A stretch of DNA of 35,704 nt. Origin: Bacteroidota bacterium (GTDB lineage Bacteria; Bacteroidota; Bacteroidia; NS11-12g; UBA955). The stretch is taken from contig JAGXTF010000108.1 in assembly GCA_018333525.1 (NCBI GenBank), positions 1 through 35,704 of the forward strand. The letters are read 5' to 3'. The notes under the pieces are model-generated. The model was not told the origin of the DNA. It made no database searches and worked only from the letters and a program-made list of their open reading frames with translations. Both the position numbers and the translations under genes were made by a program. Of this stretch, positions 1-35,704 are shown piece after piece; the first letter of the stretch is position 1; each line of letters opens with the position of its first letter.

Positions 1-2
1 CT

Positions 3-296
3 TTAACCTGGATACAGGAAAAATATGCATACGGGTTAACGTACCTAAAAAAAGATAAAGAAATGGTCAAATTTAAATTCGTATCCTACCCAAAACGAGA
101 GTTGACATTAAAAAGAATAGGCAAATCAGGGTTTCGCATATTATGTCAAATTAATGGTTCTATTGCAGAATTAAAGAAGATATATGTAAAAATTACCGGA
201 GGAACTTTTTGGGTTCCAAAAGTAGAATATGTAGAGATTTCAGGATTCACCTATTCGGGTAAATCTCCAGTTTCAGAAAAGATTATACCCAATTGA
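3..296 (+). CDS. C-terminal fragment of an unidentified protein, cut by the window edge
   Basis: The reading frame that ends at the TGA at 294-296 is open back to the first codon in the window (position 3), so the visible 97 codons are probably the tail of a longer protein and not a 77-residue protein starting at the ATG at 63. The sequence is basic and beta-rich (an FKFVSYPKRELTLKRIGKSGF-like stretch in the middle, then GGTFWVPKVEYVEISGF). I see no signal peptide, membrane segment or known motif and do not recognise the family. An alternative reading is that a second frame (2-58, ending in a TAA) is the tail of the upstream gene and the ATG at 63 starts a small protein. The stop codon lies 8 bases before the ATG of the next gene. 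Confidence 0.5.
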   Translation, partial: LTWIQEKYAYGLTYLKKDKEMVKFKFVSYPKRELTLKRIGKSGFRILCQINGSIAELKKIYVKITGGTFWVPKVEYVEISGFTYSGKSPVSEKIIPN

Positions 297-304
297 AAAC
301 TGAA

Positions 305-1006
305 ATGGAATTCGAATCCTTTCATAATTTTCCGCGTCGAAATAATTTTATTCCAAGTGAAATTTATGGGGAATATCTGCCGTCCATGGAAAGCATCCAT
401 TCGGACCCCATTTCCATAGGAATCGCTGTAGCTTGGCCGGAAACACTCTGCAAGCAAGCCGGTTCATGGTACGATTTTATATTGAAAAGAATTGGAATAA
501 ATGAAAATAACTATTACAAAGTAGGCCATGCGGCAATCATCCTTGTTGATCCACTGAACAGAGAGTGCCGGTATTTTGATTTTGGAAGATACCATGCCCC
601 TGCAGGGTTCGGAAGGGTGAGAAACGCAGATACGGACACGGATCTTAAAATCAATACCAGAGCAGAAATGGATGATAAATCAGGGTATGTACGAAATTTA
701 AAAGAAATACTCCTGGAACTTGAAAACAATCCATCCTGCCATGGAAATGGCAAACCTATAGGAGCACAAACAACTATCCGATTTCAAACAGCCTACATGC
801 GAGCACTGAAAATGCAGGAAACCGGATTTATTCCATATGGCCCTTTTACAATCAGGGGTACAAACTGCTCCCGATTTGTTCGTTCCATACTGATTTCAGG
901 AATGTTGCCGGGTTTTTCAAAATTAAAACTTCGATTTCCCTGGACCTTTAGTCCGTTGCCTGTGCACAATGTAAATTGTCTTAAACATGAAATAAGTAGA
1001 ATCTAA
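305..1006 (+). CDS. DUF6695-like protein, N-terminal part
   Basis: This cytoplasmic-looking protein of about 233 residues resembles the DUF6695 family of Bacteroidota proteins, recalled from its pattern: an AWPET-type opening, KVGHAAIILVD, a YFDFGRYHAPAGFGRVRN segment, an expected-length middle, then YGPFTIRGTNCSRFVRSIL with a conserved Cys-Ser-Arg-Phe. The HAA, Asn-Cys and Arg-Phe residues give it a papain/NlpC-like feel, but no enzyme activity is established. The ATG at 305 is preferred; a TTG at 293 overlaps the previous stop and would add four residues. The stop codon TAA at 1004-1006 overlaps the ATG of the next ORF (TAATG). In relatives I recall, the sequence found in that next ORF is part of the same polypeptide, so this gene may be the front half of a split gene. 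Confidence 0.5.
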   Translation: MEFESFHNFPRRNNFIPSEIYGEYLPSMESIHSDPISIGIAVAWPETLCKQAGSWYDFILKRIGINENNYYKVGHAAIILVDPLNRECRYFDFGRYHAPAGFGRVRNADTDTDLKINTRAEMDDKSGYVRNLKEILLELENNPSCHGNGKPIGAQTTIRFQTAYMRALKMQETGFIPYGPFTIRGTNCSRFVRSILISGMLPGFSKLKLRFPWTFSPLPVHNVNCLKHEISRI

Positions 1007-1302
1007 TGATACGAACATTACCCGCTCCGGAAAAAAAAGATGGCATACCCTCCCATTCGCAATGGTTAGCTGGCGAGGGTGCCGGCTCCTGGTTCCACAT
1101 TGAAAAATTAAATGAACTATTTAAAATTACCCGTTATAGCCCCGGTGGAAATGTAGAGTGTTCGGGGTTGTTTTTTCATCCATCTGAATTCAATTTCCAT
1201 GCGAATGATACGTTTCGCATGATTTACCCTTGTCATTGTAAAATTGTAAATGTACTTCAAGCCGATATTATCTTTACATTTTATTTGATACGTTTGGTAT
1301 GA
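1006..1302 (+). CDS. DUF6695-like protein, C-terminal part (split gene?)
   Basis: The 98-residue product contains QWLAGEGAGSWFHI, an FKITRYSPGG strand pair and YPCHCKIVNVLQ near the end, which match what I recall of the C-terminal domain of DUF6695 proteins (a GxGAxSWF segment followed by a HCxxCxVxQ-like tail). Its ATG overlaps the stop of the preceding ORF by one base, so translation could be coupled. It has no signal peptide or membrane segment except a hydrophobic last dozen residues. Either a former single gene was broken here or the family is naturally encoded as two subunits in this organism. Its TGA stop overlaps the ATG of the next gene (ATGA), so three genes appear co-translated. 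Confidence 0.45.
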   Translation: MIRTLPAPEKKDGIPSHSQWLAGEGAGSWFHIEKLNELFKITRYSPGGNVECSGLFFHPSEFNFHANDTFRMIYPCHCKIVNVLQADIIFTFYLIRLV

Positions 1303-1919
1303 GATCCAAAATAAAATTCATTAAAACCGGAATAAAACTTATTATATTCATCTTCATACAAATAAGGTACATTGGATTATTTGGCCAGTATGTAGAAAAC
1401 TATAGAGTTTCGCAGCATCGGGGTACAGTTATACTCAGCTGGACAATAACAACAGGAAATGTTTGCGACGGGGTCGAAATCGAAAGATCTTCAGACTCCA
1501 TTCATTTCAGCATCATCGGTTCAATTCCAGGAGTTTGTGGAAGCCCTTCCGAGCCAAGAAATTATACCTATACCGACACGGCAAAAAACCTTCGCGGAAA
1601 GCACTATTACAGACTGAATCTTCGTTCCTTAGGCTTAACAGAGTCCATTTCGATATATATACCTTCGAAATCAGAAGGTTGGGTCACCTTATACCCAAAT
1701 CCCGCGCATGATGCAATTTGGCTGCGTTTAAACGAAGAAAGTTATCGCGATAGTGTAACTCTCGCCATTTATTCCATTCATTCAGGAGAGAGCTTTAAAA
1801 TGAGGTTATATCTTGCAAACGAAATTCGAATTACTATGCATCCGAAACCCGGAATCTACTTTTATACTGTAAAATCAGACCTTGGGATTTCCAGCTCGGG
1901 TATGCTTATTGCCTATTAA
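1299..1919 (+). CDS. Secreted protein with T9SS type A sorting domain
   Basis: The 206-residue product has a basic N-terminus and a hydrophobic stretch (about residues 10-29) consistent with a Sec signal peptide. Residues 30-120 form a beta-sandwich-like region (VILSWTIT, GVEIERSSDSIHF, YTYTDT, YYRLNLRS), typical of fibronectin III-like repeats just upstream of Bacteroidota sorting domains. The C-terminus (from about residue 125) has LYPNPA at 131-136 and GIYFYTV near 185-191, diagnostic of a T9SS type A domain. It would be carried to the outer membrane, cleaved and attached or released. No catalytic motif is visible. The ATG overlaps the stop of the previous ORF, so it shares that operon, and it is followed by a 130-base gap holding the first ECF-type promoter. 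Confidence 0.75.
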   Translation: MRSKIKFIKTGIKLIIFIFIQIRYIGLFGQYVENYRVSQHRGTVILSWTITTGNVCDGVEIERSSDSIHFSIIGSIPGVCGSPSEPRNYTYTDTAKNLRGKHYYRLNLRSLGLTESISIYIPSKSEGWVTLYPNPAHDAIWLRLNEESYRDSVTLAIYSIHSGESFKMRLYLANEIRITMHPKPGIYFYTVKSDLGISSSGMLIAY

Positions 1920-1942
1920 TTTTGTGAAATTGAAATTGTCCT

Positions 1943-1970
1943 GTAAGGATTTACAAACTCCTGCGACTTC
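1943..1970 (+). promoter_or_regulatory. Candidate ECF sigma promoter, copy 1 (thioredoxin-sigma operon)
   Basis: GTAAGGA (1943-1949) and CGACTTC (1964-1970) are separated by 14 bases. The identical pair with identical spacing occurs at 3399-3426 and 4590-4617. It lies 80 bases upstream of the thioredoxin-like gene, which is translationally coupled to the sigma gene, so it would provide autoregulation. Spacing and a CGAC-type -10 are usual for ECF promoters. Confidence 0.7.
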
Positions 1971-2049
1971 TATAAGTACAACAAATTCAGAACGAAGATT
2001 ATCCCCTATTTAACATATGGATACATAATCGACCCAACTTGTTAGCAAT

Positions 2050-2529
2050 ATGAATCAAAAAAAATTCAATAAGTATGTAAATTTCAGAATAATCGCCCTT
2101 ATTCCAATCCTGGCAGTAATTATTTACTCCCTGAATATTTTCGCAAGCGGAGGCAATTCAAACGTTAATTCTGCGCAAGGCATTCAATTCAGGTATATAA
2201 GTATGGACGAAGCTATCGAAATAGCAAAATTGGAAAATAAAGTGATATTTGTAGACGCTTATGCTGACTGGTGCGGACCATGCAGACGACTTGCCAGAAC
2301 AACATTTCTCGATTCAGGTGTAGCTTCCCTTTTTAACCATAACTTTATCAATGTAAAAATGAATATAGACCAACCATTGGGTAAAATATTTTCTCATTCC
2401 TATCGCATTCAATCGTTACCAACTCTTCTTTTTTTAGATACATCCGGAAACGAATTGCAACGGACGGTGGGAACAATTGATCCGGAAAATCTGATAACTT
2501 TGGCGTCGCCACTAAAAAGTAACAAGTGA
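2050..2529 (+). CDS. Membrane-anchored thioredoxin-like protein
   Basis: The 159-residue protein has a hydrophobic segment at about 14-32 acting as a signal anchor or uncleaved signal, then a thioredoxin fold facing the periplasm. The active site is WCGPC at 74-78 and the cis-proline is in SLPT (P124). The DEAIEIAKLENKVIFVDAYADWCGPC layout is that of the DsbD-gamma/Thioredoxin_7 group, which reduces or shuttles electrons to periplasmic thiols. It is the first gene after the copy 1 ECF promoter and its stop overlaps the ATG of the sigma gene (TGATG). This places a thiol-redox protein in the same transcript as the sigma factor and its putative zinc-finger partner, which suggests a redox-linked stress response. 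Confidence 0.85.
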   Translation: MNQKKFNKYVNFRIIALIPILAVIIYSLNIFASGGNSNVNSAQGIQFRYISMDEAIEIAKLENKVIFVDAYADWCGPCRRLARTTFLDSGVASLFNHNFINVKMNIDQPLGKIFSHSYRIQSLPTLLFLDTSGNELQRTVGTIDPENLITLASPLKSNK

Positions 2530-3113
2530 TGTTGAACGCCGAAAATATTGACCAAAGCATTGAAAACAAACAAATTACCGAATGGGTAAAAACGCATACA
2601 AAACCATTACTGGCTTATACCATGACTAAAGTATCCCATAGGGAAACTGCAGAGGATATTGTTCAACTTGTTTTTGAAAATGCGCTAATGGCTTCTCGAA
2701 AACAAAAGGACATTGGCTCCGTAAAAGGATGGTTGTTCTCTATATTAAAAAATAAAATTGCAGATCACTTTCGGGAACAATACAGACATCCCAGTCACCA
2801 TAGCCTGGAGGAATTAAATGAGTCTGGTGATTTTTTTGATGAAAACGGAAACTGGAAATCGGAAACCAGACCCGGCCAAACAGAAACGGGACATTTACTT
2901 GATGATCCTGAATTTACCAATATCCTTCGAAGATGTATTCATGCCTTGCCCCCGCGAATGAATGCTGTTGTACAGTTGAAATACATGGATGACAGGGAAA
3001 GTGCATTGATTATTGAAGAATTAGGCCTATCCGCAAATAATTTCTGGCAACTCATACATCGCGCAAAATTGCAATTAAGACAGTGCATGGAAAAACATTG
3101 GTTTAAAAACTAA
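2529..3113 (+). CDS. ECF-type RNA polymerase sigma factor
   Basis: The product (194 residues from the ATG at 2529; a GTG one codon upstream is also in frame) has both ECF sigma regions. Region 2 spans about residues 15-85 with AEDIVQLVFENAL and GWLFSILKNKIADHFR, which bind core polymerase and melt the -10. Region 4 spans about 133-190 with LPPRMNAVVQLKYMDDRES, an EELGLSANNFWQLIHRAK helix-turn-helix that reads the -35, and a terminal LRQCMEKHWF. Between them is a longer acidic linker (about 95-128). It is coupled to the thioredoxin gene upstream and followed four bases later by a small zinc-finger protein. Three matching promoter-like motifs flank it, so it probably drives its own operon and the two downstream units. 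Confidence 0.9.
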   Translation: MLNAENIDQSIENKQITEWVKTHTKPLLAYTMTKVSHRETAEDIVQLVFENALMASRKQKDIGSVKGWLFSILKNKIADHFREQYRHPSHHSLEELNESGDFFDENGNWKSETRPGQTETGHLLDDPEFTNILRRCIHALPPRMNAVVQLKYMDDRESALIIEELGLSANNFWQLIHRAKLQLRQCMEKHWFKN

Positions 3114-3117
3114 TTAT

Positions 3118-3402
3118 ATGGGGAAAATTAAAAACAAACTAATGTTGTCCTGCAAAGAAGCTGCAGGGTTGATTGAAAAAAAACAACATTTCAGATTAAC
3201 TCTAAAGGAAAAGCTGGACCTGACCTTGCATAAAATGGCATGTAGCGCTTGTCGCATGTATGAAAAGCAGAATAATGCACTTAACAAGAAATTGAAAGAG
3301 GTAAATGAAGTGGATTATAATCCTTCAACCACCGGAGACACCCAGGAGTTGGAACAACGGATTTTGACCAAACTTTACGGCAAAACAGATTCAAAATTGT
3401 AA
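3118..3402 (+). CDS. Small zinc-finger anti-sigma factor candidate
   Basis: The 94-residue protein contains C12 in a LSCKEAAGLIEKKQ opening and an H38-x3-C42-x2-C45 motif (LHKMACSACRMYEKQ). This is the arrangement of the zinc-binding anti-sigma (ZAS/zf-HC2) domain that grips ECF sigma factors. It has no transmembrane segment, so it would act in the cytoplasm; the rest is a short charged tail. It starts four bases after the sigma gene, the classic position of the cognate anti-sigma. Soluble ZAS proteins are often released by disulfide formation with zinc loss, which fits the thioredoxin gene in the operon. The GTAAGGA element of the next promoter overlaps its stop codon. Confidence 0.7.
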   Translation: MGKIKNKLMLSCKEAAGLIEKKQHFRLTLKEKLDLTLHKMACSACRMYEKQNNALNKKLKEVNEVDYNPSTTGDTQELEQRILTKLYGKTDSKL

Positions 3403-3426
3403 GGAACTGCAAAAAGTTTCGACTTC
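3399..3426 (+). promoter_or_regulatory. Candidate ECF sigma promoter, copy 2 (membrane protein-DinB unit)
   Basis: GTAAGGA (3399-3405) and CGACTTC (3420-3426) with a 14-base spacer match copies 1 and 3. The -35-like half overlaps the stop codon of the anti-sigma candidate and the -10-like half ends 16 bases before the next ATG, giving a very short leader. Confidence 0.68.
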
Positions 3427-3442
3427 ATTGTAAAATCAAACA

Positions 3443-3883
3443 ATGAAGATCAATCTATTAAATTCTGTAATTATTGGGGTGGTATCCACCATAGGAATGT
3501 CTATCCTGATGCTCGTTTTGTCGAATCTGGGATTTCCTGAAATGAACCCTCCAAAAATGATGGCCCACATTATGCATCAAAGTCTGTTTGTCGGCTGGAT
3601 CATTCATTTAATGATAGGGATAACATTCTCCATTATGTTTCATATTTTATACAATTGGAAACTCCACACAAAATCCTGGTATTTGAATGGTGTAATATTC
3701 GGTATTTTGGCCTGGATACTGGCGCAAATAGGATTCGGTGTAATTGGTGCAGTTGCAGGAATGCCACCTGCCCGAAATGGATCCATGGAATTAATGATTG
3801 CCGGAAGTATTTTAACCCATTTATTCTTTGGATTTTGTGTAGCAATAGGATTTAACCTTTTAGTTCAAAAGAAATTAAAATGA
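3443..3883 (+). CDS. Four-helix integral membrane protein of unknown function
   Basis: The 146-residue protein is almost wholly hydrophobic, with four likely membrane helices (about 8-28, 45-69, 77-100 and 112-141). Helix 1 carries GVVSTIGMSILMLVLS and loop 1 carries FPEMNPPKMMAH. The G-x-x-[ST]-x-[GA]-M pattern in the first helix recalls the DUF6789/DUF1440-like small membrane families, but I am not certain of the assignment. Methionine and histidine are common in the first loop (MMAHIMHQ). It sits directly behind the copy 2 ECF promoter and is followed three bases later by the DinB-like gene, so both would be regulon members. No function can be assigned. Confidence 0.7.
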   Translation: MKINLLNSVIIGVVSTIGMSILMLVLSNLGFPEMNPPKMMAHIMHQSLFVGWIIHLMIGITFSIMFHILYNWKLHTKSWYLNGVIFGILAWILAQIGFGVIGAVAGMPPARNGSMELMIAGSILTHLFFGFCVAIGFNLLVQKKLK

Positions 3884-3886
3884 AAC

Positions 3887-4450
3887 ATGGATAATGAATG
3901 GAGCGAAAGTATGAATCTGAAAACAAAAAATCCACTTTATGTTCGGGTAGAAAATTTGCTATTACAACTCAAAGGCCTTCTCCTCAACGTTTCGAACAAC
4001 CAATATATTCAACCCATAGGAATCATGGATAATGCTACAATAGGGCAACATACCAGACACATTCTGGAATTATTCCAGGTTCTGATTAATGGTCACTACT
4101 GCGGTGCTGTGAATTACGATGAAAGACCAAGAGATTTAGAGTTGGAATCCAATCCGCATGTTGCACTGTCATTTATAGATGAAATACTGGCAAATATTAC
4201 TAAAAATGATAAGACCATTATCATGATACATACTGTACTCATTGGTATGGATACAACCTCTTTTGATACTTTATCGAGTTATCGCCGGGAATTGGCATAT
4301 AATATTGAGCACACCATACACCATTTGGCGTTAATAAAAGTTGCAATCAGAATTATTTCTCCGGAACACGAATTTGATACAGACTTTGGCTACGCAGATT
4401 CTACCCTGATCAATAAAAAAGCCATTCATACAACCCCTGCAATCTCCTGA
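3887..4450 (+). CDS. DinB-fold family protein (putative metal-dependent thiol enzyme fold)
   Basis: The 187-residue protein has the DinB/YfiT four-helix-bundle signature: TIGQHTRHILELFQ near 51-64, which supplies a first histidine (H55, with H58 nearby), and YNIEHTIHHLALIKV at about 138-152, which supplies the paired histidines (H142, H145/H146). Members bind a divalent metal and many use bacillithiol, mycothiol or glutathione as cofactor; others have no known reaction. The start is uncertain: the ATG at 3887 is three bases after the preceding stop, while an ATG at 3911 has a GGAG eight bases upstream and would give MNLKTKN. It is in the copy 2 ECF promoter unit. Confidence 0.75.
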   Translation: MDNEWSESMNLKTKNPLYVRVENLLLQLKGLLLNVSNNQYIQPIGIMDNATIGQHTRHILELFQVLINGHYCGAVNYDERPRDLELESNPHVALSFIDEILANITKNDKTIIMIHTVLIGMDTTSFDTLSSYRRELAYNIEHTIHHLALIKVAIRIISPEHEFDTDFGYADSTLINKKAIHTTPAIS

Positions 4451-4466
4451 TATTGTTCACTTTTTC

Positions 4467-4510
4467 GAATGAAGTCAACAAATTTTAAATCCGTTAGCGT
4501 TGCTTCATTC
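4467..4510 (+). terminator. Stem-loop after the DinB gene
   Basis: GAATGAAG-T-CAAC (4467-4479) pairs with GTTG-CTTCATTC (4499-4510): a 12-base-pair stem with one bulged T and a 19-base loop. It begins 17 bases after the DinB-like stop codon and lies upstream of the copy 3 promoter. There is no clear T-run behind it, so it may be a weak terminator or a 3'-end stabiliser. Confidence 0.4.
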
Positions 4511-4589
4511 ATGTATTTTATGGATTACCAAATATCACCAATGCATTCTCTGATCCGACGATATTAAAATGTCATATTTTACTTTTTTC

Positions 4590-4617
4590 GTAAGGATTAA
4601 GAATATCCTGCGACTTC
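4590..4617 (+). promoter_or_regulatory. Candidate ECF sigma promoter, copy 3 (P460-like cytochrome)
   Basis: GTAAGGA (4590-4596) and CGACTTC (4611-4617) are again 14 bases apart. Copies 1 and 3 also share TCCTG immediately before the -10-like half. The ATG of the cytochrome gene is 24 bases downstream. Confidence 0.7.
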
Positions 4618-4641
4618 AAAAATAGCTTAGAAATAAATCAA

Positions 4642-5163
4642 ATGAAAAAGACACATTTAACACTTATTGTCATTGCATTGGTAATGGCAACTTTTGCCTT
4701 CGATTCATGCAAAAAATCAGATTCCAAGACAACCCCTTCTGAAGAATTCGTTGCAAATGACAGTACTTTCAAGGACTTTATGACCTGGACTCTGGTAAAA
4801 ACCAATCAAGGACCGGATCCGGCTTTAGGGGGGATTGCACACAGCGGTAATGACAGTTCTGTAAAGCGGGAGGTATACATTAAGAACAATCAAAAGGCGA
4901 ACAATGGCGTATACCCGGTTGGCACTTTGGTAGTAAAACACTCGTATAACCCCACAGCAACTGTTAATGAGTACACTGCCATGGTTAAGCGCGGTAATGG
5001 ATTCAATCCTGCCGGTGGAGACTGGGAGTATTTTGTGCTTATGATGGACGGAACCATAGCAACAGATAATGGAATGAAAATGCGCGGTGCGGACCTGATG
5101 TCCGGAATGTGCAGAGGTTGTCATTCTGCTGCCACTACAGACCATCTGTTTTCCCAAAAGTAA
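4642..5163 (+). CDS. Cytochrome P460-like lipoprotein with one heme c site
   Basis: The 173-residue product has a Sec signal ending in a lipobox-like FDSC (C23) followed by KK, so it is probably a periplasm-facing lipoprotein. The mature domain has the P460 layout: VYPVGTLVVKHSY, a YTAMVKRGNGFNPAGGDWEYFVL stretch, then RGADLMSGMCRGCHSAA. CRGCH at 157-161 is a CxxCH heme c attachment motif placed, as in cytochrome P460 and cytochrome c'-beta, near the C-terminus. Family members oxidise hydroxylamine or bind NO; many Bacteroidota homologues are uncharacterised. I cannot identify the heme-crosslinking lysine of true P460 enzymes with confidence. The gene has its own copy of the ECF promoter. Confidence 0.78.
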   Translation: MKKTHLTLIVIALVMATFAFDSCKKSDSKTTPSEEFVANDSTFKDFMTWTLVKTNQGPDPALGGIAHSGNDSSVKREVYIKNNQKANNGVYPVGTLVVKHSYNPTATVNEYTAMVKRGNGFNPAGGDWEYFVLMMDGTIATDNGMKMRGADLMSGMCRGCHSAATTDHLFSQK

Positions 5164-5272
5164 TTACAACCATATTTATTCCCGATTGTTATCTATTTGT
5201 AACTGAAATTGGATAAAGTATCCACATCAGATACGTGTGGGAATTGTTATCATTCGAATAAAGCGAATAGCC

Positions 5273-6028
5273 ATGTGTACTGTATCCTATATTCCAATGA
5301 ATACTGGTTTTATACTCACCTCCAGCCGGGATGAAAATCCTGAAAGAAAAACGAAATTACCTGCAATTCAAATTTCCGGTGGAGATGAATTAATTTTTCC
5401 AATGGACGAAATATCGCTTGGAACCTGGATTGTTAATTCCAGGTCAGGTAGATCTGCTTGTTTGTTAAATGGTGCATTTGTAAAACACAGGTCTAAAAAA
5501 GAATATGCAAAAAGCAGAGGTCGCATTCCTCTGGAAATATTTAATTTTCAAAACAATTGGGACTTTATCCTTCACTCTGATTTTCGCGGTGTAGCGCCAT
5601 TCACGCTGGTACTTATCGATCAGAAAATCCCTGTACAAATAATAGTTCTTATTTGGGACGGGCAGCGAAAGCATGCTCAGATTTTAGATCCCCAATTGCC
5701 ACAATTATGGAGTTCATCAACTCTTTACAGTACAAGCTTACATGCCCAAAGAAAATGTAATTTTATGGAGTGGATTAGGCATCAACATCATCCAAATTCC
5801 CTGGAAATGGTGCGATATCATCAGGAGGTATTTACTGTGAATCCGGAGAATGTTAAATTTAAAAAAAATGGGATAAGAACTGTTAGTATTTCTCAAATAA
5901 TGCGCACTGAAAGGGAAAATATATTTAATTATTTTGGATCTGAATTTAAAACCGGTAATTCTTATAGCCTGAAAGGCCCGGTTTTGGAATTTAACAATAT
6001 AACCGAATATCACTCAAGACTTGTCTAA
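5273..6028 (+). CDS. TANGO2/NRDE-family protein
   Basis: The start is placed at the ATG at 5273 because the family begins Met-Cys-Thr (here MCTVSY); an upstream GTG at 5237 is in frame but unlikely. The 251-residue product has SRDEN at 18-22 in place of the eponymous NRDE, followed by ER at 24-25, then GTWIVNSRSGRSACLLNGAF, the core of the N-terminal nucleophile-like fold. The N-terminal Cys would be exposed after Met removal. Human TANGO2 and worm relatives are linked to heme or lipid handling; bacterial roles are unsettled. It follows the P460-like gene by 109 bases on the same strand, so read-through from the copy 3 ECF promoter is possible. The C-terminal third is divergent. Confidence 0.75.
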   Translation: MCTVSYIPMNTGFILTSSRDENPERKTKLPAIQISGGDELIFPMDEISLGTWIVNSRSGRSACLLNGAFVKHRSKKEYAKSRGRIPLEIFNFQNNWDFILHSDFRGVAPFTLVLIDQKIPVQIIVLIWDGQRKHAQILDPQLPQLWSSSTLYSTSLHAQRKCNFMEWIRHQHHPNSLEMVRYHQEVFTVNPENVKFKKNGIRTVSISQIMRTERENIFNYFGSEFKTGNSYSLKGPVLEFNNITEYHSRLV

Positions 6029-6042
6029 CTCCAAATTTTGTT

Positions 6043-6071
6043 CCAGGTTAACTCGCCTTAAATTAACCGGG
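6043..6071 (+). terminator. Stem-loop after the TANGO2-family gene
   Basis: CC-A-GGTTAA (6043-6051) pairs with TTAACC-G-GG (6063-6071) around an 11-base loop, with one A/G mismatch. It lies 15 bases after the stop. No T-run follows, so termination is only a guess. Confidence 0.35.
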
Positions 6072-6656
6072 CAAATGGAATTCCTTTCTCCGCAAAGAAA
6101 TTGATTGACATTCGCATAAAATAGTTTGACAAACGGACTGAATCCGATTCCATATTTTTGCGAATCTCTGTTCCACAATTTGCCGAATACCGCTTGTCAT
6201 TTTTTTGTCATTTTAATTATTTGGTAAGATTCTTATGCGTTCTATAATTCTAGAATATTACATGAATAATCATTCCATTTTTAAATCGGTTAGAGGCGCC
6301 TCCTAAGCATTGAACTGCGTATGACTAACATTTTCAATTTTTACCATTGACTTATGAAATCGAAAATTTCAGGCAAAAACAGAATATTCCTTTTTTAAGA
6401 AGTAACTGTTCATATTTTTTATGTTATTTTCATTTAATACCATGTAAATTTGCCTTATTAAATTAAAGACACTCTCCGTAGATTTTGTGATTCGGTTTAC
6501 CTTATAAATTCAAACCGGAAACAATACCAAGAATCTGCGAAATGTGAAAATTGTCCACCTAATTAAATCAGTAATCCTGCATTTATTTAAATACACCGGA
6601 CTTTCATATGTCCGCCGAAACTTAATTGATTAATAAACAATATTGCAGAAATAAAT
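6072..6656 (+). other. Non-coding gap upstream of the trehalose genes
   Basis: I see no convincing gene in these 585 bases, which are AT-rich and rich in stops in all frames. A TAAATTTG at 6445-6452 fits the Bacteroidota -7 box (TAnnTTTG) but has no good TTTG at the expected distance and is about 200 bases from the otsB start. The gap probably contains the otsB-otsA promoter and possibly a long leader. Confidence 0.5.
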
Positions 6657-7418
6657 ATGGATTTTAATACGGTAAATACGAAAATCATTGACAGCTACAG
6701 AAAGGCAAAAAACAGACTGATATTATTGGACTACGATGGAACATTGGTTCATTTTGATACAGTTCCGGAGCGCGCGGTACCAACCCCTTATATTAAGAAT
6801 TTGCTTCACAATCTGAACCTACAGGCACGAACTCAGGTTGCAATAATCACTGGCAGATCCTATTTGAGCATAGAGCATTTCTTAGGAAATCTGAATTTAG
6901 ATATGATAGCCGACCATGGCGCCATGGTAAAAGAAAACAATCAGTGGAGGCCCAAAATTGAAAACAACCATCATTGGAAGCCTTATATCCTTGAAATATT
7001 GGACAAATGGACGCAGCAATATCCCGGATCATTTGTTGAATCAAAATCGTTCTCCCTGGCATGGCACTTCAGAACTTTGGATGGAGAATTGGATGATTCA
7101 GGTGTTAACCGATTAAAATCTGAATTACACGAAAAGGTATCCGAGTTTGAATTACAAATTATGAATGGCGACAAAGTACTGGAGATTATGCCTACAAACC
7201 TTGGTAAAGCAAAGGCAGCTCAATATGTAATGCATCGTGATTCATTCGATTATATTTTGTCCATTGGTGACGACGCAAGTGACGAAGAAATTTTTGAATT
7301 ACTTTCCGAACTTGAAATATCGCATACGGTAAAAGTTGGAAGTGGCAAATCGGCGGCCAAATACCATATTCAGGAAATTGAGAATGTACACCGACTTTTA
7401 GAAGAAATATCAAAATGA
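6657..7418 (+). CDS. otsB: Trehalose-6-phosphate phosphatase
   Basis: The 253-residue product is a HAD-superfamily phosphatase of the OtsB type, which dephosphorylates trehalose-6-phosphate to trehalose in the cytoplasm. HAD motif I is DYDGTL at 25-30 (nucleophile D25, acid D27); motif II is IITGR at 63-67; the NLGKAKA segment (K184) supplies motif III; motif IV is GDDASDE at 204-210. ADHGAMV near 85-91 and the AWHFR (135-139) and EIMP (176-179) segments are typical of the cap and substrate region. Length matches single-domain bacterial OtsB. Its TGA overlaps the ATG of the synthase gene (ATGA), so the two steps of the OtsAB pathway are translationally coupled. Confidence 0.93.
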   Translation: MDFNTVNTKIIDSYRKAKNRLILLDYDGTLVHFDTVPERAVPTPYIKNLLHNLNLQARTQVAIITGRSYLSIEHFLGNLNLDMIADHGAMVKENNQWRPKIENNHHWKPYILEILDKWTQQYPGSFVESKSFSLAWHFRTLDGELDDSGVNRLKSELHEKVSEFELQIMNGDKVLEIMPTNLGKAKAAQYVMHRDSFDYILSIGDDASDEEIFELLSELEISHTVKVGSGKSAAKYHIQEIENVHRLLEEISK

Positions 7419-9634
7419 AAATTAATCTCGCATTAATCCTATCAATAATTTTGGCCTCTGGCTTGGTTTCATTTGGCTTCACTTATTACCAAATTTCCTC
7501 AGACAGAACAAATTTAAACAATGAATTGGAATTTAAAGTGAAACAGGTTGTTCAGGAAATAATTAAGAGAGATTCCAATTACTTTGACAGCGTTTCTGAA
7601 AATAATATAAATAGATTTGCCAAACAACTGAGTGTAAATTATGGCTTGAAAGGGTTTGCCATTTTTGGAAACGAAAATCGCTATATTGGCAATCCGGAAA
7701 TTGTCAAATACAGGGCGCACTCAGTAGATTATGCTACACAAGCATTAGCTGCAGACACTGCATTTGGATATTTCACAAATATCGATGGCAAAGAAATTTA
7801 TCAATATATTCAACCAATAAACCACCAACATATTGCCAGCAATGTAGCAATATTATATGCGGATGCAGAATACATCGATAATATTATTGGGGATATCTGG
7901 TTTCGGAATTTTCTCCGTTGGTTTTTTCAGGCATTTTTTGTTTCTATAATTACTGTTTTGATAATAAGGTACGGGATATTTGGCCCCATAAATAAAATAG
8001 TGAATTGGGTTAAATCTGCGCGAATGGGGGATGTAGAAGAACTGGAACAAAATCCTCCTGCAAAGTTTCTAGCTCCCCTTCATAAAGAAATAACACAAAT
8101 TGCCAGGGCAATGAATGAAGCAAAAGCCTCGGCTGAGGAAGAAGCAAAACTGAGAAGTAAATCAGAAGCAATTTGGACACCGGAACGCTTAAAAATAGAG
8201 ATGCGGAATTTGATAAAGAACAAAATGTTGGTAGTGGTTTCCAACCGCGAACCCTATATGCACTTTCGATCCGGAAAAGAAATAAAATGTTTGGTACCTG
8301 CCAGCGGCATGATTACCGCCATGGAACCAATCCTAAAGGCATGCGGAGGGTTATGGATAGCAGCTTCGAGCGGAGATGCGGATAAGGAAACCGTAGATGA
8401 AAATAACCGACTGCGTGTACCTCCGGAAGAGCCAAAATATACGCTAAAAAGATTGTGGCTGACCAAAGAAGAAGAAGATCACTATTACTACGGATTTTCT
8501 AATGAAGGAATCTGGCCGCTTTGTCATATTGCCCATACCAGACCCATATTCCGAATTGAAGATTGGGGCTATTACCAGAAAGTAAATGAGGATTTTGCAA
8601 ATGCAGCTCTGGAAGAAACCTTGGATGAGGAAGAACCTCTGATACTGATACAAGATTACCATTTTGCACTGTTACCTGAATTAATTAAAAGAAAAAAACC
8701 CAAGGCCCGCGTTGCGATTTTCTGGCATATTCCATGGCCTAACCCGGAATCATTTGGTATCTGTCCATGGCAAAAAGAAATATTAATCGGATTATTAGGC
8801 GCTGATCTTATTGGATTCCATACCCAATATCACTGCAATCATTTTCTGGAAACCGTAAACAATTCTCTGGAAAGCCGCGTTTTGTGGGAGAATTTTACTG
8901 TAAAAATGGGTGGGCATACTACTCTTATCAAACCATTTCCTATCAGCATAGATTTTACCATGAAGGATTTAAATAATGAGGAGGTAAAACCAGATATAGA
9001 ATTTCTGATGAAGGAACATGGGATAAAGACAAAATTTATTGGTATCGGTGTAGATCGTTTGGATTATACAAAGGGAATAATTGAGAAATTTTTAGCCGTC
9101 GAGTTGTTTCTGGAGCGAAATCCAGATTACCTAAGCAAATTTACTTTTGTTCAAATTGGGGCTCCAAGTCGCATGTCCATCAAAAGTTATGCAGATACCG
9201 CTTTGGCAATTGAAAAGGAAGCAGACCGCATAAATAACAGATTTAAATCCAAGAACTGGAAACCCATTTTATTATTAAAAAAACACCACAGTCATGATGA
9301 AATTCAGCCCTATTACAAAACGGCCCGTTTCTGTATGGTCACTTCCCTACACGATGGAATGAATCTGGTAGCAAAAGAGTTTGTGTCGCAACGAAACAAT
9401 GAAGATGGAGTGCTCATATTAAGTCGATTTGCAGGTGCCTCTCAAAAGATGCAGGGGGCTATAGTCATAAACCCTTATGATACCGACAAGTCGGCGAATG
9501 CAATTCTGCAGGCGCTTGAAATGAAATTAGATGAACAAAATTCACGTATGCAGTCTATGCGCAAAGAAATACTGAGCAATAATATTTATGCCTGGGCAGC
9601 AGACTTATTGCGAACCATGGCATCGATTCGTTAG
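7415..9634 (+). CDS. otsA: Membrane sensor/HAMP-like region fused to trehalose-6-phosphate synthase
   Basis: The 739-residue product joins two modules. Residues 1-260 look like a bacterial sensor: membrane helix at about 5-24, an extracytoplasmic region (25-165), a second helix at about 166-188, then a HAMP-like stretch (IFGPINKIVNWVKSARMGD) and a short coiled-coil linker (230-260). Residues 270-735 are a GT20 synthase that makes trehalose-6-phosphate from a nucleotide-glucose and glucose-6-phosphate. Its motifs are SGMITAMEPILKACGG (297-312), QDYHFALLP (413-421), HIPWP (438-442), GFHTQYH (467-473), GVDRLDYTKG (545-554, with the phosphate-binding Arg and Lys) and SLHDGMNLVAKE (644-655). All key catalytic motifs look intact. 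The topology puts the synthase in the cytoplasm next to the phosphatase made from the overlapping gene. A plain OtsA is about 470 residues, so roughly 265 are extra. Confidence 0.9.
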   Translation: MKINLALILSIILASGLVSFGFTYYQISSDRTNLNNELEFKVKQVVQEIIKRDSNYFDSVSENNINRFAKQLSVNYGLKGFAIFGNENRYIGNPEIVKYRAHSVDYATQALAADTAFGYFTNIDGKEIYQYIQPINHQHIASNVAILYADAEYIDNIIGDIWFRNFLRWFFQAFFVSIITVLIIRYGIFGPINKIVNWVKSARMGDVEELEQNPPAKFLAPLHKEITQIARAMNEAKASAEEEAKLRSKSEAIWTPERLKIEMRNLIKNKMLVVVSNREPYMHFRSGKEIKCLVPASGMITAMEPILKACGGLWIAASSGDADKETVDENNRLRVPPEEPKYTLKRLWLTKEEEDHYYYGFSNEGIWPLCHIAHTRPIFRIEDWGYYQKVNEDFANAALEETLDEEEPLILIQDYHFALLPELIKRKKPKARVAIFWHIPWPNPESFGICPWQKEILIGLLGADLIGFHTQYHCNHFLETVNNSLESRVLWENFTVKMGGHTTLIKPFPISIDFTMKDLNNEEVKPDIEFLMKEHGIKTKFIGIGVDRLDYTKGIIEKFLAVELFLERNPDYLSKFTFVQIGAPSRMSIKSYADTALAIEKEADRINNRFKSKNWKPILLLKKHHSHDEIQPYYKTARFCMVTSLHDGMNLVAKEFVSQRNNEDGVLILSRFAGASQKMQGAIVINPYDTDKSANAILQALEMKLDEQNSRMQSMRKEILSNNIYAWAADLLRTMASIR

Positions 9635-9763
9635 TTCAAATAGGATCTGGTTGGTAAAAAAAACTGACACTATTCAAATTATATTCATTGTTTGAATCAA
9701 TAGACCATGTTTACTTTTCGAATTGCCCAGGTGTATGGGTGTGGAATCTGATAAAAACATTTA

Positions 9764-9835
9764 AAACATCTGTATCATAATAATTGAACTCTTGTTTAGC
9801 AAATAGATAAAATCACCCAGAAACTTCAGATGTTT
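9764..9835. other. Convergent intergenic region with long-loop inverted repeat
   Basis: The 199 bases between the plus-strand synthase and the minus-strand lipoprotein contain AAACATCTG (9764-9772) and its reverse complement CAGATGTTT (9827-9835) 54 bases apart; the right arm overlaps the lipoprotein stop. It may help end transcripts from both sides, but the loop is long and the case is weak. Confidence 0.25.
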
Positions 9836-10391
9836 ATCTTACCCAACTCCTCGGGAAACGTCCTCTCCAGCTGGCCCCGGCGTGTTTATTGACAATTACA
9901 TAAGGTGAAGTTACATCCAGCCTTACAAGCAGAATATCCATGGAATCGTTACCTATGTTCCTGTAATAACATACACTTGAATCAAAATCGCTTTTGACAA
10001 TAAACTTCGGATCGCCTTTTACAGAGTTGAGGCTCCCGGAAATAAAGCCGCGTATTTGTATCCCTTTTTCAGTATATGGGAAGTAATTATTAAGCCTTAA
10101 AGTCAGTTTATTCGAAGTATCCACCGGGTCCACAAATAGTATTTGATGGGGATAATCATCATCGGAAATACTTTGAATGGATGTCGCATACATGCTAATA
10201 CCAGAAACATTGTTATAAGTACTATTAATTTGCCGCAACGGATAATTTTCAAAATTTCTTCCATTCTTCAGCATCTCAACTGTAACATCGGTATCGCGGA
10301 ATGACAGCGGTTCCTGTTTACAACCATACATCAGCAATGTAAATGCAATGAAAAACAGACGGGTTTTCGATATTAATTTAAAGTGAGACAC
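9834..10391 (-). CDS. Lipoprotein of unknown function
   Basis: The 185-residue product has a signal sequence with lipobox LMYGC (C24) followed by KQE, so it should be lipidated and anchored in a membrane. The mature part is beta-rich and alternates charged and aromatic residues; I recognise no domain. The only sensible start is a GTG at 10391, inside the 3' end of the preceding gene (14-base overlap). It is the last gene of the four-gene operon that starts at 15523, behind a beta-barrel-like protein, so it may be a partner of that protein at the outer membrane. Confidence 0.7.
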   Translation of the reverse strand: MSHFKLISKTRLFFIAFTLLMYGCKQEPLSFRDTDVTVEMLKNGRNFENYPLRQINSTYNNVSGISMYATSIQSISDDDYPHQILFVDPVDTSNKLTLRLNNYFPYTEKGIQIRGFISGSLNSVKGDPKFIVKSDFDSSVCYYRNIGNDSMDILLVRLDVTSPYVIVNKHAGASWRGRFPRSWVR

Positions 10392-11118
10392 CTAATGAAA
10401 GATTTAAAGAAAAAACAGATGAATTGTTAAATTTCCGGACAGCATTGAATCTTGCCAATGCCGGTATGGTTGCGTCACGCATATAATATGCATCCAGGCT
10501 TGCGAAAATAAATTTATATCCAAATCGCGATTCAAAAAATACCCTTTTTGTTTTACCCAAATAATATTTTTTACCGTATTGCATTGCCAATCCCCGGTAT
10601 ACATTATTTCCGCTCCTGGTATTTCTCAGTGTAACAACAATAGGGTTACCAAATTCATCATAAGTGTTGTATTGGTTGTTTTTTAAATCGGTAGAAAAAT
10701 TCACCTGAAACAATCCATATGAAATAAATCTGCCCCAGGGAGCCAGATATCCAAAACTGGTGCTGTATTTCCGAATCTGGAATTCCGTATATACATAATT
10801 TGCTGTTCCGTCAGAACGGTAGTAATCATTACCCATATAATCCGGCCTTGGCAATTCTTTCTCTATGGAAAATGAATGCTTGAATCTGCTGTGTAAAAGA
10901 AAAACTGAAAATCCACCGGTAGCCTGAGCTTCTATTCCGATTCCCGGCCTCATACCCTGTATCAGCGTGTTTTTATATTTTGCGACACCCAACATAAAAA
11001 ATGGATTCATCTGCAAGTCTGTTGAAACGGATAATTTATATCCCCTGAAAGCAGGAGTAGTTTCAGCATGTGAAAAAGATGCCATAAACAGGAGTAGTAT
11101 AAACAGATTCCATTTCAT
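10378..11118 (-). CDS. Outer-membrane beta-barrel-like protein
   Basis: The 246-residue protein has a cleavable signal (about 1-18, ending FSHA). The remainder is made of alternating hydrophobic/polar strands rich in Tyr, Phe and Gly (for example YKLSVSTD, GFSVFLLHSRF, KYSTSFGYLAPWG, FSLNLSLGVSL) and ends in an aliphatic strand, as small outer-membrane barrels do. No specific family is recognised. It overlaps the M48 peptidase gene upstream by 4 bases and the lipoprotein gene downstream by 14, so it is translated from the same message. A structural or lipid-binding role at the outer membrane is an inference from composition only. Confidence 0.6.
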   Translation of the reverse strand: MKWNLFILLLFMASFSHAETTPAFRGYKLSVSTDLQMNPFFMLGVAKYKNTLIQGMRPGIGIEAQATGGFSVFLLHSRFKHSFSIEKELPRPDYMGNDYYRSDGTANYVYTEFQIRKYSTSFGYLAPWGRFISYGLFQVNFSTDLKNNQYNTYDEFGNPIVVTLRNTRSGNNVYRGLAMQYGKKYYLGKTKRVFFESRFGYKFIFASLDAYYMRDATIPALARFNAVRKFNNSSVFSLNLSLGVSL

Positions 11119-13274
11119 AATTTATAATATCTTTTCATATCTTTAGACATTCGGTAAGCAATTCCGGAAAATAAATCGTAGCGTAGGTCCTGACTATACG
11201 AATACTCTGACTGATAATCGATATTTCCGCTTTTGGCATCCAGTACCATATTTACCATTACCAATCTGGAACCCCAGTTATCTTCAATCCAGGAAGACAC
11301 GTTAAAACCAATAGGCAGGCAGAACATAGCCGAGTATTGTTTCGCCAAAAACAGGGTAACTGCCTTTTTGGGCCATTCCTTACCTACCCCAAAGGTGAAA
11401 TTCAATTTTTGAATTCCCGAATTTGAAAAAACTTCCTGATTTATTATAGTGGAAACCGGAATTACATTCAGGTTTCTCAATTCTAATTTTTCCACCAACA
11501 TACCCATGGACGCGTGGTAAAAATTATATTCTTCCGTGCTGGTACTATCCTTATTCTGAAAATTATAATTCCGGAAATTCAATTTGTTTTTTTTGCCGGC
11601 CCATACAATTTCCTCCGAAAAATATTTCACATAATCTTCCATTTTTTGGGCATATTGCATGGATTTTTTCTTGTTTCGGAATAAATAAAAAACAGGTCCA
11701 CCGACATTTGCCATCGGCAACTCAAATCCACTTTGATTACCTCGTGCAAATTTCTTATCCAATTTGGAATTTTGAACCAAAATGGTGGCATCGCCATTTA
11801 CATTCTCCATACTTTCCAATGTACCCTGGAATTGGATTGGATGCTTGCGCTCCCAATTATAAGTTTGTTCCATTCCCTGACAGTTTCGGATACTCAATGA
11901 AATATCCGTAGTATCGGTGCTGCGCGTGAATACATGCATCTCTTTGTGGAGCAATGCCAAATACCGCCTTTTGGTCCTTGTCATCAGTTCAGGTTCGTCA
12001 TTACTGCTTAGTTTGCAATAGTGTAAAGCGGATACATACCATTCAGAAGTGGGAAGCGCTATGAACAGTCGTTTAAATTCTGAATAAGCATCACCCGATT
12101 CATCATTCTCTATGGATTGTTTTCCCATGTTATATTTCTTGAGAAATAAGGGATAAAGTACCAGGGATTTCCACACATCCAGATTTTTAATATTCCCGTT
12201 TTGATGTTGGTCCAGAACATTTAAATAAACCAGTGCAAGGCCGTAATTTGTACTGCGCATATGATAAACGAACTGCTCAGAAATGGCAGCAAATTGAAGT
12301 TCCATATTCATCGGTTTTGAATCCGTGGAAATAGCAGATTCGAGTCGCATTTTCAATTTTTGTAGGCGCGCCTTATTATCTTCATGTGTGCGATAGAACT
12401 GCTCCAGACTATCTTCCGTTTTTTCAATTTCTGATAATTTGAAGTCGAGGGATAACTTTTCCCAGGCGGTGGAATTGCTTTTTAATAAACATCTCTCGGT
12501 CATGGCTTTCGCAATTTCCTGATTTCTGGGTAGCACCAATTGTGGTTGAAAATGGTATTTATTGAAAACAGGAAAAGCATATTCCAACTTTTCAAATACT
12601 CCATATACTGCCGCAGGATCATACCCTGCGCGCAGGTATAAATTCAGCCCCATGCTATCAGCCTGTGATTCCTGATTTCTGGAATATTTATAAAATGTTC
12701 TTAAAAAAGCATCCAGAGACAATTCCATATCTTCTTCTTTATTATGGCTTTTGCGTCTTGCTTTTGCGAGTTGGTTAATTTCCTTCAGTGTCAGTTCTTT
12801 TTGGATTTGCCTGCTAAGACTGTGTTTGAAAATAAAATGCGACAATTCATGACTTAAAATAAATGCAAGTTCATCCTCGCTATCCAGTTGGGCCAGCAAT
12901 GCCGTAGTTGCAAAAATATATCCCTCATCGGTTGCAAATGCATTAAATATACCGCTTCGCAAAATATAAAAATGTACATCTGCATCTACTCCAGAAGTCT
13001 TTAAAACGCGCTGTCCGATTCTCTCAATCATTTCATTCAGCGGAGTTCCATAGAGCACATTTCCACTGTTTAAAATATTATAAACACCCAGCAAATTCCC
13101 TTTGGAGTATTTGTTGTCATTTTGACCATTTACAAATTCACCCATTGTTTTTTTCAGATCTGCGGGTATTGAACCGGAGCATTGCAATTCGCTTATCTGA
13201 TAGGATTGGGCTTTCGATTCAAAATAACATATATGGAAAATAATAAAAGATAATATAACCTTTATGTAATTCAT
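11115..13274 (-). CDS. Secreted M48-family zinc metallopeptidase
   Basis: The 719-residue protein has a signal peptide (about 1-22, ending SKA before QS) and an M48-type peptidase domain at about 75-290. The zinc motif HELSH is at 142-146, preceded by DSEDELAFIL, and the third ligand E202 lies in SRNQESQADSMG with D206, the normal ExxxD arrangement. The domain resembles periplasmic BepA/LoiP-like M48 enzymes that degrade or help fold outer-membrane proteins. Residues 300-719 form a long beta-rich extension that I do not recognise; it contains no TPR that I can see, unlike BepA. It overlaps both flanking genes by 4 bases. The neighbours (T9SS protein, barrel-like protein, lipoprotein) fit an envelope quality-control or processing role. 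Confidence 0.85.
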   Translation of the reverse strand: MNYIKVILSFIIFHICYFESKAQSYQISELQCSGSIPADLKKTMGEFVNGQNDNKYSKGNLLGVYNILNSGNVLYGTPLNEMIERIGQRVLKTSGVDADVHFYILRSGIFNAFATDEGYIFATTALLAQLDSEDELAFILSHELSHFIFKHSLSRQIQKELTLKEINQLAKARRKSHNKEEDMELSLDAFLRTFYKYSRNQESQADSMGLNLYLRAGYDPAAVYGVFEKLEYAFPVFNKYHFQPQLVLPRNQEIAKAMTERCLLKSNSTAWEKLSLDFKLSEIEKTEDSLEQFYRTHEDNKARLQKLKMRLESAISTDSKPMNMELQFAAISEQFVYHMRSTNYGLALVYLNVLDQHQNGNIKNLDVWKSLVLYPLFLKKYNMGKQSIENDESGDAYSEFKRLFIALPTSEWYVSALHYCKLSSNDEPELMTRTKRRYLALLHKEMHVFTRSTDTTDISLSIRNCQGMEQTYNWERKHPIQFQGTLESMENVNGDATILVQNSKLDKKFARGNQSGFELPMANVGGPVFYLFRNKKKSMQYAQKMEDYVKYFSEEIVWAGKKNKLNFRNYNFQNKDSTSTEEYNFYHASMGMLVEKLELRNLNVIPVSTIINQEVFSNSGIQKLNFTFGVGKEWPKKAVTLFLAKQYSAMFCLPIGFNVSSWIEDNWGSRLVMVNMVLDAKSGNIDYQSEYSYSQDLRYDLFSGIAYRMSKDMKRYYKL

Positions 13275-15523
13275 TTTGCAACAATTATTTTCATTTTACC
13301 ATTTGCAGATTCTGAAAGAAACTGAATAAAATAAGTACCATTAGCCAGATGTGACAAATCAATTCCATTTGCAGAAGACTTAAATACTCCTGCAAGTTTA
13401 CCTGCCTGATCAAATACATGGCATAATTTTACTTTATCCGATGTATATAGAATTTGATGGTCAAAATCGAAATATGCTGATTCTGAAAAATCGGAATTTT
13501 CATGAACCGATAATACAGTGCTGGTATTTAACCAATGGATTGGAATTTGGGAGATTTTCGAAATGTAATTGCAATTTGCAACAATGGCAAACATGCCATT
13601 TGGCGGTATCTGATTCAGTTTGAGCACCACATGGTTGCTATCGGGATGCAGTTTTTTGATGAAGGAATATCTTTTAGACGCAGTTGCCGTGATCAATAAA
13701 TTTCCCTCTTTTAAATACGGATTTTTATTGATAAACCAAATATGCAATGAATCTGCATTTGGTGGTCTGTACATTTTTATAATATAGGGATCCGGACAAA
13801 AACCAAATGGATTGTCGAGTTTACAAGCTGTCACACCAGAATAATCTGTGGTATCAATTTCAGAGAAAAATCTGACCTTAACAAATACACTATCACCGAT
13901 TGGAATAGGGGTTGTATCGTTAAAATATATTGCAGTGGATTTTTGATTCAATTCAGACCTATTGTTGCCAAACAGGTATTGACGTTTGGCCCCGCTGGAA
14001 GAAAGTGAGTTTGCAGACCCAAAATGAATATAGGGAAATTCACATTTACAACCTGGTGCCGGAGCGTTTTTTGAGCGATAGATCCTGTTGTACGGATGTG
14101 ACCAGTTGGATTTGTAAGTTCCATTGCTGTGTCGAACCCGTACATATTGATCCACAACAAAAAAGCTTGGAAAATAATATAGTTGGGTATCTTTATATAC
14201 AATGGTTTTTAATCTGTTAGAATTAAAACCGGATGTGGTATCAAATTGTACCTCCAGCAGCCTGCCTTTGTAAACACTGCAATTGGTAACTTTATATTCA
14301 GGTGCCCCAGCAGCATTTTGTAAATCATTAATATAGATATCCAATAACGGAAAAAATTCATTTCTGGAGAAACTGTACCATTCAGACCAAATGATGTTTC
14401 GCGTATACCGGTAATCAATCACGCTGTTTTTGAAAATATTGAACCGAAGTTTATAATCCAGCCCTGCGCTTGTTGGAATAATGATGTTGGTATCCAAAAG
14501 CAATTTGGTACGACCTGTGTCTTCATAACATTTAATCTGCATATTCGCTGCACATCCGTAATTGGTAATGCGAAGCACATCAGGGTCAGCAACCATCGCA
14601 GCGGAAATTACAGGCGGATTTTTATAAATCAGACTTGGTACAATCGTAGTATCACGCAAATTTGTTGTATCCAAACCATCTGCATACTGAATCCATGAAA
14701 TTACCTGCATGTCCTGTGAATCTATCAAGGTTACATAGTATACAAAATCTTCAGTAAGCAGAAATGAATCCACCTGGGCGCCCTGCCGGATCCAAATTTT
14801 ATTTTGGGTTAGTTTTACACCACTGTATGTATGCGTATAACGAAAAAGCGCTTTAGAAACACTGCCGCAGGAATACCCTGAAAAGCGCCATACAGGCTTA
14901 AAATTATTGGTTACTTTGATAATTTTTTCTGGTAATACCTGATTTTTAAAAGTACTCTTTGCTTTCAAATAATAGGTTGCGCCATGTTTATTTAATCCTG
15001 CATATACCGGAGATGGATTGGTATTACTAAGATTTCGGAATAAAGGTGAATTAAATTTCTTCGAAGTATCGTAATACAATTCCATAACTGTTTTAATTCC
15101 GGATAAATAATTGATGGAAGTCCGGGGAATGGTATTAACTATTTCAGGAGCGTTGGTGGCAAACAGATCCGGCAAGGCATAGCCAACCACATCATAGATA
15201 TTTAAGCCGGTATATGGACCAATTGGGGAAATACCGTTTACATGAACATTTTGTATATAATAGTGCTGGCCGAGAACCAGATTTTTAAGTGTATCTTTTT
15301 TATTGTTGGTGAAAATCTCGCGGTATGCACTGGTACTGAAACTCGTATTCACATCTGCCTGGGTCCAATTGGTTTTTGTGATATTGTCGTAGGTAATTAC
15401 AACATCCGGATCCCCCGATTTGGACAAATAAATTTCCGGTTGTGCCAAACTGATTAAGGGGAATGCTAAGACCACGGCAACAAACACCAAAAGTTTTCTG
15501 TGGTGGAATGACTTTATAGGCAT
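13271..15523 (-). CDS. Large secreted protein with T9SS type A sorting domain
   Basis: The product is 750 residues from the ATG at 15523 (a GTG directly before it is also in frame). A signal peptide covers about residues 1-28 (KLLVFVAVVLAFPLISLAQ). The body consists of beta-sandwich-like repeats with many Tyr, Asn and Asp residues and no recognised catalytic domain. The C-terminal about 70 residues lack a textbook YPNP but otherwise follow the T9SS type A pattern (KLCHVFDQAGKLAG, GIDLSHLANGTYFIQF, KMKIIVAK). It is the first gene of a tight operon (4-base overlap with the M48 gene). The pairing of a T9SS passenger with a periplasmic peptidase, a barrel and a lipoprotein suggests these act together at the surface. 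Confidence 0.72.
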   Translation of the reverse strand: MPIKSFHHRKLLVFVAVVLAFPLISLAQPEIYLSKSGDPDVVITYDNITKTNWTQADVNTSFSTSAYREIFTNNKKDTLKNLVLGQHYYIQNVHVNGISPIGPYTGLNIYDVVGYALPDLFATNAPEIVNTIPRTSINYLSGIKTVMELYYDTSKKFNSPLFRNLSNTNPSPVYAGLNKHGATYYLKAKSTFKNQVLPEKIIKVTNNFKPVWRFSGYSCGSVSKALFRYTHTYSGVKLTQNKIWIRQGAQVDSFLLTEDFVYYVTLIDSQDMQVISWIQYADGLDTTNLRDTTIVPSLIYKNPPVISAAMVADPDVLRITNYGCAANMQIKCYEDTGRTKLLLDTNIIIPTSAGLDYKLRFNIFKNSVIDYRYTRNIIWSEWYSFSRNEFFPLLDIYINDLQNAAGAPEYKVTNCSVYKGRLLEVQFDTTSGFNSNRLKTIVYKDTQLYYFPSFFVVDQYVRVRHSNGTYKSNWSHPYNRIYRSKNAPAPGCKCEFPYIHFGSANSLSSSGAKRQYLFGNNRSELNQKSTAIYFNDTTPIPIGDSVFVKVRFFSEIDTTDYSGVTACKLDNPFGFCPDPYIIKMYRPPNADSLHIWFINKNPYLKEGNLLITATASKRYSFIKKLHPDSNHVVLKLNQIPPNGMFAIVANCNYISKISQIPIHWLNTSTVLSVHENSDFSESAYFDFDHQILYTSDKVKLCHVFDQAGKLAGVFKSSANGIDLSHLANGTYFIQFLSESANGKMKIIVAK

Positions 15524-15530
15524 CACAGTT

Positions 15531-15538
15531 CAAATTTA
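15531..15538 (-). promoter_or_regulatory. Possible -7 box of the T9SS-M48 operon
   Basis: Read on the minus strand this is TAAATTTG, fitting the Bacteroidota -7 consensus TAnnTTTG, seven bases before the ATG at 15523. A TTTA (15557-15560) 18 bases further upstream is an imperfect -33. If real, the message would be almost leaderless. Confidence 0.3.
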
Positions 15539-15716
15539 TGGGAAAAATAAGTAGAATAAATGTCGGTTAATACAAAAGCAGGATTTGGAATAAAAAAGCG
15601 AATGTGGTTATAAAGGAATTTGCATGGTTTATGGATTAACTTTTTTCATAAGTGAAAACTTAATAATTTTATCTTACCACAATAAAGAGTGTAAGGTTAT
15701 TGTATTCGAAAAAATA

Positions 15717-16070
15717 TCAAAACACCAGAGTTTTATCGCTATCTACAACCCAATTCGTTAATTCAGCCATGGAACTGAGTTTTGTTCCCTCGATGAGTTG
15801 TGCATTTTTAAGTCCTCTTGCTTCTGCACAACTCCCGCAAATTTTTATTTCTGCACCTTTTGTGAGGGCGAGTTTCATCATCCTCTCTATGTTATAGTAA
15901 CCGTTTGGTGTATTTTGATTTGCCAAAGCGCAATTTGCAGCATCCGCCATCAGGAATATTCTTACTTCCACATTTTCATGATCTTTACCTAATTGGTTTG
16001 CAAGCCTCATTGCATTGTAGGCTTTCTCTGTTCCATAAGGAGCATCGTTAATAATCAGCAGTATTTTCAT
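15717..16070 (-). CDS. DsrE-family sulfur-relay protein
   Basis: The 117-residue cytoplasmic protein has the DsrE/DsrF fold pattern (MKILLIINDAPYGTEKAYNAMRLA at the start, VRIFLMADAANCA in the middle, KICGSCAEARGL near 77-87). Cysteines at 47, 78 and 81 are positioned where family members carry the persulfide-bearing residue. YchN-like and TusD-like proteins pass sulfane sulfur between carriers. It ends the operon ArsR regulator, SQR-like flavoprotein, rhodanese-like protein, DsrE, with 89 bases between it and the rhodanese gene. In that setting it would accept sulfur released by the flavoprotein or rhodanese. Confidence 0.85.
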   Translation of the reverse strand: MKILLIINDAPYGTEKAYNAMRLANQLGKDHENVEVRIFLMADAANCALANQNTPNGYYNIERMMKLALTKGAEIKICGSCAEARGLKNAQLIEGTKLSSMAELTNWVVDSDKTLVF

Positions 16071-16159
16071 TTTTATTTTATTATTTTATTCATTCTTTAC
16101 AACAATTTCTCCGTTTATTACAAGAAATTTTTCGGGAATTATTACAAGCGGGTATTGGG

Positions 16160-16612
16160 TTAATCTTTCAAAGGATAACCTTTATCAATCCAATCTACTT
16201 TAATATTATTTTCAAGATTTAAAAGTTTATGATTGACGAATTTCATTTGGTTTAACAACTGAAAAGCAGGCCTGATATTCGGGCAATCCTTGAATGGACA
16301 ACAACCACAATAAATTACAATATTTGCATTTTTATTCAGTGGGTTTAACATTTTTTGCAGGTTGATTATATTATTAGTGTCTTGTCCTTCGCCAATGTGA
16401 ATGGAATGTTTTATTTCAGCCGCAGGCCCCATATCAAATATGTAAATATCCTGTGTGTCTCCATTAGAAATCTTCTTTGCCAATTCAGCCGGCTGCATGA
16501 GTTGTTTTGAGGTCCATGGCTCTTGATTTTCTGGCGTTGCGAATTGCATTGCCATTAACAAAAACACAATAACACCCAGCACAGAAAATGCGAATTTTGT
16601 ATTTGTAGTCAT
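16160..16612 (-). CDS. Membrane-anchored rhodanese-like protein
   Basis: The start is set at the ATG at 16612 (150 residues), one base after the upstream stop; the longer frame to 16648 overlaps the previous gene and lacks signal features at its start. A hydrophobic segment at 8-24 is a signal or anchor, putting the domain in the periplasm. The rest resembles a rhodanese fold: WTSKQLMQPAELAKKI, DIYIFDMGPAAEIKHSIHIG, then NIVIYCGCCPFKDCPN. The active-site loop is unusual, with four cysteines (102, 104, 105, 110) where rhodaneses have one Cys in a six-residue loop. It probably transfers or binds sulfane sulfur; an alternative is that the extra cysteines bind a metal. Confidence 0.75.
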   Translation of the reverse strand: MTTNTKFAFSVLGVIVFLLMAMQFATPENQEPWTSKQLMQPAELAKKISNGDTQDIYIFDMGPAAEIKHSIHIGEGQDTNNIINLQKMLNPLNKNANIVIYCGCCPFKDCPNIRPAFQLLNQMKFVNHKLLNLENNIKVDWIDKGYPLKD

Positions 16613-16613
16613 A

Positions 16614-17780
16614 TTATCTGAAATGTTTATAGAACCAATACTTTTCAAACCAAATTTTAACCCAATGCCACAAAAAACCAGGAGATTTCATTTTGACTTC
16701 AGGCGCCGGGAATGCATAGAAATTCCCCCCTGCATATCCCGCTTTTCCATCCCCCAATTCAAGAAAACACTGGCCTTCACCATTGAAAGTTTTATCTGGT
16801 TTCTCTCCTGAAATCTTTTTTGATATGTTTTGTGCAACAGTTATTGCCTGTTTATGCGCAAATACACCTGCTTTTGGCAGTGGTTTGCCAACATGCAATG
16901 GAATAAATGTGTTATCTCCAATAGCATAAACATTTTGGAAGTTTGTTTCCATAGTACTTCCGTTGACTTCTATCCAACCTGATTTTCCAATCAATGCGGT
17001 TTCACTAATTACCGAGGGACACGAATGTTTTGGTGTATATGCCAGGAGATCATATTCAAAAGTGCTTCCATTGCTGAATGTCAGGGTCCTTTCGGTCGCT
17101 GACATCAATTGATGGTCCGAATGGTACTGAATTCCTTTCATGCCCATTATTTGCCTTACACCATCGGACAATTGTTTCCCGGCTACCGGCAATGGTCCTG
17201 ATTCCGGAGAATAAAGAGAAATTTCCGTTTTTTCGCGGAGCTTTTCTTTACGAATAAAAGCTTCAACGAGCATAGCTGCTTCATAAGGAGCTGCAGGGCA
17301 TTTAAAGGGAAGAGAAGGAACTAAAATTGCAATTTTTCCACCTTTAAAATTGCGAATTGCATCATGGAAATTCGAGGCTCCTTCCAGCGAATAAAAATCA
17401 TGCCCCCAAAGATTAAGTTCACACTCAGGTGCCTGATTTACTCCAAGGGAAACGATCATATAACTACCCTGGTATGTTTTGCCATTCGTGGTGACAGAGA
17501 TATTCGCAGGGTCAATTTTTTCAATGTTACCGGTTACCAATTCAATTCCATGGCCAGCAAGTTTGGACGTTTTTCGATAAATCTGTTTGGGTTTTCTCTT
17601 ACCTACCATCAACCACAGTAAGGATGGTGCAAATACATTATTTTCCTCTTTTTCAAACAGTATGATTTTTACTGGTCTGGACCCGTGTTTCTTTCCAAAT
17701 TTTTTGCTCAGTTCATGTGCCGCAGCAATCCCACCGGTTCCGGCACCCAATATCAAAATAGTTTCTTCTGTGTTATTCAT
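16614..17780 (-). CDS. Sulfide:quinone oxidoreductase-like FAD protein
   Basis: The 388-residue protein begins with a dinucleotide fold (ILILGAGTGGIAAAHEL, GxGxxG at 12-17) and carries the second FAD motif NVYAIGDNTFIP at 283-294, as in the SQR/FCSD branch of the disulfide-reductase-like flavoproteins. C161 in LPFKCPAAPYEAAM and C338 in GEGQCFLEL are good candidates for the two redox cysteines that SQR uses to carry a sulfur chain; C120 and C254 are additional. The C-terminus has an amphipathic Trp/Phe-rich stretch (FLWHWVKIWFEKYWFYKHF) suited to membrane docking. It would oxidise sulfide to sulfane sulfur and reduce quinone. Two bases separate it from the ArsR gene upstream. Confidence 0.85.
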   Translation of the reverse strand: MNNTEETILILGAGTGGIAAAHELSKKFGKKHGSRPVKIILFEKEENNVFAPSLLWLMVGKRKPKQIYRKTSKLAGHGIELVTGNIEKIDPANISVTTNGKTYQGSYMIVSLGVNQAPECELNLWGHDFYSLEGASNFHDAIRNFKGGKIAILVPSLPFKCPAAPYEAAMLVEAFIRKEKLREKTEISLYSPESGPLPVAGKQLSDGVRQIMGMKGIQYHSDHQLMSATERTLTFSNGSTFEYDLLAYTPKHSCPSVISETALIGKSGWIEVNGSTMETNFQNVYAIGDNTFIPLHVGKPLPKAGVFAHKQAITVAQNISKKISGEKPDKTFNGEGQCFLELGDGKAGYAGGNFYAFPAPEVKMKSPGFLWHWVKIWFEKYWFYKHFR

Positions 17781-17782
17781 TC

Positions 17783-18118
17783 TTAAAACTGTTCAAGCAA
17801 GTCCTTCTGCTTCTTTAATCCATCTATAAGAACCTCGCGCATGAGAATGCAGGCTTCTGCAACTTTCTTTGATGACAGAGAGTAATAATTGCACTGTCCG
17901 TCTTTTCGCACCTGGAGGATCCCTTTTGACGTCATCACCGAAAGATGTTGGGATAGATTTGACTTTAAGCCACCGGTAATTTTCAAAATATCGCTAAAAC
18001 ACAGTTCTTTATCCTGCAGTATATCAATAACTTCAATGCGTAATGGGTTTCCAAGGGCTTTGCAAACATCTGCCTGAACCGCAAAAATTTTCTTGGAATT
18101 TGAAACCTTATTGTTCAT
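17783..18118 (-). CDS. ArsR-family repressor, possible sulfide/persulfide sensor
   Basis: The 111-residue product is a winged-helix regulator: CKALGNPLRIEVIDIL, the recognition region GGLKSNLSQHLSVMTSKGILQV, and a wing VRKDGQCNYYSL. The usual ArsR/SmtB metal motif ELCVCDL reads ELCFSD, so that site is incomplete. Cysteines lie at 19, 40, 76 and 90. C40 (helix 2) and C90 (near helix 5) occupy roughly the places of the dithiol pair of SqrR and BigR, which respond to sulfane sulfur, although the second is closer to the first than in those proteins. It heads the SQR-rhodanese-DsrE operon and sits behind a palindrome overlapping its own promoter, so autorepression relieved by sulfide species is likely. 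Confidence 0.85.
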   Translation of the reverse strand: MNNKVSNSKKIFAVQADVCKALGNPLRIEVIDILQDKELCFSDILKITGGLKSNLSQHLSVMTSKGILQVRKDGQCNYYSLSSKKVAEACILMREVLIDGLKKQKDLLEQF

Positions 18119-18157
18119 TAGTTCACAAAACTATGAACTATTAAATCATTAAACAAA
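18119..18157 (-). promoter_or_regulatory. Promoter with overlapping palindromic operator for the ArsR-SQR operon
   Basis: On the minus strand a TTTG (18154-18157) stands 20 bases before TAGTTTTG (18126-18133), a perfect match to the Bacteroidota -33/-7 pattern. The -7 box is exactly the 8-base centre of a perfect inverted repeat, TAGTTCA (18119-18125) and TGAACTA (18134-18140). The ATG at 18118 follows at once, so the transcript would have little or no leader and a bound repressor would cover the promoter. Confidence 0.7.
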
Positions 18158-18319
18158 TTTATCTTACAAACCTGTACTAAATTGTAAAGTAACCGTGGAG
18201 AATCTGAAGACAGCGATAAATATGTAACAATCACATGTCGGGAACCGGGCATCGTTTTGGTTCTTTTTAAATTAATAAATTCAACTTTAAAAAATATTTC
18301 ATTTTCACATTTTGTTGAG

Positions 18320-19003
18320 TTACAATAATTCAACTCTATATCGTTGTAATTCCCATATTTCTCCGGACTTTAAATAATCAATTCGAACAATTCCAATACC
18401 ATGTACAAAGTAGTTAAATGTGGGTTGATTGAAGAAAAAATAACTGTGTGGAGAGTAGTATTTAATCACATTATTATATTTAACATTACCCACTAATAAC
18501 TCAGCCAAAATTGAATCAATTCGCTCATCTTCATTGAAGTCAGAATTTCTGTGTATAAGCCCTTTTTGAAATGGATAAATTAAAATATCAGTGAGAAGAC
18601 CAGATGAACTCTCCCTTGCAATTATTGTTGCGTTCTCGGATGCATCAGTTGGTGTTGTAGACAATAATATTAAAGCAATACTGGTGCTTCGTTGTGAATA
18701 TTTGGTATTAAGTCCATTATACTGAGAAATAAATTCATGTTTAATATAAGTGGGTTTTCTTTCATTTGAACCAATATTCGTGGTGATTTCATCATTTTTT
18801 ATAACCCTAATGCTGTCTTCTTCAAATCCACCAACTTCTTTATAAATCCAATAGGATCCTGTGTCGAAAAGCATGACATCTTTGAAATCACTTGGTAGGA
18901 ATATGTGTTCAGGTTTATTCTTGCACCCGGAAAAAACAAATAACGCAATTCCAATAATCATTAGAATATGATGTTGAAATTTAAAATTATAGCCTTTCGT
19001 CAT
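18320..19003 (-). CDS. Lipoprotein of unknown function
   Basis: The start is taken as the ATG at 19003 (227 residues); a GTG at 19015 is also in frame. The signal peptide ends in a lipobox FSGC followed by KNK. The mature part contains FKDVMLFDTGSYWIYKE, a pattern seen in Bacteroidota lipoproteins of unknown function, and an aromatic C-terminus (FFFNQPTFNYFVHGIGIVRIDYL, then GEIWELQRY). No catalytic motif is visible. A degenerate copy of its last 54 codons lies at 22410-22580 on the other side of the adjacent T9SS gene, in the same orientation. It is probably transcribed alone from the -7 box at 19017-19024. Confidence 0.72.
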   Translation of the reverse strand: MTKGYNFKFQHHILMIIGIALFVFSGCKNKPEHIFLPSDFKDVMLFDTGSYWIYKEVGGFEEDSIRVIKNDEITTNIGSNERKPTYIKHEFISQYNGLNTKYSQRSTSIALILLSTTPTDASENATIIARESSSGLLTDILIYPFQKGLIHRNSDFNEDERIDSILAELLVGNVKYNNVIKYYSPHSYFFFNQPTFNYFVHGIGIVRIDYLKSGEIWELQRYRVELL

Positions 19004-19016
19004 TTTTTGGGTCACT

Positions 19017-19024
19017 CAAATGTA
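19017..19024 (-). promoter_or_regulatory. Possible -7 box of the lipoprotein gene
   Basis: Minus-strand TACATTTG fits TAnnTTTG and lies 13 bases before the ATG at 19003. No clear TTTG is found 19-21 bases upstream, so support is partial. Confidence 0.3.
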
Positions 19025-19097
19025 TTGAAAAAAACGATAAAATTGTCACCCAGGACTAACGACAAAATGTGTAAGGTTTTTTCAGGACGAGACAGTA

Positions 19098-22000
19098 TTA
19101 CAGGTCCGTTCTTATGAGCTTCACCGTGGTGATCCCGCTATTGGTGACCGCAACTAAATAATAAATACCTGCCGGTAATTGGGTCACATTTATATTTCCT
19201 GCCATTCCGGGATTATCCATCCGATACACTTCGCTGCCACCGATATTTATTAAACTAATTCTCGAAACAAAAATACCTGATTGGAAATAAATCATCCCAT
19301 TGCCCGGATTTGGGTAGATGGTAAGGACATTATGCGAAATTAATTTCGGTACATAAAGATTTGCAAACAGCACACATGTGGAAGTATCTTTACACATATT
19401 CTTCATTACAACCACCGAATAATTTCCGTTGTTCTGCGGTGTAAAATAGCGGCTATTCTGATTCGGTATGGTTTTATTCGCGCTGTCACAATCAAGCCAT
19501 ATATAAGCTGCACTATCCTCTAAAGCAAAGAGAAAAGTATCTTTAACAATTATGTCTGTTGCTACATCATCAATAACAAGTTTCAGTTGTACCAAACTAT
19601 CACACCCGTAAACGGTAGTAAAATGATGATCGTAGGTACCGGATTTTGAATATATATTTCCTGCATAATTAAAACTTCTGCAAGCCCGGTGGTCCAGACT
19701 TCCGGACCAGTCCTTATGAACTTTTATGTGCAACGTAAAACTACTATCACAACCGTATTGATTACTGTATCTGCCCACCACCGCAGTATCGTTTGCATAA
19801 ATCTGCCCACCGTAGACCATCTGACCGCAGGCATCCACACTGGCGCTGGAGTCCTTTGGCACTGCCATTGTTACTTCCACCGTATCAGAATACACCGGGT
19901 TATCCGTAAGGCATTCATCCGTTGAAACCAATTGACAGACATAGCGATTATTTGCCTGTATCGCGCTATCTTTAAAAATGTGACCGGTTTTACCGAGGAA
20001 TGTATCATTGCGGATCCAGTTGAATTCAGGAGTACTTCCTCCATTTATTGCCTGAGCCTGTAAAGTAAATGGCTTACCCTGGCAAATAATGTTGTCCGAA
20101 TCGGATGTGGTAATGTCCACCATCGGAGTGAGCCATACTTTAACTGCAAAACGAATTACGTTGGAATTAGCCGTCGTTTTCGTAATACAAGCGGCATTTG
20201 AGGTCATTGTGCATGATATGCTATCTCCATCTTTTATGCTATCTAATTCAAGCACTCCGGCACTATTTCCAACGCCTGAAGCGATGACCTTGTTATTGAG
20301 CTTCCATTGATATTTTGCGGTACCGGGAAATTTTACCGAAGATCCGAATTTTACAATTGTTCCTTTGCAAATTACGGCATCTGTATCACTACAGTTTATT
20401 GTTATTTCAGGTGTTCCCCACGCTATGGTATTGACTACTGCCGACCTGCATTCACCAGGCGCCGCACAAACACCAGCACCATAAACAAAATAGGTGGTTT
20501 TTTGTGATGGATACACATTAAAAGCCACGCCTGTGGTTGAATCGATTATACGTCCTGTGCATGAGTCCTGCCTCAGGTACCATCGCTCGGCCCCTACCAG
20601 ATTGCCTGTAATCTGCAAAGTGGTTTTTTCACCAACACAAACAGTACCCGGTTGCCATTTGGCAGTTGTTATGAAAGATTTCTGATTTAGACTCAATAAA
20701 AAACACGGTCCCTTAGCTGGATCTAATTTTGTTGAATCAGGCCCGGGATCAAAATCCATGGTATTTTCAAATGTTCCATTGATCAGCACATCGTTAGAAT
20801 TTGAGATCAGAATACGACCCGCCTGTTCAGTACCACTCCCTCCAAAAGTCACGTCCCACTTAAGTTTTCCTGTTGTATCATATTTTGCAGCAAATATATT
20901 TCTAGTCCCGGTAACAAAGGGGGCTGTAACAAAATCAGAGTAAGATGAAAGACTGGTGTAAACGGTATCCATAAACGAGGCTGAAACATAAATCCCATCA
21001 CAATCGTCGCGAGTAATAAATATCTGCTGATCAAAATAGGCGGAGGTTTTGATTTGATTTGCTCTTATGAAGTCTCCCGATGTGGTTAACTGTAAAAGAT
21101 AATAGTCACCTCGCATGACTATACTTTTGTAGTCACTTAGATTATACGTTCCGGAACCAGGATCAAAGTCGACGGTACCCTGAAAGCTGCCCGATGAATA
21201 AAGACGGCCTCTGTCACAGATCAGATCTGTGCTCACTTCCGCTCCCGCCCCACCAATTTGCCTTACCCAGATAAATTTTCCGTTGATATCCAATTTAAGA
21301 ATGTAAATATCAAATGCTCCATTTGCTGTATACTTTACCATCGAAGTGTCAGGATCAAAATCCATCTCCGCGCTCCAGTCTCCCATGATATATAAATTGG
21401 CGGAATCGTCAAGTTCCATTCGTTTTGCCAACGAATAATAAGCCAAATTGGTCGATCCAAACTTTTTTGCCCATAAAAGCTTGCACGACGGATCATACTT
21501 TGCCACGAAATAGTTATTCTTTGTTGTATAGCCATATAAATTATACACTCCGCTTCCAGGGTCCACATCGGTTGAATCATTGAGAGTGCCCAATGCATAA
21601 ATATTATTATTCTTATCCAGCTTAAACAAGACACCAGTAGTGGTAATTTTCGAACTTATCTGCCCTGCCCATTTAAAATTAAATGCAGAATCCAGCTTTA
21701 TGATAAAAACATCCATGGCGCCTTTAGCTTTTAACAAGTATTGACCCGGTCCGGGATCCGCGTCCATGGTATTGTTGAAAGAACCACGAAGTATATAATT
21801 GCCGCTATCATCCTGGGTTTGAAATCCTCCGTTTACCTTACTACCAGAACTGCCAAACTGAACAAACTTTCCAGCCTGGTAATTTGCGTCGAGCAGTTGA
21901 ACAATCATGTCCGTATTGCCCTTGGCCGTGCGGTTCAAAACACCGGTATCAGGCTGGAAATCAACGGTCCCCGAAAAAGTGCCATGCATGATTACCTGGC

Positions 22001-22133
22001 CATTTCGCCCGCTCGAGAATATAATATTTGGTGAGGCGCCTGATCCGGCTTGATATACCGCATTGAAAATCTGAGCATTAGCCGATGATATAAAATAAGT
22101 TACAAAAACGAAACAACCAAAAAGCCTTAACAT
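19098..22133 (-). CDS. Large T9SS-exported protein with seven propeller-like repeats and Ig-like domains
   Basis: The 1011-residue product has a signal peptide (about 1-20, ending ANA). Residues 48-490 contain seven repeats whose shared core is G[ST]F-x-x-T-x-DFDPG followed some 25 residues later by a D-x-[FY]-[IV]-x-K-[LY]-D strand and a W-x-x-x-[FI]-G end. The cores begin at about 51, 117, 182, 251, 315, 385 and 453, a period of 64-70, so a single seven-bladed beta-propeller of the SBBP-repeat kind is likely. The D-rich turns may bind calcium. Residues 490-930 are Cys-containing Ig-like domains. The C-terminus has LTIYPNPGNG and LPAGIYYLVAV, a T9SS type A domain. Surface adhesion or binding is plausible but unproven. 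Confidence 0.82.
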   Translation of the reverse strand: MLRLFGCFVFVTYFISSANAQIFNAVYQAGSGASPNIIFSSGRNGQVIMHGTFSGTVDFQPDTGVLNRTAKGNTDMIVQLLDANYQAGKFVQFGSSGSKVNGGFQTQDDSGNYILRGSFNNTMDADPGPGQYLLKAKGAMDVFIIKLDSAFNFKWAGQISSKITTTGVLFKLDKNNNIYALGTLNDSTDVDPGSGVYNLYGYTTKNNYFVAKYDPSCKLLWAKKFGSTNLAYYSLAKRMELDDSANLYIMGDWSAEMDFDPDTSMVKYTANGAFDIYILKLDINGKFIWVRQIGGAGAEVSTDLICDRGRLYSSGSFQGTVDFDPGSGTYNLSDYKSIVMRGDYYLLQLTTSGDFIRANQIKTSAYFDQQIFITRDDCDGIYVSASFMDTVYTSLSSYSDFVTAPFVTGTRNIFAAKYDTTGKLKWDVTFGGSGTEQAGRILISNSNDVLINGTFENTMDFDPGPDSTKLDPAKGPCFLLSLNQKSFITTAKWQPGTVCVGEKTTLQITGNLVGAERWYLRQDSCTGRIIDSTTGVAFNVYPSQKTTYFVYGAGVCAAPGECRSAVVNTIAWGTPEITINCSDTDAVICKGTIVKFGSSVKFPGTAKYQWKLNNKVIASGVGNSAGVLELDSIKDGDSISCTMTSNAACITKTTANSNVIRFAVKVWLTPMVDITTSDSDNIICQGKPFTLQAQAINGGSTPEFNWIRNDTFLGKTGHIFKDSAIQANNRYVCQLVSTDECLTDNPVYSDTVEVTMAVPKDSSASVDACGQMVYGGQIYANDTAVVGRYSNQYGCDSSFTLHIKVHKDWSGSLDHRACRSFNYAGNIYSKSGTYDHHFTTVYGCDSLVQLKLVIDDVATDIIVKDTFLFALEDSAAYIWLDCDSANKTIPNQNSRYFTPQNNGNYSVVVMKNMCKDTSTCVLFANLYVPKLISHNVLTIYPNPGNGMIYFQSGIFVSRISLINIGGSEVYRMDNPGMAGNINVTQLPAGIYYLVAVTNSGITTVKLIRTDL

Positions 22134-22137
22134 ATAA

Positions 22138-22145
22138 CAAAGGTA
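22138..22145 (-). promoter_or_regulatory. Possible -7 box of the seven-repeat T9SS gene
   Basis: Minus-strand TACCTTTG fits TAnnTTTG and ends four bases before the ATG at 22133. A good -33 TTTG is not visible at the usual distance. Confidence 0.28.
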
Positions 22146-22409
22146 AGGTGTGGCATTAAAATAATCCAGTCTTCAGACTGTCCCCAATAGCACATTCGAT
22201 GGGTGCCTCCAGGCGATTATCGGGCTTGCAACTTCACTTAAATGAAATTACCTCCGAATATGAACCTCAATGGAATGAATCCATTTCAGAATTTTAGTTT
22301 CGAATTCCATATTATTTACCTTTTTGTTTAGAAAAATATTCAATTTTAGGCTAATATTTTTTTTATATTTAGGTAAGTTCTAATATTTCTATTTTTATAT
22401 TCTGCAAAT
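22146..22409. other. Non-coding spacer with a short palindrome
   Basis: No gene is visible. CAGTCT (22167-22172) and AGACTG (22175-22180) form a tight inverted repeat about 35 bases upstream of the T9SS gene start, a possible operator. The part near 22310-22400 is a run of A/T. Confidence 0.4.
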
Positions 22410-22580
22410 TTACAATAATTCAACTTGATATCGTTGCAATTCCCATATTTCCCCATACTTTAAATAATCAATTCGAACTATTCCTATACCATGAACAAAA
22501 TAGTTATATGTTGGTTGATTAAAGAAGAAATAACCGTAGGGGATGAAATATTTTATCACATTGTTATATTTGTAATACTG
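22410..22580 (-). pseudogene. Degenerate copy of the 3' end of the lipoprotein gene at 18320
   Basis: Read on the minus strand, this stretch encodes 56 codons before a TAA. The last 54 align without gaps to the C-terminus of the lipoprotein at 18320-19003, with 46 identical residues by my count (shared FFFNQPT, NYFVHGIGIVRIDYLK and GEIWELQRY). There is an in-frame TGA right before the first codon and no start codon or signal peptide, and the similarity stops there. It is therefore a remnant of a duplicated gene, or the target half of a direct-repeat recombination. The two copies are 4,090 bases apart and enclose the seven-repeat T9SS gene. Confidence 0.8.
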
Positions 22581-22612
22581 TCATCCATTTTCTTATTTTA
22601 ATATTATATGTT

Positions 22613-22840
22613 TTAGTGTTTTTTTATTTCCGTAAGATCCATTTCGCATGTTGGACATTTTCCTGGTTTATCCGATACGATTTCAGGGTCCATTTCGCAT
22701 TGATAATACGTGCTTCCGGATTTCAATTTGGTTGTGTCCAGACTAAAATTCTGAGTTGTTCCATTGTTTTGGTTTGTGCTGCCATTGCAGGCAACCATGG
22801 TTACTATTGCAAGTACCGCAGCAAAAAATATATTTTTCAT
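22613..22840 (-). CDS. Small lipoprotein with heavy-metal-binding domain
   Basis: The 75-residue product has a lipobox MVAC (C18) and a single heavy-metal-binding (YHS-like) motif: YYQCEMDPEI (C48) followed by GKCPTCEMDL (C62, C65). It is the same type of motif as at the N-terminus of the adaptor at 23988-25250, but with Asp for His (CEMDP against CPMHP) and Glu for Gly. It ends the copper efflux gene row, 40 bases after the second adaptor. It may hand Cu(I) or Ag(I) to the pump, a job done in E. coli by the unrelated CusF. Confidence 0.82.
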   Translation of the reverse strand: MKNIFFAAVLAIVTMVACNGSTNQNNGTTQNFSLDTTKLKSGSTYYQCEMDPEIVSDKPGKCPTCEMDLTEIKKH

Positions 22841-22880
22841 TTTTTCGGTATAAATATTTTATTCAATTATTGTATTTCAA

Positions 22881-23987
22881 TTATTTTGAATGGCTGTGTC
22901 CTTCCATCGGATTGGTTCCTTTATTAAAAACGTACTCACTATTCAGCAGGTATGCACCAGTAACAACAACCACATCACCTGCATTCAAACCGTCCAATAT
23001 TTCTGTGTATCCATTTGATTCAATACCAGTTTGCACCATCCTACTCTTGAATTTATTTTTCCCAAACTGTAACCAAACTGTGGATCCCTTGCCATCTTTG
23101 ATGATCGCATCCGTTGGTAGTGAAAGAATCCATTTCTTTTTCAATAATAGACTTAGATACGCCAGTGAACCAAGTTGTAACTCATTGTTGGGATTCTTAA
23201 TTTCTACGCGAACCAAATTGATTTTGGATGAAGGATTCAGTTCCGGATTTACGAAACCAATATTGCCGTATACTTCTTTACCAGGTAGTGATGGGAAGCT
23301 GATTTTGGCTTCCATAGATGGCCTGATCTCATATATAAAGTCTGAATATACTTGTGCTTCAACCCATACGGTGGAATAATCGGTCAAATGGAGAATATTA
23401 TTTCCTTCCATTACGTAATTTCCCTCTTTTGTATCGATCGAGTAAATAACCCCGGCAACTTTACTCAGAATTTTCACCGTAAAGGGTTCCTTTTTTTCGC
23501 TTTGTATCCGACCAATTTGTTCATTGGTAAGACCATACAAAATGAGTTTGGTTTTTGCGGTTTGAAGAATCTTTTCATAATCGACATCAGGGTTTTTCAG
23601 GGATTTCTTCTTTTCTGTAGCAAGCAGAAGCTCCCTGACTGTCATATTCAAATCCTCGCTATAAATCTCATACAAGGGATCTCCAACAGAAATCAAGTCC
23701 CCGGTAGTTTTAAAATAGAGCCTTTCTATTCTACCCATAACTCTTGAACTAATGCTAACCATCTTGTTTTGATTGGCATTTACTTTTCCCATTAATAAAA
23801 TGTCCTCGCCGAGTTCATGTTTCTTTAATGAATCTGTAGTTATGTTTCCCAATTGAATTTGTTGATCACTCAAGTGAAGCTCACCTGGCGAGAGGGCAGC
23901 CGGATTCGTAGCGCCAATGTTTTTCTTATTTTCCCCACAAGAAATAATTAAAATCATTAAAATAAAATATAGCGTTTGTTTCCGCAT
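22881..23987 (-). CDS. RND efflux periplasmic adaptor, CusB type, second copy
   Basis: The 368-residue lipoprotein (lipobox ISC, C17) is a membrane-fusion protein. It has LSDQQIQLGNITTDSLK and a barrel-sandwich region (ISSRVMGRIERLYFKTTGDLISVGDPLYEIYSEDL), a helical hairpin (LLLATEKKKSL), then FTVKILSKVAGVIYSIDTKEGNYV and a beta-barrel/membrane-proximal end (TDAIIKDGKGSTVWLQ, GLNAGDVVVVTGAYLLNSE). Unlike its neighbour it lacks the heavy-metal-binding domain. Its ATG directly follows the stop of the first adaptor gene (TAAATG). Adaptors link the inner-membrane pump to the TolC-type channel. Two adaptors might form mixed complexes or serve different metal states. The symbol cusB is not assigned because the pair cannot be told apart. 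Confidence 0.88.
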   Translation of the reverse strand: MRKQTLYFILMILIISCGENKKNIGATNPAALSPGELHLSDQQIQLGNITTDSLKKHELGEDILLMGKVNANQNKMVSISSRVMGRIERLYFKTTGDLISVGDPLYEIYSEDLNMTVRELLLATEKKKSLKNPDVDYEKILQTAKTKLILYGLTNEQIGRIQSEKKEPFTVKILSKVAGVIYSIDTKEGNYVMEGNNILHLTDYSTVWVEAQVYSDFIYEIRPSMEAKISFPSLPGKEVYGNIGFVNPELNPSSKINLVRVEIKNPNNELQLGSLAYLSLLLKKKWILSLPTDAIIKDGKGSTVWLQFGKNKFKSRMVQTGIESNGYTEILDGLNAGDVVVVTGAYLLNSEYVFNKGTNPMEGHSHSK

Positions 23988-25250
23988 TTATTTGCTCTCC
24001 ATTTTTATGAATCCTTCGCTATCCATTAGCATTTGCCCGTTAGTAGCAACAACATCGTTGGATTTAATTCCAGAAATAATTGCAGTCCAATCACCTGATT
24101 TATCTCCCGTTTCTACGCGCCGTGTTCTGAACAATCCGTCCAGCTTCACAAAAACCACAGAGTTCAAGCCCAGATTGACAATTGACGAAGAAGGAACGAA
24201 AAGTCCCATTGTTTTCTTGTCATTAAATCGGGCTTTTACAAGAGTCCCGATTTGAATGTCTTCGCCAGGATTGCTGATATAAACCCTAACCGTGATTATC
24301 TTTTTATTTTCTCTTATTGCAGGCTCAACAAAATCAATGATAGCCTCCATAGGCTGATCCTTGCGCCCATCTATTTCAAGGGTTATTTTCTGGCCTGCTT
24401 TTACTGACCCTTGAGCTTCAGGGAAAACATCTAATAAGGCCAATACCCTTTGCGTGTTATAAATATTAAAAATGGTCTGTCCTTTGGGAAAATACATCCC
24501 TTCTCTTATAGGTAATTCCGATGCAGTTGTAGCTGATGAAGCCATAACTTCATTACCCATTTGTGAATTATCGGTGCCTTGAGCTACGCCATGCAGATGA
24601 CCAGAATAAGGACTATAAATGGTTATGGTGCCGGATATTTCACCACTGGTTTTGAGCTTTTCAACCTGCTCCACCGCAAGACCAAGAAGCATTAACTTTT
24701 GTTCAGAGGCCTGAATCAAGGAAATATTATCCGCATCGTTTTTCCATATAAACAGAAAATTTCGCTGCTCAACCTCAAGGTCTTTACTGTAAATATCCAT
24801 CAACTTTTGTCCCTTGCTAATCACCTGGTATTGTGAACGTACATAGAGCTTTTCAATCCTACCTGAAACTCTGGCAGACACTGTATTTATCAATCTTGGA
24901 TCATATGTGATTCTTCCCAAAGCCATAACACTGGTCGGAATCACCTTTTCAACCGGATGAGTGGTCTTGACCTGACTGATGACATATTGGTTGGTAGGCT
25001 TTAGTAAAATGTCCAGCGATCGGTCTGCGGCCTTTGTTCCATCTTTGAGTTTCTCTACCAGCACCATCCCACAAATCGGGCAGTTACCTGGTGCATATCG
25101 CACTATCTCAGGATGCATAGGACAAGTGTAAATATGACGTTCCTCATGCTCGGCATGATTTTTATGCCCGGTAGCTTCTTTTTTTCCGGTACATCCCAAA
25201 ACCAAACTGCAACACAGGAACATTAATATTTTTAAAATTACACTTTTCAA
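23988..25250 (-). CDS. cusB: RND efflux periplasmic adaptor with heavy-metal-binding domain, CusB type
   Basis: The 420-residue lipoprotein (lipobox LVLGC, C20) has a His-rich spacer (HKNHAEHEERH) and then a heavy-metal-binding domain, YTCPMHPEI at 41-49 and CPICGM at 57-62. An adaptor body follows: TSVMALGRITYDPRLINTVSARVSGRIEKLYVRS, a hairpin, GTITIYSPYSGHLHGV, GMYFPKGQTIFNIYN and the barrel GLFVPSSSIVNLGLNSVVFVKL. In CusB the N-terminal methionine-rich part takes Cu(I)/Ag(I) from a chaperone; here the metal domain would do that. The start is a TTG at 25250, as the only alternative (ATG at residue 10) would cut into the signal peptide. It follows the TolC-like gene by nine bases. Confidence 0.9.
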   Translation of the reverse strand: MKSVILKILMFLCCSLVLGCTGKKEATGHKNHAEHEERHIYTCPMHPEIVRYAPGNCPICGMVLVEKLKDGTKAADRSLDILLKPTNQYVISQVKTTHPVEKVIPTSVMALGRITYDPRLINTVSARVSGRIEKLYVRSQYQVISKGQKLMDIYSKDLEVEQRNFLFIWKNDADNISLIQASEQKLMLLGLAVEQVEKLKTSGEISGTITIYSPYSGHLHGVAQGTDNSQMGNEVMASSATTASELPIREGMYFPKGQTIFNIYNTQRVLALLDVFPEAQGSVKAGQKITLEIDGRKDQPMEAIIDFVEPAIRENKKIITVRVYISNPGEDIQIGTLVKARFNDKKTMGLFVPSSSIVNLGLNSVVFVKLDGLFRTRRVETGDKSGDWTAIISGIKSNDVVATNGQMLMDSEGFIKMESK

Positions 25251-25259
25251 TGGTCGGTT

Positions 25260-26528
25260 TTACTTTATTTCAAGTTGTTTTTCATATTGCACTTGTAACT
25301 GTAGCAAATCGTTTAAAAGGTCAAGATAACCCAATTGAGATACCTTGAGGTTTTGCCAGGCATCGAGGACCATAAACAACTCCTCTGTATTCTGTTCATA
25401 GGCCAATAGTAAAGTTTGATAGTTTTTTTGTAATGACGGAATAATCGTTTTTTCATAAAGGCCGATCTGCAGCTTTTTATTTCTGATCTGAAATTTGATA
25501 TTTTCAAGGTTCCCCGTAGTTGCATTGATAAGAGATTCTTGTCTGCTCTTCAATGCTTCAATTTCAAAACCCAACCCGGTTATGGATGATTTGTACATCC
25601 TGGATGACCAGGGTGCAATCGGAACGGTCATCATGGCCATAAGACTGAACAATTGCGGCTGTTTTCCGAAAGTAAACATGTGATCGTACCGTAATCCAAA
25701 ATCAGGTAAGCGTTTGGAATATTCTAAAAGTTGCTTTGATCTTAACAAATTGATATTCGCTGATAAGGCCCTGTATTCACTGCGCTTGCTCGTTATCTCC
25801 GCGGAATCAACCAATAATGAGTCATAGTTTTTCAGTGAAAAAATTGAATCAATATCAAACTCCATATTCTTATCCCTTGCCATTAAAGTATTCAGCTCCA
25901 CCATCAATTGCCTGATTTCTGTTTCGGCCATCAGTTTCATCTGTTGCACTTCGCCGAGCATTGCCTTTGCCTTATAATAAGCGCTGAGCTTATCCATGCC
26001 ATAGGTGTATCTAATTTCAGTGGATTTGATTATGTATTCCAACAGGGCTTCATTTTCTGACAGTATTTTAAGTTTCCTTTTTAGTACCTGCCATTCGTAA
26101 TAGCGCATTTTAGCCATGCCAAACATCTCATTCCTGGTCGCCCCTTGCATCTCCCTTTCAATGTTGACCATGCTTTGCATATAATCTGCATTGGCATCCA
26201 ATTTTTTGGGGTTCGTGAACATTTGTTGCGCTGAGAACATGACCGAACCCATTCCGGTATTCGAACCATCCGCTTTCCACATCATTGGGTTATATGGCGT
26301 CATAAAAAACCCTGTTCCAAACTGAGGTGGTTCCAGCGCTTTAGCTCCTTTCGCGTAGGCAGCATAAGCATTGGCCTGAGCTTCGTACATTTTCAACTCA
26401 GGGTGGTTTTTCTCGATGACATTCAATATACTGTCGAGGTTTATTACCTGGGCTGAACTATTTATTGTGTTGAATAAAAATCCAACAATTAAAATAGCGT
26501 TTACGTAAAATATCTTTTGCCTATTCAT
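25260..26528 (-). CDS. TolC-family outer-membrane efflux channel (CusC-like)
   Basis: The 422-residue product has a signal peptide (about 1-26, ending SSAQ). It then follows the OEP/TolC pattern of two similar halves of long helices: NLDSILNVIEKNHPELKMYEAQANAYAAYAKGAKALEPP at the start, and a second half around 240-420 with RALSANINLLRSKQLLEYSKRLPDFGLRY. Between the helices, segments such as TVPIAPWSSRMYKSS match the barrel turns. It forms the duct through the outer membrane for the RND pump. A Met-rich segment near 70-105 (FFMTPYNPMMW, GMGSVMFSAQQMF) may interact with copper or silver, as in other Bacteroidota copper channels. It lies between the pump genes and the two adaptors. Confidence 0.9.
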   Translation of the reverse strand: MNRQKIFYVNAILIVGFLFNTINSSAQVINLDSILNVIEKNHPELKMYEAQANAYAAYAKGAKALEPPQFGTGFFMTPYNPMMWKADGSNTGMGSVMFSAQQMFTNPKKLDANADYMQSMVNIEREMQGATRNEMFGMAKMRYYEWQVLKRKLKILSENEALLEYIIKSTEIRYTYGMDKLSAYYKAKAMLGEVQQMKLMAETEIRQLMVELNTLMARDKNMEFDIDSIFSLKNYDSLLVDSAEITSKRSEYRALSANINLLRSKQLLEYSKRLPDFGLRYDHMFTFGKQPQLFSLMAMMTVPIAPWSSRMYKSSITGLGFEIEALKSRQESLINATTGNLENIKFQIRNKKLQIGLYEKTIIPSLQKNYQTLLLAYEQNTEELFMVLDAWQNLKVSQLGYLDLLNDLLQLQVQYEKQLEIK

Positions 26529-26546
26529 TGCGCCTATTTGTACATT

Positions 26547-28469
26547 TTAATCTTCAAACTCTTTCACTATTAATTTGCCATGCTTTCGCAATTCATATTC
26601 CCTTACCATGGCGTATAGCACAGGTAAAACTATTAACACAAATAACGTAGATGTAATTAATCCAAAAACGAATGGTATCGTAATGGGTTTCATCACATCA
26701 CTGCCAGTTCCTGTGGCCAGTAAAACCGGTAATAAGCCTAGTATATCTACTAAGACGGTCATTAGTTTTGGTCTCAATCTCAGCGCGGCACCATCATAAA
26801 TAGCATCCTCAATATCCTGCTTTGTCATTGCAGTATTTGCCGCTTTAACTTTATTTACTTTCTTATAAATAGAGTTGTTCATATACACCAGCATTAATAC
26901 ACCTGTCTCTACCGCTACACCGAAAAGTGCAATAAATCCAACTGCCACCGCCACTGAAAAATTAACACCAAAGAAGTGCAGGGAATATGCGCCTCCTACC
27001 AGTGCAACCGGCACCGCTGAAAGTACAATCAGAACTTCGCGAAAAGTGTGAAATGTGAAGTATAGAATTACCATAATAATGACCAGAACAATTGGAATGA
27101 TTAATCTTAACCTCTCATTGGCTCTTACCTGATTTTCATATTGGCCACTCCATGACAGGAAATATCCCCGGGGTAGCTTCTTAATCGCTGCCGACAGTTT
27201 CTTTTTTGCATCGTTTACTGTACTACCCAAATCTCTCTCACGTACATTAAACAACAGCGTTCCTCTAAGCATTGCATTCTCAGAAGTTATCATGGGCGGG
27301 CCTTCTGTAATTGCAATATCCGCAACAGAAGAAAGTGGTATTGGACCATAATCCATGGTTTGAAGCTGCATTCTTTTCAGCTTATCCAATTTGTCCCTAA
27401 AGTCTTGTGCAAAACGAATATTGACAGTAAAGCGCTGCCGGCCTTCAATAGTTGTGGTCGCATTCATGCCACCCAAAGCCGTTTCAATAAACATGTTTAC
27501 ATCATCTACCGATAAACCATACCGCCCTATTTCATCCTTTTTGATCTTTATTTCGATATATTTTCCGCCAACAATTGGATCTACGTACAGATCCTTTACC
27601 CCATCCACTCCTTCAAGTTCTTTTTTGAACATTTGGGCCAGTTGGTTAATGGTATCCAGATTTTGACCATAAACTTTAACCCCAACATCGGTTCTGATTC
27701 CGGTTGAAAGCATGTTAATCCTGTTGATAATAGGTTGAGTCCAGCCGTTAATTACACCCGGAATCTGCATTTTGGAATTCAGCTCAGTGATAATATCATT
27801 TTTAGACAGTCCTTTTCTCCATTCAGATTGGGGTTTTAATAAAATAATGGTCTCGATCATACTAATTGGCGCATTATCGGTTGCTGTGCTTGCCCGACCT
27901 GCTTTTCCGAGAACATTGCTAACCTCAGGCACAGTCATAATTATTTTATCCTGAACCTGCATGATTCTTTTTATTTCAGAATTGGAAACATCAGGTAATG
28001 TAACTGGCATGAAGAGCAAAGAGCCTTCATCAAGAGGTGGCATAAACTCGGTACCAAGGTTCAGTACTACGGGGACACTTCCCAGCACCAATGCCATACT
28101 CAAAGCAAGTGTTGTTTTCTTCCACTTTAAGCACCAACGGATGATAGGATTATACATCCATAGAAAAAATCTGGAAACAGGATGTTTGCTCTCCGGTCGG
28201 ACATTGCCTTTTAGTAATAACGTCATGAGAACAGGAACCAGAAAAATGGCCACGAATGCAGAACCTATCATGGCAAAGGTTTTTGTCCAAACCAGCGGCG
28301 AGAAAAGTTTATGCTCTTGCCCGGTGAGAAACAGAATTGGGCTAAATGAAACCAGCGTTATCAAAATAGAATTGAATACCGCTTTACCTATTAGCTTGGA
28401 CGAGGCTTCTATTCGTTTTTCTCTTTCTTTGTTAGACAACATTTCCTTTTTCTTTTTTATTGAAAACAT
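26547..28469 (-). CDS. cusA: CusA-type RND pump, C-terminal part (helices 5-12)
   Basis: The 640-residue ORF holds the rest of a heavy-metal RND pump: ILITLVSFSPILFLTGQE (helix 5), the second periplasmic domain with MLSTGIRTDVGVKVYG (the Met is where I expect a metal-relay methionine of CusA), and helices 8-12. GVAVETGVLMLVYMNNS carries the proton-relay Glu of helix 10, and LRPKLMTVLVDILGLLPVLLATGTGSDVMKPI supplies the Lys of helix 11. Added to the 420-residue front ORF it makes about 1,060 residues, normal for CusA. The ATG at 28469 overlaps the stop of the front ORF by one base, and the first 20 residues (MFSIKKKKEMLSNKERE) replace the usual cytoplasmic loop. No essential region seems lost. 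Confidence 0.85.
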   Translation of the reverse strand: MFSIKKKKEMLSNKEREKRIEASSKLIGKAVFNSILITLVSFSPILFLTGQEHKLFSPLVWTKTFAMIGSAFVAIFLVPVLMTLLLKGNVRPESKHPVSRFFLWMYNPIIRWCLKWKKTTLALSMALVLGSVPVVLNLGTEFMPPLDEGSLLFMPVTLPDVSNSEIKRIMQVQDKIIMTVPEVSNVLGKAGRASTATDNAPISMIETIILLKPQSEWRKGLSKNDIITELNSKMQIPGVINGWTQPIINRINMLSTGIRTDVGVKVYGQNLDTINQLAQMFKKELEGVDGVKDLYVDPIVGGKYIEIKIKKDEIGRYGLSVDDVNMFIETALGGMNATTTIEGRQRFTVNIRFAQDFRDKLDKLKRMQLQTMDYGPIPLSSVADIAITEGPPMITSENAMLRGTLLFNVRERDLGSTVNDAKKKLSAAIKKLPRGYFLSWSGQYENQVRANERLRLIIPIVLVIIMVILYFTFHTFREVLIVLSAVPVALVGGAYSLHFFGVNFSVAVAVGFIALFGVAVETGVLMLVYMNNSIYKKVNKVKAANTAMTKQDIEDAIYDGAALRLRPKLMTVLVDILGLLPVLLATGTGSDVMKPITIPFVFGLITSTLFVLIVLPVLYAMVREYELRKHGKLIVKEFED

Positions 28470-29731
28470 TAACTATCCTCCCCGCTTATAGACTTCATTG
28501 AATTTTCTACCATTACAATACCTGCATCCACCAGGTCACCAACCGCCAACGCCACTCCTGCAAGTGACATAATATTGGAAGTAATTCCGAACCACCCCAT
28601 CATAATAAATGATATAAGAACCGCCATGGGAATGGTAATAATTACGACCAGAGCACTTCTTACATGTAACAGAAATAGGAACAAGACAATGGCAACAACT
28701 ATTATTTCTTCCACTACTGCATTTTTAAGTGTAGATATGGTGGCATCAATCAGGTCAGATCTATCGTAAGCCACCTTAAATTTAACACCTTGCGGTAATC
28801 CCTTTTCAAGGTCTGTTAATTTCTCTTTGATGCGTTCAATCACGTCCTTGGCATTTTCGCCATAGCGCATCACCACAATCCCACCAACTTTCTCACCTTC
28901 ACCGTTTTCATCTACGATTCCAAGTCTGAGTTCGCCTCCCATCTGTACAGCGGCCACATCCTTAACTCTCACTGGCACGGAGTTTATTGTTCTAAGTGGG
29001 ATATTTTCTATTTCTTTTATATCCTTAATATAACCCGATCCTTTGATGATATATCCGATATCAGATTGCTCAAATTTTCGTCCTCCAACATCATTATTAT
29101 TGGCTTTTACCTTGTTGGCGACATCCATTAAAAGGATATCATAGTAACGCAGTTTGTATGGGTCTACAACGATTTGATACTGTCGCTGAAATCCACCAAA
29201 GGAAGCAACTTCACTCACCCCCTCCACGGTTTGTAAGCCAAAACGAACATACCAATCCTGCAAAGCCCTCAGCTCACCCAGATCATAACCTGGAGCATCC
29301 AGCGTGTACCAGTAAATATGCCCTAGCCCGGTACCATCCGGTCCCAAGGTTGGTGTAATTCCTTCCGGAAGTAATCGTTGCGCATAGTTCAATCGTTCCA
29401 GCACTCTGGTGCGGGCCCAATAAATATCAGCAGCATCATCGAAAATTACAAAAACGAAACTCATCCCAAACATGCTGTTCGCTCTAATATTCTTCACTTT
29501 GGGAATTCCCTGAAGATTGCTCACCAGCGGGTATGTAATCTGATCCTCAATGATTTGTGGATTGCGACCCATCCATTCTGTGAAGATGATAACCTGGTTT
29601 TCTGAAAGATCAGGTATAGCGTCAACCGGGGTATTTTTTACAGAATAAATTCCGTAACCAGCAACCCCAGCAGCGATGAGGAGAACTATAATCCGGTTTT
29701 TAAGGGCCCATGTTATGAAATTGCCTATCAT
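28469..29731 (-). CDS. cusA: CusA-type RND pump, N-terminal part (helices 1-4)
   Basis: The 420-residue ORF begins like every HME-RND pump (FITWALKNRIIVLLIAAGVAGYGIYSVKNTPVDAIPDLSENQVII). It continues through the first periplasmic domain with RANSMFGMSFVFVIF, YARTRVLERL-like and LGHIYWYTLDAPGYDLGELRALQDWYVRFGLQTVEGVSEVASFGG segments, to helices 2-4 with AVGDLVDAGIVMVENSM. D402 is the proton-relay Asp (CusA D405 by family knowledge). It stops eighteen residues later in the loop before helix 5, at a TAA (28471-28469) overlapping the next ATG. Cu(I)/Ag(I) is the most likely substrate given the adaptor metal domain and the multicopper oxidase nearby. It overlaps the preceding small gene by 4 bases. 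Confidence 0.85.
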   Translation of the reverse strand: MIGNFITWALKNRIIVLLIAAGVAGYGIYSVKNTPVDAIPDLSENQVIIFTEWMGRNPQIIEDQITYPLVSNLQGIPKVKNIRANSMFGMSFVFVIFDDAADIYWARTRVLERLNYAQRLLPEGITPTLGPDGTGLGHIYWYTLDAPGYDLGELRALQDWYVRFGLQTVEGVSEVASFGGFQRQYQIVVDPYKLRYYDILLMDVANKVKANNNDVGGRKFEQSDIGYIIKGSGYIKDIKEIENIPLRTINSVPVRVKDVAAVQMGGELRLGIVDENGEGEKVGGIVVMRYGENAKDVIERIKEKLTDLEKGLPQGVKFKVAYDRSDLIDATISTLKNAVVEEIIVVAIVLFLFLLHVRSALVVIITIPMAVLISFIMMGWFGITSNIMSLAGVALAVGDLVDAGIVMVENSMKSISGEDS

Positions 29732-30024
29732 TGGTTGCTTATTTTTCCCTTTGATAGAATAAATTTATGTGGCATTTGATTTTTATCTAAATGTTCATTT
29801 AAAATACCATCTATTAAAAAAATCAAAGCATTTAAAGCTTGCTTCTTTGTTCTCCCGGAAACAACTTTACAACTGTATCGTTCATACTCTATTTTGCCAT
29901 TGTCCATATTATCCACTGCTTTTATCACGTGGTTTATTTGAAGTCTACCGGTAACAATATTTTGACCAATTGCCGCATGCGTGAGGATTGCGGTGATAAA
30001 CAATATGACAGGCCTTAACCTCAT
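29728..30024 (-). CDS. Small secreted protein of unknown function
   Basis: The ATG at 30024 gives 98 residues with a clean signal peptide (RLRPVILFITAILTHAAIGQ); the longer frame begins with a TTG at 30066 and adds 14 charged residues. The mature part has one Cys (SCKVVSGRTKKQAL) and no recognised domain; the VTGRLQINHVIKAVDNM opening might be beta-structured. Its stop overlaps the start of the pump gene by 4 bases, so it belongs to the copper efflux operon, where it may be a small periplasmic accessory. Homologues in comparable operons would be the test of that. Confidence 0.6.
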   Translation of the reverse strand: MRLRPVILFITAILTHAAIGQNIVTGRLQINHVIKAVDNMDNGKIEYERYSCKVVSGRTKKQALNALIFLIDGILNEHLDKNQMPHKFILSKGKISNQ

Positions 30025-30070
30025 CCAGTCGTAATTAATTTGTATTCTTTTCGCATCATCTTCCAAATGT

Positions 30071-30553
30071 TTATTTATGACTTAGTGATTTTTCCGCATC
30101 ATCCAACATATTATTCAAACACCACCTGCAATACCAATCTGCAACGAGGAAAGAAATGATTTTATAAAACAATCCTTTTGGTTTTTCATAGCTGATTGAT
30201 AATTCGGCATCTGTACCGTGAGCTTTTTCTGAAACTTCCAAATGCATCTGATACCATGAGTAAATGATAAGCTTGGTAGGTCCAATGGTCTCCCAGGTTT
30301 TTTCTTTGCCTTCAATCCACTTAGTTACTTCCACGGTAAAGTCCATCGCCATCCCCATCATTCTTCCATACCATCTATATTTGGTTCCGAGACCGGTTTT
30401 ATTTTCAGAGAGATATTGCAGATTTAGTTTGCTGCCCATCATCATCATAGAAGAATTGGTCATGTGCATTCCAGTAACCCCAAGATCGTCGATGTTTTTA
30501 AAAACCGCATCGGGAGAAAAATAATAGTGTTTTGAATTCTTTATTGTTTTCAT
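30071..30553 (-). CDS. SRPBCC-fold protein
   Basis: The 160-residue protein has the START/SRPBCC (Bet v 1-like) pattern: an initial strand with YYFSPDAVFKNIDDLG, a long beta-sheet (GLGTKYRWYGRMMGMAMDFTVEVTKWIEGKEKTWETIG, then YSWYQMHLEVSEKAHGTDAELSISYE) and a C-terminal helix (WYCRWCLNNMLDDAEKSL). It has no signal peptide, so it is cytoplasmic. The fold binds hydrophobic ligands; nothing here reveals which. MMMMGSKL and GRMMGMAM are Met-rich and might bear on copper, but that is speculative. It sits 46 bases before the small secreted protein in the copper gene row. Confidence 0.78.
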   Translation of the reverse strand: MKTIKNSKHYYFSPDAVFKNIDDLGVTGMHMTNSSMMMMGSKLNLQYLSENKTGLGTKYRWYGRMMGMAMDFTVEVTKWIEGKEKTWETIGPTKLIIYSWYQMHLEVSEKAHGTDAELSISYEKPKGLFYKIISFLVADWYCRWCLNNMLDDAEKSLSHK

Positions 30554-30560
30554 TTAAAAT

Positions 30561-30707
30561 TCATTGCTTAACCAAACCTATTGCTTTGACCAAAGAGTCA
30601 GAATTCGCGTTTTTCTGTGTATTTTTATTATAGTTTCCACAACTGGGAAATAACAGGATTAATGTAGTGGATAGGAGGACCTTTGCACAAGCAATGAAAC
30701 GCATCAT
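30561..30707 (-). CDS. Very small lipoprotein
   Basis: The ATG at 30707 gives 48 residues that are mostly a signal peptide ending in a lipobox FPSC (C23 in this frame), followed by about 25 polar residues (GNYNKNTQKNANSDSLVK). A longer frame opens at an ATG at 30767. It lies seven bases upstream of the SRPBCC gene. It may be a copper-island lipoprotein; no domain is visible. Confidence 0.55.
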   Translation of the reverse strand: MMRFIACAKVLLSTTLILLFPSCGNYNKNTQKNANSDSLVKAIGLVKQ

Positions 30708-30794
30708 TGTAAATTTATCTACAACATTTTTTAACAAATACGTATCGAAATGATTTATAAACAGCATGAATTATTTTGTGAAACATGGTCTTGT

Positions 30795-32174
30795 TTATTG
30801 TTTAATAATTTTTTGAGTTAGAACCTTGGTTCCAATCCGCACCTGAATTAGATATATTCCATTCTGAAGCCCGGAAATGTCAAGAACTGCGTTTACACTT
30901 CTTACAGGCGAACTCAATAGTGTCTTACCGAGCATAGTCTGTATCTGAATTTCACCTGTTTCAAAAACAATATTATCTGCAAGCTCAACATGTATCAAAG
31001 ATTCAGCGGGATTTGGGTATATCTGAATATCAACTTCGTCTATAACCTTTGTACTCAATGGCCAAACCGCATTATTGTCAATCATGTAAGCCTTTTTATT
31101 GGTTTTATCTACGAAATAGATCCTTCCGTCTGGTCCCACCTTAATACCCATGGGGTCGGGGTTTGCTGTGTATGTAAGTTTTATTCTACCAACTTCATTA
31201 AAATTATCAGAAATGTTGTAAATAATTATTTCATCTGTGCCATTGTCTGATATTATGAGTCTGTCACCGTAAATATCGATACCAACAGGTGCTACCAATC
31301 CTTTAATTAAGGTGTCAATCATGGTAATCCCGCGAAATTCATAATATCCCCCATCAAGGGTTTCGGAGTTGATTTGAGCTATAGTGCCATTATAAGACCC
31401 GGATGTAATGTCGATTTGAAATACTCTTTTTCCAATGGGATCACAACCATACAAAAACTTGCGATTTTGATCAATGACAATGTGCGCAGGTAAAGTAGAG
31501 TGTCGTGTAAATTTGAAATCAGAATATACTCTCACTCCACCATCGCCGTGGTCTGCTTGACCAGGGCCATGGTCGCTATTGAAATCATATCTCTTGATAG
31601 TGCCATCATAGCCAGACATTACCCAATAAACGTTGTCTCGTTCAAAGGCAATTCCTTTGCCATAGGGACTTTGATGTATCATATCCAAATGGCTTCCGTT
31701 GAATTGCGTTGTACTTGGATTTCCTACTACACCATAAATACTCAAATTCCCTGGCCAAAGGGTTGGACCAGTGTATTTGCCTGTTGAGTGATTCGCATCT
31801 AAAATATCCTGTGATGTAGTCCAATTGCTATCCCCAAAAGCCAAGGAACTTGCCAAAGCCATAAAATGCCAGGCATTGCCATCCTTTACATATTTCCACG
31901 TGCGATTGCTTTGATTGGCTTTTGAGACAATGACTGTACTACCTCCTGAATTGAAGGTTCCCTGATTCAAAATCCAAAGTTCATTTGGTCGCTTTGATTG
32001 ATCTGGATAGAAATCCAAATCCATCGGCGAAGACAGTGAATTTAGAGTTGAAGCAACAACCACAAATCGGTTGCTGTCCGGATTTACCACATATGCGTCG
32101 ATATTTTGTTGGGCGCGAACTAGTGCGCAACAAGCATATATAACGCTTGCGCATACCAATATTTGTTTTTTCAT
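30795..32174 (-). CDS. T9SS-exported NHL/beta-propeller-like protein
   Basis: The 459-residue product has a signal peptide (about 1-21, ending VRAQ). The body has propeller-type repeats: SSPMDLDFYP, ELWILNQGTFNSGGSTVIV, FERDNVYWVMSGYDGTIKRYDF, LYGCDPIGKRVFQIDI, APVGIDIYGDRLIISDNGTDEIIIYNI and DPMGIKVGPDGRIYFVDKTNKKAYMI. Each pairs an APxGI/DPxGI turn with a later strand, as in NHL and lactonase-like propellers. A T9SS type A domain starts at about 385 (IYPNPAES ... NGIYLIQV). It overlaps the multicopper oxidase gene by 4 bases, so the two proteins are made together and exported by the same route. The propeller may dock onto or support the oxidase. Confidence 0.82.
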   Translation of the reverse strand: MKKQILVCASVIYACCALVRAQQNIDAYVVNPDSNRFVVVASTLNSLSSPMDLDFYPDQSKRPNELWILNQGTFNSGGSTVIVSKANQSNRTWKYVKDGNAWHFMALASSLAFGDSNWTTSQDILDANHSTGKYTGPTLWPGNLSIYGVVGNPSTTQFNGSHLDMIHQSPYGKGIAFERDNVYWVMSGYDGTIKRYDFNSDHGPGQADHGDGGVRVYSDFKFTRHSTLPAHIVIDQNRKFLYGCDPIGKRVFQIDITSGSYNGTIAQINSETLDGGYYEFRGITMIDTLIKGLVAPVGIDIYGDRLIISDNGTDEIIIYNISDNFNEVGRIKLTYTANPDPMGIKVGPDGRIYFVDKTNKKAYMIDNNAVWPLSTKVIDEVDIQIYPNPAESLIHVELADNIVFETGEIQIQTMLGKTLLSSPVRSVNAVLDISGLQNGIYLIQVRIGTKVLTQKIIKQ

Positions 32175-33892
32175 TGTACGATGATTTTTTTTGTAATCAG
32201 ATTCTTATTTTGTTTTATTCTTATGAAGTAGACTCCTTTTGGAAAATTGGCTATGGATAAAATATTTTGCACGCATTTACCCTTATAGTATTCTTTTCCA
32301 ACGGAATTAATAACCAGTATTTCGGCATCGGATAAATCAAAATCCGATTTTATTCCAACATACTCAGAAGCAGGATTCGGATAAATTATTAAAGATTCAT
32401 GCTTTGTTTTATTGAATAATCCCGCTGTAGTTGTATCCACAACCAGGAAACTTCCCATCATCCCATCATCTTCATGGTGAAGTAAATGGCAATGGTACAT
32501 GAATGGCACGCTATCATCCGCAAAATTTTCGAATTTTGTTACAAATTCTACGTATTGTTGGGGCATAACCAAAACCACATCTTTCTTTCCTCTTTGATAA
32601 GCTGGAACCGAGCCTCCGTTCACATTCAGAATATCAAACTGCACGTCATGAATGTGGAACGGGTGTGCTATTGCAGTATTATTTGTAATCCTCCATTTCT
32701 CAGAATTATTCAGGTAGGTTTTTATGTTTACCACCTCCATGTCGAAATGTGCTCCATTTATGTTAAAAGGACCGGAAACCTGAGAAGTCGGATCCATCAT
32801 AGAATCGGGAGCAAAGTTTAGATTCCGGCTTACATTAAAGATTGTTCTCCTAATCAGTGGTACCAGATATTTCGGAATTGTTGTAACCGGATTTGAAGTT
32901 TGTGTCTGCACATTGATTTTCAAAATGCCAAAATCCAGCCCATTCAACGGATTCAGATTATAATCCGGAATAGTACCACCCATCATGCTTTTCACCGTTT
33001 TTGCCCCATAAATCCCGTTCGGAAACTCAGAACTGAAACTGTTCAGGAATATACTTTGACCTTGCATTCCCTGCAAATCCAGTAATATTTCAACTCTTTC
33101 TCCAGGACTGAGCCTGACACGGGTAAGCTTCACTGAACTGTCAAGTAAACCCCCATCTGTAGCAATGAGGGAAAACTCTTTATTTCCAGTAAAACCAAAG
33201 TTATAACTGCGCATGGAAGAGCCATTCAACAACCTTAAGCGAATAACCTGGGAAGGTGCATTGAGGTATGGATTTACCACTCCATTTACAAGAATTGCAG
33301 TATCTTCTTCCGTAGAAATTGCAATCTGGTGCAAAACATCAAATGCTTTTGATTGAACAATTACCGGAAAATCATCAGTTCCATAATTACGGGGCAAATT
33401 CAAGTTGGCTTCAGCACTATCGCGAATAATAATCAACCCGGCAATTCCTTTAGCTACATGCAGATCCGTTTTTCCGTGTCCATGCGGATGATACCAGAAG
33501 GTGCCGGCATTATTGAGAACTCTGAATTTTGGACTCCAGGTTGAATTTTGTAAAATAAGTTGATGCGGACCTCCATCATACTTTGCGGGCAAATGCAAGC
33601 CATGCCAGTGTATGGTGGTAGAATTTCCATTCCCTTTCAAGCTGTTTTTAACATTCAGGGTTACCGTATCCCACTTATTAAAAATGAGAGTTGGAGCCAA
33701 TAGAACTCCATTTATACCATATGTTGGTGTATTAATTCCTGAATAAAATTGGGTTGTACCTTGTTGGATTTCAAGGTTGAAGGTGTCACCTGACAGGGTC
33801 TGAGGAATTATTAGTGGATTTTGTGCCCCAAGCCTTTGAGTTTGTACGCACCAAACGAAAATAATCAGAAAAAAGTAAATGAGCCTGTTCAT
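32171..33892 (-). CDS. T9SS-exported multicopper oxidase
   Basis: The 573-residue product is a three-domain multicopper oxidase. The copper motifs are intact: HWHGLH at 95-100, YHPHGHG at 134-140, HPFHIH at 410-415, and HCHLLHHEDDGMM at 467-479, which holds the type 1 copper Cys, His and axial Met. A signal peptide (about 1-23) precedes it. The last about 70 residues (YPNP at 504-507, then KGVYFIRI) are a T9SS type A sorting domain. The likely reaction is oxidation of Cu(I) to the less toxic Cu(II), using oxygen, as CueO and CopA-type enzymes do. Export by T9SS would put it on or outside the cell surface, whereas CueO is periplasmic. It overlaps the propeller gene by 4 bases and is six bases from the thioredoxin-like gene. 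Confidence 0.9.
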   Translation of the reverse strand: MNRLIYFFLIIFVWCVQTQRLGAQNPLIIPQTLSGDTFNLEIQQGTTQFYSGINTPTYGINGVLLAPTLIFNKWDTVTLNVKNSLKGNGNSTTIHWHGLHLPAKYDGGPHQLILQNSTWSPKFRVLNNAGTFWYHPHGHGKTDLHVAKGIAGLIIIRDSAEANLNLPRNYGTDDFPVIVQSKAFDVLHQIAISTEEDTAILVNGVVNPYLNAPSQVIRLRLLNGSSMRSYNFGFTGNKEFSLIATDGGLLDSSVKLTRVRLSPGERVEILLDLQGMQGQSIFLNSFSSEFPNGIYGAKTVKSMMGGTIPDYNLNPLNGLDFGILKINVQTQTSNPVTTIPKYLVPLIRRTIFNVSRNLNFAPDSMMDPTSQVSGPFNINGAHFDMEVVNIKTYLNNSEKWRITNNTAIAHPFHIHDVQFDILNVNGGSVPAYQRGKKDVVLVMPQQYVEFVTKFENFADDSVPFMYHCHLLHHEDDGMMGSFLVVDTTTAGLFNKTKHESLIIYPNPASEYVGIKSDFDLSDAEILVINSVGKEYYKGKCVQNILSIANFPKGVYFIRIKQNKNLITKKIIVQ

Positions 33893-33898
33893 ATATCA

Positions 33899-34687
33899 TC
33901 AATGATTTACAACAAACAAGCGATTCTCAGAGTACTCTTGTGATCTAATTCGAATGAAATATGTGCCATTCGACAAGGATTCTGTTTGAATTTCTTTCGT
34001 AAACAGACCTTGCGTTACCTGACCATTATACAGGCCTGAAATCATATTACCGGACATACTGTATATTTCTATTTGTAACTCCGCAGAGCTATTCACGTTG
34101 AATTGCAAAAGCATATTTTCCTTTACAGGATTGGGAAAAATAGTTGCTTCGGAAAACGAGGCTTGCCTTTTGATTTTCAGGGAGGGATCTCCAAATAAGG
34201 ACAAAATGGAATCGCGCATGATCCCTGTGTCAGAAGTTGAAAAGCTCTGGGTCGAAAACATCACTCTGTGATCCTTTCCACCAAGCAACACTACCGTTGG
34301 CATACCGAAGCCGCCATAATGGGCCACTTGAATTACACCACTATCATATGGAGCATATAAGGGCAGTGAGTTATTGCTCACCCAGTTAGCGGTAGCGGCG
34401 CAATTAGTATTATAAGTGAAAGGCATCGCATAACCGGTTACTTTACCAGGATACTTTTTCATGATGTTATTTGCCATGGTTTGTACTTTTTTGGCGGGTG
34501 GCGGGCAGGAGCCACAGTTATCCATGAAGAAAAAGACCACCACGGCCTTGCCTGAGTCCAGTTCTTTAAATAGGTCGTGGTTGACACCTTTACAATCGGG
34601 GCCATTGATTTGCATTGCAGTTGTTTGCGCCCTGGAAATCGTCATTGCGAACATCAGGGCAACTATTGTGTATATTGATTTTGTCAT
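33899..34687 (-). CDS. T9SS-exported thioredoxin-like protein
   Basis: The 262-residue protein has a signal peptide (about 1-20, ending SRA) and a thioredoxin-like domain with VVVFFFMDNCGSCPPPAKKVQ; the active site is CGSC at 58-61. A cis-proline is in GGFGMPTVVLL. The C-terminal domain (TIFPNPVKENMLLQF, then LSNGTYFIRIRS) is a T9SS type A sorting domain. The CxxC centre with a Ser in it is unusual but seen in other thioredoxin-like oxidoreductases. A surface-located thiol-redox protein beside the multicopper oxidase may keep copper-oxidised cysteines in order or bind copper. It is followed six bases later by the oxidase gene. Confidence 0.82.
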   Translation of the reverse strand: MTKSIYTIVALMFAMTISRAQTTAMQINGPDCKGVNHDLFKELDSGKAVVVFFFMDNCGSCPPPAKKVQTMANNIMKKYPGKVTGYAMPFTYNTNCAATANWVSNNSLPLYAPYDSGVIQVAHYGGFGMPTVVLLGGKDHRVMFSTQSFSTSDTGIMRDSILSLFGDPSLKIKRQASFSEATIFPNPVKENMLLQFNVNSSAELQIEIYSMSGNMISGLYNGQVTQGLFTKEIQTESLSNGTYFIRIRSQEYSENRLFVVNH

Positions 34688-34741
34688 TTTTGTTTGGGAA
34701 ATAATAAAACAGGAACAGTCTCGAGGTTTATAGCAACCGCG

Positions 34742-34762
34742 AAAAGCCGCGTAAAAAGCGGC
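34742..34762 (-). terminator. Hairpin after the HYC_CC_PP gene
   Basis: On the minus strand GCCGC (34762-34758) and GCGGC (34750-34746) form a 5-base stem with a 7-base loop, followed by TTTT (34745-34742). It lies about 20 bases after the 34781 stop, so it may terminate or attenuate before the downstream oxidase operon. Confidence 0.5.
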
Positions 34763-34780
34763 ACTTTTAAATAATTAATT

Positions 34781-35167
34781 TTAAATAATCAGAACCCTGT
34801 CCTGAAGAAATATAGGAACCGAGGGTTTATATGGTGGTGGATGATAAAAATCGTCCACTCTCAAACAATGCGATGGGGATAGCTCATATTGAAGTAAAGT
34901 TGGCGCAGAAATGTTAAAATCTGTTGACTCCACTTTAATCGCTATTTTGAATGCCTTTGTTTGAATATCCTGCGTCTTAATTATTACTGTTTTATCCTTA
35001 CAGCAGTTTGACTTCATTTTCTTCTTGCCACATGCACAAACGTGCTTGTCTGCTGAAAAGAAATGTACAGAGGCTATTTTTTTACCACACCAATGGACCG
35101 TTACCGCCATACCCGACTGAGCGGTAAGCAGAAAAACAGAAAGAAGCAGGGCCAAAGCCTTTTTCAT
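34781..35167 (-). CDS. Secreted HYC_CC_PP-like protein, cysteine-rich
   Basis: The 128-residue product has a signal peptide (about 1-21, ending GMA). It carries a HWC motif at 25-27, a CACGKK at 44-49, NCC at 54-56 and a C-terminal proline segment HPPPYKPSVP. The order (H-x-C near the start, CC in the middle, PP near the end) is that of the NCBI family HYC_CC_PP, which I recall from Bacteroidota copper or metal gene neighbourhoods; function unknown. Histidine/cysteine content suggests metal binding. It is the first gene of the copper island as read, with the oxidase cluster downstream on the same strand, separated by a hairpin. Confidence 0.75.
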   Translation of the reverse strand: MKKALALLLSVFLLTAQSGMAVTVHWCGKKIASVHFFSADKHVCACGKKKMKSNCCKDKTVIIKTQDIQTKAFKIAIKVESTDFNISAPTLLQYELSPSHCLRVDDFYHPPPYKPSVPIFLQDRVLII

Positions 35168-35422
35168 TGGATAGAGGCGAATTTACCCCGTTTGTGATAC
35201 AAATACAAATGCCCAAAGTCATAAAAATCGCTGATCATTTCGATATCGAGAGGCATTCTATAAAATCGACACCAACTTTCCTTGCATCCAATGAAAACAT
35301 ATCAAATGTTTAAACCACACTACAATAAAAATGGCGCACAATACCTTGAAAACCTTGTCAGTTCGTGGTCAGTACTACAGGATTATTTTTAATGATCCTT
35401 AAGGGGGGCTGGGGGCCGCCTT
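35168..35422. other. Non-coding region upstream of the copper island
   Basis: I see no real gene here. A G-rich patch (35403-35416) lies next to the palindromic CCTTAAGG (35399-35406). The promoter of the 34781 gene must lie here, but I see no good TTTG/TAnnTTTG pair. Confidence 0.45.
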
Positions 35423-35506
35423 TTTCCGCTGCGCGGAAATGGTCTTTTTTATGCGCTGCTGCGCTTAAACCGCTAGCGCGGTTTAGACTTGCTGCGCATA
35501 AAAAAG
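35423..35506. repeat. Cluster of two perfect inverted repeats
   Basis: TTTCCGC (35423-35429) and GCGGAAA (35433-35439) form a 7-base stem with a 3-base loop. CTTTTTTATGCGC (35444-35456) is perfectly repeated inverted at 35494-35506, and inside it TAAACCGC (35466-35473) pairs with GCGGTTTA (35478-35485). The arrangement resembles REP/BIME-type palindromic units, and two of its arms carry T-runs. It sits behind the tRNA and next to its terminator. Confidence 0.75.
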
Positions 35507-35531
35507 CCCTGGCTTTCGCCAAGGCTTTTTG
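35500..35531 (-). terminator. Rho-independent-type terminator of the tRNA-Pro gene
   Basis: AAAAAGCC (35501-35508) pairs with GGCTTTTT (35523-35530). Inside is one C/A mismatch and then TGGC/GCCA around a TTTC loop (35514-35517). Read on the minus strand after the tRNA, the stem ends in a run of T, so it should stop tRNA transcription two bases after the encoded CCA. Confidence 0.8.
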
Positions 35532-35532
35532 T

Positions 35533-35609
35533 TGGTCGGGAAGACAGGATTCGAACCTGCGACCCTCTGCTCCCAAAGCAGATGCGCTACCGGCCTGCGC
35601 TACTTCCCG
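35533..35609 (-). tRNA. tRNA-Pro, anticodon UGG
   Basis: On the minus strand the 77 bases fold into a full cloverleaf. The acceptor CGGGAAG pairs with CTTCCCG. The D arm is GCGC/GCGC. The anticodon arm is TCTGC/GCAGA with loop TTTGGGA, giving anticodon TGG. The T arm is GCAGG/CCTGT with a TTCGAAT loop. The discriminator is A and CCA is encoded in the DNA. TGG reads proline codons, chiefly CCA and CCG. Confidence 0.95.
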
Positions 35610-35614
35610 AGAAT

Positions 35615-35679
35615 CTTAGGTTCGCCCTTAAGGCGGACCTTAGATGATCGTGTCCGGATGAGTTGAAAACTTCATCCGG
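35615..35679. repeat. Two hairpins upstream of the tRNA
   Basis: CTTAGGTTCGCC (35615-35626) and GGCGGACCTTAG (35632-35643) form a 12-base imperfect stem with a 5-base loop. CCGGATGA (35654-35661) and TCATCCGG (35672-35679) form an 8-base perfect stem, extended by GTT/AAC with one bulged base. They could belong to the transcript that enters from the right, or be palindromic repeats like those at 35423. Confidence 0.65.
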
Positions 35680-35704
35680 GCCCTCTCAACTCTCTTTATC
35701 AGAC

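Follow-up and report, generated by a model that had tools for sequence, protein, structure and literature searches.

A predicted sigma factor promoter in two copies of a redox-type module of a Bacteroidota genome, and within the sigma factor genes of its relatives

The window analysed here, a stretch of 35,704 nucleotides from a contig of a Bacteroidota bacterium, opens with the end of a DUF4833 gene (1..296, + strand), followed by a group of genes on the same strand that lie between and behind three copies of one bipartite motif. The first of these genes (2050..2529) encodes a predicted membrane-anchored, probably periplasmic thioredoxin-like protein, which resembles the C-terminal part of DsbD, carries the motif WCGPC (Thioredoxin_7, 3e-11; DsbD-like matches) and has an N-terminal hydrophobic segment as judged from its sequence. 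The next gene (2529..3113) encodes an ECF (group 4 sigma-70) sigma factor of 194 amino acids with regions 2 and 4, both above the cut-off (Sigma70_r2, 37.6 bits; Sigma70_r4_2, 32.1 bits). At 113 bits against a curated cut-off of 162.2, this sigma factor stays below the threshold of TIGR02943, which is among its best named families and is matched by 27 of 27 relatives scanned, and I do not claim its membership. The adjoining gene (3118..3402) encodes a soluble, predicted zinc-binding protein of 94 amino acids with the sequence features of a ZAS anti-sigma factor, namely HxxxCxxC and an N-terminal cysteine (HKMACSAC and LSCKEA; NF052368 exactly at the cut-off, 50.0/50). HxxxCxxC is present in 122 of 130 orthologous anti-sigma loci, where a membrane helix is mostly absent.

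Further downstream, also on the forward strand, are the genes for a DUF6789 membrane protein (3443..3883; 9e-11) and for a DinB-like protein (3887..4450), a name taken over from the earlier note. The latter gave no match in a Pfam search at E 0.1; its orthologues are located near orthologous sigma genes. The last gene of the group (4642..5163, + strand) encodes a putative lipoprotein of the cytochrome P460 / c'-beta superfamily with a CxxCH motif (CRGCH). All 9 orthologues match Pfam P460 (best 2.6e-11), the window protein alone scoring 23 against a cut-off of 27. A low-confidence structure model (pLDDT 68) gave significant matches with VIA-align 2, and the best 17 of these are without exception P460 or c'-beta (Z 7.0-8.5), with the next unrelated row at Z 4.0; Foldseek alone returned nothing significant for this model, and the P460 alignment, used in a sequence search against solved structures, found no match. 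By modelled fold and CxxCH the product fits a putative cytochrome P460 / c'-beta.

As the earlier note had described, the motif GTAAGGA-N14-CGACTTC occurs exactly, with a spacer of 14 in each case, on the forward strand at 1943-1970, 3399-3426 and 4590-4617 (predicted promoters P1, P2 and P3), where 100 dinucleotide-preserving shuffles of the window contain none and none is expected by chance. P1 precedes the operon of thioredoxin-like protein, sigma factor and anti-sigma factor, P2 the DUF6789 and DinB-like genes, and P3 the P460-like gene, with 79, 16 and 24 nt, respectively, to the next ATG, within the range of 16-80 bases given before. The pentamer TCCTG common to the first and third copy was likewise found, and the TAA stop codon of the anti-sigma gene (3400-3402) indeed lies inside the GTAAGGA of P2, an overlap that is identical in the second module copy described below. 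Scored with a weight matrix built from other genomes only, P1 reaches 20.2, P2 19.8 and P3, which has CGTAAGG and not TGTAAGG, 10.3 bits. The reversed control has its maximum at 15.8 bits in 585 kb and at 6.9 bits in the window, so that P3 stays below the maximum of the larger set; a chance site of similar strength (11.0 bits) is present on the minus strand of the window at 17111, within a gene.

No fourth exact copy exists in the window, as had been claimed, but the whole genome contains five (reversed control 0), the other two being located on contig C4, where the whole module is present a second time in diverged form. Two further sites, C4:2427 and C30:36563, deviate only after CGACT. The end of contig C30 equals the start of the window over 211 identical bases, and the site on it (P0; GTAAGGA-N14-CGACTAC, 24.4 bits) thus belongs to the window's own module as a fourth predicted promoter, at which the operon that includes the DUF4833 gene would begin. 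The two modules are about 74% identical overall, with 51 of 56 bases in common in the boxes and 34 of 56 in the spacers. The counterparts of P2 and P3 on C4 share 14 of 14 box bases (7 of 14 spacer bases for P2), whereas that of P1 is degenerate (GTAAGTT-N14-CGACATC, 5.2 bits). As all exact and near-exact sites of the genome fall in these two copies, the idea that the motif is specific to the module survives in amended form; the picture of three units around one sigma gene gives way to a genome with two modules, each of which has four predicted promoters. Allowing one mismatch added nothing beyond the two modules, and a relaxed motif with other spacings gave 10 matches against 14 in the control, indicating that only the 15-nt spacing is informative. 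A genome-wide search for TGTCAGGW yielded few matches and no strong statistic by itself. I also considered an origin of the second module from a co-binned relative, which is not supported, as the one C4 gene tested is present once in the genome.

The site lies at most 220 bp upstream of DUF6789 orthologues in 11 of 16 cases in other genomes (reversed control 0) and upstream of P460 orthologues outside this genome in 4 of 7. At least two sites are found in 10 of 56 sigma-bearing genomes and in 3 of 238 genomes without the sigma gene (p 5.5e-6). Most tests used here treat related sequences as independent, and the tree holds only few independent pairs. Intergenic sites are mostly located 17-50 nt before start codons and in one orientation. 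Of three exact matches within the family outside this genome, the one inspected (L007) lies inside a receptor-like gene and is ascribed to chance. From this comparison of sequences, the three sites are very probably promoters for the sigma factor encoded among them, as the earlier note had proposed together with autoregulation. The genes behind the sites in other genomes include those for MsrA, MsrB, MsrBA, YceI, YHS, DsbD_N, DUF1223 and AhpC-TSA proteins, and in L074-L076 for small proteins rich in Met and Lys. The MsrA/MsrB, YceI, DsbD-like and redoxin targets suggest envelope methionine and thiol repair as the likely output of the regulon.

A predicted promoter in front of the sigma operon, as had been postulated, is seen in the lineage of the window; this layout is the minority among orthologous sigma genes. 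In most relatives the predicted site is located inside the sigma gene, in the codons of the DNA-binding domain (region 4.2) and before the anti-sigma gene: scoring with a 5-bit threshold gives 109 of 132 sigma genes that have it, with 32 of 40 and 78 of 90 in two sets. Its distance to the anti-sigma start is about 80 nt (median 80 nt, IQR 77-86), and lineages such as Chitinophaga, Cyclobacterium and Cytophaga aurantiaca have it, Pedobacter cryoconitis having the upstream site. Internal and upstream sites are mutually exclusive (p 4.6e-9). The sigma gene of the window has no internal site (best score -11.2; C4 copy -6.7), so that the internal site says nothing direct about the window.

A promoter inside a sigma gene has a precedent, the only one found in a literature search, in Corynebacterium glutamicum, where a sigma-dependent promoter in sigH, mapped 62-66 nt from the start of rshA, drives only this ZAS anti-sigma gene (PMC3489674). 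The layout is that proposed here for the relatives of the window, and the SigH regulon includes a thioredoxin system, as in the window; SigH belongs to another sigma group with GGAA / GTT type promoters, and phylum-wide conservation at the codon level, as seen here, does not figure in the part of that report consulted. The similarly tight distance to the anti-sigma start makes it improbable that the internal site is a roadblock, at which holoenzyme would lower sigma expression with no transcription start, even though its position inside the gene would allow this.

The internal motif lies in a conserved helix-turn-helix, and could hence be a mere by-product of the peptide C-K/Q-E-L-x-I-x-x-S/T-N. 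I find this very unlikely, as synonymous choice is extreme wherever a codon contains a base of the motif and, for most of the positions in between, close to background: the Lys codon is AAG in 22 of 22 (expected 5.0) and 25 of 26 cases (expected 7.6), and NCG codons are used in 28 of 35 (expected 2.4) and 59 of 82 (expected 14.2). Sigma factors whose genes lack the site have, in place of K/Q, for the most part S, E, D, A, L or N, implying that the protein does not need K/Q; the five proteobacterial homologues inspected have no full site, that of Halomonas retaining a TGT AAG GAA half. Moreover, the internal spacing equals that of intergenic sites, and the variable -35 base is the same as in nearby promoters in 48 of 53 cases (p 1e-9). 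The internal promoter appears to dictate part of the sigma protein sequence.

This covariation also speaks against binding of the three sites by another regulator, a repressor or activator, an option to which I give little credence. The evidence is from sequence, and boxes and spacing alone do not name the binder; however, half-sites at a fixed 15-nt ECF-type spacing and not as an inverted repeat, their enrichment in sigma-bearing genomes and their orientation and distance to start codons fit promoters of this sigma factor, as does the Neisseria match below. That the sites are non-functional remnants of duplication can practically be dismissed, for though the module is present twice, P1, P2 and P3 have identical boxes with different spacers and flanks, and distant genomes have the same sites before the same genes.

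Among the closest known systems is sigma-E (NMB2144) with MseR (NMB2145) of Neisseria meningitidis, with promoter GTMAGBWTT, 12-13 nt, CGTCTAAH and msrAB as a target (PMC2893595). Promoter boxes and spacing are alike, a soluble ZAS anti-sigma gene likewise lies just downstream (PMC2893595), and msrAB-type targets are shared with relatives of the window sigma factor. Read in the same way, P1 is GTAAGGATT-N12-CGACTTC, in agreement with the sigma-E spacer of 12-13 after the ninth base; the -10 box departs from the CGTC type by an A in place of T and by TTC in place of TAA. The window module differs in its P460, DUF6789 and thioredoxin-like targets, and the gonococcal sigma gene has no internal promoter. 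The window system works like the Neisseria sigma-E regulon, but I do not claim full membership, because at the stringency searched a site is lacking ahead of both msrA genes present in this genome. The ECF16 type (Caulobacter SigF, Brucella BcrS/AbcS; (T/C)GTAAC-N17-CGAA) similarly combines a GTAA-type -35, a CGA-type -10 and methionine-sulfoxide repair targets with induction by hypochlorite (PMC8315932), the latter being presumed here.

As a whole, these observations are best explained, with a high degree of confidence, by a redox-type ECF regulon in a duplicated module, from a family with an internal autoregulatory promoter. The sites, their conservation, gene partners, the internal site and the codon constraint are read from the sequences; from these I infer binding, transcription, inducing signal and feedback role. 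The soluble zinc-binding anti-sigma factor would hold the sigma factor until thiol, chlorine or metal oxidant stress, the presumed signal, frees it; the sigma factor would then start transcription of its own operon, of the DUF6789 unit and of the P460-like cytochrome from the GTAAGGA-N14-CGAC sites ahead of them, and via P0 also drive an OB-fold/YceI/thioredoxin unit. In Bacteroidota and neighbouring lineages the autoregulatory promoter would normally be located in the region 4.2 codons and most likely yield extra anti-sigma factor as negative feedback; the window lineage, lacking the internal site, would use promoters outside the gene instead. I consider it quite probable that Bacteroidota, Ignavibacteria and Chlorobi-type bacteria share one ECF sigma family whose own target promoter is written into the codons for the very domain by which it is read. 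A shift in promoter specificity from GTAAGG to GTCAGG would rewrite the sigma factor's own residue from AAG Lys to CAG Gln, tying promoter and protein together, and window-type lineages would have escaped via a promoter outside the gene.

For a widespread, apparently unstudied sigma/anti-sigma pair of the Bacteroidota, this provides a promoter motif and a list of targets, with the oxidation of methionine and thiols in the envelope as the likely signal. The internal promoter would be a clear example from nature of dual coding, since a regulatory need of the DNA apparently fixes some of the amino acids in a domain that binds DNA, and lineages without it, including that of the window, are ready-made controls. 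The coupling of promoter and protein predicts, in a testable manner, which changes of sigma specificity are open to evolution and which are not.

The motif GTAAGGA-N14-CGACTTC occurs three times in the window in exact form, at 1943-1970 (P1), 3399-3426 (P2) and 4590-4617 (P3) as the earlier note had claimed, all on the + strand, and not once in shuffled sequence. The ORF distances, the TCCTG shared by copies 1 and 3 and the overlap with the anti-sigma stop codon had also been read correctly. The supposed restriction of the motif to these copies does not hold genome-wide: five exact copies are present in the whole genome (reversed control, none), the remaining two on another contig, C4, within a second copy of the window gene order. 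A scan with TGTAAGGW-N14-CGWCT gives 6 sites (control 0), and both sites that it adds precede an OB-fold / YceI / thioredoxin / DUF4833 operon. As the end of contig C30 and the start of the window have 211 identical bases in common, the C30 copy of this promoter belongs to the window's module.

The order on C4 is TseH-like, small protein, T9SS-type protein, Trx-like, sigma, anti-sigma, DUF6789, DinB-like and P460, with a TANGO2-like gene further on. DNA identity between the module copies is 73-74%, the sigma proteins are 87% identical, and agreement is 51/56 bases in the promoter boxes and 34/56 in the spacers. C4 could stem from a co-binned relative, in which case one of its genes is expected to be doubled; this one gene is single-copy, which makes a real duplication probable. 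A trehalose-phosphatase / trehalose-phosphate synthase pair stands beside both copies (window 6657-9634; L218:10131-13170), so the duplication extends beyond the module.

Orthologues of the sigma gene (2529..3113) are found in 57 of the 295 genomes of the class at a cut-off of E 1e-25, and their loci carry the same motif, which follows the anti-sigma gene or precedes either DUF6789 or the sigma gene, with a GTAAGG-to-CGWC distance of 15 nt throughout. A weight matrix from 34 such sites, none from the window's genome, scores P1, P2 and P3 at 20.2, 19.8 and 10.3 bits. Outside this genome, a site lies at most 220 bp upstream of 4/7 P460 and 11/16 DUF6789 orthologues (reversed control none), which supports the regulon that the earlier note proposed, and sites are enriched where the sigma gene is present: 47 in 56 sigma-bearing genomes vs 31 in 238 without it, with at least two sites in 10/56 vs 3/238. 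The proposal is right in substance; conservation of the sequence is what has been established, and binding, transcription, the signal and the feedback are inferences. Target proteins in other genomes are MsrA, MsrB, an MsrBA fusion, YceI, YHS, DsbD_N, DUF1223, Rieske, DM13 and AhpC-TSA. Since neither msrA gene of the window's genome has a site at the search stringency used, its regulon appears confined to the two modules.

In the relatives, the motif is mostly embedded in the sigma gene itself, in 109/132 scored genes (L040-L079, L110-L217), about 100 bp before the gene end, where its codons spell C-K/Q-E-L-x-I-x-[PSTA]-[ST]-N of region 4.2. In 40 genes the choice among synonymous codons is extreme at the motif bases, with AAG for Lys in 22/22 (expected 5.0) and NCG in 28/35 (expected 2.4, p 8e-27); in most of the columns that separate the boxes it stays close to background. 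The pattern recurs in an independent sample, 90 additional non-redundant genes of which many come from named genomes: Lys AAG 25/26 (expected 7.6), Gln CAG 52/53 (24.1) and NCG 59/82 (14.2, p 2e-29), with NCG outside the motif at 400 vs 427 expected. With a matrix built without any internal site, the site scores as a promoter in 32/40 and 78/90 genes; its spacing equals that of intergenic sites, and the -10 end lies a median 80 nt before the anti-sigma start (IQR 77-86, n=104). The -35 base, A with Lys and C with Gln, is that of other sites of the same locus in 48/53 cases (p 1e-9), or 38/43 loci, the reversed control having only two sites. In sigma genes lacking the site, the K/Q position is S, E, Q, D, A, L, N or K, so neither Lys nor Gln is a requirement of the protein at this position. 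Among five proteobacterial homologues, the gonococcal sigma-E gene included, none has the full internal site.

Upstream and internal sites are mutually exclusive: 107 of 131 sigma genes have only the internal site, 11 only the upstream one, 1 both and 12 neither (p 4.6e-9, related sequences being counted apart). When the motif columns are left out of the tree-building, 13 changes of the internal site and 6 of the upstream site fall on the resulting tree, where well-supported independent pairs are too scarce for formal testing. The window sigma gene has no internal site (best internal score -11.2), nor has its C4 copy. The upstream promoter of the window is therefore the minority layout and, because the internal site is so widespread, presumably the derived one. 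In L110, L116 and L117, near relatives of the window sigma gene, no recognisable ZAS anti-sigma gene lies directly downstream; in L110 the sigma gene is followed by a DUF6789 gene that carries a GTCAGG site of its own.

The anti-sigma factor (3118..3402) has about 90 aa, no membrane segment and the HxxxCxxC present in 122/130 loci. The P460-like protein contains CxxCH, and its model, a modest one, matches 17 P460 or c'-beta structures first (Z 7.0-8.5; next other match Z 4.0). Studied members of these families have NO binding or hydroxylamine oxidation as their function. Genes for CusA/CzcA-type RND metal efflux, a multicopper oxidase and a T9SS redoxin lie near both modules (window 22881-34687; L006 and L218), and a MerA-like gene with an HMA domain adjoins the C4 copy (L006:12273-13925, - strand). 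The family likeness of the P460-like protein and the nearby metal-efflux and multicopper-oxidase genes suggest envelope oxidative, chlorine, metal or nitrosative stress as the inducing signal. Met/Lys-rich small proteins encoded right after the promoter in L074 (7846-8124), L075 (8056-8322) and L076 (7868-8095), with sigma on the + strand, resemble the methionine-rich hypochlorite sinks of ECF16 regulons. A TseH-matching gene (Pfam TseH, 152 bits) lies at window 293-1003, and sigma loci L059, L062, L066 and L068 have such a gene next to TANGO2 and DinB-like ones; Acinetobacter portensis has a YiiX/NlpC-P60 hydrolase near its sigma gene. The TseH-like product probably acts as a hydrolase in the envelope and not as a secreted effector.

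The Neisseria sigma-E system has a ZAS anti-sigma factor, an msrAB target and a promoter with the same boxes and spacing (PMC2893595), and the window probably works in a similar way. In Burkholderia glumae and A. portensis, the proteobacterial sigma homologues have genes for thioredoxin and CcdA as neighbours. In Corynebacterium glutamicum, a SigH-dependent promoter within sigH drives the anti-sigma gene rshA only (PMC3489674), a precedent for the common internal layout of the relatives and not for that of the window. No published case of a codon-constrained promoter inside a sigma gene, conserved at such breadth, turned up in the literature covered, which took in few subscription papers. The sigma family of the window shows a variant form of autoregulation that appears to be new.
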